From: Alphaproteobacteria bacterium
GTDB taxonomy: Bacteria > Pseudomonadota > Alphaproteobacteria > Rhizobiales > Rhizobiaceae
Assembly (NCBI GenBank): GCA_024742485.1
Contig: JANSYK010000003.1
Coordinates: 248,001-312,000 of the forward strand
Reading direction: 5' to 3'
Length of the DNA: 64,000 bases
Under the pieces are notes generated by a model. It made no database searches and had not been told where the DNA came from. It saw only the letters and a list, made by a program, of their open reading frames with translations. Both the position numbers and the translations under genes were made by a program. This document shows, piece after piece, positions 1 through 64,000 of the stretch; positions within the stretch are counted from its first letter, which is position 1; each line of letters starts with the position of its first letter.

Positions 1-379
1 TGACCAGGCTGGGCAGGCTCGCATGTGCAACGTAAAAGCCGCTGCTCAAATTCACCTCGATCACGTTCCGCCATTCTTCCGGATCCGTCGAGGCTGCGGT
101 GCCATATCGTTGAATTCCCGCATTGTGCGAGACCCAGTCAAGGCCACCAAATACACTGTTGGCGGTTGAGACCGCGTCCTGACAGGCATGGGGGTTTGCG
201 ACGGAGCCGATGACTGTTTCCACCCGGCAGCCCGTTTGTCGCAATTCACCGGCCACGGCTTCGAGCGGGTCGCCCGCAATATCAAGCAGAACCAGATCGG
301 CTCCAGACTGCGCCAGTCGCCTGGCCACAGCCTCACCAATTCCCATCGATGCACCGGTGACAAGCGCCACGGTCATCAT
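1..379 (-). CDS. SDR family oxidoreductase, truncated by window start (C-terminal part missing)
   Basis: Reverse-strand reading from ATG at 379 gives MMTVALVTGASMGIGEAVARRLAQSGADLVLLDIAG...NAGIQRYG, with the Rossmann TGxxxGIG motif; open to the window edge. Confidence 0.8.
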   Translation of the reverse strand, partial: MMTVALVTGASMGIGEAVARRLAQSGADLVLLDIAGDPLEAVAGELRQTGCRVETVIGSVANPHACQDAVSTANSVFGGLDWVSHNAGIQRYGTAASTDPEEWRNVIEVNLSSGFYVAHASLPSLV

Positions 380-620
380 CTGTCCTCCCGACTGATCACC
401 TGGTAGTACGACTACCATGTTAGTTGTATTAGTATGCGGTATTGGCGGGAGTCAAGCGGGCCGGATGTGGAAAAAGTCTGTCGGGTACTCAAAAGCATTT
501 CAGGCAGATAGGTCTGATCGGTGTTCGCGCAGGAACGGGTTCCCATGGCAATCGTGAAACCGACCTACAGCGACCGCCTGTCTGTAATTCCTGTTTGCAA
601 AAGTGCAGGCAACGTGAAGA

Positions 621-1559
621 TCAAGCCTTTGCCATTCGATCCGCTGTGTTTGTTTGTTGCCCTGGCAAATGACCCTTGAGTAAACGGTTGAGCAGCTTGA
701 TGCCTGCCAACTCGGACGTGCTCCTGCGGAACGCCATACCTGTGTCAAAACCCCAGATCGGCTCGCTGAGTTTGATCTCGGTCAGATTTCGTGATTCAGC
801 CTCTGGGTGCAGAGTGTCTGCGGTATACACCAGCAGGTCGGATGAGCCGGCAATCGAAAACATGGTAACAAGAGAACTGAGGCGCAATGCAACTCGGGGC
901 AGCGGTAGACCCCGCGAATGAAAATAGTAATTGAGATGCTCTAAACCCTTCTGGTCGTTCGTGAAACTCGTCCAGTCATATTTGCAGAGCAAGTCGGGTT
1001 TGACGGGAGTATGGGACACCAGAGGGTGTGATGTGCTGGCAAACACGGTCATGTCCGACCATCCCACACGAGTGACGGCGATTTCATCACTTTCGTCGAT
1101 ATCATGCAGGGAGCCGAGCCAAACGTCGATGTCGCCGTCTATGAGTTGTGGCAGGAGATGATCCGTGACACCGGTTTGCACTTCGATATCAATGTTCGGA
1201 TAAACAGCGCGAAATCCAGCAAGTAAAGTCGGAAACACGCTCAGGCTCCAGGCCGGACCCACGCCAATTCTCACCAATCCTCCCGAGCCCTCGGTCAAAG
1301 CTGCGATCTCGGTTTCGACAAAGCGCGCCTCGTTGACAATGTTCTGTGCATGTTGACGTAGCATGTGCGCGAATTCTGTCGGGCGGACGCCATCTGGTGT
1401 CCGTTTGAAGAGCGGCATGCCGATATGGTTCTCCAATTTGCCGATGCTTTTGGAAATGGCCGGTTGGGTGACGTGAACCACCTCCGCAGCGGCCCGAAGG
1501 TTTCGATAATCATAAGCGGCGATAAAATGCGAGAGTGCACGCGCGTAAAGGATTTCCAT
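621..1559 (-). CDS. LysR family transcriptional regulator
   Basis: N-terminal HTH (RNLRAAAEVVHVTQPAISKSIGKLENHIGMPLFKRTPDGVRPT) and LysR-length effector domain; divergent from the TctC gene. Confidence 0.9.
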   Translation of the reverse strand: MEILYARALSHFIAAYDYRNLRAAAEVVHVTQPAISKSIGKLENHIGMPLFKRTPDGVRPTEFAHMLRQHAQNIVNEARFVETEIAALTEGSGGLVRIGVGPAWSLSVFPTLLAGFRAVYPNIDIEVQTGVTDHLLPQLIDGDIDVWLGSLHDIDESDEIAVTRVGWSDMTVFASTSHPLVSHTPVKPDLLCKYDWTSFTNDQKGLEHLNYYFHSRGLPLPRVALRLSSLVTMFSIAGSSDLLVYTADTLHPEAESRNLTEIKLSEPIWGFDTGMAFRRSTSELAGIKLLNRLLKGHLPGQQTNTADRMAKA

Positions 1560-1595
1560 TTCGCCTCATTCCTTTTTGTTATCGATAGGACAGTA

Positions 1596-1630
1596 TTTGA
1601 AATTGGATTTTATCGAAAGTGAATTTCAAA
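1596..1630. promoter_or_regulatory. Inverted repeat in LysR/tctC intergenic region (TTTGAAATT-N17-AATTTCAAA)
   Basis: Perfect 9-bp inverted repeat read directly between divergent starts at 1559 and 1708. Confidence 0.45.
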
Positions 1631-1707
1631 ATGGCAGTCAGACAGAAACTTGGTAGTCGGAATTCTTCCAAACTGCCTTGCTTGGAAAACCTGCCAGGGA
1701 GGAAAAA

Positions 1708-2703
1708 ATGGCAAAAAATGGATTAAAGATGTTGCTGACCGCCGGTGCGTTTGCACTGGCCGGTATTGCACCGGCCAAGGCCGAATTTCCTGAGCGGCAA
1801 GTGCAGGTTATCTTCCCCTGGTCACCCGGCGTTGCCTATGCCGTGTCACAAGTTGTGGCGGACCGCATGGGCAAGGAACTGGGTCAGACGATGCCGGTTA
1901 ATTCGGTCACTGGCGCCAGCGGCGTCAAGGCAGCGCTCAACGTCCTCAACTCACCGGCAAATGGCTACAAGGTTTTTGACGGCTATGTTGCCCCGATCCT
2001 GTTTGCGCCGTTGCTTGGGAAGACCCCTTTCCAGTGCGAGGATTTCGAACCCCTATACGGCGTCGGATCCAACGGCTTTGCCATCGGTGTCCGCAAGGAT
2101 GACGATCGCTTTCCCGACCTGCCGGCTCTCATCAGCATGGCAAAGGAAAATCCGGGCACGCTAAAATATTCGGGCGCCGCCGACATTAGTATTCCCCACA
2201 TGGTTGCCGCCCTGATGCTGAAGAATGCCAACGCACCAGCCCGCTCGGTTCCCTACAATGATACCGGCGAGGGGTGGAAGGATTTCATTTCCGGAGAATT
2301 GGATTTCATGGTTCTGAACTCCGGCAACTACAAGGCAAACAAGGATGATATTCGTGTTCTTGCCGTCATGAGCGACCGCCCGATGTCGGAAAACGGGATA
2401 CCGGGTCCGTTGCCTAAGGATTATGGGATCGAATTGGGCGTTGAAGGGCTGGCCGCTGTTGGCTGGAACTGGTGGGTTGTCAAAAAGGGTACACCGCCCG
2501 AAGCGCTCGATAAATTGCGAAGCGCCATGAAGGCGGCACTCGACGATCCGGCTACCCAACAGAAAATCAACGACCTTGGCTTTACACCATTGCCGCCCGA
2601 AACTTTCAATCCCGGCTTTTATACGGAAAACTGCAGGAGGGTGCGAAGCCAGCTTGAGGCGGGTATGGAAGCAATCAAGTGGGAAAAGGAAGTCACGCGT
2701 TAG
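1708..2703 (+). CDS. tctC: Tripartite tricarboxylate transporter substrate-binding protein (TctC/Bug family)
   Basis: Signal peptide, then FPERQVQVIFPWSPGVAYAVSQVVADRMGKELGQ...; followed by TctB- and TctA-like ORFs. Confidence 0.88.
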   Translation: MAKNGLKMLLTAGAFALAGIAPAKAEFPERQVQVIFPWSPGVAYAVSQVVADRMGKELGQTMPVNSVTGASGVKAALNVLNSPANGYKVFDGYVAPILFAPLLGKTPFQCEDFEPLYGVGSNGFAIGVRKDDDRFPDLPALISMAKENPGTLKYSGAADISIPHMVAALMLKNANAPARSVPYNDTGEGWKDFISGELDFMVLNSGNYKANKDDIRVLAVMSDRPMSENGIPGPLPKDYGIELGVEGLAAVGWNWWVVKKGTPPEALDKLRSAMKAALDDPATQQKINDLGFTPLPPETFNPGFYTENCRRVRSQLEAGMEAIKWEKEVTR

Positions 2704-2748
2704 ACGATAGAAAAACACATGAGACAATTGGTCGGGAATTATTGAGAA

Positions 2749-3237
2749 ATGAACCAGAAACTCGGCAAATTGGCATTTCTAGCCCTCCTTCTGTGTATCC
2801 CGCTTTTTGTGTTTTACGATATTGCAACGCGCTTTGCGGCAGAGGGAGTGGCCAGCGGGAGTGCGGAAAACAATGCTGCGATGTATCCTCGGCTCGTGGC
2901 ATTGTTGTTGCTGTTTCTGATTTTGATCCAGGGTGCCAGGACACTGATGGATCGGTCAGACAGTGCTGGTCGGGGTGCAAATCTGTCTTTGGCAGCCCTC
3001 ACCAAATACCGCCGGAGTGTGGCGGTCTTCTTTCTGTTTTTGTTGTATTTGTCGGCATTTCGCTGGTTTGGTTTCATGATCGCGACGCCATTGTTTCTCG
3101 TCAGTGTGCAGTTCGTCCTCGGCTACCGCAATGTCATCGCGACGGTGTTTTACTCAGGAGGAGTAACCATCGCGATCTGGTTTGCCTTCTCAAAAGTCCT
3201 CAACCTTGTTTTGCCGGCCGGCGACTATTTCGGGTGA
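2749..3237 (+). CDS. tctB: Tripartite tricarboxylate transporter TctB family small membrane protein
   Basis: 162 aa, four predicted hydrophobic segments, between TctC and TctA. Confidence 0.82.
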   Translation: MNQKLGKLAFLALLLCIPLFVFYDIATRFAAEGVASGSAENNAAMYPRLVALLLLFLILIQGARTLMDRSDSAGRGANLSLAALTKYRRSVAVFFLFLLYLSAFRWFGFMIATPLFLVSVQFVLGYRNVIATVFYSGGVTIAIWFAFSKVLNLVLPAGDYFG

Positions 3238-3244
3238 TGGAATA

Positions 3245-4732
3245 GTGTTTGATCTCACATGGTTTCCGGTTGGATTGTCCCAGATTGCCTTCACGGCATT
3301 GGGTGTCTTCATCGGAATTGTCATCGGTGTCCTGCCGGGCCTTGGTCCACTGCTCGGCATGGTCCTGTTGACGCCATTTGCGATGTATATGGAGCCGGTC
3401 GCCGGCCTATCTCTTCTGCTTGGGGTCTTCGTGGGTGGTACATTTGGTGGTGCTGTCACTGCAATTCTTCTTCGAATTCCCGGGACGCCGATTGCCGCAG
3501 CAACGCTTCTTGACGGCTATCCCATGGCGGTTCAGGGAAGGGATCGCGAGGCTCTTGGTCTGGCTGTTTCGGCGTCAGCGATTGGCGGCGTAATTGGTGG
3601 ACTTTATCTTGTGTTTGGAGTGCCTGTTCTGGCAAGCTTAGCACTCAGATTTGCGCCACCCGAGTATTTTGCACTCGCAGCCGCCGGAATCGTCTGCATT
3701 GCCGTTGTGTCGCGCGGCTCCACAATCAAGGGCCTGATAGTTGGTTGTATTGGCTTGCTTATTGCGACCATTGGCATCGACCCATTTGCTTTTTTCTATC
3801 GCTTCAACGTCGATACACAATGGCTGATCGGCGGTGTTGGAATCGTGCCACTCGTACTTGGCCTCTTTGCTGTCAGCGAGATGCTCGCGCAGATTCAGGC
3901 GGGAAATCTCAACACAAGTGCTGGTGTGCGTAGCATCAGAATACCCCCATCGGCCATTTTGGATACCTTGAAAAGCGGCATCAATGTTATCCGTTCCAGT
4001 ACGATTGGCACATTCATCGGTGCCTTGCCGGGTGCCGGATCTGTGATTGCAGCATTTGTCTCCTATGCAGCAGCCAAGGCAGCCGCGAAAGACCCAGACA
4101 GTTTCGGCAAGGGTAATCCCGACGGGGTCATTGCAACTGAAGCCTCAAACAATGCTTGCTGCGGCGGAACTTTGATCCCTTCATTGGCCTTGGCACTTCC
4201 CGGTGACCCGTGCACTGCGGTTCTTCTTGCTGCCATATTGCTGCTGGGTTTCATTCCCGGGCCGCAACTGTTTACAGACTCGCCGGACCTGATCAGCGGG
4301 ATCTTCTCCTCATACATGGTTGCCAATGTCTTTCTGCTCTTTTTCGGTCTCTTTCTGGTGCCGGTTTTTGTCTGGTTTGTGAATATCCGGAGGGTCTTCT
4401 TGGTGCCCGCGATACTCGTCCTTTGTGTGGTCGGTTCGTACGGCGTCACCAATTCGGCACAGGATCTTTGGTTCATTCCGATCTTCGCCGTGCTCGCGCT
4501 GGTTTTGCTGAAGTTTGACTATCCCTTGGCACCTCTGACAATTGCGCCGGTACTCGGACCAATACTGGAAGAGAATTTTCGCCGTTCCCTCATTATGTCA
4601 GCGGACGATTATTCGATCTTTCTGACGCGCCCGATTTGTACAACCATTCTGGTTGTCAGCGCGGCTGCTCTCTTCCTGTCGTTGCTTCCTGAAAATGCTC
4701 TCAAACGTTTCGCCAAAAGGGGGACCAATTGA
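3245..4732 (+). CDS. tctA: Tripartite tricarboxylate transporter permease TctA
   Basis: Polytopic; TctA motifs GVLPGLGPLLGMVLLTPFAMYMEPVAGLSLLLGVFVGGTFGG and GALPGAGSVIAAFVSYAAAK. GTG start at 3245 preferred over the upstream ATG at 3182. Confidence 0.9.
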   Translation: MFDLTWFPVGLSQIAFTALGVFIGIVIGVLPGLGPLLGMVLLTPFAMYMEPVAGLSLLLGVFVGGTFGGAVTAILLRIPGTPIAAATLLDGYPMAVQGRDREALGLAVSASAIGGVIGGLYLVFGVPVLASLALRFAPPEYFALAAAGIVCIAVVSRGSTIKGLIVGCIGLLIATIGIDPFAFFYRFNVDTQWLIGGVGIVPLVLGLFAVSEMLAQIQAGNLNTSAGVRSIRIPPSAILDTLKSGINVIRSSTIGTFIGALPGAGSVIAAFVSYAAAKAAAKDPDSFGKGNPDGVIATEASNNACCGGTLIPSLALALPGDPCTAVLLAAILLLGFIPGPQLFTDSPDLISGIFSSYMVANVFLLFFGLFLVPVFVWFVNIRRVFLVPAILVLCVVGSYGVTNSAQDLWFIPIFAVLALVLLKFDYPLAPLTIAPVLGPILEENFRRSLIMSADDYSIFLTRPICTTILVVSAAALFLSLLPENALKRFAKRGTN

Positions 4733-6252
4733 TGAAAGTCGTATTCTTGTTGTTTGATTCTCTCAATCGCAAGGCCCTTGGTCACTATGGCGGAGCAACG
4801 GCAACACCCAATTTCGACCGGCTTGCGCAAAGGGCCGTTACCTTTGACAATCACTACACGGGCAGCCTGCCCTGTATGCCGGCACGAAGGGATCATCATA
4901 CCGGGAGGTACGGCTTTTTCCATTCGTCCTGGGGGCCGCTCGAACCGTTCGACAATTCCTATTCGCGGTTGTTGAGAGCCAATCTCGATACCTATTGCCA
5001 CCTGATCACCGACCATCTGCACTATTTTGAAGATGGCGGCCTTTGCTATCACACGAGCTTTGACACATGGGTCAATATTCGCGGCCAGGAATACGATCCC
5101 TGGAAACCGTCGCTTAATCCGGATCTGGAGAAGTTTCGCCGAACATATGACAGTCGGCACTATGATTTCAGCAATTCCGCCCGAAGCCGACACAAGCTGC
5201 AGCATGCTGTCAATCGCGAATGGATATCAAAGGAGGCCGAGTTTCCGCTTCCTCAGTGTTTTGCCGAGGCATTCGAATTTCTCGATGCAGCCCGCGGAGC
5301 CGATAACTGGCTGCTGCAACTTGAGTGTTTTGATCCGCACGAGCCATTTCATGTGCCCGAGCGTTTTGCTCGGACGTATGACACCGGGTATGACGGCATG
5401 GTTTTGGATTGGCCCACCTATTCGCGGGTTTCCGAAACGGAATCCGAAATCCGTGAAATTCGCGCCAAATATGCGGGTCTTGTCGCCATGTGCGATGACT
5501 ATCTTGGCCGATTGCTGGATCGATTTGATGCAGAAAACGCCTGGGACGACACCGTTCTCATCACAACGACCGATCATGGGTACCTCCTTTCGGAACACGA
5601 CTGGTGGGCAAAGGTCAAAATGCCGCAATATCAGGAGATCTCCCACATCCCGCTGATGGTCTATCATCCGGAATTCAAGAGCTGCGGCGGTGAGCGCCGA
5701 TCCGCACTGACATCTGCAATCGACATTCTCCCAACATTAACGGAGATGTACGGGCTTGAAAGTCCACCGGAAGCAACGGGAAAAAGCTTGATGCCTTTGC
5801 TCGCGCAGGATTGCGGGCACCATGAAGTGGCGCTCTCCGGCGTATTCGGCGGTCCGATCCTCATTACTGATGGCGACTATGCCTTCCACTACCGCCCAAA
5901 ATGGCTCGATAGCACAAACCTCCATGAATACAGGCTGTTGCCGATGCATATGCGCGGTCCCTTTTCGTTGCAGGAACTGCGTCACATGGAACTGGTGGAA
6001 CCATTCAGCCACACCAAAGGCGTATCGGTTTTGAAGATCAAGGCGCGCGATGATTCCATGCGCGTTCCGAACCATGATGGAGATGGCTTCGAGGACACTG
6101 AAACAAGGCTCTATGATCTTCGCAAGGACCCCGGCGAGTTGCATCCGATTCGAGACGAAGATGTGGAACGACGGCTGTTGCGCGCGCTGGGAAAGGTCAT
6201 GTTGGAGCACGACGCTCCAAAGGAAATGATGCAAAGGTTCGACTTGTCATGA
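4729..6252 (+). CDS. Sulfatase (alkaline phosphatase superfamily), Cys-type
   Basis: N-terminal DSLNRKALGHYGG, CMPARR (C-x-P-x-R formylglycine motif), TTDHG; no signal peptide; overlaps TctA stop by 4 bp. Confidence 0.88.
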   Translation: MMKVVFLLFDSLNRKALGHYGGATATPNFDRLAQRAVTFDNHYTGSLPCMPARRDHHTGRYGFFHSSWGPLEPFDNSYSRLLRANLDTYCHLITDHLHYFEDGGLCYHTSFDTWVNIRGQEYDPWKPSLNPDLEKFRRTYDSRHYDFSNSARSRHKLQHAVNREWISKEAEFPLPQCFAEAFEFLDAARGADNWLLQLECFDPHEPFHVPERFARTYDTGYDGMVLDWPTYSRVSETESEIREIRAKYAGLVAMCDDYLGRLLDRFDAENAWDDTVLITTTDHGYLLSEHDWWAKVKMPQYQEISHIPLMVYHPEFKSCGGERRSALTSAIDILPTLTEMYGLESPPEATGKSLMPLLAQDCGHHEVALSGVFGGPILITDGDYAFHYRPKWLDSTNLHEYRLLPMHMRGPFSLQELRHMELVEPFSHTKGVSVLKIKARDDSMRVPNHDGDGFEDTETRLYDLRKDPGELHPIRDEDVERRLLRALGKVMLEHDAPKEMMQRFDLS

Positions 6253-6304
6253 TTGTCTGAGCCTTTGCCTGCCCGACACATTCGGCGGCTGCCGGTCGGG
6301 CGGG

Positions 6305-6337
6305 GGAGACGGCGTACCAATGTCATACGCCGTCTCC
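6305..6337. terminator. Bidirectional hairpin between convergent sulfatase and 5'-nucleotidase genes
   Basis: GGAGACGGCGTA-N9-TACGCCGTCTCC, perfect 12-bp stem. Confidence 0.7.
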
Positions 6338-6357
6338 GTCCATCGTGCGAAGCGGCG

Positions 6358-7878
6358 CTACATGCCCTTGATGCGTCCTTCGACCTTGGCGTTGACCGCA
6401 CCGGCGGCGCGGATATAGGCCATGACATCATTGGCCATCAGCTTGCCGTCGAGATCGCCCAGCAGCACCTTGCCGCCGCGCAACACGGTGTAGCCGTCGC
6501 CACCGCCGGCCATGTAGTCATTGGTCGCCAGCTTGTACATTGCCGCATCATCCAGAGGACCGTCGCCAACCATGATTTCGACGACACGTTCACCGGCCGG
6601 TTTTGAGGCATCATAGGTGAAGCTCATGCCGGATACATGCGGGAAACGTCCGGCGGAGTTTTCCACCTGGCTCACGCCGTTTTCGAGCGCCTTGCGGATG
6701 GTCGCTCCATCCACTTCCAGCAATAGCGTCTTGTTGCCGAAGGGCAGTTCCGTCAAGATATGACGACGGGTCAGGGTTGAGCCGGCATCATATTGTGTAT
6801 TGCCGCGAATGCCGCCACCATTGGTAATGGCGACATCTGCGCCGACAGCCTGCCGCATGGCATCGCTGATCAGATTGCCGACCGCGGTTTCACCTGTGCG
6901 GACCGAAGCCTTGCGGGTATCCAGCTCGGTGTCGGTTGTCCCAAGCGAAACATCCAGTTCCTTCGACAGCAGTTCCTCATATCCGGCAACCTTCTTCATC
7001 GTTTCGGGATCAGGCTCAGTTTCGGCCGTATCCATGATCCGGAAATTCGGATGCCAGCGGACACGCCGATTGCCGCGGCTTTCACCAACCGAAATGGCAA
7101 GATCGACAGCGGTCATGTAATTGCCGTCTTCGGACGATTCCACCATCGCCTTGCGGCCATCGTAGAACAGCATCAGATCATGATCGTCGCCCGTCAAGAT
7201 GATGTCGAATGCGCCGGAATCGAACATCTCGCGGTCAACCTGGCGGTTTGCATGGGTTGCGGCGACAATGATGTCTGCTCCGGCTTCACGCAACTCCTTG
7301 GCCTTGGCAATTCCGGTTTCGGTTGCCGATGTAAACTTCAGATCTCCCGGATTGGACTTCACCGGAGAATCATCGGCCGTCAATCCGACAACGCCGATCT
7401 TCACGCTGTTCATCGGATCGCTTTCGTCGCCATAGGTCAGCATCATCGTGTCTTTGATACCGTCAATGGCGCTGCCATCCGGATTGCGCAGATTGGCGGC
7501 AAGGATATTGCCCTTCAGGGCCTTCATCCGCTCGTAGAAAATCTCCTTGCCGAAATCGAATTCATGGTTGCCCGGGATGAAGATGTCCAGCGGGACCACA
7601 TTCAGCAATTCGACCATGTGTTCACCCTGGTCGAATCCCGAAAGCAGCGACGGCGAGATCGTATCGCCGGCATGGACATAAACCAGATTGCCGCCCTTTG
7701 CCCGCTCACTGCGAGCCAGCGCATTGGCGCGGGCGACACCGCCGCGCTTGTCGTCATGCATCTTGTAGATATCGTTGACCAGCAAAAAGGTAACGTCGAA
7801 GTCCGCAGCAATGGCGGATGACAGGGTTGCGAGCGCAAAGGCCGCAGCCAGGGCCGTCCGTTTCATCAGTTTTATCAT
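6358..7878 (-). CDS. Periplasmic 5'-nucleotidase / bifunctional UDP-sugar hydrolase-like metallophosphatase
   Basis: Signal peptide; VNDIYKMHDD, HAGDTISPS, GNHEFDFG, ATHANR, ITNGGGIRGN motifs of the UshA family. Confidence 0.88.
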   Translation of the reverse strand: MIKLMKRTALAAAFALATLSSAIAADFDVTFLLVNDIYKMHDDKRGGVARANALARSERAKGGNLVYVHAGDTISPSLLSGFDQGEHMVELLNVVPLDIFIPGNHEFDFGKEIFYERMKALKGNILAANLRNPDGSAIDGIKDTMMLTYGDESDPMNSVKIGVVGLTADDSPVKSNPGDLKFTSATETGIAKAKELREAGADIIVAATHANRQVDREMFDSGAFDIILTGDDHDLMLFYDGRKAMVESSEDGNYMTAVDLAISVGESRGNRRVRWHPNFRIMDTAETEPDPETMKKVAGYEELLSKELDVSLGTTDTELDTRKASVRTGETAVGNLISDAMRQAVGADVAITNGGGIRGNTQYDAGSTLTRRHILTELPFGNKTLLLEVDGATIRKALENGVSQVENSAGRFPHVSGMSFTYDASKPAGERVVEIMVGDGPLDDAAMYKLATNDYMAGGGDGYTVLRGGKVLLGDLDGKLMANDVMAYIRAAGAVNAKVEGRIKGM

Positions 7879-8106
7879 TCTTTTTCTCCCAGTTCTGTTT
7901 CCTCGGTGCGTCGGTGTTTCGGCGGCCGCACCGATGAACCGACAATGTTACACCTTCATGACTACAGGTCATCCACTATTTTGGTGGCCATGCACTGTTT
8001 TGCATCTGGCATCGATCGGATATTCGCTTCCCCGAAAATCGGACAATCACCACAGAAATCAGCAGCTTGTACGGGTCACCTGAATCACTTTGTCAGGCGT
8101 GGCGGT

Positions 8107-8835
8107 TCAACCGACTTCACTGGCATTGTCTGCCGGCATCCAGCCGCCACCGTCGCGCCTGATCAGCAGCGGACTTGCGAAGACACCGATCACACGCTCC
8201 ACCAGGGCCGGGTCATGGGCGCGCAGGGCGTCTTGCCAGCGCGCGGTTTGCAGCATTGCACATCCGATGAGGTCCGGTTTCACGCCGCATTTTTCGAGCA
8301 GGCGGCACCCGGCGACAATGGAGGCTCCGGTGCTGAGAACGTCATCCACCAGAAGGATGGAACGGTCCTGCAGCAGAGGCTGCAAGCGCGGGTCCAGGTA
8401 AAGGTGTTTTTGCTGATCGGGGCTGGTGACCGACCGCATCGGCACCGACAGCTCGTCATCGTACCAGAACTTCCTGGATGTGCTCAGCGCAACATATCGG
8501 GTATGGCCAAGGCGCCGCGCGGTTTCCTGCGCTAGTGCCAGACCGAGGGTCGGCAGGGCCACGATCACGTCAGGCCTGTAGGCGCGAACCCGACCGGCAA
8601 GGTCATCGGCCAGGGTTTCGAGCACCGACAGGCTTGCCTGATTGATGATCAGCGATGCCAATGCTTCGCCGCTTTCGGCGCGCTTCCGGATCGGTAGGGC
8701 CAACTGTCGGCCATCTGAAAGCTGTGCCGGAAAGAAATCTCCAAATCCTGCTTTCGGCGCGACGTCATAGGTTCCGGCCGGGACGATTTCCTGCCAGAAA
8801 TCTTCGGGTCGGCCACCATATTCCAAAGGCTTCAT
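8107..8835 (-). CDS. Phosphoribosyltransferase domain protein
   Basis: ILLVDDVLSTGASIVAGCRLLE PRPP-binding motif; start MKPLEYGGRPEDFW at 8835. Confidence 0.82.
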   Translation of the reverse strand: MKPLEYGGRPEDFWQEIVPAGTYDVAPKAGFGDFFPAQLSDGRQLALPIRKRAESGEALASLIINQASLSVLETLADDLAGRVRAYRPDVIVALPTLGLALAQETARRLGHTRYVALSTSRKFWYDDELSVPMRSVTSPDQQKHLYLDPRLQPLLQDRSILLVDDVLSTGASIVAGCRLLEKCGVKPDLIGCAMLQTARWQDALRAHDPALVERVIGVFASPLLIRRDGGGWMPADNASEVG

Positions 8836-8935
8836 TGATTTCAGATTCCCGAACAAGGGGTTTAATTGGGGGTACAGCGAGTGTTTTGGTTGGTATAAGC
8901 GGCCATCGCGTTCATGGTAAGGGATCCAATCACAG

Positions 8936-10120
8936 ATGTTGATCGATTTGCAGTCCGACGACGAACTGGCTTTTCTCACAGCGGTTCGGCGCGATCTGCA
9001 CGCCCACCCGGAACTGGGGTTCGAAGAGGAGCGAACAGCCAGGGTCGTTGCCGAGATTCTGGCCGATGCCGGCATTGCAGTCCATCGCGGATTGGGGAAA
9101 ACCGGCGTTGTGGGAACGCTTTCCTGCGGGACAGGCGAGGGGACGATCGCCCTGCGGGCCGATATGGACGCTTTGGCGATGCCCGAAACGGCTGACCGTC
9201 CCTACAAGTCGACGATCGACGGCAAAATGCACGCCTGTGGTCACGATGGCCACACAACAATGCTGCTCGGCGCGGCACGCCATCTTGCCAGAACACGCGA
9301 TTTTTCCGGAACCGTGCATTTCATCTTTCAACCGGCAGAAGAAGGGCGGGGTGGTGCCCGGCGCATGGTCGAGGATGGCCTGTTCGATCTGTTTCCCAGC
9401 GATGCGGTCTTCGGATTGCACAATATGCCGGGTCTGGCCGTCAATGAGATGGCGGTCGTGGCCGGTCCGCAGCTTGCCAGTTCGGATTCCTGGACCGTGA
9501 CCATGCGGGGTATCGGCACCCACGGCGCAAAGCCGCACCTTGGCCGTGATGCGGTGACGGCAAGTGGACATTTCCTCAGCGCCTTGCAAACCATCGTCGG
9601 CCGTGTCGTGGACCCGCTCCAGCCGGCCGTCGTCAGCGCCTGTTCGCTGCGGGCCGGTGATCCCGAAGCGCTCAATGTCATTCCCGACACGGTGGAGATT
9701 GGGGGAACGGCCCGGGCCTATTCGCCAGAAGTCAGAGACCAATTGGAATCGGAGATTGGTCGCCTGTGCGACGGGATTGCGCGCACCTTCGATCTGAAGG
9801 CGGACTACCGCTACATTCGCCGCATTCCGCCGGTTGTCAACCACCCGGATTCTGCGGCAGATGCATTGAGGGTTGCTCGGGATGTGTGCACTGGCAGTGT
9901 TCGCACCGATTTTGCACCGTCGACGGCGGGCGATGACTTTGCCTTTTTGAACCAGGATATTCCCGGCGCCTATGTCTGGCTCGGCAACGGGCCGGCGGTC
10001 GATGGCGCGCTGCATCACAATACTGCCTATGATTTCAACGACGATGCCATCTCGACAGGTGTCAGTTTCTGGGTTCGTCTGGTTGAACAGCAACTCGGCG
10101 GCAATGGCACAGCCACCTGA
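8936..10120 (+). CDS. M20 family amidohydrolase (hippurate hydrolase-like)
   Basis: RRDLHAHPELGFEEERTA, ALRADMDALAM, HACGHDGHTTMLLGAA, FQPAEEGRGGARRMVEDG motifs. Confidence 0.92.
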   Translation: MLIDLQSDDELAFLTAVRRDLHAHPELGFEEERTARVVAEILADAGIAVHRGLGKTGVVGTLSCGTGEGTIALRADMDALAMPETADRPYKSTIDGKMHACGHDGHTTMLLGAARHLARTRDFSGTVHFIFQPAEEGRGGARRMVEDGLFDLFPSDAVFGLHNMPGLAVNEMAVVAGPQLASSDSWTVTMRGIGTHGAKPHLGRDAVTASGHFLSALQTIVGRVVDPLQPAVVSACSLRAGDPEALNVIPDTVEIGGTARAYSPEVRDQLESEIGRLCDGIARTFDLKADYRYIRRIPPVVNHPDSAADALRVARDVCTGSVRTDFAPSTAGDDFAFLNQDIPGAYVWLGNGPAVDGALHHNTAYDFNDDAISTGVSFWVRLVEQQLGGNGTAT

Positions 10121-10122
10121 AC

Positions 10123-11043
10123 TCAAAGATCCGCAGCGGCCTTCATTGCGTCCATTGCCATCCTCCGGATGCGTTCGGCGTCAGCGACGGTGCCAACCCT
10201 GTGAGGTCCGCCGGAACAACGATTGACGTCCGTTTGTCCGCGCATTGGCCCGTCGGACGTATCGATGCATACAGTTGCGGGTTCGAAGCCGACGGCATCG
10301 CTATCAACGATGGATGCGGCCGCCACCGGGTCGAAAATCGGTTGGGAGGGCCGGCCTTTCGATATGCTGATAGTGATGAAACCGCCAAGCAGGTCGTGCA
10401 GCAACTGTGCCTTTTCAGTGTTCAGACCACGCAGTTCATCGAGATCCGGCGGCGCCATTGTCACCTGCCGGCACAGGTCGAGGTCAACCATCCTGACCGG
10501 CACGGAGGATGCGAACACAATCGCCGCCGCCTCCGGATCGGCAAAGGCATTGAATTCGGCAGCAGCGGTGTGGTTGCCGGTCGTCGCGCTGCCGCCCATC
10601 CAGGTGATGCAGTTGATGCGGCTCGACAGATCCGGCCGTGACTGGAGGAGCATGCCAAGATTGGTAATTGGGCCGAGTGCAAGAATGTCAACGGCTGCCG
10701 GAGCGGTCTCAAGCCAGTGAGCCAATGCGGTTGTCGCCTGTGAGCGATCGGGAAGGGGCGGTGCTTCAGGCAATACCTGTCCAAGGGTCGGAAGGCCTGA
10801 CGGTCCCAAAATGTTCCGGGCCGTGACCAACGCGCCGGAGATTGGCCTTGCAGCACCGTTGTGGATGGCAAAGTCCCAGGACCAGAGCGCTGCCATGCCG
10901 GCGGCGTTGGCGTGGATGCGATCAAATGTAGAATTGCCAAAGACCAGCGAACATCCGGCAATGGCGCGACCGGACTGACGGATCATCATGATCGCCAGCA
11001 TGTCGTCGAAACCCATATCGGTATCGATCCACAGCGGTGTCAT
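10123..11043 (-). CDS. Nucleoside hydrolase (IUNH family)
   Basis: N-terminal WIDTDMGFDDMLAIM (DTDxGxDD) and ALGPITNLGMLL. Confidence 0.88.
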   Translation of the reverse strand: MTPLWIDTDMGFDDMLAIMMIRQSGRAIAGCSLVFGNSTFDRIHANAAGMAALWSWDFAIHNGAARPISGALVTARNILGPSGLPTLGQVLPEAPPLPDRSQATTALAHWLETAPAAVDILALGPITNLGMLLQSRPDLSSRINCITWMGGSATTGNHTAAAEFNAFADPEAAAIVFASSVPVRMVDLDLCRQVTMAPPDLDELRGLNTEKAQLLHDLLGGFITISISKGRPSQPIFDPVAAASIVDSDAVGFEPATVCIDTSDGPMRGQTDVNRCSGGPHRVGTVADAERIRRMAMDAMKAAADL

Positions 11044-11948
11044 GTTGGGCCGGCAAAACGGTGATCAGCCGGACCGGAATATTGCGTCTGAAGCGCCAGA
11101 ACCGCCCCTTCATGGGGATTGCGTTCGATTTCGGCGTCACTGAGCAAAAAGCGGGCCGATGTGACGTAGAGTGTGCGTCCGTCCGGTCCACCGAAGGTGC
11201 AACTGGTTGGATTGGTCACCGGCAATGCGATGACGCGGTCAATGTTTCCCTGAGGGGTGATGCGCAGCAGCTTGCTGTCTGTGAACCGCGCGTTCCACAG
11301 GCAACCATCATCATCGATGCAGGAGCCGTCGAGAAATCCATCTCCATCATGCTGGAACAGTACCGTCCGGTTGTCGACCCTGCCGCTGTCGTGGTCGTAA
11401 TCGTATCGAAACAACGTCTTGGCCAGAGAATCGCCGAAATAGAAATATTTCCCATCGGGTGACCAGGCCATCGTGTTTGAAATACCGATCGAAAAGTCGC
11501 TGAAACGCGTGCAGCCACCATCGGGATCGATGCGAAACAACGCGCCCGAGTGATCGGTCATCTCGCGTGGTGACCCATCCGGGTTGAGATTGGTCTGCAT
11601 TGAACCCACCCATAGCCGCCCCGCCGGATCACATTTGCCTTCGTTCAGCCGGTTACCGGGATGATTGTCCGGATTTGCAAACGGTGTCATCAGCCCGTCA
11701 AAATCAAGAAGGCCTATACCCTGTGCCTGCGCAACAATGGCACGGTTGCCGGTTTCGGTGATCGCGATGGCCACCGGAAAGTCATTGGTCTTCCACGCCT
11801 GGTGAACACCATTGGATGGGTCGTATCGGTGGACGGACTTGCCGGTGATGTCGACCCAGAAGAGCGCTTGCTGCTTGGCGTCCCAGATCGGGCTTTCGCC
11901 GACGCCGCTCCGGGTATCCAGAGCAATATCGATGGAGATATCGGTCAT
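11040..11948 (-). CDS. SMP-30/gluconolactonase/LRE family protein
   Basis: GVGESPIWDAKQQALFWVDITGKSVHRYDP, NRLNEGKCDPAGRLWVGSM, SNTMAWSPDGKYFYFGDS. Confidence 0.9.
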   Translation of the reverse strand: MTDISIDIALDTRSGVGESPIWDAKQQALFWVDITGKSVHRYDPSNGVHQAWKTNDFPVAIAITETGNRAIVAQAQGIGLLDFDGLMTPFANPDNHPGNRLNEGKCDPAGRLWVGSMQTNLNPDGSPREMTDHSGALFRIDPDGGCTRFSDFSIGISNTMAWSPDGKYFYFGDSLAKTLFRYDYDHDSGRVDNRTVLFQHDGDGFLDGSCIDDDGCLWNARFTDSKLLRITPQGNIDRVIALPVTNPTSCTFGGPDGRTLYVTSARFLLSDAEIERNPHEGAVLALQTQYSGPADHRFAGPT

Positions 11949-11963
11949 GGAAGATGCCCGTCT

Positions 11964-13199
11964 TTATGCTGCAACCGTCGGGTCTGCCCAGCGCGTATTG
12001 GGCACCAGGGGAAACCAGTCCGGTCTGCTTGGATCACGATCATAGGGATAACTTCCCAGCTCCAGATAAAGCTCCCGGTATTGCTCCAGCTTGTCGCGAT
12101 CGAGTTTCACCCCAAGTCCCGATCCGGAGGGAACTTTGATACGTCCGTTTTCATAGGGAAGCAAACCGCCTTCGATGATGTCGTCGGTCAGGTGATGATA
12201 ATGCGCATCGGCCGCAAGCGCCAGATTGGGAACCGTGGCGCCAAGGTGAAGCATGGTCGACAATTGGATGCCAAGCTCGCCGGACGAATGCACCGCGACC
12301 CCGGTCTGGAAGGTTTCACACACGCCGGCTGCCTTCAGGCAGGGCCGGATGCCTCCCCAGAACGTCGTATCCAGCAGAATGACATCACAGGCCGGATTTT
12401 GAACATTGCTTGCAAGCTGTTCGAAATTGACGACAACGGTGTTGGTGGCAAGAGGGATATCAACCGCGTCGCGCACCTGACGCATGCCGTTGAGGCCCCA
12501 GGTCGGGTCTTCGTAATAATCATTGTTCAGATCCTCGATGGCCTTGCCGAAGCGGATCGCCTCCTGAACGGAATAGGCGGCATTCGGATCGAAACGGACG
12601 GCATCGTTTCCCACCGCCGACGCCAGTTCCCGGAACAGCGACAGCTCGTAGTCGGGTGAAAAGACGCCGCTTTTCAGCTTGTGAACCCGGAAGCCATGTT
12701 TGCGTTTCGTTTCAAGCGCGTTCGCCACCAGTTGCTCCGCGGTGCGCACCTCGCCCATGCCGGTCGTCTCATTGGGCAATCGGAAAAACAGATAACTGGC
12801 AAATTCGACCTCATCACGCAGTTTTCCGCCGAGGAGATCATACACTGGCACATCGAGGAACTGCCCGACAATGTCGAGGCAGGCAAACTCGATAGCCGCG
12901 TGTATCTGGGTACGGTTGTTGTAAAGGCTGGCGGTCGGGTTGCAGATCTTGAACCGCAGCGCTTCCAGTTCAAATGGATCGTGGCCGACCAGATAGGTTT
13001 GCAATCCGGATATCGCCGCTTCGGCGGATTCTCCGCCGCCGCCCATTTCTCCCAGTCCGGTGATGCCGAGGTCCGTTTCCACCTCGACGACCGTGCGGAC
13101 AAACCGGCCCCAATGCGCCCCATTGGCGGTGCGCAGCGGGGCGGCAAGCGGCACCGTGACGGTGGTTGCCTTGATATCGGTGATTTTCGGTCGTTTCAT
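11964..13199 (-). CDS. Enolase-superfamily sugar acid dehydratase (glucarate dehydratase-like)
   Basis: Mandelate racemase/GlucD-like motifs [48 protein letters not shown]. Confidence 0.82.
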
Positions 13200-13220
13200 G
13201 ACGAAGGTCCTCAAATCCGA

Positions 13221-14003
13221 TCAGCTGATCATCTTGTTTAGGTCATCGATATTCGTGTCGTCCGGGTGGATATCGGCAATTTTCTCACCGCGTGCCATCG
13301 CCACGATACGGTCCGAAATCGGATGGATATGATGCAGGTTGTGGCTGATGAAAATACAGGTCACACCCTGTTCGCTCAGCGTCCGAACATGGTCCAGCAC
13401 CTTGTTGGTTTCCTTGACGGACAGGTGATTTGTCGGTTCATCCAGGATGAGGATCTTGGACTGAAAGTGCATTGCCCTGGCAATGGCGACACCCTGGCGC
13501 TGCCCGCCTGAGAGTTCCTTGACCGGACGGTGAGGGGACTCTAGATCGAGACCGACTTCGGCGATCGAAGCAACGGCTTCGCTGGCCATCCGTTTTCTGT
13601 CGAGCCAGCCAAATCCGCGCGGACCGGCCTTGCGCAGCTCCCTGCCGATGAAAATATTGCGCAGGATCGACATTTCGGGAATCATCGCCGTGTACTGGTA
13701 GATTGTCTCGATGCCCAGTTGCATGGCCGCCCGGGGGCGGTCGATGACGACCTTTCTGCCCTCCAGGAAAATGTCGCCCTTGTCCTGCTTGTGCACGCCG
13801 GACAGCACCTTGATCAGTGTCGATTTGCCGGCACCATTGTCGCCGACAAGTCCGACCACCTCGCCGGCCCTGACATTGAAGTCGACATTGCGAAGGGCGT
13901 GAACCGAGCCATACCATTTGTGCAGGCCCACACAGCGCAGCAGATAGTCGCCGGATTGTGCGTTGGCAGATTGGCTTTGCTCGGTGGGGCCGGTCGTGCT
14001 CAT
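13221..14003 (-). CDS. Sugar ABC transporter ATP-binding protein (single NBD)
   Basis: Walker A GDNGAGKSTLIKVLSG, signature LSGGQRQGVAIARA, Walker B ILILDEPT; start MSTTGPTEQSQ at 14003. Confidence 0.9.
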   Translation of the reverse strand: MSTTGPTEQSQSANAQSGDYLLRCVGLHKWYGSVHALRNVDFNVRAGEVVGLVGDNGAGKSTLIKVLSGVHKQDKGDIFLEGRKVVIDRPRAAMQLGIETIYQYTAMIPEMSILRNIFIGRELRKAGPRGFGWLDRKRMASEAVASIAEVGLDLESPHRPVKELSGGQRQGVAIARAMHFQSKILILDEPTNHLSVKETNKVLDHVRTLSEQGVTCIFISHNLHHIHPISDRIVAMARGEKIADIHPDDTNIDDLNKMIS

Positions 14004-14971
14004 TGATCGTCTCCCAGTCTCATGCGTTCCGCCGTCCTTCGAATCCAGGTGTTGAGAGCCACAGAGATCACGATCATGGCGCCAACCGCGAATTTGAACC
14101 AGTTGGCATCGATCCGCGCGAGAATGATGATGTTTTCGATGAAGGCGATCAGCAATGCGCCAATGATGGCGCCCGCAACCGAACCGATGCCACCGGCGAG
14201 TGCCGCGCCGCCGATGACGGCCGCAGCAATGGCCTGCAGTTCGAACCCGGTGCCCATGGACGGCACGATGGCCTTGATCCGGAAGGCGAGAATGATACCG
14301 GCGAAACCGGCAAGGACCGAACAGATGCAAAAACAGGTCGTCTTCACCATGGTGGTGTTGATGCCCATGTCACGGGCAGCCTGGGTGTTGCCGCCGGTTG
14401 CAAAAATCCAACTGCCGAAATCGGTCTTGCGCAGCCAGACTGCAATGATCACCGCGATGCCCAAAAGGTAGAAGATAGAGGCGCGCAACAGGTCGATCCT
14501 GCCAACCAGCCAGGATGTATCCATGTCTCTTGGAAAGGCCGGTGGAAAGCCGCCCGATATGACAATGGCCAGGCTACGCACCATGAACAGGGCGCCGAGC
14601 GTGGCAATAAAGGAAGGCAGGCCGATCTTCAGTGTCATGCCGGCATTGGCCAGTCCGACAAGGAGTGCGGCCAGCAGACCTGCCGCAATTGCCAGGCTGA
14701 CGGGCACATCTTGCGCCAGCAAAAGCACCATCACCATCGGGGACAGGGCAAAGACCGATCCCACCGAAAGGTCAAATTCACCGGCGATCATCAACACGGT
14801 CACGCCGATTGCCAGCAGCGCGATTTCCGGCATCGGTTGCAATACGATCATGAAATTGTTGAGCGTAAGGAATCGGTCGGATATCAGGGAAAAGACCACA
14901 ACCATCAGGACAAGCATGGCCAGAGCGCTGACTTCCGGCCGCGTCATGAGGTTTTTCAAGACTGATCGCAT
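14000..14971 (-). CDS. Sugar ABC transporter permease (RbsC-like)
   Basis: Polytopic; GEFDLSVGSVFALSPMVMVLLL and GGAALAGGIGSVAGAIIGALLI motifs. Confidence 0.9.
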   Translation of the reverse strand: MRSVLKNLMTRPEVSALAMLVLMVVVFSLISDRFLTLNNFMIVLQPMPEIALLAIGVTVLMIAGEFDLSVGSVFALSPMVMVLLLAQDVPVSLAIAAGLLAALLVGLANAGMTLKIGLPSFIATLGALFMVRSLAIVISGGFPPAFPRDMDTSWLVGRIDLLRASIFYLLGIAVIIAVWLRKTDFGSWIFATGGNTQAARDMGINTTMVKTTCFCICSVLAGFAGIILAFRIKAIVPSMGTGFELQAIAAAVIGGAALAGGIGSVAGAIIGALLIAFIENIIILARIDANWFKFAVGAMIVISVALNTWIRRTAERMRLGDDQ

Positions 14972-15103
14972 GATCGTCCTTTCGGGATATTGCAGGATCT
15001 GCCGCATCCACAGGATGCATAGATGATTGGAGGGCGTTGAGCGGCTGGGGCAATCCCAACGGCCGGTCCGGCAGCAGTGCGAAGGCCGCTGCCGGATCGA
15101 TGC

Positions 15104-16102
15104 CTATCGCACACCCATGGCGACGAACTTGTTGACCGATTCGACATCGGCGGGTGTTATCAGCGCCTTGCCCGTATTGACGTCCCAGGCACTCAAGCCG
15201 AATTTGTTCATCAGATAGAGCTGCAGGATCGGCAGATACCCCTGCAAATAGGGCTGTTGGTCAACGGTCAGATGCACATAACCCTTGGTCATTTCATCCA
15301 TCAGGATCGGCACGAGGTCGAAGCCGCCCATCAGCACTTCACCGGGCTTTATGCCGAGATCGCGCAGGCATTCACCGGCACCTGCAAACCAGAAGCCGGC
15401 GCCGATAACGGCGGTCGTTTCAGGATGACCCTGGATATACTGGCAAATGCGGGAACCGGTGACCGACAGGTCATTGGCTGAATCGATGGTTTCGTGCGTG
15501 ACCTCCCAATCCGGATTTGCGGCATTGAGTTCATCAAGCCACTGGCGTGCACCGCCGATGCGGTCTTCAGCCCAGCTTTCACCCGGCCGCGCCAGCCCCA
15601 GCAGGACGTGCGCCGGTTTGCTCTTGTCGAATTGCTCCGAAAGCCCCTTGGCCACCTCATATCCGGCCTGATACAGATCCTGCCCGACAAATGCCTGGCG
15701 GGAATTTCCGTCCGCACCCTCGGTGTCGTCGACATTGGAAATGATCACCGGAATGCCCGCTTCCGTGGCCCGGGCGATCGCATCGTCATACAGCTCATCA
15801 TGAACAATCACGGAGACGATGCCGTCCACGTCCTGAGCAATGACGGTTTCAAGGTTCTGCAGATGCATTTGCAGATTGCCGTTTTCCTGGGTGAAGATGA
15901 GCTGGCAATCAACCTGCAGCGTTGTACAGGCGTCGTCCATTCCGCGCTTGATTGTCTGCCAGAACGTGTTGTCCACGCCGGTTTGGGTAAGATAGGTGAA
16001 CTTGTACTCCGCGTGACTTGCAGTGGATGCCAGCAATCCGGCTCCAAGAGCAAGTCCTGCAAAAGCGGGCTTGAGCCACTTTACATCTGTAATATTCGGC
16101 AT
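15104..16102 (-). CDS. Sugar ABC transporter substrate-binding protein (RbsB-like)
   Basis: Signal peptide, type I periplasmic binding fold; GGAGGAAA Shine-Dalgarno before ATG at 16102. Confidence 0.87.
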   Translation of the reverse strand: MPNITDVKWLKPAFAGLALGAGLLASTASHAEYKFTYLTQTGVDNTFWQTIKRGMDDACTTLQVDCQLIFTQENGNLQMHLQNLETVIAQDVDGIVSVIVHDELYDDAIARATEAGIPVIISNVDDTEGADGNSRQAFVGQDLYQAGYEVAKGLSEQFDKSKPAHVLLGLARPGESWAEDRIGGARQWLDELNAANPDWEVTHETIDSANDLSVTGSRICQYIQGHPETTAVIGAGFWFAGAGECLRDLGIKPGEVLMGGFDLVPILMDEMTKGYVHLTVDQQPYLQGYLPILQLYLMNKFGLSAWDVNTGKALITPADVESVNKFVAMGVR

Positions 16103-16166
16103 ATTTTCCTCCAATGTTTGGTGTCCAGACCGTGCGCTCGTCGCGATTAAGCGGTCTGGACGCTGA

Positions 16167-16198
16167 GAGCTTCCCCGTGTGCCATCACGGGGAAGCTC
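16167..16198 (-). terminator. Intercistronic stem-loop between AGE isomerase and sugar-binding protein genes
   Basis: GAGCTTCCCCGTG-N6-CACGGGGAAGCTC, perfect 13-bp stem. Confidence 0.6.
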
Positions 16199-16213
16199 GC
16201 ACGGAATGCGTCA

Positions 16214-17392
16214 TCAGCGACGCATGGCTTCAAGAACTTCAAAACAGGCCGCCAAGGGGTGGTAATCGGTCTTGCTGGGCGGGCTTTTTTTGTCATCGTA
16301 GCGTTTGTTGTTCGCATCCAGGACCCGGTACCAGGCGCCATGTTTGTGGTCGACAAGATGCTGGTCGCTGTAGCGCCAAGCCCGGTCGTACCAGTCCCAA
16401 TAGCTGTCGTCGCCGGTCCTCAGCGCGAGTATTGCCGCGGCTGCGAAGGTTTCAGCGAGAACCCAATAATAGCGATCCGTGTCCAGGACCGTACCGGAAG
16501 GATCAAATGTGTAGTTCATGCCGCCGCCCTTCTCATCCCAGCTCTTTTCGAGCGCCGTGTCGAAAAGCAGTTTGGCCGATGTCATCATCCATGGCTCCGG
16601 CCGGTGGCGTTCAAGGATCAGCAGCAGCTTGGACCATTCGGTGAAATGTCCGGGAAGGTAACCGAACGGACGAAAAAGGTTCTTCGGATCGTCCCGATTG
16701 TAGTCCCAATCATGGGTCCAATCGGTATGATAATGTTCCCACACCAGACCATCCCCTGGCGCGGCCAGATCCACGCAGATACGTTTTGCCAGAAGATGGG
16801 CACGGTCGAGGAACCGCGTTTCACCGGTGGCTTCAAAGGCAGCCAGCATCGCTTCGCACATGTGCATATTGGCGTTTTGGCCACGATAGGGGTCTATGGC
16901 CGACCAGTCGCCAGCGGCGATTTCGTCGACATAGAGCCGGGCATCGGCATCCCAGAACCGATTTTCCAGCAGTTCGAAAACGTCGGCGGCAAGATCGGCT
17001 GCACCGTCCACACCCGCCTTGGCTGCACCCGCCGCAGCGAGAAGAACAAAGGCATGCCCGTAGCAGTGGCGCGTGCCATCCACTACGCCGTCAGCACCCA
17101 GCACCCAGGCAAAACCGCCATCGGGCTGCCGGTGCTGTTGAGTCAGAAACGTCAGCCCGTGTTCTGCGGCGGCCTTGAATTGCGGATCGCCAAGGACAAT
17201 CGAGGCCAGGGCGTAGTTGTAGATGAACCGGCAGGTGCCGACGAGGTGCTTGGTGTCGCGATCATAAACCGTTCCGTCATCAAGCATTTGATTGATGTAT
17301 CCGCCCCGTTCCGTGTCGATACAGGTGGGGTGGTAGAATTCGATGATACTGCGGATATGTGCAGTCAGAAATTCCGGATCCCGGTATGACAT
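16214..17392 (-). CDS. AGE family epimerase/isomerase (N-acylglucosamine 2-epimerase/mannose isomerase-like)
   Basis: RHCYGHAFVLLAAA, GQNANMHMCEAMLAAFEATGE, DRYYWVLAE motifs; start MSYRDPEF. Confidence 0.85.
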   Translation of the reverse strand: MSYRDPEFLTAHIRSIIEFYHPTCIDTERGGYINQMLDDGTVYDRDTKHLVGTCRFIYNYALASIVLGDPQFKAAAEHGLTFLTQQHRQPDGGFAWVLGADGVVDGTRHCYGHAFVLLAAAGAAKAGVDGAADLAADVFELLENRFWDADARLYVDEIAAGDWSAIDPYRGQNANMHMCEAMLAAFEATGETRFLDRAHLLAKRICVDLAAPGDGLVWEHYHTDWTHDWDYNRDDPKNLFRPFGYLPGHFTEWSKLLLILERHRPEPWMMTSAKLLFDTALEKSWDEKGGGMNYTFDPSGTVLDTDRYYWVLAETFAAAAILALRTGDDSYWDWYDRAWRYSDQHLVDHKHGAWYRVLDANNKRYDDKKSPPSKTDYHPLAACFEVLEAMRR

Positions 17393-17402
17393 TTCGATCC
17401 TC

Positions 17403-18197
17403 CTAGTCCGGCAGCAAAATGCCAAGTTTTGCAAGAACACCGCCATCGACCTTCAGGTCGGCGCCGGTCATGAAGGGACAGGAATCGCCCGCCAGGAAGG
17501 CCCCAACTTCAGCGATCTCCTCCGCCCGTCCGACACGGCCGGCCGGATGCGCCTTGCCCCAAAGGTCCACCATTTCTTCCGCCGTTCGGTCGCCCTTCCA
17601 CAAATCCGCCGCCCAGCGCAGCATTGGCGTGTCGACCGATGCCGGGCAGATCGCGTTGACCCGGATACCGGCATCCGCGTGATCAAGTGCCATCGCGCGG
17701 GTGAGGGCGAGAATGGCGCCTTTGGTCGCCGTGTAGGCCGCGACCCCGCTCTGTGACGCGTAGGCCTGCACGGAGGCTATGTTGATGATCGATCCACCGC
17801 CGCGCTTTGCCATCTCGGGTATGGCAAATTTTGAAGCGTGAAAAATGCCTTTGACATTGACGTCGAACACCTCGTCCCAAACGGCTTCGCTTGTGTCGAC
17901 GACGCTTCCGTATCGCTGGATGCCGGCGCAATTTGCCAGGATGTCGACGCCGCCGAACTGCGCAAGCGTCTCGGCGACAAGCGTCTCCATTTCGGCGCTC
18001 CTTGCAACATCCGCAAGAAGGCCGCGTACCGAACCGCGTTCGGGTGCGGAGCCGATCGCTGCGTCGATCGAGTCCGCCTCGTTGCTGCAGATCATCACCT
18101 GTGCGCCGCCTTGTGCAAAGCGATGCGCCATGGCACGACCCATTCCCTTTGATCCGCCGGTGACAATGGCCACCTTGCCATGAAGGTCCCTGGTCAT
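17403..18197 (-). CDS. SDR family oxidoreductase
   Basis: VTGGSKGMGRAMA, NCAGIQRYG, YTATKGAILALTRAMA. Confidence 0.9.
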   Translation of the reverse strand: MTRDLHGKVAIVTGGSKGMGRAMAHRFAQGGAQVMICSNEADSIDAAIGSAPERGSVRGLLADVARSAEMETLVAETLAQFGGVDILANCAGIQRYGSVVDTSEAVWDEVFDVNVKGIFHASKFAIPEMAKRGGGSIINIASVQAYASQSGVAAYTATKGAILALTRAMALDHADAGIRVNAICPASVDTPMLRWAADLWKGDRTAEEMVDLWGKAHPAGRVGRAEEIAEVGAFLAGDSCPFMTGADLKVDGGVLAKLGILLPD

Positions 18198-18916
18198 TGG
18201 CCAATTCCTGTCGCTGTCATGTTCATCCCTGTGGCCTCATTTTCGTCAATGTCGAAATAATCGGGATACTGATCCATGAGGCTTTCGAGGCCGGGTAGGA
18301 TCGTTTGAAGATGAGTACGGACGCGCTTTTCGGCCTTATCCGCGTTCTTCTGTCTGACGGCGTCAACGATATATTCATGGTCGTCGATCAATTCGCTGAT
18401 CTTGCGGGGTTGCAGCGTCAATTTGCGAATACGGTCCATATGCGTTTTGGCATCTTCGATCAGTTGCCAGGCCGCTTCCTGATCCGCCAATACGCAGATC
18501 TGCCGATGCATTTTCTCGTCGGCCGCGTAAAACAGCGAGGGTTCGTTTTCCCGCTCGGCCAGTTTTTGCTCTTCAATGGTCTGCAGCAGCGGAAAGACGC
18601 CGCGCGACGTCGCGCGCTCCGCAGCCTGCCGGACTATTGCAGCTTCAAGCGTCTCCCGGACAAACTGTGCCGTTCGCACGGCTTTGAGCCGGATGGGCGC
18701 AACCACGGCACCACGCCGGGGGTACATTTCAACCAGGCCTTCCGCCGACAGGCGACCGAGGGCCTCGCGGATCGGTGTGCGGCTCACCTTGAGATCGTCT
18801 GCCAGGCCCTGTTCGCCCAGATGGACATTGGGAGCCAGTTCCAGGGAGAGAATGCGCGCGCGTATCTCCCGATAGACATGAATGGATGTCGGCAAGTGGG
18901 TGTGCCGATAAGGCAT
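18194..18916 (-). CDS. GntR family transcriptional regulator (FadR/FCD subfamily)
   Basis: YREIRARILSLELAPNVHLGEQGLADDLKVSRTPIREALGRLSAEGLVEMYPRRGAVV winged HTH plus all-alpha C-terminal domain. Confidence 0.92.
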   Translation of the reverse strand: MPYRHTHLPTSIHVYREIRARILSLELAPNVHLGEQGLADDLKVSRTPIREALGRLSAEGLVEMYPRRGAVVAPIRLKAVRTAQFVRETLEAAIVRQAAERATSRGVFPLLQTIEEQKLAERENEPSLFYAADEKMHRQICVLADQEAAWQLIEDAKTHMDRIRKLTLQPRKISELIDDHEYIVDAVRQKNADKAEKRVRTHLQTILPGLESLMDQYPDYFDIDENEATGMNMTATGIGQ

Positions 18917-18935
18917 CAAGATCTCCCGATATCGA

Positions 18936-18972
18936 TTGTATACAAAAATACAATTTGATAATTTGCATACAA
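18936..18972. promoter_or_regulatory. Twin GntR-type operator candidates (TTGTATACAA and TTGCATACAA)
   Basis: Perfect 10-bp palindrome at 18936-18945 and near-identical site at 18963-18972, immediately upstream of the GntR gene start. Confidence 0.6.
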
Positions 18973-19251
18973 TCATATGGAGCAAACCAGATCAAGGCCC
19001 ACCTCAAACGGGTCACCCTCTGATGGTCCCGAAGGGGCCGAGAGGGGAGAACGAATATCCGATCCGATCGAAGATGCCGATGCGGCATTGCGATGCCGCG
19101 ATCAGGCAATCTGTAAAACATTGGTCGATTTAGCGATGCAAAAACAGTTGGTTGTGCCGTTGACTTGAATCAGATCCACAACCGAATGCACAGCAAGGCA
19201 TCGGCCTGGAACCGGGGCCGGCGCGCTGCCGGAATTGTCCACATCATTTTG

Positions 19252-20721
19252 TCAAAGATCGTAGAGTGTGGAAAATTTCGCCTCGAGATAGGAGACAAGT
19301 GGTTCAGCACTTGGCGCTTCGCCGGTCGCCTGCTCGATCAGTTCCGGGGCCGGTATGACCCGACCCCTTGAGTGAATCCGTTCGCGCAACCAGTCCAGGA
19401 TCGGTTGCGTTTCGGCCGATCGTATCATCGCTTCCCGATCAGGCAGCGTGGCCAGCATGGCCTTGTCCAGGCAGGCGGAATAGATATTGCCCAGACTATA
19501 GGTCGGAAAATATCCGAACAGGCCAAGCGACCAATGGACGTCCTGCAGCACGCCAAGACTCGCATCGGGTACAGTCAAGCCGAAGTCGCGTTCGAACCGT
19601 GTGTTCCACGCCTCTTCAAGATCGTCGACTTCCAGCGCGCCGGAAATCAGTTCACGTTCGAGCTCGAAGCGAAGAAGGATGTGCAAATTGTAATGCACCT
19701 CATCGGCCTCGGTCCGGATGAAGCCGGTTTCGACCCGATTGACGGCGGCGTATAGCCCATCCGGACTGGCAATGTTCAGCCCGCCGAAGGCCTCATCCAT
19801 GGCCGGGTGGAGCCAGTCGGCAAAGGCACGTGACCGGCCGACCTGGTTTTCCCAGAAACGTGACTGGCTTTCATGCACGCCCATCGAGCAATAGTCGGCC
19901 GCTGGCAGAAAGGGGTCCGGAGCACCTTGCGCATAAAGAGCGTGCCCAACCTCGTGTACCGTTGAATAGAGGCAGTTGAGCGGATCGGCCTCATCGGTTC
20001 GCGTGGTGATGCGAACATCACTGCCGCTGCCCGAGCAAAACGGGTGGACCACCGTATCGATCCGTCCGGCCTCGAAATCGTAGCCAATCCGCGCGGCAAT
20101 CTTCCTGGCAAGGTCCATCTGTGCGGTGGCCGGAAAGTGGCCTGACAAGGGCTCGGGTGCTGCCTTGCCGGCAATTTTCTCGCGAAGCGCAACCAGGCTG
20201 GGACGAAGACTCTCCAGCAATGGCAGCAGCTCTTGCGCCCTGGCACCCGGTTCGAATTGATCGAGCAGTGCATCATAGTGATCCATGTCCGGACCGGCGA
20301 GGCAGCTTGCTTCTTCCCGCTTGAGCGCGATGTTCCGTTTCAAGGCGGGAACGAACTGGCTGAAGTTCTTTGCTGCCCGCGCGGCCGCCCAGGCTCTTTG
20401 TCCTTCCGATGCCGCCTTGGCGCTTTCCTCGGCCAGTCGCGACGGTATCTTGGTCGCCTGATCATAGGCGCGCTGGGCTTCGTCTATGTTTCGTCGGTCG
20501 AACGCACTCAGATCGTCCCGGTCAATGCTGTCGATCCACTCGGGAATGCGCGGGTCGGCATTTCGTGCGTGAATGACGGCGGCGAGCGTCCCAGACTGCT
20601 CGGCCCTCTGCTCGGCACCGCGCACCGGCATGATGGCCTCCTGGTCCCACTCCAGGAGTCCGGCCACCTGACCAAGGGCGGCGGATTGTTTCAAATGATT
20701 GAGAAGAACGGGCAGGGACAT
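19252..20721 (-). CDS. M32 family carboxypeptidase (carboxypeptidase Taq-like)
   Basis: HEVGHALY (HExxH) active site; MGVHESQSRFWENQVGRS; GLLEWDQEAIMP near the N-terminus. Confidence 0.92.
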   Translation of the reverse strand: MSLPVLLNHLKQSAALGQVAGLLEWDQEAIMPVRGAEQRAEQSGTLAAVIHARNADPRIPEWIDSIDRDDLSAFDRRNIDEAQRAYDQATKIPSRLAEESAKAASEGQRAWAAARAAKNFSQFVPALKRNIALKREEASCLAGPDMDHYDALLDQFEPGARAQELLPLLESLRPSLVALREKIAGKAAPEPLSGHFPATAQMDLARKIAARIGYDFEAGRIDTVVHPFCSGSGSDVRITTRTDEADPLNCLYSTVHEVGHALYAQGAPDPFLPAADYCSMGVHESQSRFWENQVGRSRAFADWLHPAMDEAFGGLNIASPDGLYAAVNRVETGFIRTEADEVHYNLHILLRFELERELISGALEVDDLEEAWNTRFERDFGLTVPDASLGVLQDVHWSLGLFGYFPTYSLGNIYSACLDKAMLATLPDREAMIRSAETQPILDWLRERIHSRGRVIPAPELIEQATGEAPSAEPLVSYLEAKFSTLYDL

Positions 20722-20817
20722 GGCGCGGCCTCGAAACGATTGACGGAATACAGTGCCGCTATGTCAATTGGCTGCAAATTGCAACCGGAGCGGCATGATT
20801 CCAGTAAGGAAGCGCTG

Positions 20818-20922
20818 GTGGGACACAGTAAAAACAGGTTCGCACCTTTCCAACGAATATTGGCTTTAGCACGCAAGATATGGCGCACCGATATTGAAAG
20901 CGATGCCGATGTGGGACACAGT
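20818..20922. repeat. Two direct copies of GTGGGACACAGT (20818-20829 and 20911-20922)
   Basis: Identical 12-mers read directly, offset 93 bp, upstream of the FAD oxidoreductase start. Confidence 0.7.
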
Positions 20923-20985
20923 CCAGCAGCGTCGTCGGATACCGGCTCAGCCGGTTCAGTAGATACACCAGATGAATCGGATACC

Positions 20986-22095
20986 ATGGATACGGAATTT
21001 GCCATTGTTGGCGGCGGCGTTGTTGGTCTCTCGATTGCCTATGGACTTTTGAACCACGGTCACAGTGTCAGTGTCCTTGATGAGGGTGATGGCGCCTATC
21101 GCGCGTCTCGCGGCAATTTCGGACTCATCTGGGTTCAGGGCAAGGGACTGAAACAACCGGCCTATACGCGCTGGACCCGCGCCTCGGCAGCCGCGTGGAA
21201 AGATCTTGCCGAGCAACTGACGGCACGCACAGGTGAAGACCTGTCCCTCGTTCAAGATGGCGGTTACGTGGTCCACATGGACGAAGACGCGCTTGATGCC
21301 GACCGGAAGAAATACGAAACGCTGCAAGCGGAACTCGGCGGCGACTATCCGTTTGAGGTGATGGGCCGCAATGCGCTGCGCTCGGAGGAGCCGAACATCG
21401 GTCCCAAGGTGGCGGGCGCGCTTTACTGCCGTGAAGACGGACATGTGAATCCGCTGAGGCTGTTGCGGACATTGTCTGCCGAGGTGCGCCATGCCGGCGG
21501 CGATGTGCGTGTGAACACACAGGTAAAGGAGATTGCCGGTCAAGCTGGCGGGTATCGATTGATCATGTCGGACGGGTCCGCATTTGGTGCCGAAAAGGTC
21601 GTTCTTGCAGCCGGGCTTGGTGCCTTGCAGCTCGGGCCCGGACTTGGTTTCAGGACTCCCATCAGTCCCCAGCAGGGACAGGTCCTGATCACCGAAAAAC
21701 TGCCGAAGCTCATGAACCGGCCCAACGTCGAAGTGCGACAGGTCGATGAAGGGGGCGTGCAAATTGGTGCTTCCAGCGCGGAACTGGGATTCGATGACCG
21801 GGAAACCCTGGAGACAACAGCCGCGCTGGCCCGCAACGCGGTCGATATGTATCCGGCACTTCGATCGGCCCGCGTGCTGCGCAGTTGGGCAGCGCTCCGG
21901 ATCATGTCGCCGGATGGCTTGCCGATCTATCAGCAATCCCCGACTCATCCCGGTGTCTTTTTCGTCACATGCCATTCGGGCGTGACCCTTGCGGCAGCGC
22001 ATGCGCGCTTCCTGCCATTGTGGTTGACCGGCCAAACCGATGCACCGGATCTGTCAATGTTCAGCGAGGAGAGATTTCGTGTTCAGGCGGCTTGA
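20986..22095 (+). CDS. FAD-dependent oxidoreductase (DAO family), catalytic subunit of a multi-component dehydrogenase
   Basis: MDTEFAIVGGGVVGLSIAYGLLNHGHSVSVLDEGD; DAO C-terminal IMSPDGLPIYQQSPTHPGVFFVTCHSGVTLAAAHA. Confidence 0.87.
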   Translation: MDTEFAIVGGGVVGLSIAYGLLNHGHSVSVLDEGDGAYRASRGNFGLIWVQGKGLKQPAYTRWTRASAAAWKDLAEQLTARTGEDLSLVQDGGYVVHMDEDALDADRKKYETLQAELGGDYPFEVMGRNALRSEEPNIGPKVAGALYCREDGHVNPLRLLRTLSAEVRHAGGDVRVNTQVKEIAGQAGGYRLIMSDGSAFGAEKVVLAAGLGALQLGPGLGFRTPISPQQGQVLITEKLPKLMNRPNVEVRQVDEGGVQIGASSAELGFDDRETLETTAALARNAVDMYPALRSARVLRSWAALRIMSPDGLPIYQQSPTHPGVFFVTCHSGVTLAAAHARFLPLWLTGQTDAPDLSMFSEERFRVQAA

Positions 22096-22381
22096 AACGA
22101 CGGGCGGCGACCATGTCGAATTTGAGTTCGATGGACGCAGGATTGTTGCCAGACGCGGAGACAGTGTTGCCGCTGCTCTCCTTGCTGCCGGCATCAAATC
22201 ATTCAGGACAACCCAAAAGTCCGGCGCTGCACGTGGGCCCTTTTGCATGATGGGCGCCTGTTTTGACTGCCTTGTCGAAATTGATGGCGAAACCGTTCAG
22301 GCCTGCGCGGTGCCTGTATCGCAGGACCTGTTGGTGGGGCGGTGCAAGCAGGTCAGCCTGTCGCCTCGTGACGAACAGTGA
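22079..22381 (+). CDS. (2Fe-2S)-binding protein, HcnA/SoxA-alpha N-terminal-like small subunit
   Basis: VEFEFDGRRIVARRGDSVAAALLAAG...GPFCMMGACFDCLVEIDG; GTG start overlapping the upstream gene. Confidence 0.85.
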   Translation: MFRRLETTGGDHVEFEFDGRRIVARRGDSVAAALLAAGIKSFRTTQKSGAARGPFCMMGACFDCLVEIDGETVQACAVPVSQDLLVGRCKQVSLSPRDEQ

Positions 22382-23793
22382 CCATGGTCGATATTGTGAT
22401 TATCGGTGCGGGACCTGCCGGCATGGCTGCGGCCATACAGGCAGATGAGTGCGGTGCATCGGTCATGCTGCTTGATGAGCAGCAAGAGCAGGGCGGTCAG
22501 ATCTACCGCAATGTTTTGAATGCGGACACTGCGCGACTAGCTGTCATGGGAGACGATTATGCTGCCGGCCAGTCGCTTGCCAGTGCACTCGATAGACCGG
22601 GTGTTCTCCGCGAATTGAGCGCCACCGTCTGGCGTGTCGATCCAGATGGCACAGTAACCTATTCCGTCAAAGGTGTGGCGCGGCAGGTCATCGGTCGACA
22701 GATCATCGTCGCAACCGGTGCGCTGGAACGCCCGGTGCCTCTGCCCGGTTGGACATTGCCAGATGTGCTGACAGCCGGCGCTGCCCAGATTCTGATGAAA
22801 TCGAACGGCCTGGTTGCAGACAATGCGGTGCTTGTCGGCTGCGGTCCGCTTCTTTATCTGCTGGCTGCACAGATGTGTCTGGCGGGTGCGGCTCCAAAGG
22901 CGCTGGTTGAAACGCAAACCCGGGGCGATACGTGGCGATCACTGAAATATGGGATGGGCGCGCTGCGCGGCTGGCGAACCCTTTCCAAGGGACTTGGCTT
23001 GATCGCGGCTGTCAGGCGGGCTGGTGTGCCCCGCTACAAAGCGGCAACGGACGTTCGCATCACCGGTACGGACAGCGCCGAAGCGGTGATGTTCTCCTGC
23101 GGCGGGACGGCGCGTGAAATAGCCTGTGACAACGTGTTTCTGCATCAGGGTGTTGTCCCCAATACACAAATCAGCCGCTCACTCGGGCTGGAACACCGTT
23201 GGAACCATCGGCAACGATGTTTCGAGCCGGTTGTCGATGTCATGGGGGCTACACGGCTCGAACGCATACATATTGCCGGCGATGGTGCGGCGATCAACGG
23301 CGCGAAAGCAGCAGAACTGCAGGGGCGGGTTACCGCCTGCGATGTCCTTGTCAAACTTGGCCGGATCGATCCGGCTCGGCGTCATAATCTCGTTCGTCCG
23401 CTGATGCGGGCACTTGCCGGGCAGATGGCCGTCCGCCCCTTTCTCGACGCGCTCTATCCGCCCTCGGCTGAGATCCTTCGCCCCGCCGACGATACGCCCG
23501 TTTGCCGGTGCGAGGAGGTAACGGCCGGCGATATTCGCAACTACGCCCGGATCGGCTGTGTCGGTCCCAATCAGACCAAGGCGTTTGGCCGCAGCGGCAT
23601 GGGACCGTGTCAGGGGCGCTATTGCGGGCTGACCGTGACTGAGATACTGGCTAAGGAAAATGACATGTCGCTGCAGAAGATCGGGTCCTACCGTGTCCGG
23701 GCGCCGTTGAAACCGGTAACGCTCGGCGAGTTGGCAAGCCTGGCTGAAACCAATGGAACGCCAACAGTCGAAGAGGATCATTCTCATGATTGA
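22378..23793 (+). CDS. FAD/NAD(P)-dependent oxidoreductase with C-terminal BFD-like [2Fe-2S] domain (HcnB/OoxA-like)
   Basis: DIVIIGAGPAGMAAAIQADECG; C-terminal VCRCEEVTAGDIRNYARIGCVGPNQTKAFGRSGMGPCQGRYCG. Confidence 0.88.
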   Translation: MTMVDIVIIGAGPAGMAAAIQADECGASVMLLDEQQEQGGQIYRNVLNADTARLAVMGDDYAAGQSLASALDRPGVLRELSATVWRVDPDGTVTYSVKGVARQVIGRQIIVATGALERPVPLPGWTLPDVLTAGAAQILMKSNGLVADNAVLVGCGPLLYLLAAQMCLAGAAPKALVETQTRGDTWRSLKYGMGALRGWRTLSKGLGLIAAVRRAGVPRYKAATDVRITGTDSAEAVMFSCGGTAREIACDNVFLHQGVVPNTQISRSLGLEHRWNHRQRCFEPVVDVMGATRLERIHIAGDGAAINGAKAAELQGRVTACDVLVKLGRIDPARRHNLVRPLMRALAGQMAVRPFLDALYPPSAEILRPADDTPVCRCEEVTAGDIRNYARIGCVGPNQTKAFGRSGMGPCQGRYCGLTVTEILAKENDMSLQKIGSYRVRAPLKPVTLGELASLAETNGTPTVEEDHSHD

Positions 23794-24127
23794 GCGGATG
23801 GATGTCGGAACCCGCATGAGCAAAATCGTCAAGCACAATGGAGTAGTTTATCTTTGCGGGCAGGTAGGCGGGCGTGAAGGTACGGTTGCTGACCAGACGC
23901 GGGAATGCCTCAACCGCGTTGAACAGCTGCTGGCAGAAGCCGGATCGGGCACGGACAAGATCCTTCAAGCTGTTATCTGGCTCTCCGACATGGCCGATTT
24001 TGACGAGATGAATGCTGTCTGGGATGCGTGGGTGCCTGCCGGTCACGCCCCGGCTCGGGCCTGTGGCGAAGCAAAGCTCGCCCATCCGGATCTGAAGGTC
24101 GAGATCATCATAACCGCCGCCGGTTGA
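23786..24127 (+). CDS. RidA family (imine/enamine deaminase) protein
   Basis: MSKIVKHNGVVYLCGQVGG...TRECLNRVEQLLAEAGSGTDKILQAVIWLSDM...ACGEAKLAHPDLKVEIIITA. Confidence 0.88.
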   Translation: MIERMDVGTRMSKIVKHNGVVYLCGQVGGREGTVADQTRECLNRVEQLLAEAGSGTDKILQAVIWLSDMADFDEMNAVWDAWVPAGHAPARACGEAKLAHPDLKVEIIITAAG

Positions 24128-25948
24128 TCACCTCTCGTCGGTCGGAGAACACAAGACCGTCGGCAGCGGCGCAGCATCCAGGGTTTGCCCCTCGTTCAGC
24201 ACCCCGTCTGCATTGCCACCGGCTTTCAGAACGGCCTCGGTAACGGCGATAACGATGGCCTTGTCCGGCTCTATGCCGCGCAGCGCCGCTTCCGTGCGTT
24301 CGGCCGCATTGACCGTTTCACCGACCAGCGTGTAATCGATCCGACCGGGAAACCCGATATTGCCCACCACCACCGGACCGCTGTGCAGGCCGAGGCGAAG
24401 TCGCGGGAAGCCGTCGCCGTTGTTCTCGGCTCTTCGACTGACCGCAATGGCAATTTCGGCGGCGGCGCGACAGGCGCGTGCGGCATGGTCGGGCTGAGGA
24501 TCAGGAGCACCCCAAAAGGCCAGCAAGCCATCACCGGTATATTTGTCAATCACGCCACCCGAATTCTCGAGGATCGGTCCGATCAGTCCAAACAGATCGT
24601 TAAGGTGGGCGGCAACGTCTGCTGCGTCGCGTCCCTTCGAAAAGGCGGTGAATCCTTCCAGGTCGGCGAACATCACCGTCAACGTTCGCTCCCGCGACCG
24701 CACAATGCCCCGCGAATTATTGAAAATGCGACGCACCAGCGAGCGCGGCAGATAGGTTTGAAACGCCGACAGCGCGCCAGCCGTATTCGTCAGGCTTTGT
24801 GCCATCTTTCGCCATTCCGTGACACGGCTGTTTTGCAGCATGGGGAGGGACACCGCATTAAAGTCCAAACGGGCAATGGCATTCAAAGCCCCGTTGAACT
24901 CTGCGGCGGGCCGGGCCATCCGGCGGCCAAGATACCAGGCAGAACCTGCTGCAACGAACATTAGAAGAATTCCGAGACCGGCTGCAACAGTTGATGCCCA
25001 TCGGTCGCGAGCCGTATCGGCGGATGGAACGACCACCCCGATGGTCAGCGGTTCGGGACTGTAGCCGGTGAGTTCACGATAAAAATAGGTGTACCGGGTT
25101 CCGTCAATTGTCGCTCTGTGCCCCATGGTGCGCGTCAGGTCTCTGATGGTACGAAGCGGCTGATCGGCCCACATGTCGGCAATGACCGGATCGCTCACAT
25201 CTGTCAGAAGCGGAAGGTCCGTCGACCCGTTCCCGGCGATGCGTGCAAGATGTTCCGGTGCCGCAATGACCCTGTCGCGCCCCAGCAAGATAAATGCGGT
25301 CGCATCGGATTGCTGTGAGACATTTGCCACATATTTGGACAGGGCCTGGCCGGTCACGGCCGCCACGAGAATACCGATGAACGCGCCATCATATTCGATT
25401 GGTGCCCGGTAATTCATGATTGTGTCGTTCAGCGTCGGATTGACGAATGGGCTTGACCAGTGGGCGGCTGGATTGCTGCGGGCGGTTGCCAATGCTTCCT
25501 TGAGAATCGACGGGTTTTCAACGGGTTGTATGCGATTGGCAAATGTACTGCGTTGCCAGGCCTGGATCGCTCCGTCCTTGCCAACGAGCGCAATTCCCGC
25601 CACCTGCGGGGTACCGGCAAGCATGCCCGAGACGAATGTCTGCATGTCCTTCGGATCGTTAGGGTCTACCCGGCCGCTCTCGAACATCTGTTTTGCATAG
25701 TTCAGTTGGCTGGCAGCGGGATTGAGTTCGCTGCGGATTCGGTTTTCCAGTCCGTCCACGATCAATTCTGCCCGTTCGCCCAGCAGGCGGTCGGCAGTGT
25801 CGGTTGATATGATGTAACCGGTGACGATCACCGGTACGACAGCCATGACAACCAGTGCGGCCATGACCATCGGCGCAAGAGTGGCAATCGAAATTTGCCG
25901 AATCTCGGTTTCTGAGGGTTTGTTTTCAGTGCGGCTTGGATCGCTCAT
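24128..25948 (-). CDS. Membrane-anchored class III adenylate/guanylate cyclase with extracytoplasmic sensor domain
   Basis: TM, ~300 aa sensor, TM; catalytic FADLEGFTAFSKG, DKYTGDGLLAFWGAP, GRIDYTLVGETVNAAERTEA. Confidence 0.9.
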   Translation of the reverse strand: MSDPSRTENKPSETEIRQISIATLAPMVMAALVVMAVVPVIVTGYIISTDTADRLLGERAELIVDGLENRIRSELNPAASQLNYAKQMFESGRVDPNDPKDMQTFVSGMLAGTPQVAGIALVGKDGAIQAWQRSTFANRIQPVENPSILKEALATARSNPAAHWSSPFVNPTLNDTIMNYRAPIEYDGAFIGILVAAVTGQALSKYVANVSQQSDATAFILLGRDRVIAAPEHLARIAGNGSTDLPLLTDVSDPVIADMWADQPLRTIRDLTRTMGHRATIDGTRYTYFYRELTGYSPEPLTIGVVVPSADTARDRWASTVAAGLGILLMFVAAGSAWYLGRRMARPAAEFNGALNAIARLDFNAVSLPMLQNSRVTEWRKMAQSLTNTAGALSAFQTYLPRSLVRRIFNNSRGIVRSRERTLTVMFADLEGFTAFSKGRDAADVAAHLNDLFGLIGPILENSGGVIDKYTGDGLLAFWGAPDPQPDHAARACRAAAEIAIAVSRRAENNGDGFPRLRLGLHSGPVVVGNIGFPGRIDYTLVGETVNAAERTEAALRGIEPDKAIVIAVTEAVLKAGGNADGVLNEGQTLDAAPLPTVLCSPTDER

Positions 25949-26001
25949 TCTGATACAATATCAAAGCTTTGACATTCGCGCTTGAATCAATGTTTGAATC
26001 G

Positions 26002-27042
26002 TCAGTCCGATGTTTGGAGCGATCTCAGAGTGCTGCCTCGGGCCAGCAGCTTCGGCTCGATGGAAACGCTGTCGACGGCTTGACCGGGGCTGTCGGTCAA
26101 TACGGTCCGCAACCAGTCGGCAACATGCCGTCCGATGTCCCGTGCGCCGACATCAATTGTCGTGATATCCGGGATGGCAAGTTCCGACAGGTCGTAGCTG
26201 CCAAACCCGCCAATCGCGATGTCGCCTGGCACGGACAATCCGGCCCGCTGACACTCCGTCATGGCGCCAAAGGCAGACAGGTCGGATACACACATGACGG
26301 CTTCCGTGTCCGGCCATTGTTCCAGCATCTGGCGCATGGCACTGGCCCCCTCGCGCATGGTGATGGGGGGTGTGCCCCAGGCGATGATACGGGTGGTATC
26401 GAGGCCCAGTTTTTCCAGGGCCGCCACAAATCCCGCACGGCGGTCCTTGCCACGTGTATCGCGGGAGGTGTCGCCACCAATGAAGCCGATCTTGCGAAAA
26501 CCCTGATCATGAAAATGATGAACCATCAATTCGGCGGCGGCGGCATTGGAAAAACCGACGACATGATCGATCGGCTTGCTCGGCAAATCCCACATTTCTG
26601 CCACCGGGACTCCGGCATTTTTCAGGAATTTTCGACACCGTGCGGTATGGTATCCACCAGTAACGATCACGGCTTCCGGACGCCGGCGCAAAAACAGCTC
26701 TACCAGCCGCTCCTCTTCCTTGACGTCGTAATCGGTGTAACCCAGCAGAAGCTGAAGATTGGTCGAGCGCAGACCCTCGGTGAGACCACGCAGAGTGTCT
26801 GCGAAATTCGCGTTGTTGATAGACGGGATGACCACCGCCACGAACCCGGTTCTGCGCGATGACAGGCCGGAGGCTGTGCTGTCGATGACATAGCCGAGTT
26901 TTTCGGCTGCCTTGCGAATCCTGTCGCGTGTCTCCTTGCTGACCGATGCATCGTCCTTGAATGCGCGGGACACGGTCATCGACGAGACACCGGTCACGCG
27001 CGCCACATCCGACATTGTGGGAGCTTTGCCGGGTTTTCTCAT
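26002..27042 (-). CDS. LacI family transcriptional regulator
   Basis: TMSDVARVTGVSSMTVSRAFKDDASVSKETRDRIRKAAEKLGYV HTH and PBP1-like effector domain. Confidence 0.93.
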   Translation of the reverse strand: MRKPGKAPTMSDVARVTGVSSMTVSRAFKDDASVSKETRDRIRKAAEKLGYVIDSTASGLSSRRTGFVAVVIPSINNANFADTLRGLTEGLRSTNLQLLLGYTDYDVKEEERLVELFLRRRPEAVIVTGGYHTARCRKFLKNAGVPVAEMWDLPSKPIDHVVGFSNAAAAELMVHHFHDQGFRKIGFIGGDTSRDTRGKDRRAGFVAALEKLGLDTTRIIAWGTPPITMREGASAMRQMLEQWPDTEAVMCVSDLSAFGAMTECQRAGLSVPGDIAIGGFGSYDLSELAIPDITTIDVGARDIGRHVADWLRTVLTDSPGQAVDSVSIEPKLLARGSTLRSLQTSD

Positions 27043-27160
27043 GCGAACAGTCCGTTCCGGTCGGTTGAAGCGTCGGGGCGGACTGCGTTCGAGCGGATCA
27101 TCGTGCCAAGAACCTGCCTATCTGCGCAAAAAAAGCGTGTTGACGTGATTCCATTCATCT

Positions 27161-27178
27161 TACGTTAGCGCTAACGTA
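27161..27178. promoter_or_regulatory. LacI-family operator candidate, perfect 18-bp palindrome TACGTTAGCGCTAACGTA
   Basis: Direct reading; lies between the divergent LacI gene (start 27042) and the cytochrome b561 gene (start 27275). Confidence 0.75.
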
Positions 27179-27274
27179 GAATCCAGCACGGCGCTCGTGA
27201 ATCAGCGGGGCACTGCATTGAGGTGTCGAAAACAGTTTGCGGCATCAGAATCCGGGCAAAGGGATGGAACAGGA

Positions 27275-27973
27275 ATGGACTGGCTTCTTGCTCCAATAGA
27301 CGCGACACGTCCCCATGATGTGGGACTGCTCCTTGCCTGGCATGGCCGGACAATGGTCGCTGCCTGGGCCTTTTTCATCCCCGTTGGCGTGTTGACGGCG
27401 CGGTTCTTCAAAATTCTCCCAGGCCAGGACTGGCCCCGCCAGCTCGACAACCGAACCTGGTGGTTATGGCATTGGGGCCTGCAGCACCTGGGGGCAATTT
27501 TGACCATTGTCGGGCTCGGGCTGATTCTGCTGGACACGCGTGGTGGCGCCGCGGCGATCAATCACTGGCTGCCGGGTTACTTCGTGGTTGTTGCCTGCTT
27601 GCTGCTGGTGGCGGCAGGCTGGTTGCGCGGTTCGAAGGGCGGTCCGACCGATCCTGCCGCGGATGGTTCATGGGCCGGTGATCACTATGACATGACCCTT
27701 CGGAGGCGGGTGTTTGAACATGTGCACAAGACGACGGGTTACGTGGTCGTGGCCGTGTCAATCCTGGCCATCTATACGGGTCTGTGGCATGCCAATGCGG
27801 CCCATTGGATGTGGCTCGTGATTTCCCTGTGGTGGGTTTTTCTCGGTGCGCTGTTCATGATTCTTCAACGGCGCGGGCTGTCTGTCGACACCTATCAGGC
27901 CATATGGGGTCCCGAGGACACCCATCCGGGCAATCGCCTCAAGCCGATTGGCTGGGGCGTCAAACGGCGATAA
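27275..27973 (+). CDS. Cytochrome b561 domain-containing membrane protein
   Basis: Conserved His residues in TM segments (LAWHGRTMVAAWAFFIPVGVLTARF, WHWGLQHLG, VHKTTGYVVV, HANAAHW). Confidence 0.75.
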   Translation: MDWLLAPIDATRPHDVGLLLAWHGRTMVAAWAFFIPVGVLTARFFKILPGQDWPRQLDNRTWWLWHWGLQHLGAILTIVGLGLILLDTRGGAAAINHWLPGYFVVVACLLLVAAGWLRGSKGGPTDPAADGSWAGDHYDMTLRRRVFEHVHKTTGYVVVAVSILAIYTGLWHANAAHWMWLVISLWWVFLGALFMILQRRGLSVDTYQAIWGPEDTHPGNRLKPIGWGVKRR

Positions 27974-28050
27974 TGCTCATCAGCAAAATCAACGGCTTGC
28001 TGCCGAAGTTTGACTCTATTTGTGATGCCGCGATCCGATGGATGGAATGA

Positions 28051-28938
28051 TCAGCCCAGATCCCCCTTGTCCGGGCCATCGAAAAACTTCATCAACGCCG
28101 CATTGTCGGCACCGCCAAGTCCCGCACTTGTCAGCAGCCGGTGAATCTCGGCGCAGGCCGCCGTCAACGGCATGGCCGTGTGGGTGAGGCGCGCGAGATC
28201 CTGGGCACCGTTAAGGTCCTTGACCATATTGTCGATGCGACCGGTCGGCGTGTAGTCATGTGCCGCCATCTTGCCCATATATTCCTGCAGAATGGCGCTG
28301 TCGGCACGGCCGCCCTTGATGGCCAACGGTATCTTGGCTGCGTCCACGCCCGCATCCTGGGCCAGGCGGGTCGCTTCGGCAACGGCCATGAAATTCAAGG
28401 CGCACAGGACCTGGTTGATCAGCTTTGTCGTCTGACCGGCACCGCTCGGTCCCATCAATGTGTAGTTGCCGCACAAATCGCCCATCACCGCTTTTGAAGC
28501 CTCGAAGTGATCCGGGTCACCACCGGCCATCACTGTCAGTTGCCCGATCAGTGCTTTTGGTGCTCCGCCAGACAATGGGCAGTCGAGCCAATTCAATTCC
28601 TTTTCAGATGCATCGCGGGCAAGAGCCTCGGTTGCAGGCGGATCGATGGATGACATATCGATGATGGTCGTGCCGGGTCTGGCGCCTTTGGACACGCCTG
28701 CCTCTCCAAAAACGGCCGCTCTTACGATGGCCGCCGAATTCAAACTCAGAATTATGAAATCGGCGGCGGCCCCGACTGCCTGTGCAGATCCGGCCGCATG
28801 AGCGCCCTTTGCCACCAAGGCGTCCACCTTGCCTTGATCGAGATCGAATACGTGCAACGCATGACCGGTTTCAAGAAGCCGTGTACCAATGGCATTGCCC
28901 ATCATGCCGGCACCGATAAGTCCAACTGTCGTACTCAA
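28051..28938 (-). CDS. NAD(P)-dependent 3-hydroxyisobutyrate dehydrogenase-family oxidoreductase (GarR/GlxR-like)
   Basis: VGLIGAGMMGNAIGTRLLETGHALHVFDLD; DCPLSGGAPKALIGQLTVMAGGD; GAGQTTKLINQVL. Confidence 0.87.
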   Translation of the reverse strand: MSTTVGLIGAGMMGNAIGTRLLETGHALHVFDLDQGKVDALVAKGAHAAGSAQAVGAAADFIILSLNSAAIVRAAVFGEAGVSKGARPGTTIIDMSSIDPPATEALARDASEKELNWLDCPLSGGAPKALIGQLTVMAGGDPDHFEASKAVMGDLCGNYTLMGPSGAGQTTKLINQVLCALNFMAVAEATRLAQDAGVDAAKIPLAIKGGRADSAILQEYMGKMAAHDYTPTGRIDNMVKDLNGAQDLARLTHTAMPLTAACAEIHRLLTSAGLGGADNAALMKFFDGPDKGDLG

Positions 28939-29432
28939 TTTCGTTCTCCAATTTCGTGCAGGAGACAGGCAACGATCTGTGCCTCGCTTCCGGCAATATC
29001 AACATTGATGGCGTTTTCATCCGGCCCTGGGACTTCCAGTGCGGCAAACTGGCTGTCCAACAGGCTTTCAGGCATGAAATGGCCCTCTCGCCGGTGCATG
29101 CGCTCGGCGATCAGGTCCTTGCTGCCTTGCAAATGCAGATACAGAACAGGTTCACCGGCAGCCTCCGTTATTCTTTCGCGATAGAGTCGTTTGAGCGCAG
29201 AACAGGCGCAGAATATCACACCGTCCGTCTCCTTCATGGTGTGTCCCACGGTCTGCAGCCAGGGCCAGCGATCAGTGTCGCTCAATGGAATGCCGGCGCT
29301 CATTTTGCGGATATTGTCTGCCGGATGAAAATGGTCGCCATCGATGGCGGTTCCGCCATGGGCTTTTGCCAGTGCTGTGGCGATGGTCGATTTCCCGCAG
29401 CCCGACACACCCATGACGACAAAGAGCCTCAT
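28935..29432 (-). CDS. gntK: Gluconokinase
   Basis: MRLFVVMGVSGCGKSTIATALAKAHGGTAIDGDHFHPADNIRKMSAGIPLSDTDRWPWLQTV; HMRREGHFMPESLLDSQFAALE-type C-terminus. Confidence 0.93.
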   Translation of the reverse strand: MRLFVVMGVSGCGKSTIATALAKAHGGTAIDGDHFHPADNIRKMSAGIPLSDTDRWPWLQTVGHTMKETDGVIFCACSALKRLYRERITEAAGEPVLYLHLQGSKDLIAERMHRREGHFMPESLLDSQFAALEVPGPDENAINVDIAGSEAQIVACLLHEIGERN

Positions 29433-29436
29433 TGTT

Positions 29437-30210
29437 TCAAAGGGACGCCGTAATTCCACCATCGACATACAATGTATGACCGTTGACGAAACTTGAAGCA
29501 CCCGATGACAAAAAGATGCAGGCACCGACCAACTCGTCGACATCGCCCCATCGGCCGGCAGGTGTTCTCTTCTCCAGCCAGGCAGTGAATTCCGGGTCTG
29601 CAACCAAAGCCGCGTTCAGCGGCGTGTCGAAATATCCGGGTGCAATGGCGTTGATCTGCAGGCCGTATTTTGCCCAGTCGGTTGCCATGCCCTTGGTCAG
29701 GTTGCCGACGGCACCCTTGGTCGCCGTGTAGGGTGCGATCCCCGGTCGAGCGAGCTTGGTCTGCACCGAAGCGATATTGATGATCTTGCCGCTGCCGCGC
29801 GCGATCATGTGGCGGGCCACAGCCTGACCTACATGGAAAACCGATGCCACATTGGTCGTCAGCAATGTGTCGAACATGTCGACGGGAAAGTCTTCCAACG
29901 GTGTGCGAAACTGCATGCCGGCATTGTTCACCAGAATATCGATGTCGCCATGAGAGGCTTCATATTCGTCAACCGCCGAACGAACGGCATCATGGTCTGT
30001 CGCATCGAACGGCATTTCCGTCACATCGGCGCCACCGGCACGCAAACTGTCGGCTGCTTTGGCCAGTTTGCCCGTGTCGCGGCCATTGAGGATCAGGGCT
30101 GCGCCGGCTTCGCCCAGGCCCTTCGCAAGCGCGTGACCAATGCCCTGGGACGAGCCGGTGATCAGGGCTGTTTTTCCCGACAAGTCGAATAGTTCTTTTC
30201 CGCCAGACAC
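29437..30210 (-). CDS. SDR family oxidoreductase, gluconate 5-dehydrogenase-like
   Basis: FDLSGKTALITGSSQGIGHALAKGLGEAGAALILNGRD; adjacent to gluconokinase; GTG start proposed at 30210. Confidence 0.82.
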   Translation of the reverse strand: MSGGKELFDLSGKTALITGSSQGIGHALAKGLGEAGAALILNGRDTGKLAKAADSLRAGGADVTEMPFDATDHDAVRSAVDEYEASHGDIDILVNNAGMQFRTPLEDFPVDMFDTLLTTNVASVFHVGQAVARHMIARGSGKIINIASVQTKLARPGIAPYTATKGAVGNLTKGMATDWAKYGLQINAIAPGYFDTPLNAALVADPEFTAWLEKRTPAGRWGDVDELVGACIFLSSGASSFVNGHTLYVDGGITASL

Positions 30211-30257
30211 AGCAATCTTTTCCTTTTGTCCTCGACAATCATCTGATCTCTTGTATA

Positions 30258-30271
30258 TGTTATCGATAACA
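30258..30271. promoter_or_regulatory. LacI/GntR-type operator TGTTATCGATAACA
   Basis: Perfect 14-bp palindrome in the divergent intergenic region. Confidence 0.8.
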
Positions 30272-30303
30272 ATTTGCAAGTGGCTATCTGGAGACGATGG
30301 AAA

Positions 30304-31251
30304 ATGAGCAAGGTCGAAATATTGCAGATCGGGCCCTATCCGGCCTGGGACGAGGGACCGCTCAATCAGACATTTGCCATGCATCGGTACTTCGAGGCGT
30401 CGGACAAGGCGCAGTTTCTTGCCGAATGCGGCGCCGGCATTCGCGGTATTGCGACACGTGGTGAAATGGGCGCTGACCGTGCTTTGATCGACGCCCTGCC
30501 AGCCCTTGAAATCATTTCGGTCTATGGTGTCGGATACGACGCGGTTGATCTCGAGGCGGCGCGCGAAAGGGGTATCAGGGTTACCAATACGCCTGACGTG
30601 CTGACAAAGGACGTTGCGGATCTCGGTGTGGCGATGATGCTTGCCCAGGCACGGGATGTTGTCGGTGCTGAAGCCTGGGTGAAGAGTGGCAACTGGGCGG
30701 GCCGCGGACTTTATGATCTCAAATCCAGGGTCCATGAAAAACGGGCGGGCATTCTTGGCATGGGCCGCATTGGCTATGAGGTGGCAAAGCGCCTTGCCGC
30801 ATTCGACATGAAGATCGCCTATGGCGATCTGGAGCCGCGGGAATTTGCATCCGATTGGGAGTTCATCGCCGATCCGATTGCTTTGGCGCAGGCCTCCGAC
30901 TTCCTGTTCGTCACACTGGCCGCTTCCGAAGCGACGCGCCACATCGTCGGCAAGGAGGTCGTCGAGGCTCTTGGACCGCAAGGCATGCTGATCAATATCT
31001 CACGCGCTTCCAATGTTGACGAGAATGCGCTGCTCGATGCTCTGGAAGCCGGTCGGCTCGGCAGTGCTGCACTGGATGTTTTCGAAGGCGAACCGGAGAT
31101 CAATCCAAGGTTCCTCAGCCTCGACAACGTTCTTCTGCAACCGCACCATGCCTCCGGGACCGTGGAGACCCGCAAGGCCATGGGCGCGCTGGTTTACGAC
31201 AATCTTGTTGCGCATTTCGAAGGGCGCAGCCTTCCATCACCCGTTATCTAG
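30304..31251 (+). CDS. D-isomer-specific 2-hydroxyacid dehydrogenase (2-ketogluconate/hydroxypyruvate reductase-like)
   Basis: VYGVGYDAVDLEAARERGIRVTNTPDVLTKDVADLGVAMML; GILGMGRIGYEVAKRLAAF; INISRASNVDENALLDAL. Confidence 0.88.
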   Translation: MSKVEILQIGPYPAWDEGPLNQTFAMHRYFEASDKAQFLAECGAGIRGIATRGEMGADRALIDALPALEIISVYGVGYDAVDLEAARERGIRVTNTPDVLTKDVADLGVAMMLAQARDVVGAEAWVKSGNWAGRGLYDLKSRVHEKRAGILGMGRIGYEVAKRLAAFDMKIAYGDLEPREFASDWEFIADPIALAQASDFLFVTLAASEATRHIVGKEVVEALGPQGMLINISRASNVDENALLDALEAGRLGSAALDVFEGEPEINPRFLSLDNVLLQPHHASGTVETRKAMGALVYDNLVAHFEGRSLPSPVI

Positions 31252-31260
31252 GAAAACCCG

Positions 31261-32292
31261 ATGCGTGCAATTGTCATTCATGAAGCCGGAGATCTGCGGA
31301 TAGAGGAGCGCGAGGCGCTAGCGCCGACAGCGGGTGAGGTCCAGATTCGACTCGCCGCCGGCGGTGTGTGCGGTTCGGACCTGCACTACTATCACAATGG
31401 TGGATTTGGTTCGGTCCGCCTGAAGGAGCCGATGATTCTGGGTCATGAGGTGTCAGGAACAGTAACCCGGTTGGGCGAGGGGGTTAGCGGTCTGGCCATC
31501 GGAGATCTTGTTGCAGTGTCTCCCTCACGCCCTTGTGGACAGTGTCGCTTCTGCGGTGAAGGCCTGCGCAACCATTGCGAAAACATGCGGTTCTACGGCT
31601 CCGCGATGCCGTTCCCGCATATCCAGGGGGCCTTTCGTGAAACGCTCACTGCGGATGCCAGCCAATGCGTGCCAGCAGCCGGACTGTCGGCCGGGGAAGC
31701 GGCGATGGCCGAACCGCTTTCGGTCGCCTTGCACGCAACCCGCCGAGCAGGTGAACTGCTGGCGAAACGGGTTCTGGTTACCGGCTGCGGTCCGATCGGT
31801 TGCCTTGCCGTATTATCGGCGAGACAGGCGGGAGCGGCTGAAGTCGTTGCCACCGATCTGTCCGACAATGCGTTGGACCATGCGTCAAAGGTCGGCGCCG
31901 ATCGCGTCATCAACATGGCGCGCGAGCCGGACGCCATGACGGAATACGCAGCCGGCAAGGGGACCTTCGATGTCCTTTTCGAATGTTCCGGCGCGCAGCA
32001 GGCATTGGCATCCGGTATCGGCGCCATGCGGCCACGGGGCGTGGTGATGCAGCTCGGTCTGGGTGGAGACATGAGTGTTCCCATGATGCAGATCACCGCA
32101 AGGGAACTGGACCTGCGCGGCTCGTTCCGGTTTCACGAGGAGTTTGCCATGGCCGTGCAGCTGATGCAGGCCGGGCGCTTGGACGTCAAGCCGCTAATAT
32201 CGCACACGATTTCGCTCGATAAGGCGGAGGAGGCTTTTGTTGTCGCATCGGACCGCAACAAGGCCATGAAGGCGCAGATCGCATTCTCGTGA
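31261..32292 (+). CDS. idnD: Zinc-dependent alcohol dehydrogenase, L-idonate 5-dehydrogenase-like
   Basis: GGVCGSDLHYYHNGGFGSVRLKEPMILGHEVSGTV; structural-zinc Cys cluster CGQCRFCGEGLRNHCENMRFYGSAMPFPHIQGAF. Confidence 0.85.
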   Translation: MRAIVIHEAGDLRIEEREALAPTAGEVQIRLAAGGVCGSDLHYYHNGGFGSVRLKEPMILGHEVSGTVTRLGEGVSGLAIGDLVAVSPSRPCGQCRFCGEGLRNHCENMRFYGSAMPFPHIQGAFRETLTADASQCVPAAGLSAGEAAMAEPLSVALHATRRAGELLAKRVLVTGCGPIGCLAVLSARQAGAAEVVATDLSDNALDHASKVGADRVINMAREPDAMTEYAAGKGTFDVLFECSGAQQALASGIGAMRPRGVVMQLGLGGDMSVPMMQITARELDLRGSFRFHEEFAMAVQLMQAGRLDVKPLISHTISLDKAEEAFVVASDRNKAMKAQIAFS

Positions 32293-32308
32293 CCTGTCCG
32301 GGCGTTTT

Positions 32309-32728
32309 CTAGAACGTTTCGACGCCTATGGCTGACAGGGCTGCATTCGCCACGGCAATATCCTGTTCACCGGAGCCGGAACCGACACCCACGGCACCGG
32401 CAATATCGCCTTGAAACACAACGGGAAGGCCGCCCGGCAATCCGGTGACCTCACCGGATGTTGCCGCTGCAATGCCGGCCCGAACCTGTTCGGGTATCGA
32501 CGGTGTTGGTGCACCAATCGATGCTGCGGTCCGGGCCTTGGCCAAGGCGCTCTTGCGGCTGAGATATTTGGCACCGTCCATCCGGATTTCACCCAGCGTT
32601 TCGCCGCTTCGGTCGACGATGACGATACATTGCGGCTGTCCGAGGTCGTCGGCCTTTTCGATCGCAGCAGCGAGCATTGTCATGACGGCCCTATGGGTGA
32701 GAGTATGGCTCGGTTTGAAGAAATCCAC
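32309..32728 (-). CDS. GlcG/HbpS family heme-binding-like protein
   Basis: IVIVDRSGETLGEIRMDGAKYLSRKSALAKARTAASIGAPT...GGLPVVFQGDIAGAVGVGSGSGEQDIAVANAAL; GTG start proposed. Confidence 0.78.
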   Translation of the reverse strand: MDFFKPSHTLTHRAVMTMLAAAIEKADDLGQPQCIVIVDRSGETLGEIRMDGAKYLSRKSALAKARTAASIGAPTPSIPEQVRAGIAAATSGEVTGLPGGLPVVFQGDIAGAVGVGSGSGEQDIAVANAALSAIGVETF

Positions 32729-32758
32729 GACAATTATCCTTGCGATGTCAATTTGATC

Positions 32759-32772
32759 TGTTATCGGTAACA
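32759..32772. promoter_or_regulatory. LacI/GntR-type operator TGTTATCGGTAACA
   Basis: Near-perfect palindrome in the divergent GlcG / SMP-30 intergenic region. Confidence 0.75.
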
Positions 32773-32797
32773 CGATGTATTGGGAGGTGAAACGCAA

Positions 32798-33700
32798 ATG
32801 TCCTTTTTTCGAGCGATTGAACCGGAATTTTCCCGATTTGTGATGGGCAACGCGCCGGTCAAGCAGCTGGCGACGGGCTTCGATTGGACGGAAGGGCCGG
32901 TTTGGTTCGGTGACGCCAATTGCCTGCTGTTTTCCGACATTCCCAATAACCGGATTATGCGCTGGACGCCGGGTGCCGGGATATCCGTGTATCGTGAACC
33001 ATCGAATTTCGCCAATGGCCATACCCGAGACCGCGAGGGGCGCCTGGTCAGTTGCGAGCATGGACTGAGGCGGGTGACCCGCACGGAACTTGATGGCACG
33101 ATCACCGTGCTCGCTGATTCCTTTGATGGCAAGTCCTTGAACTCGCCCAATGATGTCGTGGTCAAATCCGACGGATCGATCTGGTTTACCGATCCGCATT
33201 ACGGCATCATGACCAATTATGAGGGATACAAATCGGAACAGGAACTGCCCTGCCACGTCTATCGGATCAATCCCTCGAACGGCAACATCGAAGCTGTGGC
33301 AACAGATTTTGCGTGTCCGAACGGCCTTGCCTTTTCACCGGACGAATCAAAGCTCTATGTGGCTGACACCGGCGCAATGTTCGATGCCGAAGCCGAGCGC
33401 CACATCAGGGTTTTCGACGTGGATGCCAATGGTGGCCTGACCGGCGGCGATGTCTTTCATGTGATCAATCCGGGTGCATCCGACGGTTTTCGTCTCGACA
33501 CCGAAGGCAATATCTGGTCGTCGGCTGCTGATGGTGTCCACTGCATTAGCCCTGACGGACGTTTGCTTGGCAAAATTCTCGTTCCCGAGCTGGTCTCGAA
33601 TGTTTGTTTTGGCGGTCGGGCCAAGCATCAGCTATTCATTACCGCGACCACCAGTCTCTATTCGGTGGTGCTCAACCGGCAGGGGATCCAAAGACCATGA
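32798..33700 (+). CDS. SMP-30/gluconolactonase family protein
   Basis: GFDWTEGPVWFGDANCLLFSDIPNNRIMRWTP; NSPNDVVVKSDGSIWFTDPHYG; CPNGLAFSPDESKLYVADTG. Confidence 0.92.
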   Translation: MSFFRAIEPEFSRFVMGNAPVKQLATGFDWTEGPVWFGDANCLLFSDIPNNRIMRWTPGAGISVYREPSNFANGHTRDREGRLVSCEHGLRRVTRTELDGTITVLADSFDGKSLNSPNDVVVKSDGSIWFTDPHYGIMTNYEGYKSEQELPCHVYRINPSNGNIEAVATDFACPNGLAFSPDESKLYVADTGAMFDAEAERHIRVFDVDANGGLTGGDVFHVINPGASDGFRLDTEGNIWSSAADGVHCISPDGRLLGKILVPELVSNVCFGGRAKHQLFITATTSLYSVVLNRQGIQRP

Positions 33701-35106
33701 ACAATGACGACCGCGCGGATATTGGCCTGATCGGCCTTGGAACAATGGGCGCCAATCTGGCGCTCAACATTGCCGATAATGGCTATAAGGTCGCGGTTTA
33801 CAACAGGACACTGGAAACCACCCGCAACTTCGTTGCCGATGCCGGCCCCCTGCAAGACAGATTGACCGGCTGTGAAAGCATCGGAGCGCTGATCGCGGCC
33901 ATCAAACCTCCGCGTGCGGTGATTCTGATGGTGCCTGCTGGTCCGGTCGTCGACGACCATATCGAACTGTTGCGGCCGTTGATGGACGAGGATGATCTGA
34001 TCATCGATGCGGGCAACGCCAATTTCAACGAAACCAACCGGCGAGCCGCCGGCAACGCGCGCTTTTTGGGCATCGGTGTTTCCGGCGGAGAAACCGGTGC
34101 ACGCTACGGACCATCCATCATGGGCGGTGGCCCAAGGGAGCTGTGGGATTCCGTATCACCGATATTGAAGGCGATCGCGGCTGATTACGAGGGCCAGCCC
34201 TGCGCAACCTGGATGGGCGAGGGCGGCGCCGGACACGCTGTCAAAACGGTGCATAACGGCATCGAATATGCAGATATGCAGATGATCGCCGAGGCCTATG
34301 GGATCATGCGCGATGGCATGGCCATGTCGCCAAGCGAGATCGCCAATGTCTTCGATGGCTGGAACAACGGCGTTCTCAAATCCTATCTGATCGAGATTTC
34401 CGCCGAGGTGTCGAAAGCAACGGATCCCAAGACCGGTCGCCCGATGCTTGATGTCATTCTCGACCGCGCAGGCCAAAAGGGAACCGGCCGCTGGACGGCA
34501 ATCGAGGCGCAGCATCTGGGTGTGCCGGTAACGGTGATAGAAGCAGCGGTGGCTGCCCGCAACCTGTCGGCGCGGTTGCAGACACGGCAGCAGGGTGAGG
34601 ACGTGTTCGGTGCGGCGCCAACCAGGCTTGCTGCCGATGCATTGCCCATTTCCATGCTGGAAAACGCACTGATTGCCGGAAAGATCATGTGTTATGCACA
34701 AGGTTTCGAGCTTCTGGAAGGGCTGTCATCAGCCAATGAATGGAACCTGCCGATGCCGGCCATCGCCGAGGTGTGGCGCGCCGGCTGCATCATCCGCTCA
34801 ACCATGCTCAATGACATGGCCAGCGCGCTTGCTGCCAGCCCGGACAGCAATCTGATGTTCTCCGATTTCTTTGCCGCACGTATCCGCGAAACCCAGGCCG
34901 ATCTTCGTCGCACGGTGAGCCTGGCCGCAGAACACGGCCTGCCGACACCGGCGCTGTCATCGGCATTGGCCTATTTCGATATTCTGCGCACCGGCCGCTC
35001 GACGGCCAACATGATCCAGGCGCAACGTGATTTCTTTGGAGCACACAGTTTCGAGCGGATCGATGAACCCGGGGCGCATCACGGGCCATGGGGCGGTGAT
35101 CACTGA
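33700..35106 (+). CDS. gnd: NADP-dependent phosphogluconate dehydrogenase (decarboxylating)
   Basis: IGLIGLGTMGANLALNIADNGYKVAVYNR; GIGVSGGETGARYGPSIMGGG; HAVKTVHNGIEYADMQMIAEAY; QAQRDFFGAHSFERID. Confidence 0.94.
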   Translation, partial: NNDDRADIGLIGLGTMGANLALNIADNGYKVAVYNRTLETTRNFVADAGPLQDRLTGCESIGALIAAIKPPRAVILMVPAGPVVDDHIELLRPLMDEDDLIIDAGNANFNETNRRAAGNARFLGIGVSGGETGARYGPSIMGGGPRELWDSVSPILKAIAADYEGQPCATWMGEGGAGHAVKTVHNGIEYADMQMIAEAYGIMRDGMAMSPSEIANVFDGWNNGVLKSYLIEISAEVSKATDPKTGRPMLDVILDRAGQKGTGRWTAIEAQHLGVPVTVIEAAVAARNLSARLQTRQQGEDVFGAAPTRLAADALPISMLENALIAGKIMCYAQGFELLEGLSSANEWNLPMPAIAEVWRAGCIIRSTMLNDMASALAASPDSNLMFSDFFAARIRETQADLRRTVSLAAEHGLPTPALSSALAYFDILRTGRSTANMIQAQRDFFGAHSFERIDEPGAHHGPWGGDH

Positions 35107-35130
35107 TTTCCGGCCTTTTTGCCGCTGGTG

Positions 35131-36150
35131 CTATACGGTGCTTCCGGGTACCAGTCGCGTCGGAGCGACGATAACGTCCTGAACCGGTTCTCCGCGGATG
35201 CGCGCAATGAGCGCCTCCGCTGCGGTTTTGCCGAGGGCCTGCGTTGCGACGGATGTCGTTGTCAGCCGCTTTGGCAGGACAGAAGCAACCTCCATGCCGC
35301 CCCAACCGGCAATGGATATGTCGTCCGGAACACTCAGCCCCTTCGATTGGCAATAGAAGAGGCCACCGACAGCCATATTGTCCTCCTGATAATAAATCCC
35401 GTCCAGGTCGCCCCTGCGGCTGAGTACGGTCTCGGTTCCGTAATACCCGGCGTAAAATCCGGGACGATCAATCAGTACTTCCCGCGTCGCCAGATGTCCG
35501 CCGCTGGCTTCCAGCGCCTCCATGAAACCATCGAACCGGACCATTCCCATGCCCGGAGTGTTGGCCTCGGCGCCCACAAAGGCGACGTTTCGGCAACCGC
35601 GGCTGACCATGTATCGTCCCATTTCATGACCACAATCGAAGTGATTGAATCCGACGGATATGTCGATCGGGCTGGTGTTGAGGTTCCAGATTTCCACCAC
35701 GGGAATGGCCTGATCCCTCAGCATCTCAAGGACCGTGGGCGTATGTGTCCGGCCGCTCAGGATGACACCGGCAGGCCGCCATGACAGGATGGTGGTCAGC
35801 CAGGCTTCCTCCGTTTCCGGCACTTGCTCGTGGGACCCGATAATCGTCTGATAGCCGAGGCGCGAAAGCGTATGGTCAATGCTGTCGAGTACGGACCCGA
35901 ACATGCCACTCGTCAGCCGCGGAACGCAGACACCAATCAGTGTCGAGGCCTTGTCAGACCCGAAGGCGGCGGCGAGGCGGTTGGGAACGTATCCCAACTC
36001 CTCAACGGCCCGCATAACCCGGTCATGGGTATTTTGGGAAAATCCGCTCGCCTTCCGCAAAACGCGCGATGCCGTCATCTTCGACACGCCGGCGAGTTCC
36101 GCCACCTGTGCGAGCGTGACATTGTCTTTTTTCTTTTTTGAATCAGACAT
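35131..36150 (-). CDS. LacI family transcriptional regulator, GntR/IdnR (gluconate)-like
   Basis: VTLAQVAELAGVSKMTASRVLRKASGFSQNTHDRVMRAVEELGYVPN HTH; located inside a gluconate-type gene set. Confidence 0.92.
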   Translation of the reverse strand: MSDSKKKKDNVTLAQVAELAGVSKMTASRVLRKASGFSQNTHDRVMRAVEELGYVPNRLAAAFGSDKASTLIGVCVPRLTSGMFGSVLDSIDHTLSRLGYQTIIGSHEQVPETEEAWLTTILSWRPAGVILSGRTHTPTVLEMLRDQAIPVVEIWNLNTSPIDISVGFNHFDCGHEMGRYMVSRGCRNVAFVGAEANTPGMGMVRFDGFMEALEASGGHLATREVLIDRPGFYAGYYGTETVLSRRGDLDGIYYQEDNMAVGGLFYCQSKGLSVPDDISIAGWGGMEVASVLPKRLTTTSVATQALGKTAAEALIARIRGEPVQDVIVAPTRLVPGSTV

Positions 36151-36184
36151 CTAATTCGCCTGTTGCAATCGAGAAAACAGCGTA

Positions 36185-36198
36185 CGTTACCGATAACA
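36185..36198. promoter_or_regulatory. LacI/GntR-type operator CGTTACCGATAACA
   Basis: Match to the palindrome family; 35 bp upstream of the LacI start. Confidence 0.72.
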
Positions 36199-36242
36199 TT
36201 ATTTTCTTGACCATGCCAAATAAATCCGTACTCTATCGAATA

Positions 36243-36256
36243 GGTTACCGGTAACG
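36243..36256. promoter_or_regulatory. LacI/GntR-type operator GGTTACCGGTAACG (core GTTACCGGTAAC perfect palindrome)
   Basis: Direct reading; upstream of the ABC ATPase gene; an extra half-site TGTTACCGG lies at 36281-36289. Confidence 0.75.
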
Positions 36257-36302
36257 CAATGCATTTCAGGGTGTATTGGCTGTTACCGGCTGGGAGGATG
36301 GC

Positions 36303-37838
36303 ATGACGCCGCAAATTCAAAGCGGATTGTTTTTTGATGGGATCGTCAAGAGTTTTGGTGGCACGCAGGCTCTGCGCGGTGTCTCCATGCATGTCAATCG
36401 CGGTGAAATTGTCGCCCTGCTCGGCGAGAACGGCGCCGGAAAATCCACCCTCATCAAAGTGCTTGGCGGCATACACACGCCGGATTCGGGCGATGTTCTG
36501 ATTGACGGGGTGCCCTACCAGCACAAACCCGGAACCGTGAATGAACGGCAGTCGGTGGCCTTCATTCACCAGGATCTGGGACTGATCGAGTGGATGACCG
36601 TGGCCGAAAACATGGCGCTGGCACAGGGTTACAAGCGCCGTGCAGGATTGATTGACTGGAGTGATGCGGAGCGACGGGCACGCGAGGCGCTCGCCCGTGT
36701 CGATTGTGATTTCGATCCAACGGTCAGAGTGTCCGATCTCAGCCGGACGGAAAAATCGCTGGTCGCCATCGCCCGGGCGCTGGCTGTTGAATGCGACTTC
36801 CTTGTTCTCGATGAGCCGACCGCCAGCCTGCCGGCGGACGAGGTGGAGCGGCTGTTTGCCGCGTTGCGCCCGTTGCGCGAGAACGGTGTCGGCATGATTT
36901 ACGTTTCTCACCGGCTGGATGAGATCTTCAGGATTGCCGACCGGGTGGCTGTGCTGCGTGATGGCATGATGGTCGGCATCCGCGATGTCGCCCATACCAG
37001 CGCCGAGGAACTTGTTCAGCTCATTGTCGGGCGGCGAGCCCGCGAATTTGACAGGCCGGCCGCCGAGAAGGGCGCAGCGGTTCTCAAACTCTCCAATGTG
37101 GCGATCGGCGATGTCGGCCCGGTGGACCTGGCCGTCAATCAGGGTGAAATCGTCGGTCTGCTTGGCCTGCGTGGGGCAGGGCATGAGGATGTTGGCCGCT
37201 GTCTCTTCGGCGAGCGTGACTTTACCGGTGAAATTCACCTCAATGGCGTTTCACCGGATTTGTCGTCACCGCGCATGGCGATGCAATCGGGCATCGGGCT
37301 GGTGGCGCGCGACCGGGTCGTCGAATCGATCGCGCCGTCTCTGACGATCCGCGAAAACATGTACATAAACCCGCTGGCTTCCGGCCGTGGTCTTTTGTCC
37401 TTCAAGGGGACGTCCAGCGAGGACCGTCAGGTGGAAGCGGTCGGTCAAAGCCTTGGATTGTCACCCAATGATCCGACGCTGGCCATCGAAGCACTGTCCG
37501 GCGGCAATCAGCAAAAGGTTGTGGTCGGCCGCTGGCTCGAGACGGGGCGGCAGCTTCTGATCGCAGAAGATCCGACCGCCGGCGTCGATGTCGGCGCAAA
37601 GGCGGAAATCTATGCACTGCTCTTTGAAGCACTTGCCTCAGGGATGGGTGTGCTTGTCGTCTCAACCGATTTCGAGGAAGTCGCCGCCATCTGCCATCGC
37701 GCCATTGTCTTCAGCCGGGGACAGGTGGTCACCGAATTATCGGGCGTCGGCCTTTCGACCGAATCTCTCATTCAAGCCGCGTCCGCCAGCGATACCGGAC
37801 GGGACACGACACAACAGGTGAACAATGCAGTCCATTGA
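36303..37838 (+). CDS. Sugar ABC transporter ATP-binding protein, tandem NBD (RbsA/MglA-like)
   Basis: Walker A GENGAGKSTLIKVLGG; second NBD with GLRGAGHED and ALSGGNQQKVVVGRWL. Confidence 0.92.
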   Translation: MTPQIQSGLFFDGIVKSFGGTQALRGVSMHVNRGEIVALLGENGAGKSTLIKVLGGIHTPDSGDVLIDGVPYQHKPGTVNERQSVAFIHQDLGLIEWMTVAENMALAQGYKRRAGLIDWSDAERRAREALARVDCDFDPTVRVSDLSRTEKSLVAIARALAVECDFLVLDEPTASLPADEVERLFAALRPLRENGVGMIYVSHRLDEIFRIADRVAVLRDGMMVGIRDVAHTSAEELVQLIVGRRAREFDRPAAEKGAAVLKLSNVAIGDVGPVDLAVNQGEIVGLLGLRGAGHEDVGRCLFGERDFTGEIHLNGVSPDLSSPRMAMQSGIGLVARDRVVESIAPSLTIRENMYINPLASGRGLLSFKGTSSEDRQVEAVGQSLGLSPNDPTLAIEALSGGNQQKVVVGRWLETGRQLLIAEDPTAGVDVGAKAEIYALLFEALASGMGVLVVSTDFEEVAAICHRAIVFSRGQVVTELSGVGLSTESLIQAASASDTGRDTTQQVNNAVH

Positions 37839-38847
37839 ATCAGATGCGCTGGAGCCGACAAAATCAGAGATGAGGGGCCTGTCCTTGGGCGCGAGGCTGA
37901 TCCGTCTGGCACCCGTCTATGGGCTGGTCATTTTGACCGTCGGCCTCGCATTGCTGTTTTCCATTCTCCTGCCCAACACGTTTCCGACGCTCCTCAATCT
38001 GCGCGCCATCATCTCCGACAAGGCAATCATCGCCCTGTTGAGCCTGGCGGCGATGATCCCGATGGCGGCAGGTCGCATCGATCTGACCGTCGGGTACGGC
38101 ATCGTGCTGTGGCACATTTTGGCGATTTCCTTGCAGACCATTTTCGGCATCCCCTGGCCGATCGCTGTCATGATCGTCCTGCTGCTGGGGGCGTTTGTTG
38201 GCCTCTTGAACGGTCTCCTGGTGGAAGTCGCGAAAATCGACGCCTTTATTGCAACGCTCGGCACCGGAACCGTTCTCTACGCGCTGGCGCTGTGGCACAC
38301 CGGGGGACGGCAGATTGTCGGCGTTCTGCCGGACGGGTTCTACGCCATCAACGGCACGTTTGTTTTCGGGCTGCCAATCACCGGGTTTTACGTCCTGGCG
38401 ATCACCATTGTCATGTGGTTGGTGCTGGAGTACACGCCAGTGGGCCGATACCTCTATGCCATCGGCGCCAATCCACGTGCCGCCGAACTGAACGGCATCC
38501 CTACCAGAAAATTTGTCATGGGCGCTTTCGTGACGTCCGGACTGATGACGGCACTCGCCGGCGTCATCCTCGCATCGAAGCTGCGGATCGGGCAGGCCAG
38601 CGTCGGTCTTGAATATCTGCTGCCCGCGCTGGTTGGCGCATTTTTGGGATCGACCACGATCAAGCCGGGACGGGTCAATGTTTGGGGCACAATTGTCGGT
38701 GTCGCAATTCTTGCCATCGGGATTTCAGGAATCCAGCAGATCGGCGGCTCCTTCTGGGTCGAGCCGATGTTCAATGGCGTCACCTTGCTTGTCGCCATCG
38801 GGATTGCCGGATACGCGCAGCGCCGCAAGGGCGCTGCCAGAAAATGA
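37825..38847 (+). CDS. Sugar ABC transporter permease
   Basis: Polytopic; AGRIDLTVGYGIVLWHI, YAIGANPRAAELNGIPTRKFVMGAFVTSGLM. Confidence 0.9.
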   Translation: MQSIESDALEPTKSEMRGLSLGARLIRLAPVYGLVILTVGLALLFSILLPNTFPTLLNLRAIISDKAIIALLSLAAMIPMAAGRIDLTVGYGIVLWHILAISLQTIFGIPWPIAVMIVLLLGAFVGLLNGLLVEVAKIDAFIATLGTGTVLYALALWHTGGRQIVGVLPDGFYAINGTFVFGLPITGFYVLAITIVMWLVLEYTPVGRYLYAIGANPRAAELNGIPTRKFVMGAFVTSGLMTALAGVILASKLRIGQASVGLEYLLPALVGAFLGSTTIKPGRVNVWGTIVGVAILAIGISGIQQIGGSFWVEPMFNGVTLLVAIGIAGYAQRRKGAARK

Positions 38848-38872
38848 CATGTTGTTTGAAAGGGAGAAAACC

Positions 38873-39970
38873 ATGTTGAGACGAACACTTATCGCCGGAT
38901 TGGCCGGTATCATGACGCTGGGCATCGTATTGCCCGCCCAGGCCGACGCCATATCCGATGCCATGGCGGCCGTGCAGAAACATGCCGGCAAGAAAGAAAC
39001 CTGGAACGGTCCGACCAGCGGTCCCAAGGCGGCCGATGGCAAGACCATTGTCGTTCTTGCCGCTGACATGAAAAACGGCGGCGTGCTGGGTGTGACCAAG
39101 GGCATTGAAGAGGCCGCGTCGAAAATCGGTTGGGATGTCCGAGTACTGGACGGTGCCGGGTCCGTTTCCGGCCGCACCGCGGCATTCGGCCAGGCCATGG
39201 CCCTTCAGCCCGATGGCATCATCATCAACGGGTTCGACGCTGTCGAGCAGCAAACCGGCATGGCGCAGGCCCGTGAATCCAGCATCCCGATGGTCAGCTG
39301 GCATGCCTCGCCGGTGATCGGTCCGGATCCGGACAATGGGGTCTTCGCCAATGTCTCGACGGATGCGATGGATGTCTCGGCAGCTGCGGCCCAGTGGGCC
39401 TTCGCCGATGCCGGCGGCAAGCCGGGTGTGGTCATCTTTACCGATTCCACCTACGCCATCGCGATTGCCAAGGCCGACCGTATCAAGGAAACCATCGAAG
39501 CGCTTGGCGGCACAGTGCTTGAATATGTCGACACGCCAATCGCCGACACGTCCAACCGGATGCCGACATTGACGACAGCTCTCTTGCAGCGCCACGGTGA
39601 CAAGTGGACTCATAGCCTGGCGATCAACGACATCTATTTCGACTTCATGGGACCCGCTCTGGCGGCAGCCGGCATCTCCGGTGATGGTCAGCCAAAGGCT
39701 GTCGCGGCTGGTGATGGTTCCGAAAGCGCCTATCAGCGCATTCGCGGCAAGCAATACCAGTCAGTGACCGTAGCCGAACCGCTCAATCTGCAGGGCTGGC
39801 AGTTGGTCGACGAACTGAACCGCGCCATGCAGGGCGAGGAATGGTCCGGCTACACCTCTCCGCTTCATGTCGTGACACTGGACAACATCGCCTTCGACGG
39901 TGGTGACAACAACATCTTCGACCCGGGCAATGGCTACCGGGACGAATACGCCAAGATCTGGGGCAAGTGA
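38873..39970 (+). CDS. Sugar ABC transporter substrate-binding protein
   Basis: Signal peptide MLRRTLIAGLAGIMTLGIVLPAQADA; type I PBP fold (GIIINGFDAVEQQTGMAQARESSIPMVSWHA). Confidence 0.87.
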   Translation: MLRRTLIAGLAGIMTLGIVLPAQADAISDAMAAVQKHAGKKETWNGPTSGPKAADGKTIVVLAADMKNGGVLGVTKGIEEAASKIGWDVRVLDGAGSVSGRTAAFGQAMALQPDGIIINGFDAVEQQTGMAQARESSIPMVSWHASPVIGPDPDNGVFANVSTDAMDVSAAAAQWAFADAGGKPGVVIFTDSTYAIAIAKADRIKETIEALGGTVLEYVDTPIADTSNRMPTLTTALLQRHGDKWTHSLAINDIYFDFMGPALAAAGISGDGQPKAVAAGDGSESAYQRIRGKQYQSVTVAEPLNLQGWQLVDELNRAMQGEEWSGYTSPLHVVTLDNIAFDGGDNNIFDPGNGYRDEYAKIWGK

Positions 39971-39977
39971 TCATGAT

Positions 39978-40005
39978 GGCCCGCCGGTGACCACGCTGGC
40001 GGGCC
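39978..40005 (+). terminator. Stem-loop GGCCCGCC-N12-GGCGGGCC downstream of substrate-binding protein gene
   Basis: Perfect 8-bp GC stem starting 7 bp after the stop codon. Confidence 0.6.
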
Positions 40006-40019
40006 GTTCAAGGCATTAA

Positions 40020-40040
40020 CTGAAAGCACCGTGCTTTCAG
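40020..40040. repeat. Second stem-loop/palindrome CTGAAAGCAC-C-GTGCTTTCAG
   Basis: Perfect 10-bp inverted repeat, 1-nt centre. Confidence 0.6.
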
Positions 40041-40199
40041 GTGGGCCTTGGCAGATAGGATGTGATCCTGGATCGCCAATATCAGCCGATCTGATGAAGC
40101 AATGATGTCTGACATTGGACATTGATCATCAACTGAAGCAACGCGTCGAATAGCAGGGATACGTCTCGGTCCGTTTTGACCAATAAATGCGGCAAGAAT

Positions 40200-40213
40200 T
40201 GTTATCGATAACA
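40200..40213. promoter_or_regulatory. LacI/GntR-type operator TGTTATCGATAACA
   Basis: Identical to the 30258-30271 site; 20 bp upstream of the second ABC operon. Confidence 0.8.
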
Positions 40214-40232
40214 TAATTTGAAGGATAAGACC

Positions 40233-40994
40233 ATGAACGACGGTCAGCCGATCATCACGATGAGCGACATATCCAAACGGTTTGGCGGTGTCACCGCGCT
40301 CGATGGTGTTGACCTTGCCGCCCATGCCGGTGAGGTGCTGGCCATTGTCGGTGACAACGGCGCCGGCAAGTCGACTTTGATCAAGATTCTCACAGGCGTT
40401 TACCAGCCGACCGAGGGCACCATTAATCTCGATGGCCGTCCGTTACAGATGAACAGCCATTCCGATGCGATCGAGGTTGGCATTGGCGCCGTCTATCAGA
40501 CCCTTGCCCTCGCGGACCACCTTGATCCCGCCGCCAATCTTTTCCTTGGTTCCGAACTGACCAAATCTGTTTTGGGTTTTTCGTTTCTGGACAACAGGAA
40601 AATGCGGTCCGAGGCGGAAAGAGTGCTCAAGGATCGTCTTGGTGTGACGCTCAAAAGCATGGATGTCATGACACAGAGCCTGTCCGGCGGGCAGCGTCAG
40701 GCGGTGGCGATCGCACGCGCCGTGCGGCACACCGGTTTGCGGGTTCTCGTCATGGATGAGCCGACCGCGGCCCTTGGACCGCAGGAAACGGCCAGGACGC
40801 TCAAGCTGATCACCACGTTGAAGGAACACGGCCTTGCGGTGATCGTCATTTCGCACTCGCTCGACGACGTCTTTCAAATCTCGGACCGGATTCACGTGAT
40901 GCGCCGCGGCCGATGTGTCGGTGTCGAAAAGACAGAAACGACAAACCGTGAAGCGATCCTCGGACTGATCGTCGGAGCCCACCAGGCCGCGTGA
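40233..40994 (+). CDS. Sugar ABC transporter ATP-binding protein (single NBD, FrcA-like)
   Basis: GDNGAGKSTLIKILTG; LSGGQRQAVAIARAV; VLVMDEPTAALG. Confidence 0.91.
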   Translation: MNDGQPIITMSDISKRFGGVTALDGVDLAAHAGEVLAIVGDNGAGKSTLIKILTGVYQPTEGTINLDGRPLQMNSHSDAIEVGIGAVYQTLALADHLDPAANLFLGSELTKSVLGFSFLDNRKMRSEAERVLKDRLGVTLKSMDVMTQSLSGGQRQAVAIARAVRHTGLRVLVMDEPTAALGPQETARTLKLITTLKEHGLAVIVISHSLDDVFQISDRIHVMRRGRCVGVEKTETTNREAILGLIVGAHQAA

Positions 40995-41022
40995 CGCGGA
41001 CCGAAAAGAAAAGGAAAAGACC

Positions 41023-42159
41023 ATGTCTGTTTCGGTCGACAATGCGCGAAATTCTATGGGCAAGACATTCAATGATCGCCTGGAACCCTACCTGGCGATT
41101 CTCGGACCGATGGCGATGATCCTGCTGATTGCCGGTTTCATGGCCATTGTGGAGCCAGCGCGCTATTTCCGCCTTTCCAACCTCAATGCCATTCTTCTGG
41201 AAAGTGCGCTCTACATGCCCATGGCCATGGCGATGACATTTGTCATCACCCAGCGGGGCATCGATCTGTCCATTGGCTCGGTGGCGGCGCTCACGGGCAT
41301 CATCATGGCCTTCCTGATCAAGCAATACGGCTTTCCGGCCTGGCTTGCCGTCATCATTGGCATCACGCTTGGCGCAACCATGGGGTTGATAAACGGGCTG
41401 GTCATCACCCGGTTTCGGGTGCCTGATCTGATCGGAACACTGGCCATGGATCTGGTCTATCGGGGCTTTGCTCTCGTGCTCGCCAAGGGGCTCGTGCTTG
41501 CCCGGTTTCCGGAGCTGATCACGGAAATCGGCAGGGGGCAGATCTTCTACATCCTGCCAACCCCGGTGGTCATCGGCCTGCTGTCGATGATCGGTGGATA
41601 TTTCATCCTGACCCGCACCTATTTCGGCCGATACACAATCGCCATCGGGTCCAACCCGGAAGCCTCCGAAATGAGCGGCGTTTCGGTCGACCGGCACCGC
41701 ATTCATGCCTATGTGCTGATGGGTGCCATGGCCGGACTGGCCGGGATCATGCTGACCGGAAAACTGAATGCGGTTCAGGCAACGTCGGCACCTTACTTCA
41801 ACCTGCACGTGATCGCGGCAGTGGTTGTCGGCGGCACCTCCCTGTTCGGCGGTCGCGCGTCCATGCTGGGCTCATTTGCCGGTGTCTTGCTCTTGTCGAT
41901 GATGATCAACGCGCTGGTGACCCTGCGGATCGAATTTTTCTGGCAGTCGGTCGCTTCCGGCGTGGTCATTATCGCGTCCGTTGCCGTTTACACATGGCTT
42001 CAAAAGGAAGACCGCGACGGCGCCAGCGGAATTGGCGCTGCCTTTGCCAATCCCGACAACGTCAAGATCATGAAACTGTCCGGCGCGTTGCTGGGCGGTC
42101 TCATATTCCTGCTCGTCATCGGTCGGCTGCTTGCCGGTGACCCCAATCCCAGCGGCTGA
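41023..42159 (+). CDS. Sugar ABC transporter permease
   Basis: Polytopic; TQRGIDLSIGSVAALTGIIMAF, YTIAIGSNPEASEMSGVSVDRHRIHAYVLMGAMAGLAG. Confidence 0.91.
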   Translation: MSVSVDNARNSMGKTFNDRLEPYLAILGPMAMILLIAGFMAIVEPARYFRLSNLNAILLESALYMPMAMAMTFVITQRGIDLSIGSVAALTGIIMAFLIKQYGFPAWLAVIIGITLGATMGLINGLVITRFRVPDLIGTLAMDLVYRGFALVLAKGLVLARFPELITEIGRGQIFYILPTPVVIGLLSMIGGYFILTRTYFGRYTIAIGSNPEASEMSGVSVDRHRIHAYVLMGAMAGLAGIMLTGKLNAVQATSAPYFNLHVIAAVVVGGTSLFGGRASMLGSFAGVLLLSMMINALVTLRIEFFWQSVASGVVIIASVAVYTWLQKEDRDGASGIGAAFANPDNVKIMKLSGALLGGLIFLLVIGRLLAGDPNPSG

Positions 42160-42217
42160 TGCTGCTGGTCCAACCGAAGACGACCGTCTTCGAAACCACC
42201 CTACGGAGGAAACAACC

Positions 42218-43354
42218 ATGAAAATGATATCAGGACTGGTACTGGCGACGGCATTGTCGCTTTCGGCATCGGCTCTCGCACAGGATCTGCCGCTCAAGAC
42301 ACTGCCGGACGATGGTGATCGGGACTATTGGCTGCCACAGCAGGTCAACAAGGATGGCGCGCTTGAGGCGCTGCAGGCCAAGACGGGCGAAAAGGCCGTG
42401 AAATTTGACGGCACCCAGGACAAGCCGATCCAGATTGCGTTGATCTATCCGTCTGCGGATGTTTCCGATTTCTGGGCACGCAATTACCTGGCGCTGACGA
42501 AACGGCTGGACGAACTGGGCATACAGTATGAAACACGTGAATTCGCGTCGCGCCAGATCGAGCATTCGCTCCAGGCAACCTATGCAAATCAGGTCGCACA
42601 GGATCAGGACCTCTATGATTTCGTGATTTTCGGCCCATCCGAACTTGCCACCCAGGCCGACAATATCGACAAGCTGGCAGGAACCGACGGCTTGACGACA
42701 TTTGTCTGGGCTTTTCACACGCCTCTCAAATACCTGAAGAACCAGCCGGCCGCCTGGTTCGACTTCTCATCGGCCTATGGCGCACTGAAGATGTGTGATT
42801 ACATGCTGGAACGGCTCGGCAAGGATGTTACCTACGCCATGAACCGGGGCATTCCGGGCATCACCGACAATCAGCGTTCCGGCGATTTCAAGGATTGTGT
42901 CGCGGAGAAGGGTAATTGGGACGCCGTATACGAGCACTACGGCGAGTATCAGCGGGAAGGCGGGTTCACCGGAACAAGCCTGATCCTCCAGGCCTATCCG
43001 GAAGCCAAGGTCATCCACAATGCCAACACGGCCATGGCCATGGGCTCGGTTGAGGCTCAGGTTGCCACGGGCAAGGAAAAGGAAATCTTCTCGACCGGCT
43101 GGGGTGGCACCGGGCTGGAACTCGATGCCATCCGCCGGGGCGAACTCGATGCCACACCGATGCGCATGGGGGACGACGTCGGCGCGGCGACGGCCGAAGC
43201 CATCAAGGCTCATCTGGAAGACAAGGCCGACGAACTTCCGCTCGTGTTTCTCGGTCGCATCACGGTTGCCCATGATCAGATGAGCAAAGAGGAGATCGAC
43301 AATCTTGAAAAGGAAGCCTTCCGTTTTTCAGGCGTCGGCGCCCTGAAACGCTGA
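42218..43354 (+). CDS. LuxP-like periplasmic substrate-binding protein of a sugar ABC transporter
   Basis: Signal peptide; PIQIALIYPSADVSDFWARNYLALTKRLDELGI; GWGGTGLELDAIRRGELDATPMRMGDDVGAATAEAIKAHLED; resembles Vibrio LuxP as I recall its sequence. Confidence 0.75.
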   Translation: MKMISGLVLATALSLSASALAQDLPLKTLPDDGDRDYWLPQQVNKDGALEALQAKTGEKAVKFDGTQDKPIQIALIYPSADVSDFWARNYLALTKRLDELGIQYETREFASRQIEHSLQATYANQVAQDQDLYDFVIFGPSELATQADNIDKLAGTDGLTTFVWAFHTPLKYLKNQPAAWFDFSSAYGALKMCDYMLERLGKDVTYAMNRGIPGITDNQRSGDFKDCVAEKGNWDAVYEHYGEYQREGGFTGTSLILQAYPEAKVIHNANTAMAMGSVEAQVATGKEKEIFSTGWGGTGLELDAIRRGELDATPMRMGDDVGAATAEAIKAHLEDKADELPLVFLGRITVAHDQMSKEEIDNLEKEAFRFSGVGALKR

Positions 43355-43368
43355 TCGCATGCACTGCA

Positions 43369-43392
43369 GCGGGCACCTTCCGGGGTGCCCGC
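43369..43392. terminator. Hairpin GCGGGCACC-N6-GGTGCCCGC between convergent operons
   Basis: Perfect 9-bp stem 15 bp past the stop of the LuxP-like gene. Confidence 0.65.
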
Positions 43393-43424
43393 CGAATGCC
43401 CAAAGGCGGCTGACGTTTCGACTG

Positions 43425-44612
43425 CTAAAGCCGTACGACTTTCAGCTTCGTTTTGAGGTCGGTGCGACAGAAGGCGTGAAGAAAACAGGTCTGCTCACTG
43501 ATATCGAGCATTTCCTGGGCAACCTGATCCGATTCCGAAGTCTCGAGATAGACATGCGTTTCGATCGGATCGGCCTCGCCAACCTTGCCGGTGCCGCCGG
43601 ATGCGCCACCCAGACTGAAATGCGTGTCCTGCACGATCCGATAGTCGTTCAGGTCGAGTTTCAGCATCGATACGAACCGACCGAATTGTGTCATGAAGCA
43701 GAACCCGATGCCGGCACTGATCAGCGAGTTGGCATCCGGGGCCCGTCCGTCCTCCGCGCTGAGAAACCGGAATGACGTCCCATAGGGTGAATATTGCATC
43801 TGCTGGATGTCCTTGATCCCGTCTTCGCGCAAAACCGCGACGGCGCCAATATTCAATCGACGATCCTGTTCATCGGAAAGCGACGAGCCGCCGGATGACG
43901 TCCCCTTGACGACGTCCTTCTTTGGCGTCGGGCCGACCGGCTCCATCAACGTTAGCGCGCCATCGACCGAAGCCGGCCGGGCCTTGGCAAAATGATCGCC
44001 CGGGTCCGGAATGATGGTGCCTTCCAGTTCCGCCACCTTGGCCGTTGGAAGCGGGTAACCGTTGCTGGCCAATTTGAACAGGCTCTCCAATTGTCCCCTC
44101 ATCAACCCGTTGAGCGGAGAGGCGAAGGTTGCATTGATCAGGAACTCGTTCAGCTCCTTGTCTTCAAGATCGCAGTCGATCTCGACCTGCAGCTCGATGT
44201 TTTCGGCGCCGCCAACCATGGTTCGCTTCGGCATCGACCCCTTCATCGTGTAGTAATTGTCCTGAATGAGCTTGAGTTTGCGGATGTCGACACCCTGAAG
44301 CTTTGCCAGGGCGAGTATTTCATTCATGAAGCTCGCCGCCATGCCAACCGACAGAAAGGCCAGTGGGCAGGGGGCTGCATCATGTCCATTCAGGTATGGC
44401 CCTTCGTCGGATACCAGTCTCCAGGTGTCGCCGGTGCGCGCTGACCGCACCAGTGCTTCTTTCTGGAAACCGCTCAGGGACCGGACCCAGGTTCGCAAGG
44501 CGTCGCCCTTGCGATTTTCCGGCGCGTCGATCGGGACATCACCCGGTTCAGACAGCTTGAAAAAGGGCGGAAGGCCGCTCGCGCCGATGATGTTTTCGCC
44601 AAGCTTAGCCAT
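43425..44612 (-). CDS. OsmC family protein with two OsmC-like domains in tandem
   Basis: First half GPYLNGHDAAPCPLAFLSVGMAASFMNEI, second half DGRAPDANSLISAGIGFCFMTQFGRFVSML...EQTCFLHAF; both resemble the OsmC core. Confidence 0.75.
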   Translation of the reverse strand: MAKLGENIIGASGLPPFFKLSEPGDVPIDAPENRKGDALRTWVRSLSGFQKEALVRSARTGDTWRLVSDEGPYLNGHDAAPCPLAFLSVGMAASFMNEILALAKLQGVDIRKLKLIQDNYYTMKGSMPKRTMVGGAENIELQVEIDCDLEDKELNEFLINATFASPLNGLMRGQLESLFKLASNGYPLPTAKVAELEGTIIPDPGDHFAKARPASVDGALTLMEPVGPTPKKDVVKGTSSGGSSLSDEQDRRLNIGAVAVLREDGIKDIQQMQYSPYGTSFRFLSAEDGRAPDANSLISAGIGFCFMTQFGRFVSMLKLDLNDYRIVQDTHFSLGGASGGTGKVGEADPIETHVYLETSESDQVAQEMLDISEQTCFLHAFCRTDLKTKLKVVRL

Positions 44613-46119
44613 GATTGTCTCCTACCAGGAAGCCGGCTGGCCCCGAAATCGAGTGGGGCTCGGCAAACGCCAACACTCCGTCATAGCCAAGGTTGCGTCC
44701 GATACCCGACATTTTGAAGCCGCCAAAGGGTCCCCGGCCGTCCTGCGCCATGGGGCCGTGGCCGTTGAGATAGGTGTAGCCGGCCTCGATCCGCCTGGCG
44801 ATCCGAACCGCCCGTTCCGCATCGGGTGTCCAGACCGATGAGCACAGACCGAATTCGCTGTCATTGGCGAGTGAAATGGCCTCTTCGTCGGTCTTGAACT
44901 TCATGATCGGCAGGCATGGTCCGAATTGTTCCTCGCGCACGATCGTCAGGTCGGGATCTGCATCATAGACGAGGGCGGGTTTCTGGAAATATCCGCCACC
45001 ATTGTAGAGGTCTTCATCCGGCACCTGACCGCATTCCCTGACCTCGGCGCCCTTGGCGCGAGCCTCGGCAATCATGTCGGTGACGACTTTGAGCTGTTTG
45101 GCATTGTTGACCGGTCCCATGGTCGTCTCCGGGATCAAGCCATCGCCAACAACAGCGCGTTCACACGCGGCAGTAAAACCGTCGACAACCTCGTCATAGC
45201 GGCTCTCATGTACATACATGCGCTTCAGCGCCATGCAGATCTGTCCCGACGAGCCGAAGGCGCCCCAATACATCCTGTTGAAGACTTCGTCGTCGAGTTC
45301 GACATCGTCCAGAAACAGGGCAGCGTCATTGCCGCCGAGTTCCAGCGTGACCGGGGTGATGTTTTCGGCTGCAACTTTCATCACGTGACGACCGACCGGC
45401 ACCGATCCGGTAAAATTGACCTTGCGGACCAACGGGTGCCCCGTCAGCGTATCGCCGATCTCCTTTGACGAACCGGTTATGATATTGACCACTCCGGGCG
45501 GCAGCATTTCGGCGATGATCTGCAGCGTCAGCACCGGCGCCATGGCCGAATTCTCGGCGGGCTTCACAACAACCGTATTGCCGGTCACCAGGGCCTGCGG
45601 GAGTTTGGCGCCGAGAATGGAGAGGGGCCAGTTCCAGGGAACGATGAGCGCCGTCACGCCGCGCGGCTGCCGTGTGATAATCGTGTCAAATTGGGGGCCG
45701 GCGTCCGGCGGCCCCATGTCCTCATCAATGGCCATCCGCTCGCCATAGCCCGCCGCCTGCATGAAACGGTCGCCCAGTCGGCTCATTTCCAGCAGTGTTT
45801 CGCGGGCGATCTTGCCATGTTCGCGCGTGAAGAGGCGGGAACGGTATTTGACATCCTCCTCATCGGCCACCAGCGACTTGGCGATGTCACGCAGCATGTT
45901 GGCGCGCGTCTGGAAACCAAGCTCCGCCCAGGCCGGAAAGGCGGCATGGGCGGCTTCGACAGCCGCGTTCATGTCCTCTTTCGACGCCGCCGCCGCATGC
46001 CCCACCAACTCGTCCGGGCGTGCAGGATTGAAAAGATCATAGGTGGCACTCTCCCTGGCCGGTCGAATTTCGCCATTGATCAGAATATCTGTCGTTATGA
46101 CCTGGTCCATATTGCTCAT
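44605..46119 (-). CDS. Aldehyde dehydrogenase family protein
   Basis: LIVPWNWPLSILGAKLPQALVTGNTVVVKPAE; FTGSVPVGRHVMK; LELGGNDAALFLDDVELD; GQICMALKRMYV (catalytic Cys). Confidence 0.94.
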   Translation of the reverse strand: MSNMDQVITTDILINGEIRPARESATYDLFNPARPDELVGHAAAASKEDMNAAVEAAHAAFPAWAELGFQTRANMLRDIAKSLVADEEDVKYRSRLFTREHGKIARETLLEMSRLGDRFMQAAGYGERMAIDEDMGPPDAGPQFDTIITRQPRGVTALIVPWNWPLSILGAKLPQALVTGNTVVVKPAENSAMAPVLTLQIIAEMLPPGVVNIITGSSKEIGDTLTGHPLVRKVNFTGSVPVGRHVMKVAAENITPVTLELGGNDAALFLDDVELDDEVFNRMYWGAFGSSGQICMALKRMYVHESRYDEVVDGFTAACERAVVGDGLIPETTMGPVNNAKQLKVVTDMIAEARAKGAEVRECGQVPDEDLYNGGGYFQKPALVYDADPDLTIVREEQFGPCLPIMKFKTDEEAISLANDSEFGLCSSVWTPDAERAVRIARRIEAGYTYLNGHGPMAQDGRGPFGGFKMSGIGRNLGYDGVLAFAEPHSISGPAGFLVGDNHG

Positions 46120-46139
46120 TGTGACACCTCCCACATCGG

Positions 46140-46946
46140 TCAAAATTTTCCTTGATTGTTCCATGCTTCGGGGCACGGAATTTTTTCCGTCACATCCCAG
46201 TGTTCGCAGATCATGCCATTTTGCAGGCGGTAGATATCGAAGCAACAATAATGGTTTTGATCCATCTGTTGATGGCTCAGCGTGACCACGAAATTGCCCT
46301 GTCCGATCAACCGATGCACCTTCCAATAGCGCATCCTTGTCGCCGGGCGTGACAAATCGGCGTGATGGGCGCGAAAGGGGTCTATTCCATAATTATCATG
46401 AGATGGATTGTGATGTTCAAATGCCCTGGCTGACAAATAGGTCTCCGCGCGATCGAAATTCCGTCCCAAAAGGACATCATCCCAGAAGGCGCGAACAATG
46501 GTCTTGTTTTCCTCGGTCTTCTCCAGGTCAGTGATATCGGCCGGGCCATCGATCATGGACCGACCCGATATCGGGTCTGTTTCGAAGGCCTGTATCACAT
46601 CCCAGTGCTCGATTACCCGGTCGGCCTCATCGGTGTCAAAGAGGTCGCCCGTGACCCATTGGCTCTCGCCATTGTTGAGGCTTTGATAGACATGCAGGAA
46701 CACGAACGGACCGTCCTCGATTGCCCGTACGACCTGAATGTCGCGGATCGGGTTGCGCGCGAGAAACGGTTCGAAGAAATCGGCAAATCCCTGCTGTCCA
46801 TCCCCAACACCGGTGGAGTGTTGTGTGTAGCGGGCGCCGGTATGGGCATTCAGTGCCTCCCACACTCTTCCTTCGCCGATACCCTCCAGATAGAGGCCGG
46901 AGGCGTGACGTAGTTTTTCGGTTCCGGTCAGGGATGTGATCGTCAT
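46140..46946 (-). CDS. SnoaL/NTF2-like protein with two repeated domains
   Basis: Two similar halves, each ending in EHWDV(I/T) (...TDEADRVIEHWDVIQAF... and ...LQNGMICEHWDVTEKIP). Confidence 0.72.
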   Translation of the reverse strand: MTITSLTGTEKLRHASGLYLEGIGEGRVWEALNAHTGARYTQHSTGVGDGQQGFADFFEPFLARNPIRDIQVVRAIEDGPFVFLHVYQSLNNGESQWVTGDLFDTDEADRVIEHWDVIQAFETDPISGRSMIDGPADITDLEKTEENKTIVRAFWDDVLLGRNFDRAETYLSARAFEHHNPSHDNYGIDPFRAHHADLSRPATRMRYWKVHRLIGQGNFVVTLSHQQMDQNHYCCFDIYRLQNGMICEHWDVTEKIPCPEAWNNQGKF

Positions 46947-46956
46947 TTCTGCGGCC

Positions 46957-47739
46957 TCATACCTGATGCATATTGGAGAGAATGTGGCTCGACATGCCGC
47001 CATCGAGGGTCAGATTGGCCCCGCGAAACCATTTGGCGCCCTTGCTGAGGGCAAAGGCGACAACCGGTGCGACATCCTGTGGGGTCCCGGGGCGATCCAT
47101 CACCTTGCTGTCTTCCGCCGCGCGCTCTCCCAACGTTGCCAGGAAGTCGCCCAAAATGGGCGTATCGACCGGGCCGGGACTGACACAATTCATGGTGATT
47201 CCCCGGTCGCGCCAGGTCCAGCGGTTCTGCATCGTCCAGACGACGAGAGCCTCCTTGGACAGAAAATAGGAACGCCCGCCTTCGGCATTCTGTAACTGCT
47301 GTTCTTTACAGAAGGCTTCCACGTCGCTGTCCAGGTCGAGTGCCAGCGCTGCCCGGACCTGTTCCAGTGCATTGGGCCATCCGAATCCCGCAAGGGACGC
47401 CAGATTGGCAATGGACGCACCATCAGCGAGTTTGGGTATCACGCCCAGCGTCAGCCTCTGCAATCCATAGAGGTTGACCTTCATGACGGTGCTGGCAGGA
47501 GCCGTCGGCGGAACGCCCGCGATATTGGCTAATCCGTTCACACTTTCCGGCAGAGCAGCCAGAAGCGCGTTGATCGAATCCGGATCAGCAAGATCAGCCT
47601 GCAGGAAAGTATCCGCATTGTCCGTCTCATGGCGGTCGACACCGATCACCCGAGCACCTTGAGATCGAAGCGCGTGGCTTGTTTCGGCGCCGATCCCGGA
47701 AGCAACCCCGGTGACAATATAGGTTTTTCCTTCATGCAT
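46957..47739 (-). CDS. SDR family, coniferyl-alcohol dehydrogenase-like
   Basis: YIVTGVASGIGAETSHALRSQGARVIGVDRHE; YFLSKEALVVWTMQNRWTWRDRGITMNCVSPGPVDTPIL; resembles CalA-type enzymes. Confidence 0.75.
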   Translation of the reverse strand: MHEGKTYIVTGVASGIGAETSHALRSQGARVIGVDRHETDNADTFLQADLADPDSINALLAALPESVNGLANIAGVPPTAPASTVMKVNLYGLQRLTLGVIPKLADGASIANLASLAGFGWPNALEQVRAALALDLDSDVEAFCKEQQLQNAEGGRSYFLSKEALVVWTMQNRWTWRDRGITMNCVSPGPVDTPILGDFLATLGERAAEDSKVMDRPGTPQDVAPVVAFALSKGAKWFRGANLTLDGGMSSHILSNMHQV

Positions 47740-47757
47740 GTGTCGATCCTCCCAGGA

Positions 47758-49143
47758 TTATCCCACCATCGTTTGCGGCAGGAAGGTTGCGATTTGCGGA
47801 AACAGGGCCAGCAGCACCAGCATGAGCGCCATGGCAAACCAGAATGGCCAGATCCCACGGAAGATTTGGCCCATGGGCACACCCGGTGCGATGGATTTCA
47901 CCACGAAGACATTGAGACCGACGGGCGGTGAGATCATCCCCATCTCAAGCACGACCACGACGAGGATTCCGAACCAGATCATTTTCATGTCGGCCAACGA
48001 CGGGTCGAACCCGAAATCGAGGGCGGCAATAATCGGCAGCACAACCGGAATCGTCAGCACCAGCATGGCGATGCCCTCCAGGAACATGCCGAGAAACATG
48101 TAGATGAGAATGATGATCAGGAGGATGCCGTAATCTCCGATCGACAACGAAGTCAGCAAGGAGACCAACTGCCCGGGCAGTTCGGTCAGCGACATGAAGG
48201 GGATGAAAATGAAGGCTCCGATAATGATCAAAAACACGGTGGCCGAAGCCTTGAGCGTTTGAAGGATCACTTCGCGAATGGCCACGCCATCTAGAGACCG
48301 GCGATAGAGGGCAACGAGCAACGTCAAAAAGGCGCCGACCGACGAGGCCTCGACCGGCGTGAAGAAACCGGTATACATGCCACCAATGGTGATGCCGACC
48401 ACGGCCACGAAGGGCAGGGCCGCGACGAGGGCATCGCGCCGCTCCGGCCAACTGGCGCGTTCGGCCGGAGGACCGGCTTCCGGACGGCGCAGCACCGTCA
48501 GATAGATCGCGCCGATGAACAGAAGTGTCAGCACGATGCCCGGGATCACGCCGGCCATGAAGAGCCGTCCGATGCTCTGTTCGGTCAGCACGGCGTAGAT
48601 GATCATTCCGCCGGACGGTGGAATCAGGAAGCCGAGTGTTCCACCTGCCGCTACCGATCCGGTCGCCAGGCTGTCCGAATAGTGATATTTTTTCATTTCG
48701 GGCAATGCCACGCGCCCCATGGTGATGGCTGCTGCCAGAGATGAACCGGACAGGGCAGCGAACCCAGCACAGGCGGCTATGGTTGCCGAGGCGAGGCCAC
48801 CTTTCATGTGGCCCATCCAGCGGTAGGCGGCATTGAACAGGTCAGCCGACATGCCGGAAACACCGGCGAGATTGCCCATCAGAACAAACATCGGGATGAC
48901 CAGCAGATTATAGTTTGAGGCCGCCTCGAACGCTTCACCCGACAGGTTGGACAATGCGGTCTTGAGGCCGCGCGAGAACGCCTGATCCGATGCCATGCCC
49001 AGCAGCAAAAACCGATTGGCGGTCGCAATGATCGTGCCAACGACCCCGACGAGGATCATCGCCAGAGCCACTGGAAACCGCAGTGCCAGCAACCCAAAGA
49101 GCGCCAGAAGTCCGAGCACGCCGAGGAGCGTCATGCTGATCAT
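47758..49143 (-). CDS. dctM: TRAP transporter large permease (DctM)
   Basis: Polytopic; LVIPMFVLMGNLAGVSGMSADLFNAAYRWMGHMKGGLASATIAACAGFAALSGSSLAAAITMG. Confidence 0.93.
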   Translation of the reverse strand: MISMTLLGVLGLLALFGLLALRFPVALAMILVGVVGTIIATANRFLLLGMASDQAFSRGLKTALSNLSGEAFEAASNYNLLVIPMFVLMGNLAGVSGMSADLFNAAYRWMGHMKGGLASATIAACAGFAALSGSSLAAAITMGRVALPEMKKYHYSDSLATGSVAAGGTLGFLIPPSGGMIIYAVLTEQSIGRLFMAGVIPGIVLTLLFIGAIYLTVLRRPEAGPPAERASWPERRDALVAALPFVAVVGITIGGMYTGFFTPVEASSVGAFLTLLVALYRRSLDGVAIREVILQTLKASATVFLIIIGAFIFIPFMSLTELPGQLVSLLTSLSIGDYGILLIIILIYMFLGMFLEGIAMLVLTIPVVLPIIAALDFGFDPSLADMKMIWFGILVVVVLEMGMISPPVGLNVFVVKSIAPGVPMGQIFRGIWPFWFAMALMLVLLALFPQIATFLPQTMVG

Positions 49144-49682
49144 CGCTCCGCCCCGAGCCGGATCAGCATGATTTTACCCTTGGTGGCCAGCTGCACTGCA
49201 TCGGAGATCAGGACCAGCACATAGAGGCCAACACACCCGGCCAGCAGAAAATAGAACGGTTCGTAGGAGATCAGCAATTGCTGGGTGGTCTCGCCGAATT
49301 TCGTTGCCTTTCGACCAGCCTCGATCAGCTCCCAGGCCATCAGCAGCATCAGTCCGCCCGCCAGCAGACGCAACACGAACATGGACCAGCGCGCAAAGGC
49401 CGGGCTCATGCGCGATTCCAGGATCTCGATCTCGATGTGAGCACCGGTCCGGCCTCCAAACGGGATAGCGATCGCGACGAGAATGACGAGCGACAGGATC
49501 ATCAAGTCTTCGGCACCAAGGATTGGCGCATTCAGCGCCTTGCGCATGATCAAAACGTTGATACTGCCGAACAGCATCATGAAGGCCAGCATTGTTCCGC
49601 CGACAAGAAGGGCGGCCCAGGTCAGGATCCGGTCCAATGGTTTGAGCCATGCGGGTTCGGACATGGTCGCCTCCTCAACCAA
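49140..49682 (-). CDS. dctQ: TRAP transporter small permease (DctQ)
   Basis: 180 aa with four TM segments, overlaps DctM by 4 bp. Confidence 0.85.
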   Translation of the reverse strand: MVEEATMSEPAWLKPLDRILTWAALLVGGTMLAFMMLFGSINVLIMRKALNAPILGAEDLMILSLVILVAIAIPFGGRTGAHIEIEILESRMSPAFARWSMFVLRLLAGGLMLLMAWELIEAGRKATKFGETTQQLLISYEPFYFLLAGCVGLYVLVLISDAVQLATKGKIMLIRLGAER

Positions 49683-49714
49683 TAGGGGCGGCCCACTGGA
49701 CCGCCCCGTTCGAT

Positions 49715-50737
49715 TTACTGATTGATGGCCTCGTAGACCTCGCGCGCGTTGGAAATCCCGCGGGCCTCGTAGTCTTTGAATATCACGTTCAGCCCCTCGG
49801 CAACGGCGGCATCCATCTTGGCGCGCTCTTCGTTGCTGACCTTGATCTGCTCGACCTTGGCCATCTGAGGGGCGCTTTGCATGATCTCGAAGGACTTTGC
49901 ATCGGCACCATCAAAACTTGCGGCGCCCTGCAGGGAGAATATTTCGCCGGACAGTTCATCGATAATCGCGCGATGTTCGTCCGACAGCTCCATGTACCGT
50001 TCCTTGTTCATGGCGACGAAAAACACCGCGAACTGGACCGGAACATTGGTGACCAGATGGCTGGAAACATCCCAGAAGTTCCAGGGGGCAGTGATGTTGT
50101 TGTAGGTTGCTGTTGTGGAATCGATCGTTCCTGTTGACAGCCCCGTATACATTTCCGTGACCGGCATCTGAACCGGGACAGCACCGAGCGCCTCGACAAT
50201 CGGTGTTGTCATTGCGGCATAGGGCACCATTTTCTTGCCCTCAAGCGCGGCCATGCTGGAGACATCGCTTGTTGCGGCCCAGATGTTTCCGGCTGTTGTG
50301 AAGATGCCCAGCAATTTCACGTCATTGTACTCATCGGCGAGGTGGTCCTCATAGACCGCGAGCAGGCGTTCCGTTGCCTCTTTCGCCGTGGTCGACTTGC
50401 CGGGAGGGATGATCAGCATGGATTTCGGAAAAATGGTCGGGGTGTAGGCCTGCAGGCCGAACGTGATATCGGCAACGCCCTCGACGACACGCTTGTACTG
50501 TTGCACCGGACCGGCACCGAGCTGACCCGCCGGGTAGACCTTGAGTGTCAGCGACCCGTCGGAGCGTTTGGCCAGTTCATCTCCAAACCACTTGAACAGG
50601 ACAGCATTTGTGTGGTGTTGCGGCGGCACGAAATTGGCCACCGAGAGCTCTTCAGCACCGGCATGACCGGCAAAAAAGGCGGAAATTGCAAGGGCGGCGG
50701 CTCCCAGGCGGGACGCCAGATTGAATGATGGTCTCAT
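49715..50737 (-). CDS. dctP: TRAP transporter substrate-binding protein (DctP)
   Basis: Signal peptide; LSVANFVPPQHHTNAVLFKWFGDELAKRSDGSLTLKVYPAGQLGAGPVQQYKRVVEGVADITFGLQAYTPTIFP. Confidence 0.92.
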   Translation of the reverse strand: MRPSFNLASRLGAAALAISAFFAGHAGAEELSVANFVPPQHHTNAVLFKWFGDELAKRSDGSLTLKVYPAGQLGAGPVQQYKRVVEGVADITFGLQAYTPTIFPKSMLIIPPGKSTTAKEATERLLAVYEDHLADEYNDVKLLGIFTTAGNIWAATSDVSSMAALEGKKMVPYAAMTTPIVEALGAVPVQMPVTEMYTGLSTGTIDSTTATYNNITAPWNFWDVSSHLVTNVPVQFAVFFVAMNKERYMELSDEHRAIIDELSGEIFSLQGAASFDGADAKSFEIMQSAPQMAKVEQIKVSNEERAKMDAAVAEGLNVIFKDYEARGISNAREVYEAINQ

Positions 50738-50794
50738 GGATTCCTCCCAGATTGATGGCGCTTCACTAACAGGGCGTGGACATCGGAACCATTC

Positions 50795-50815
50795 ATGCTT
50801 ATTCATAATAAGTAT
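50795..50815. promoter_or_regulatory. Dyad ATGCTTATT-CAT-AATAAGTAT overlapping LysR start codon
   Basis: 8 of 9 arm pairs complementary; located between divergent LysR and TRAP genes. Confidence 0.55.
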
Positions 50816-51764
50816 GAGAGAAATCGATTTTCATCAGCTCGACGGCCAAATCCTTCGGACCTTTCTGGTCATACTTGAAGAGTCATCCGTTTCGCGTGCC
50901 GCCGAGCGGCTTGAAGTGACCCAATCCGCAGTCAGCCACACGCTCGCCAAGCTCCGAAGGATTTTCGGCGATCCCCTGTTCGTGCGATCCGGTCAGGGAC
51001 TGACGCCGACAGAGACCGCTCTGTCGCTCAAGACCCCGGCGCGGGATGTTCTCAATCGCCTCAAGGGCCTGACGGATCAACGCCAATTCGATCCGAAGTC
51101 GGAGGCCATGCATTTCGTCATCGCCGCCAACGATATGCAGCGCGATCTGATTTTCCCGGAAATCGTGCGAAGCACACATGATCAGGATATCAGGCTGTCA
51201 CTTGAGCTGATCCCGTCCGGTGTGCCCAGCGTTGCCCTGTTGCGGGACTCGCGCTGTGACCTCATCCTTACACCCTTGCCCCCGGATGCTCCGGACCTGA
51301 TCCAGCAGAAACTGTTTTCCGGTATGATGAAGTGCTTTTTCGATGGCGAAGAGACAGAGCCGCCCGGCTCGATCCAGGACTATCAGCTGGCCGAACACGT
51401 CACGGTGCATTTTGCGCTTGGAGGGGCATCGGATGAGGTGCTTGTGGCGCCGGACCTTCAGCACATCCCGAAGCCAAAAATTACCGTTTCGAACTTTGCC
51501 GGCATCACATCATTCATACGGGGCACAAAAATGCTCTCGACCCAGCTTGAATATATGCGCCTGTCATCCCTGCGGGAACTCACACAGGCTCCATTGCCAT
51601 TTGAAAGCGAGCCAGTGAGCATCTTCATGGTCTGGCACGAGCGATCCAACAATGATCCGGCGCACAAATGGCTTCGCGACAATGTCAGGCAGATTGCGGG
51701 CAAGATCGAACGGTTGAAATTGCCGGAAGAGGCTGTCTCGGTCGGCACTCACCAAATGTCGTAG
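50814..51764 (+). CDS. LysR family transcriptional regulator
   Basis: MREIDFHQLDGQILRTFLVILEESSVSRAAERLEVTQSAVSHTLAKLRRIFGDPLFVRSGQGLTPTE. Confidence 0.92.
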   Translation: MREIDFHQLDGQILRTFLVILEESSVSRAAERLEVTQSAVSHTLAKLRRIFGDPLFVRSGQGLTPTETALSLKTPARDVLNRLKGLTDQRQFDPKSEAMHFVIAANDMQRDLIFPEIVRSTHDQDIRLSLELIPSGVPSVALLRDSRCDLILTPLPPDAPDLIQQKLFSGMMKCFFDGEETEPPGSIQDYQLAEHVTVHFALGGASDEVLVAPDLQHIPKPKITVSNFAGITSFIRGTKMLSTQLEYMRLSSLRELTQAPLPFESEPVSIFMVWHERSNNDPAHKWLRDNVRQIAGKIERLKLPEEAVSVGTHQMS

Positions 51765-51786
51765 ACGTTCGACATGCGAAATGGCG

Positions 51787-53724
51787 TCAGCCGTGCTCTG
51801 GACGAACGCGATAAATGCGCAGGTTAGGTGTCGGAACTGCTGTGATCGGTTCAAGCCAGATTGGCGGCGCGTCATCTTCGATCGCCTTTATGAGACTTCC
51901 GGGATACTGAGCGCCGGTGACCAGGCGGACCGTGCTGGAAACGCAAACCATCACGTAATCGATGTTTTGACGCACCAGAATCGGAAGGGCTCTGTCGGGT
52001 GGCCCACTGAAGATCGCATGGGTGTCCAGAATGGCCTGCTGCGCTCTGTGATACGGGGCTGACAACACTGATAGATCGGAGAGCCCGAGGACGGTAGACC
52101 CGAAGAAAATAGGTGCTGCAACCACACCAGGGGGCAGGGCGGCCATGGCGGCCCGGTCGGTTGGGCCCTGACACTCGGCGACAATGTTGCTGACAGGGGC
52201 CGCCTGGTTGGTTGCTTCCGACACCGTGACCGGATCGGCCGTTCCGGCCATTACGATTTTTGGCAGCACGACCACCCAGGGAGAAGCGACGACCGGTATC
52301 GCAACGAGCAGTGCGATCCTGGCGGCATGAAGTCCGCGTGTTCGCAATGCGCTAAAGGTGATTGACATCAGCCACGCAGCCGCCGGTATGCAGAACAGGT
52401 GCGCAATCTGAACAAAACGAACCTGAATGAAGCTGACGCAAATGCCGGTTAAGGCAAGGGCCGCCAGGACGAGCCACTTCCAGCGCGAATGGGCTGGAAC
52501 CGTCGCAAGTGCCAGACCAAGGGTGAGCACCAGAACAATCAGCGGGATGAACGCCGCAAAAAACACGGAGGGGTCTGTGTTCAGGACGATCAGGGCGCTC
52601 CTGGCCTCAGAAACGTTGTCGAGCCAGACCTCCCGCAATTTCGGATCCAGGAACGCATACGGGTCGCCAAGGCAGTGCGGGAAAAAGGTCATCGCAACGC
52701 CACCACAGATCAGCGCGAGCATTCCAATGGCGCCCGCACGCGACATTCGCGAGGAATTTGGACCGACAATCCCGCTGGCGAGTGCGATCCCGATGCCGCC
52801 CAGGACGGCTGAAACAAGGTGGGTCAGAGAGATCGAGTCACATTGGGTGAGAGCGTATCGCGACACCGGAACCGAAAGCGCGAAAACCGCTGCTGTTGAC
52901 GCAGCGAAGGACCAACCAAAAGCCCGCGCACCGGAGGCGAATTGCCGTGCGTCCCACCACCACAATCCGGTCACGATGATCGCACCGGCGCCGACAAGAG
53001 GAAGCGTTTCGATGCCGATCGCCATCATCATGGCGGCGACAAGTCCAGCTGCGATCCCCCAGCGGCGACCATCGGTCAATCGCAAAAGCGACAGCAGGAG
53101 CAGGGCGCTGAGAACGATCTGGACATTGTGGTGATCAATGCGTCCCGGTGCGAATGTGCGCAGGGTCGATTCGAAGAAAAGCGTCACGAAGACCGAAAAG
53201 AAGATACCCGTGTCGCCGAACAGCGCCCTGCAGGCCAGCGCAACGACGACGAAGAAGAGAACAAGCAGGAACACCGGCCACACCATCAACGCCAATGCAT
53301 CGCCTACTCCCAATAATTCCCCAAGCCAAAGGAGCGCGGCAATCGGTGCATCGACAAAGCGGGACCAGTGCATCCAGATGCCTTCCGGCGGATTGAGCCT
53401 TGTCTGAAGAAGATCGAACCAGCCCTGGCCGCTGGCAAAATCCCGCGCCTGGGCAAGACGCGCCAGATCATCGATTCCGGCGACGGAATGTGTCCATGGA
53501 TGGGGCCATGCTGCGAGGATCTTCGAAAGACTGTAAATCAACCCGAAGAGGAGAGGCAATGTGATTTGCGGAAAAGGCAGTTTGCGCTCGAGCGTCAGCA
53601 CGCCCTGATAGGACGGTGCGTGCGGTTCAGAATTGTCGAATGCAACCAAAGTCCGGTGATCTCCCGCTGATCCCATCCATGCGACGTCGTCAAAACGGCC
53701 GCGTGTCCGTGAATGCGAGAACAT
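51787..53724 (-). CDS. Large polytopic GT-C-like membrane protein (putative oligosaccharyl-/glycosyltransferase)
   Basis: More than 10 hydrophobic segments, first-loop acidic DDLARLAQARDF, second-loop GRIDHHNVQIVL (DHH-like), C-terminal soluble part. Confidence 0.55.
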   Translation of the reverse strand: MFSHSRTRGRFDDVAWMGSAGDHRTLVAFDNSEPHAPSYQGVLTLERKLPFPQITLPLLFGLIYSLSKILAAWPHPWTHSVAGIDDLARLAQARDFASGQGWFDLLQTRLNPPEGIWMHWSRFVDAPIAALLWLGELLGVGDALALMVWPVFLLVLFFVVVALACRALFGDTGIFFSVFVTLFFESTLRTFAPGRIDHHNVQIVLSALLLLSLLRLTDGRRWGIAAGLVAAMMMAIGIETLPLVGAGAIIVTGLWWWDARQFASGARAFGWSFAASTAAVFALSVPVSRYALTQCDSISLTHLVSAVLGGIGIALASGIVGPNSSRMSRAGAIGMLALICGGVAMTFFPHCLGDPYAFLDPKLREVWLDNVSEARSALIVLNTDPSVFFAAFIPLIVLVLTLGLALATVPAHSRWKWLVLAALALTGICVSFIQVRFVQIAHLFCIPAAAWLMSITFSALRTRGLHAARIALLVAIPVVASPWVVVLPKIVMAGTADPVTVSEATNQAAPVSNIVAECQGPTDRAAMAALPPGVVAAPIFFGSTVLGLSDLSVLSAPYHRAQQAILDTHAIFSGPPDRALPILVRQNIDYVMVCVSSTVRLVTGAQYPGSLIKAIEDDAPPIWLEPITAVPTPNLRIYRVRPEHG

Positions 53725-53795
53725 TCAACCATGCTGGTCTGTAAATTTTGTTAAGCGAACGTCGGATCATGCGCGGACACGCCGAGAAAACATGA

Positions 53796-53825
53796 ATGGC
53801 GGGACCGATGATCCGACCCCGCCAT
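53796..53825 (-). terminator. Hairpin ATGGCGGG-N14-CCCGCCAT downstream of DUF899 gene
   Basis: Perfect 8-bp stem. Confidence 0.5.
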
Positions 53826-53851
53826 CCGTGAACAACGAGCTGTATCGAATG

Positions 53852-54562
53852 TCAATTCGATCCGTATTCGTCCCGCAAGCGAAGCCAGCTCATCGGATTG
53901 TCAAACCCGGTTTCGTCGCGACCCTTGGGCACGAGATCAAGATAATGATAGGCCGCATTCATCATGTCGAGCCCCCGACCGAACGTCGAATAGGTATGAA
54001 AGATCCTGCCATCTTCACCCCTGGCAAACACGCTGATGCCGGGCGCGTCGCTGGCCGGAAACTGGCTCGCACGGTAATTGTAGCGCAGCTCACCGTTCTG
54101 ACGTTCCTCATCCGTAAACGAGACCTCGAAATCATAGTTGAAATCGCTGTCTTGCGATGACACCCAGTCGAAACTCCAGCCCATGCGCTTCTTGAACGCT
54201 TCAAGCTTCTCCAGCGGAGCGCGTGCGATGGCAACCATTGAGACATCACGTGCGGCCAGATGGACAATGTTGCGGTCGAAATTGTCGGCCCAGAACGAAC
54301 AGCTCTTGCAGGGCACCTCCCAGTCCGGACCATACATGAAGTGATAGACCACCAATTGGCTGCGCCCGGCAAACAGGTCACCAAGTGATTTGGGTCCGGC
54401 GACGGTTTCAAAAATATAATCCTTGTTGACTTCAACCCATGGAAGGGACTGGCGTTCCTGGCTGAGTGCATCGCGCTGCTTTGTGAAGGCCTTTTCCTTC
54501 TCCAGCAGCGCAATACGCGCATTGAGCCATTCATCGCGTGAGACAACAGCATGTTCGGGCAT
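53852..54562 (-). CDS. DUF899 family (thioredoxin-like) protein
   Basis: VVYHFMYGPDWEVPCKSCSFWADNFD...; YSTFGRGLDMMNAAYHYLDLVPKGRDE. Confidence 0.87.
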   Translation of the reverse strand: MPEHAVVSRDEWLNARIALLEKEKAFTKQRDALSQERQSLPWVEVNKDYIFETVAGPKSLGDLFAGRSQLVVYHFMYGPDWEVPCKSCSFWADNFDRNIVHLAARDVSMVAIARAPLEKLEAFKKRMGWSFDWVSSQDSDFNYDFEVSFTDEERQNGELRYNYRASQFPASDAPGISVFARGEDGRIFHTYSTFGRGLDMMNAAYHYLDLVPKGRDETGFDNPMSWLRLRDEYGSN

Positions 54563-54576
54563 GATAAGCTCCTTTG

Positions 54577-55020
54577 TTAAAACAGTTTTTCAAGGCAATT
54601 GAAGCTGGAATTCCAGCCGATGCCGTGATTGTCGCGTGATTCCACATCGGCAAAACTGCGCTGGTCCAAAGTCATCTTTGTGCCGCCATCAACGGCTGTG
54701 AAGGTCACTTCAATATCGGTTTCCGGTCCACGCGATCCGTCGGCCTGCAGCCACGCCCAACTGAAAACCAGACGGTTGGGGCGGTCGATTACCCGGTAGA
54801 TACCGGAGCAATTTACTTCTCCGCCATCCTTGTTGCGCATCGTTGTCTCCCACGCGCCACCCTCACGGACATCCAATGTGTGATGCGGAATGCTCATGCC
54901 TTCCGGACCCCACCACTGCACCAGCAGTTCCGGTTTGACCCAGGCATCAAAGACGGCCTCGGGCGGTGCGGACAGGATCCGCTCGACCACCAGAATCTGA
55001 TCGTCAATCGTCGTTGTCAT
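54577..55020 (-). CDS. SRPBCC family protein (AHSA1/CalC domain)
   Basis: VERILSAPPEAVFDAWVKPELLVQWWGPEGM; start MTTTIDDQ at 55020 overlaps the ArsR stop. Confidence 0.9.
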   Translation of the reverse strand: MTTTIDDQILVVERILSAPPEAVFDAWVKPELLVQWWGPEGMSIPHHTLDVREGGAWETTMRNKDGGEVNCSGIYRVIDRPNRLVFSWAWLQADGSRGPETDIEVTFTAVDGGTKMTLDQRSFADVESRDNHGIGWNSSFNCLEKLF

Positions 55021-55339
55021 CTTTATTGTCCTCTTTCTGCAAAACTTTTTCCAAACGGTCGAATGATGTGTTCCAGAACCTGCGGTAACGTTCGACCCAA
55101 TCATTCAGTGAGCGCATGCTTTGTGGCCGCACACGAAATGAGCGGTACTGACGGTCGATCCGACGTTCGATGACGCCTGCTTCCTCCAGCACTTTCAGGT
55201 GCCGTGAAATGGCCGGCTTCGAAATCTCGAACGGCTCCGCCAACGCGCCGGCGGTCTGATCGCCCTGTTCGAGCAATTGTTCGACAATGGCAAATCGGGT
55301 TGGGTCGGACAGCGCCGAAAAAATTCTCTGAACACTCAT
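55004..55339 (-). CDS. ArsR family transcriptional regulator
   Basis: LSDPTRFAIVEQLLEQGDQTAGALAEPFEISKPAISRHLKVLEEAGVIERR. Confidence 0.93.
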   Translation of the reverse strand: MSVQRIFSALSDPTRFAIVEQLLEQGDQTAGALAEPFEISKPAISRHLKVLEEAGVIERRIDRQYRSFRVRPQSMRSLNDWVERYRRFWNTSFDRLEKVLQKEDNKDDNDD

Positions 55340-55349
55340 TGATTACCTC

Positions 55350-55367
55350 ATTTGTTAAATAACAAAT
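55350..55367. promoter_or_regulatory. ArsR-type operator candidate ATTTGTTA-AA-TAACAAAT
   Basis: Perfect 8-bp inverted repeat, 11 bp upstream of the ArsR start. Confidence 0.65.
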
Positions 55368-55491
55368 ATGTTAAGTTATATTGATCGTCAAGTCTGAATT
55401 TGCAAATGCGACAGATAGGGGCAGCCGGGCGACCGGCAACCGCGAGCGGTGCCGGGTTGCGTGCCAATCAACGTGGTGTCATAGCAACCGG

Positions 55492-56694
55492 ATGGGTTCC
55501 ACAAATCGGCCATCCGAGTCGCAAGGCAGTCCGTCCGGCGTATCCGTCATCAAGCTTGCTATTGGTGGAATGGCAACAATGGCGGCCGCGATGGGCCTCG
55601 GCCGGTTCGTCTTCACACCGCTCTTGCCCGATCTCATGGTCGGTATGCAATTGAGCCCGACCGATGCCGGCCTGATCGCGTCGGCCAACTATGTCGGCTA
55701 TTTGGTCGGCGCTGTCCTTGCCGGATATGGCTGGGCCGCCGGCCGCGAAAGGGCGATGTTCGTCTGGGCGCTGATCTCGACAACAGTGTTGCTGGCATTG
55801 GTGCCAATGGCAGGAGGTGTTGCGTCTCTGTCGGTCATCCGGTTTGCGGCTGGCGTTGCAAGCGCATTCGCGATGGTCTTTTGCGCGACAATCCTGTTCA
55901 GTCAATTTGCCGTCGCCGGTCGAAACGATCTCGTTGCAATGCATTTTGGCGGTGTCGGCGTGGGCATGGCGCTGTCGGCAGTGTTGCTGATGGGCCTGGG
56001 GCTGTTTGCGGCACATTGGACAACCGGTTGGTATGCAGCGGCTGCACTAGCGCTTGTCGGGTCGATCGTTGCTGTCACGCTTGTTCGGGCCGATCCGATT
56101 CGCAGCGGTGATATCAAGGAGCCGCCATTGGTCTGGACCCGGCGACTGACAACTATTGTCTTGGCCTATGGATTGTTTGGTTGCGGCTATATCGTCACGG
56201 CAACCTTTCTGGTCGCGATAATCCGGGATAAGGCTGGCCAGTCCGACATGGAGGGTCTGGTCTGGCTGGCCACCGGCATTGCAGCGGCTGCTTCCGTTTA
56301 TGTGTGGGAGCCGGTCGCGCGGCGGTTTGGCCTGGCGGTTTCGTTCTGCATTGCCAGTCTGGTGGAGGCGTTTGGCGTTGTGGCGAGCGTTCTGTTGTCG
56401 GCGCCGCTGGGCCCGTTTGTCGGCGGCGTCTTGCTCGGGGTGACCTTTATTGCGGTAACAGCTTTTGGCCTGCAACTCGGGGGTATCCTGGCGCCCCGAT
56501 CGCGAAGGAAGGCGCTTGCAATCATGACAGCCGCCTTCGGCACGGGGCAGATCATCGGCCCATTGTTTGCGGGACACCTGGCTGATCTCAGCGGCAATTA
56601 TACGGCTGGCAGCCTCATTGCCGCCGGAGCGCTTACACTTGCCGCATTGCTGGCTCTTGCCTCCCGGCCGGCTCCCTCGGGAACGCAAATGTGA
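55492..56694 (+). CDS. YbfB/YjiJ family MFS transporter
   Basis: 12-TM layout; GLGRFVFTPLLPDLMVGMQLSPTDAGLIASANYVGYLVGA. Start codon uncertain. Confidence 0.82.
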   Translation: MGSTNRPSESQGSPSGVSVIKLAIGGMATMAAAMGLGRFVFTPLLPDLMVGMQLSPTDAGLIASANYVGYLVGAVLAGYGWAAGRERAMFVWALISTTVLLALVPMAGGVASLSVIRFAAGVASAFAMVFCATILFSQFAVAGRNDLVAMHFGGVGVGMALSAVLLMGLGLFAAHWTTGWYAAAALALVGSIVAVTLVRADPIRSGDIKEPPLVWTRRLTTIVLAYGLFGCGYIVTATFLVAIIRDKAGQSDMEGLVWLATGIAAAASVYVWEPVARRFGLAVSFCIASLVEAFGVVASVLLSAPLGPFVGGVLLGVTFIAVTAFGLQLGGILAPRSRRKALAIMTAAFGTGQIIGPLFAGHLADLSGNYTAGSLIAAGALTLAALLALASRPAPSGTQM

Positions 56695-56823
56695 GGCGCA
56701 ATTTACCCCGAAAGCTCATAGGTAGGATGAACAACTGTCGGCGAAGACCGAAGGCAGGCGTTGCGGTTGCCCGACCTAACGCGTAGTAGAAAAAAGCCCT
56801 GAAAATCAGCGGGAGTCCCAGGC

Positions 56824-58113
56824 GTGTTCAAGTCATTCTTTCCCAACCCGAAACTGTTCTTCACGTCCGCTGTTGTATGGGCACTCGCCTGTGCCTTTGT
56901 GTGGTACCTGTTCGGGACGGAGATAGGCACGGCGCTGGGATTTCAGTTCGCGCCGCCGGATGAGCCACCCGTCGTCGGGATTCGCTATTTCTGGACGCAG
57001 AGCTTTTTGTGGTTTTACCTCTACTATGCCGCCACGGTTGCCGCTTTTGCGGCATTCTGGAACTGGTATGAGCCTCATCCCTGGTTCCGCTGGTCCATTC
57101 TCGGCTCGTCGCTGATCTTGTTTTCAACCTATTTCTCGGTTCAGGTTTCCGTCGCGTTGAACAATTGGCGCCGTCCGTTTTTCGATTCCGTGCAGAACGC
57201 GTTGAGTGACGACAGCACGACCACGGCAGCGGATCTTTACGGTCTCATCATGATATTCGGCTACATCGCCTTCATGGCGATGGCGGTATTCGTGGTGACT
57301 CGATTTCTCGTCAGTCACTATATTTTCCGTTGGCGCACGGCGATGAATGACTACTACATGTCGCAGTGGAAAGACGTCAGGCACATCGAAGGGGCATCGC
57401 AACGTGTCCAGGAAGACACCATGCGGTTTGCCGGCATCATGGAAGGGCTTGGTGTCAGCATGGTAGACTCCGTGATGACACTGTTCGCCTTTCTGCCCGT
57501 TTTGTGGGGTCTGTCCAGCTATGTTACGGAGCTGCCGATCGTCGGCGAAATACCGGCTCCCTTGTTCACAGCCGCCATATTCTGGTCGCTCTTTGGGACG
57601 GTTCTGCTGTCCATCGTCGGCATAAAACTGCCGGGGCTGGAGTTCCGCAATCAGCGCGTCGAGGCAGCATACCGAAAAGAACTGGTCTACGGCGAGGATG
57701 ACGAATCCAGGGCGCAGCCTCCCACGGTCAAAGAGCTGTTTGGCCATGTCCGGAAGAACTATTTCCGACTGTATTTCCACTATATGTATTTCAATGTGGC
57801 CCGAGGATTCTACCTCCAGGCAGACAACATTTTCGCCTATATCATTCTTGTGCCGACACTCGCCGCCGGCAAGATAACCTTTGGTCTGCTGCAGCAGATC
57901 CTGACAGCCTTCAATCAGGTCAGTTCATCGTTTCAATATCTGGTCAACTCCTGGACCACAATTGTTGAATTGCTGTCCATCTACAAGCGCCTGAAGGCCT
58001 TCGAAGCGGCCATAAGAAACGAGCCGCTACCGGGGATCGATGCCGATTATCTGGCGCGGATCGATTCATCCTCCGATCCACTGGCTACGGAAATCACCGC
58101 AGAACGCCCGTAG
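56824..58113 (+). CDS. bacA: SbmA/BacA-like peptide transporter
   Basis: [60 protein letters not shown]-type region; [25 protein letters not shown]. Confidence 0.9.
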
Positions 58114-58134
58114 AATGAAGATGAAGAATGCGAT

Positions 58135-59157
58135 TTACGCGCCGCCGCCCTCAGCGCGGCGGCCGAGGTGTTTGATGGCCTCGCCATAGGTCACGCAATC
58201 AACATCCGGCATTCCGCAGACGTCGGACAACAGCCGCTCCAGCGCACGCCAATAGGCGCCACCATTCATTTCAACGAAATGCATGCCGATTTGAAACGGC
58301 CGGCGGGCACCCTTGTGCTCCTTGTCGAAAGCGCGCCGGAATGCCTGATAGGTCCGCTCCTCGAACTGGCGTGTCTGGCTGGCATTTTCCAGCCCGGCGG
58401 AATGCCGGATGAACAGGTTGTAATCCATCGCGATCACACGGCGGTTCCGCGGACCTTCTGGAATCAGCGGCAGCTCGAATGTCTTAAAGTCATCCGGGCC
58501 TCCAGGCATCGCGGGACCACGCGATACACCGCTGGCGTCATACCGAAATCCGGCTTCCTTCAAAGCGCTGAACATGTTCTCGTTCGTTGAAAGATATGGG
58601 GCGCGAAACCCGGCGATTTCGTTCTGCACGAAGTCCCGCCATTCTGGAGGTTCATTGTCCGGCTCGCCGGCGTTGGCCCAAGCGGCCTCCAGGATTGACG
58701 AGAAGGTGCCGAACTCCTTCTTCCACTGCAGCTTGCTCCAACTCCCGCCATCGAAATGGCCGCAGCCATGGCTGGCTATTTCGTGTCGTTCGGCGCGTGC
58801 AGCCCAAATGTGGTTCAGTCGATCGCGAACCTCTGCGGTCGACTGGGCAAAGCCGACATTGGATCTTCCAGCTTTTTGACCGGGTGCGCGATAGGATTTG
58901 CCGTCATCGCGATGAATCAAGAAGGTGCAGGAAAGAAAATAGGTAAAGCGTGCGCCGGTGCCTTCGGCAATCTCCCGGCTTCGTTGCCACAGTTCGTTGT
59001 CATGTGCCCCGTCGAAGGAAACGATGACGAGTTGCCGCGACTCGTCGGTTGTCTCGGATGATGCCGGCGCCTGGGAAAGTCCGAGACAGAGCAAGGCAAA
59101 CAAAAGTGGTGCGGGAAGGCGGGGCATGCGGTTCAATCTCGCTTTCAGGTTACGCAA
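58135..59157 (-). CDS. Polysaccharide deacetylase (NodB-like) family protein, exported
   Basis: Signal peptide, VIVSFDGAHDN, HEIASHGCGHFDG motif, GFRAPYLSTNENMFSAL. Confidence 0.8.
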   Translation of the reverse strand: MRNLKARLNRMPRLPAPLLFALLCLGLSQAPASSETTDESRQLVIVSFDGAHDNELWQRSREIAEGTGARFTYFLSCTFLIHRDDGKSYRAPGQKAGRSNVGFAQSTAEVRDRLNHIWAARAERHEIASHGCGHFDGGSWSKLQWKKEFGTFSSILEAAWANAGEPDNEPPEWRDFVQNEIAGFRAPYLSTNENMFSALKEAGFRYDASGVSRGPAMPGGPDDFKTFELPLIPEGPRNRRVIAMDYNLFIRHSAGLENASQTRQFEERTYQAFRRAFDKEHKGARRPFQIGMHFVEMNGGAYWRALERLLSDVCGMPDVDCVTYGEAIKHLGRRAEGGGA

Positions 59158-59284
59158 ACAATCAGCCTTGGGTCGTCACAAAAGCCGCCGGATCCCTGGT
59201 CGGGCAAGGATGAACATGCATGATTCTCATGGAAAGATTAATTCAGTGACAATTGAGGCAACACTGGGATTCCCGCCAAACCGT

Positions 59285-59617
59285 TCAGTCGGCGCAATTG
59301 ACACATTTTTCGGCCATCGGGTCGATTGCCAGCCGACCATCGGGAATTTCGGTGTCACATTCGGTGCAATAGCCGTAATCACCGTCCTTGATGCGTCGCT
59401 CCGCCATTTCAATGCGAAGGAGATCACGTTGCCGCTGGCGTTCTTGAGCCTCGGCCATGGCCTGTTGCTGCATCGAATCCATGCGCGAGAGCCGGCCGAC
59501 AGCCTGCTGATCGAGTTCGACGGTTGCCCGGGCATCTTCCGAAAGCTTCGAGATCTCCTCAAGCTCGCCGCGTCTCAGGCGCAACCGTTTTCTTGCAATC
59601 TCAAGATCAATTGCCAT
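59285..59617 (-). CDS. DksA/TraR family C4-type zinc finger protein
   Basis: MAIDLEIARKRLRLRRGELEEI coiled coil; DGDYGYCTECDTEIPDGRLAIDPMAEKCVNCAD. Confidence 0.88.
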   Translation of the reverse strand: MAIDLEIARKRLRLRRGELEEISKLSEDARATVELDQQAVGRLSRMDSMQQQAMAEAQERQRQRDLLRIEMAERRIKDGDYGYCTECDTEIPDGRLAIDPMAEKCVNCAD

Positions 59618-59711
59618 GTTGCAACAATAGAACCTTTCCGGGTTAAATGACACAGGTTCAAGCTGCGGCCAGGCGGGCCAGGTGGTTCGCCGGAAAATCG
59701 AGGGGACAGAC

Positions 59712-60296
59712 ATGTTGGTACTGATACTGGGATTGATCCTGTTTCTGGGGGTGCATTCAGTCAAGATCGTGGCGCCTGCATTTCGCGATCGTTTTATCGC
59801 CCAGCGAGGAGAGAACACCTGGAAGGGACTCTACACGGTCATATCGCTTGCCGGCTTTGTGTTGATCATATGGGGATTTTCCATTGCCCGCTATGAAGCG
59901 CCGATCCTCTACACGCCACCGTTCTGGTTCACCCATGTAACCCTGCTGCTGATGCTGGTGTCGTTTATTCTTCTGGTGGCTTCCAGTGTTCCGCCCAGCC
60001 GCATCAAGGTCGCTGTCAAACATCCGATGTTGCTGGCAGTCAAATTGTGGTCCGTCGGTCACCTGATGGCCAATGGTGATCTGGCGTCGGTCATCCTATT
60101 CGGCAGTTTCCTGGTCTGGGCCATATTTGACCGAATTTCCGTCAGCCGGCGCGAGGCCGCTGGTCTGATGGAGCCGATCGGTCCGGGATCCGTCCGAAAC
60201 GATGTTCTGGCAGTTGTCATCGGTGTTGTCGCCTACATCCTGTTTGTCTGGAAATTGCACGAGTGGCTGTTCGGCGTTCCGCCGGTTGTCATCTGA
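59712..60296 (+). CDS. NnrU family membrane protein
   Basis: LGVHSVKIVAPAFRDRFIAQRGENTWKGLYTVISLAGFVLIIWGF; VKHPMLLAVKLWSVGHLMANGDLASVILFGSFLVWAI. Confidence 0.88.
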   Translation: MLVLILGLILFLGVHSVKIVAPAFRDRFIAQRGENTWKGLYTVISLAGFVLIIWGFSIARYEAPILYTPPFWFTHVTLLLMLVSFILLVASSVPPSRIKVAVKHPMLLAVKLWSVGHLMANGDLASVILFGSFLVWAIFDRISVSRREAAGLMEPIGPGSVRNDVLAVVIGVVAYILFVWKLHEWLFGVPPVVI

Positions 60297-60446
60297 TGCC
60301 GTCGATTTGATCGATTGCCGCGCCAAGGTGCATATTTCCCCTTACATGTGGAACAAAATCCGCTACAAGGCCCGGCTTAGACCCACAACAACCTTTCAGG
60401 CCCATTGGCCGAACTGATTTGAGGACCGGGCACGCCGGTAGAAAAT

Positions 60447-61121
60447 ATGTCAGACGACAGTTTTATCCGCGAAGTCGACGAGGAACTGCGCTCCGACCGG
60501 ATGAAGACCATCTGGAAGCGCTTCGGCAAGCTCATTATTGCCGTCGCGGTACTGATCGTTGTCGGTACGGCGGCCGATCGGGGATATCAGTATTGGAAGG
60601 AAACCCAGGCCTCAAAATCCGGTGATGCCTTTCTTGCCGCGCTCAATCTGGCCCGTGAAGGTGAAACGGAACAGGCGCTGGAAGCACTGCGGTCGCTGGA
60701 GACAGATGGGTACGGATCCTATTCCGTCCTCGCTCGGCTGCGCGCCGCGACGGTTCTTGCCGATGCCGGCGACTACCAGGCAGCGATTTCCGATTTCTCG
60801 ACGATTGGGAATGATAGCGGTGTACCGGCCGCCATTCGCGATGCCGCTCGCATCCGCGCCGGCTATCTGCTGGTGGATCACGGAAGTTATGAGGACGTGG
60901 CCAACCAGGTGGAGAGTCTGAGTGGCCCGGACAATGCCATGCGCCATTCAGCCCGCGAAGCTTTGGGCCTCGCCGCCTGGAAGGCTGGCGAGGCGGCCAA
61001 GGCGAATGAATGGTTCGGAATGATCGCCGGCGACAATGGCGTGCCTGCAAGCCTGATGCAGCGGAGCGAAATCATGCTGGATCTGATCGCCGCCAGTGGC
61101 AAGGCCGCCCAACAATCCTGA
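60447..61121 (+). CDS. Tetratricopeptide repeat protein (YfgM-like), upstream of der
   Basis: DSFIREVDEELRSDRMKTIWKRFGKLIIAVAVLIVVGTAADRGYQYWKE TM anchor then TPR-like helices. Confidence 0.82.
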   Translation: MSDDSFIREVDEELRSDRMKTIWKRFGKLIIAVAVLIVVGTAADRGYQYWKETQASKSGDAFLAALNLAREGETEQALEALRSLETDGYGSYSVLARLRAATVLADAGDYQAAISDFSTIGNDSGVPAAIRDAARIRAGYLLVDHGSYEDVANQVESLSGPDNAMRHSAREALGLAAWKAGEAAKANEWFGMIAGDNGVPASLMQRSEIMLDLIAASGKAAQQS

Positions 61122-61184
61122 CGCGGTCGCAACCGTCGGCACCACAATCCGGCTAAGCTGAGCGACAGCCGGCAAGGATGAAAA

Positions 61185-62603
61185 ATGAGCTTCACCGTCG
61201 CTATCGTTGGGCGTCCCAACGTCGGCAAATCGACCCTTTTCAACCGGCTGGCCGGCCGCAAGCTGGCGCTGGTCGACGACACGCCGGGGGTAACCCGCGA
61301 CAGGCGACCGGGCGAGGCGCGCCTTGTCGACCTCAAATTCGGCATCATTGACACAGCTGGCCTTGAGGAATCAGCCCCGGATACGCTGGAAGGCCGCATG
61401 CGGGCGCAAACCGAGGCAGCGATCGACGAAGCGGACCTTTCCCTGTTTCTCATCGACGCGAAATCCGGCATTACGCCGGCGGATGAAACGCTTGCCGGCA
61501 TTTTGCGAAAGCGTGGAAAACCGGTTGTTCTCGTTGCCAACAAATCGGAAGCGCGGGGCGCCGAAGGTGGCCTTTATGACTCCTTTCGCCTTGGATTGGG
61601 CGACCCCTGTCCGGTATCTGCCGAGCATGGGGAAGGGATGCTTGATCTGCGTGACGCGATCGTCGAGGCGATTGGAGAAGAAGCCGCATTTCCCTCAACT
61701 GAAGATGTCGCGGTCACCGATGTCGATGTCACCGTTGATGAGGTTGCCGATGAAAAAACCGTGCCGGCCTATGACGAGAGCAAGCCGCTGAGGGTGGCAA
61801 TTGTCGGCCGTCCGAATGCCGGCAAATCCACTCTGATCAATCGCTTCCTCGGCGAAGACCGTCTGCTGACCGGTCCGGAGGCCGGTATCACCAGGGATTC
61901 CATCTCCGTTGAGTGGGACTGGAAAGGTCGCCGCATCAAGATGTTCGATACCGCCGGTTTGCGGCGCAAATCGAGAGTGCAGCAGAAGATTGAAAAACTC
62001 TCGGTTGCCGATGCGCTCCGCGCCATCCGTTTCGCTGAAGTGGTGGTGATCGTTCTGGACGCCGATATCTCATTCGAAAAGCAGGACCTGCAAATCGCTG
62101 ATCTCGTGATCCGCGAGGGCAGGGCGCCAGTAATCGTCTTCAATAAATGGGATATGGTGGAAGACCGACAGGAAACGCTGGAGAAACTGCGTGAGAAAAC
62201 CGAGCGCCTGCTGCCGCAGGCGCGCGGGATCAGGGCGGTTCCGATATCCGGTCTGACGGGCACCGGCCTCGACCGCATGATGCAGGCAGTCGTCGATACC
62301 CACAGGAACTGGAACCGGCGGATTCCGACGGCGCGACTCAATCAGTGGCTGGCCGAGATGCAAATGCAGCATCCGCCACCGGCCGTTTCAGGCCGGCGCC
62401 TGCGCCTGAAATACATGACGCAGATCAAGGCCCGTCCGCCGGGCTTCGTCATATCCTGCACGCGGCCCGAATCCCTGCCGGCATCCTACACCCGCTATTT
62501 GATCAACGGACTTCGTCAGGATTTCGACCTGCCGGGTGTTCCGCTGCGCGTATCCTACCGCAAGGGCGACAATCCCTTTGCCCCGAAGAAAAAGCGCCGT
62601 TAG
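61185..62603 (+). CDS. der: Ribosome biogenesis GTPase Der
   Basis: Two G domains: [32 protein letters not shown] and [34 protein letters not shown]-like C-terminal domain. Confidence 0.97.
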
Positions 62604-62607
62604 TGCA

Positions 62608-62641
62608 ATTCAGGTTTTGACGGAATCGGCAAAACCTGAAT
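62608..62641 (+). terminator. Hairpin ATTCAGGTTTTG-N10-CAAAACCTGAAT downstream of der
   Basis: Perfect 12-bp stem 5 bp after the stop codon. Confidence 0.7.
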
Positions 62642-62849
62642 GCATCAACAAAATCGAAGGCCCACACCGTTGTCCCCTTTCTGACAAGACGTGAAACGAT
62701 CTCAGTCGCCTGGGCCCGGCCACACGGTGTCAGTCCGAAACAAAAGGTGACAGGCCAGGGCGGTCAAGGGTCTGGAATAATCAGGGCGCGCCTGATTAAC
62801 GCTCCATAAAGGTTAATACAGCATATTTGACACAAATTGTGTTCAGTCC

Positions 62850-64000
62850 GTGTTGCTTTGGAGTTGGGTTTTGCGTCAGGATAACTTCCTAAAAGGATGG
62901 CTTGCAACATCTGCCCGCGGCCTTTCAGCCCCGCTATTGTTCGGCGCATCCGCGTTTTTCATCACCACATCGCCAATTGCATTTTCCGATACTGCGAGTC
63001 TTCTATCGGGCGCCGATAGCGGTCAGCCCCGCTGGCAGAGTTATCTTGTGGATGCGCCGGCTGGATCGGTTCACAAGGCCGAAATGCCGTTCACCGATGC
63101 GCAAACAACGGGCTCGACTTTGGCTGGCGCCGGAATCAAGCGGCCGAACGGCGAAACCATTGCAATTCGTGCCAAGCTTGGCCCCAGGGATCCGCTTCCC
63201 GATGAGGATCGAATCAACCGCAGCGAAAAGCGCGGACGTGTGCGGGCCGTCATGCCCGTGGCGCCGCCAAAGGACTTTTCCGCCGGTTCGGTTCTTCACC
63301 GCAGCAATATTCTTTTGAAGCCCCGGGAACGTGATTTTCCTGAAATGGTCTTCGTGAAACCGGAAATCAAAGGCAAGGAAGTTCAGATTGCGACGGCCTT
63401 CCATCGCCCTGTCAAACCGGAGGCCAAGAGCGGTGTTCCGGTCATGCTGGCAAAACTGGTAACCAATGACCGGCCCGACGTTCTGGCGACAGCCTATGCG
63501 CCAACGGAGCCGGACTATACGAAGACGTCGCCATTTGCTTCGATCTTGCAGGATCAAAAGAAGCAGGGCCGTTTCTTCCCGCCGGTAAAGAAGAACGATC
63601 ATGACTGGGCCGGCGATGCCCTGCCGCCCCATGTTTTTACCGCCCGTGAACAAAGATGCCTTGCTGCGGGAATCTATTTCGAAGCCCGCGGAGAGCCCGT
63701 CAAAGGGCAGGCTGCTGTTGCGCAGGTGATCCTGAATCGTGTCCGCAATCCCGCCTATCCGGGAACGATCTGCGGCGTCGTTTACCAAAACAAGCGCTGG
63801 CGCAACCGGTGCCAGTTTTCCTTCGCTTGCGACGGCATACGCGATCGTGTGCGCTCGAAACCCCATTGGTCCATGGCCAAGGATGTCGGCATGGCGGTGA
63901 CGGCCGGAAAGATCTGGCTGGAGCAAGTCGGTTCCTCGACTCATTACCACGCCATTTATGTGCGGCCGAAATGGGCAAGATCCATGAAACGGGTCGGCCG
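62850..64000 (+). CDS. SleB-like cell wall hydrolase, truncated by window end
   Basis: Frame reads to the window end; ...EQRCLAAGIYFEARGEPVKGQAAVAQVILNRVRNPAYPGTICGVVYQNKRWRNRCQFSFACDG; GTG start proposed. Confidence 0.87.
   Translation, partial: MLLWSWVLRQDNFLKGWLATSARGLSAPLLFGASAFFITTSPIAFSDTASLLSGADSGQPRWQSYLVDAPAGSVHKAEMPFTDAQTTGSTLAGAGIKRPNGETIAIRAKLGPRDPLPDEDRINRSEKRGRVRAVMPVAPPKDFSAGSVLHRSNILLKPRERDFPEMVFVKPEIKGKEVQIATAFHRPVKPEAKSGVPVMLAKLVTNDRPDVLATAYAPTEPDYTKTSPFASILQDQKKQGRFFPPVKKNDHDWAGDALPPHVFTAREQRCLAAGIYFEARGEPVKGQAAVAQVILNRVRNPAYPGTICGVVYQNKRWRNRCQFSFACDGIRDRVRSKPHWSMAKDVGMAVTAGKIWLEQVGSSTHYHAIYVRPKWARSMKRVG

Follow-up and report, generated by a model that had tools for sequence, protein, structure and literature searches.

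A LuxP-related binding protein in a gluconate-type regulon belongs to a fixed ABC trio and probably serves sugar-acid import

What does a LuxP-like periplasmic protein bind when it is encoded behind an ABC ATPase and a permease? LuxP was found only in Vibrio in earlier work (PMC524169, PMC7584622), and a 2025 survey gathered 267 proteins annotated as LuxP, three of which, picked at random, were shown to bind AI-2; such name-based surveys class LuxP-annotated proteins as AI-2 receptors (PMC12268683). The question is raised here by SBP2, the third gene of a compact trio in the window, that is, the whole 64,000-nucleotide stretch of alphaproteobacterial DNA analysed:

40233-40994, + strand: ATP2, single-domain ABC ATPase of 253 aa, with Walker A (GDNGAGKS), LSGGQ and Walker B (DEP) intact
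41023-42159, + strand: PERM2, sugar-type permease of 378 aa, BPD_transp_2 by Pfam
42218-43354, + strand: SBP2, LuxP-superfamily periplasmic binding protein of 378 aa, with a signal peptide

An AGGA ribosome-binding site and the signal peptide were found at the SBP2 reading frame, whose bounds are exactly those listed. When the sequence was compared with the PDB, all the best matches were LuxP entries (E 2.3e-38 to 2.5e-38, residues 40-371), and the next family was the ribose-binding protein RbsB at E 1.2e-9. An AlphaFold2 model built from 44 homologues (pLDDT 89.5, pTM 0.86) was then searched with Foldseek, and the predicted fold matched LuxP chains at ranks 1-8 (E 2.4e-32 to 2.5e-29) and RbsB at rank 9 (E 3.6e-19), with a best TM-score, normalised to query length, of 0.82 between the model and apo LuxP. 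In two trees the LuxP superfamily including SBP2 was split from RbsB/AlsB with support of 99/98 and 100/100. The SBP2 clade itself, supported at 97/99 and 97/98, was distinct from the proteins encoded beside LuxQ-type kinases and fell outside the LuxP/LuxQ-linked clade as a sister clade within the superfamily. The SBP2 clade is a sister clade of LuxP and not LuxP itself.

Across 84 SBP2-bearing loci, ATP2 stood beside the binding protein gene in 79 and PERM2 in 82, some of the absences being due to contig ends; ATP2-PERM2-SBP2 is a fixed trio. The trio of Ruegeria pomeroyi DSS-3 is SPO_RS21110-21100. Intact ATPase motifs, a BPD_transp_2 permease and a binding protein with a signal peptide make up an importer of CUT2 type, hereafter ABC2. 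No luxQ gene with a LuxQ-periplasm domain was found next to SBP2, which has ABC genes upstream and OsmC-domain and ALDH genes downstream. The first-pass annotation had proposed that SBP2 resembles LuxP, and that the preceding ATPase and permease place it with an ABC importer and not with LuxQ. The sequence, fold and tree placement bore out the former (the best matches were LuxP proteins and not generic RbsB/YtfQ binders, and SBP2 has its place in the LuxP superfamily), while the genes of the window and the trio of the 84 loci agreed with the latter. The downstream genes, on the - strand at 43425-50737, encode a double OsmC-domain protein, an ALDH, a SnoaL-domain protein, an SDR and a TRAP transporter; the OsmC, ALDH, SnoaL and SDR genes were not conserved beside the trio elsewhere. 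A second importer, ABC1, lies upstream of ABC2:

36303-37838, + strand: ATP1, the sugar ABC ATPase of ABC1, double-domain, with either 36276 or 36303 as its start
37825-38847, + strand: PERM1, permease of ABC1
38888-39970, + strand: SBP1, Peripla_BP_4 binding protein of ABC1, whose Vibrio homologue is paired with SBP2 there

ABC1 was present in 58-59 of the 84 loci. The two importers stood in tandem in most loci, and ABC2 occurred without a nearby ABC1 in about 20. A further ABC set was seen at 13221-16114 of the window, consisting of a single-domain ATPase (43% to ATP2), a permease and a probable binding protein.

The binding pocket was examined next to that of LuxP, in which AI-2 is hydrogen-bonded by Gln77, Ser79, Trp82, Asn159, Arg215, Thr266 and Arg310 (PMC9687752). 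The comparison covered six Vibrio LuxP sequences and 38 proteins of the SBP2 clade, 34 of them ABC-linked and 4 from Vibrio. SBP2 keeps the equivalents of LuxP Ser79, Trp82, Arg215, Thr266, Trp289 and Arg310, so that 5 of the 7 hydrogen-bonding residues are retained and two are changed, Gln77 to Asp and Asn159 to Ala. Among the 38 clade members, Ser79, Arg215, Thr266 and Arg310 were invariant and Trp82 and Trp289 nearly so. The Gln77 site was Asp in 38/38, the Asn159 site was Ala in 37/38 and Ala or Gly in all 38, and Thr161 to His and Asp136 to Ser were found in every member, while Gln77 and Asn159 were invariant in the six Vibrio LuxP sequences. The pocket signature Asp77/Ala159/His161 versus Gln77/Asn159 separates the SBP2 clade from LuxP. 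The first-pass annotation had named Ser79, Trp82, Arg215, Trp289 and Arg310 as kept and Gln77 as Asp, all of which the alignment reproduced; the change of Asn159 to Ala had been overlooked. Its further step, from the pocket arginines to a furanose-borate ligand, was not supported. Arg215 is also present in RbsB, AlsB and YtfQ and is thus not diagnostic, and Arg310 cannot be used as evidence for borate because it was kept in every ABC-linked superfamily branch examined. Moreover, the Gln77 and Asn159 contacts are replaced throughout the clade, and the regulon favours sugar acids. Arg310 and Trp289 are instead marks of the LuxP superfamily, RbsB having Gln and Phe at these sites (the Arg310 site is Gln in both RbsB and AlsB, Gln235 of mature RbsB).

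These data bear on two readings of the ligand. That SBP2 is a true receptor or importer of AI-2, the furanosyl borate diester, as LuxP is, would fit the six retained residues and LuxP being the closest solved fold, but the reading seems very improbable in view of the four pocket changes common to all 38 clade members and of the gluconate-type regulon. A Vibrio genome (G066) has an SBP2-clade protein and, in addition, a genuine LuxP beside an 860-aa LuxQ-like gene, and a separate subfamily that keeps Asn159 occupies lsr-like operons. AI-2 import was also considered for the SBP2 host itself and set aside, its genome having no luxS and its LsrF homologue lying in a DhaK/DhaL-like cluster outside any lsr operon. 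AI-2 uptake by the SBP2 importer is unlikely because luxS and an lsr operon are missing and two AI-2 contacts are lost clade-wide. The other reading is that the importer takes up a boron-complexed ligand, in which borate is esterified with a polyol or sugar acid. Borate is plentiful in the sea, gluconate-type polyols complex it, marine genera are frequent among the named hosts, and SBP2 retains the two arginines with which LuxP holds borate. However, with Arg215 common to RbsB/AlsB/YtfQ and Arg310 to all ABC-linked branches, neither is boron-specific, and SBP2 carries an extra acidic residue at the Gln77-equivalent site, which leaves a borate ester highly doubtful. Apiose was considered because it forms borate esters; no supporting genes were seen, and it was left as speculation.

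The regulatory sites of the window were searched with the pattern TGTTA-N4-TAACA, allowing up to one mismatch, and four sites were found against 0.15 expected, together with a regulator gene:

40200-40213, unstranded: GntR-type LacI operator TGTTATCGATAACA, a perfect palindrome, upstream of ATP2
36185-36198, unstranded: operator CGTTACCGATAACA with 1 mismatch, between the LacI gene and ABC1, conserved in same-genus relatives
32759-32772, unstranded: operator TGTTATCGGTAACA, upstream of the SMP-30 lactonase gene
30258-30271, unstranded: operator TGTTATCGATAACA, in the divergent promoter of the SDR/gntK and 2-hydroxyacid dehydrogenase/IdnD genes
35131-36150, - strand: LacI-family regulator, nearest NCBIfam models GntR/IdnR, below their cut-offs

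The operator at 40200-40213 had already been assigned to a gluconate-type LacI regulator, and the four sites join ABC1, ABC2 and the gluconate genes in one GntR/IdnR-type regulon with a common palindromic operator. The catabolic genes are as follows, with the enzyme assignments mostly under the NCBIfam equivalog cut-offs:

33697-35106, + strand: 6-phosphogluconate dehydrogenase gnd, above cut-off
32798-33700, + strand: SMP-30/gluconolactonase
31261-32292, + strand: L-idonate 5-dehydrogenase-like zinc dehydrogenase (E 2e-107, below the curated cut-off)
30304-31251, + strand: 2-hydroxyacid dehydrogenase of GhrB/glyoxylate reductase type
29437-30210, - strand: SDR, gluconate 5-dehydrogenase-like, as suggested by position and motif
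28935-29468, - strand: gluconokinase of GntK/IdnK type, TIGR01313 above cut-off
28051-28938, - strand: dehydrogenase of the 3-hydroxyisobutyrate/tartronate-semialdehyde reductase family

The association extended beyond the window. In the 84 SBP2 loci, neighbouring genes included SMP-30 in 43, HIBADH in 32, gntK in 22, 2HADH in 20, L-idonate dehydrogenase-like IdnD in 11 and gnd in 10. One locus, L177, had ABC2 as the only ABC importer found, within an idonate/gluconate cluster and with no ABC1 in the stretch read. In same genus and family relatives, the trio still had its own operator when it stood alone or inverted. Stand-alone ABC2 loci carried an operator directly upstream in 11/20, compared with 2.3% of random segments, whereas in tandem loci it stood before ABC1 in 19/54 and before ATP2 in 2/54. 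In three Kiloniellaceae-type loci, the trio faces genes for L-threonate dehydrogenase, oxo-tetronate kinase and a decarboxylase. These genes are convergent with the trio and outside its operon; they passed the NCBIfam cut-offs in the locus tested, with an isomerase just below, and the copies in the other two loci were 85-95% identical. Threonate and oxo-tetronate are also sugar acids.

With the superfamily placement, the fixed trio, the shared operator and the clade-wide changed pocket computed, we infer the ligand class and consider it probable, at roughly 0.62, that SBP2-PERM2-ATP2 is a sugar-acid ABC importer derepressed together with the genes that catabolise its ligand. In the periplasm, SBP2 would capture a small sugar acid or a lactone or furanose-type form of one, the likely ligands being compounds like gluconate, idonate and ketogluconate, and pass it for import to the dedicated PERM2 and two copies of ATP2. 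The GntR/IdnR-type LacI repressor would induce the importer along with the lactonase, the dehydrogenases, the gluconokinase and 6-phosphogluconate dehydrogenase, and these enzymes would consume the imported ligand. In the pocket, Arg220 and Arg316 of SBP2, which correspond to LuxP Arg215 and Arg310, probably bind a carboxylate where LuxP holds borate. Against the sugar-acid reading, 9 of the 20 stand-alone ABC2 loci had no operator, and no gluconate genes were found within 10 kb in several of these loci (L019, L021, L046, L061). It could also be ABC1, a member of the same regulon, that imports gluconate, with ABC2 carrying something else.

It is also conceivable, but rather unlikely, that SBP2 is an ordinary importer component for a neutral pentose or furanose, of the RbsB/FrcB kind, that happens to sit in a gluconate regulon. 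The Pfam domain of SBP2 is the generic Peripla_BP_4, and the ATPase and permease of ABC2 resemble the YtfR and AraH/RbsC models, as such an importer would have it; but the RbsB-type matches were far weaker, SBP2 has Arg310 and Trp289 where RbsB has Gln and Phe, and no ribokinase, xylose or arabinose gene adjoining the trio was recognised in the window or in the annotated roseobacter loci. Compared with RbsABC, AlsABC and YtfQRT-YjfF, the system shares the Peripla_BP_4 and BPD_transp_2 families and the Arg215 equivalent, whereas SBP2 has LuxP-type Arg310 and Trp289 and lies outside their clade, and ATP2 is single-domain. The control of the importer has a parallel in the E. coli GntI/GntII (gnt-idn) regulon, with which the window shares a LacI-type GntR/IdnR-like repressor, TGTTA-N4-TAACA operators, a gluconokinase and an idonate dehydrogenase. 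Uptake in E. coli is by the GntT/IdnT permeases, while the regulon of the window has two ABC importers for this step. Searching the literature for uptake of ketogluconate or idonate by ABC importers yielded nothing relevant.

As for the signalling systems, SBP2 shares with LuxP (PDB 1JX6, with LuxQ) its superfamily, its fold, six pocket residues and homology over the full length (about 28-30% identity), but differs in Asp77/Ala159, in having ABC partners instead of LuxQ, in its gluconate-type regulon and in a genome without luxS. LsrACDB, too, belongs to the CUT2-type sugar ABC importers and has a periplasmic binding protein. LsrB, however, is only remotely related to SBP2, the Lsr system uses a double-domain ATPase together with two permeases, and the trio has no lsrK, lsrR or lsrG nearby, no matches to these genes being found in the window.

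Relatives of SBP2 were also found in another setting. In four Vibrio loci, an SBP1 homologue (about 41-42%) is divergent from an SBP2 homologue (54-60%) and is followed by a gene for a GGDEF-EAL protein, with no transporter in the stretch read:

L010, 6209-10987: Vibrio SBP1/SBP2/GGDEF-EAL module
L117, 8428-13210: Vibrio SBP1/SBP2/GGDEF-EAL module
L118, 8256-13024: Vibrio SBP1/SBP2/GGDEF-EAL module
L119, 8930-13694: Vibrio SBP1/SBP2/GGDEF-EAL module

The SBP1/SBP2 pair seems to have an import role in one group and, in another, a role in c-di-GMP signalling. SBP1 and SBP2 may even form one sensory or import unit, for instance two receptors for two forms of one compound with a shared output. The ABC1-ABC2 tandem and the Vibrio neighbours speak for such a unit, but with ABC2 standing without a nearby ABC1 in a number of loci it remains doubtful.

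LuxP-type importers of another kind were identified in four Rhodobacteraceae-type genomes, each encoding a single permease, one single-domain ATPase and a binding protein of LuxP type, clustered with LsrK, LsrR, LsrG, an RbsD-type protein and a class II aldolase and without LsrACDB:

L011 (Roseicitreum antarcticum), 2190-12086: lsr-like operon with LuxP-type importer
L171, 2002-11200: lsr-like operon with LuxP-type importer
L172, 3131-12419: lsr-like operon with LuxP-type importer
L173, 4394-12530: lsr-like operon with LuxP-type importer

In the Roseicitreum locus, LsrK was 55% to E. coli LsrK, the permease 44% to PERM2 versus 31% to LsrC, and the ATPase 39% to ATP2 versus 32% to LsrA. The LuxP-like proteins of these operons keep Asn159, Arg215 and Arg310, which on sequence makes them better candidates for AI-2 import than SBP2. 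The trees did not separate a placement of LuxP with the lsr-type proteins from one outside all ABC-linked proteins (AU p 0.32), nor settle the deeper order of the lsr-type group, LuxP and the SBP2 clade, and the lsr-type plus LuxP grouping was supported at 73/16; several outgroup branches are long, and the root position is to be taken cautiously. We tentatively propose that the LuxP superfamily began as binding proteins with which ABC importers captured sugar derivatives of acidic or furanose type. Vibrio may have taken LuxP from this set for LuxQ and, separately, the SBP1/SBP2 pair for a GGDEF-EAL enzyme. LuxP would then derive from a nutrient importer, the lsr-type branch of Roseicitreum and relatives would import AI-2, and SBP2 would use the former borate arginines to bind sugar acids.

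A large alphaproteobacterial sister clade of LuxP thus looks like a sugar-acid importer, and for this reason similarity to LuxP, or the two arginines alone, is insufficient for AI-2 sensing. This suggests that the LuxP family takes up sugar acids as food besides sensing signals, and the origin of LuxP and the ligand of the marine importer become directly testable. No description of the ABC-linked SBP2 clade was found in the partly covered literature searched, and the locus was absent from the main texts of the R. pomeroyi transporter screens (PMC10130141, PMC9870897, PMC10041152, PMC2953401).

Some further relatives were observed. The LsrF homologue of the SBP2 host (C154:901245-902105; L141:8249-9106) is 70% to E. 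coli LsrF and lies beside DhaK/DhaL-like genes. At L128:8280-11989 and L129:5573-9264, diverged LuxP-like proteins without Arg at 310 are followed by proteins of 860-868 aa; a LuxQ-periplasm domain is the most that Pfam detects in these, and it detects no kinase. Loci L174, L175 and L176 hold more ABC-linked branches of the LuxP superfamily, with other neighbours and other pockets (Asp77, Asn159 kept).
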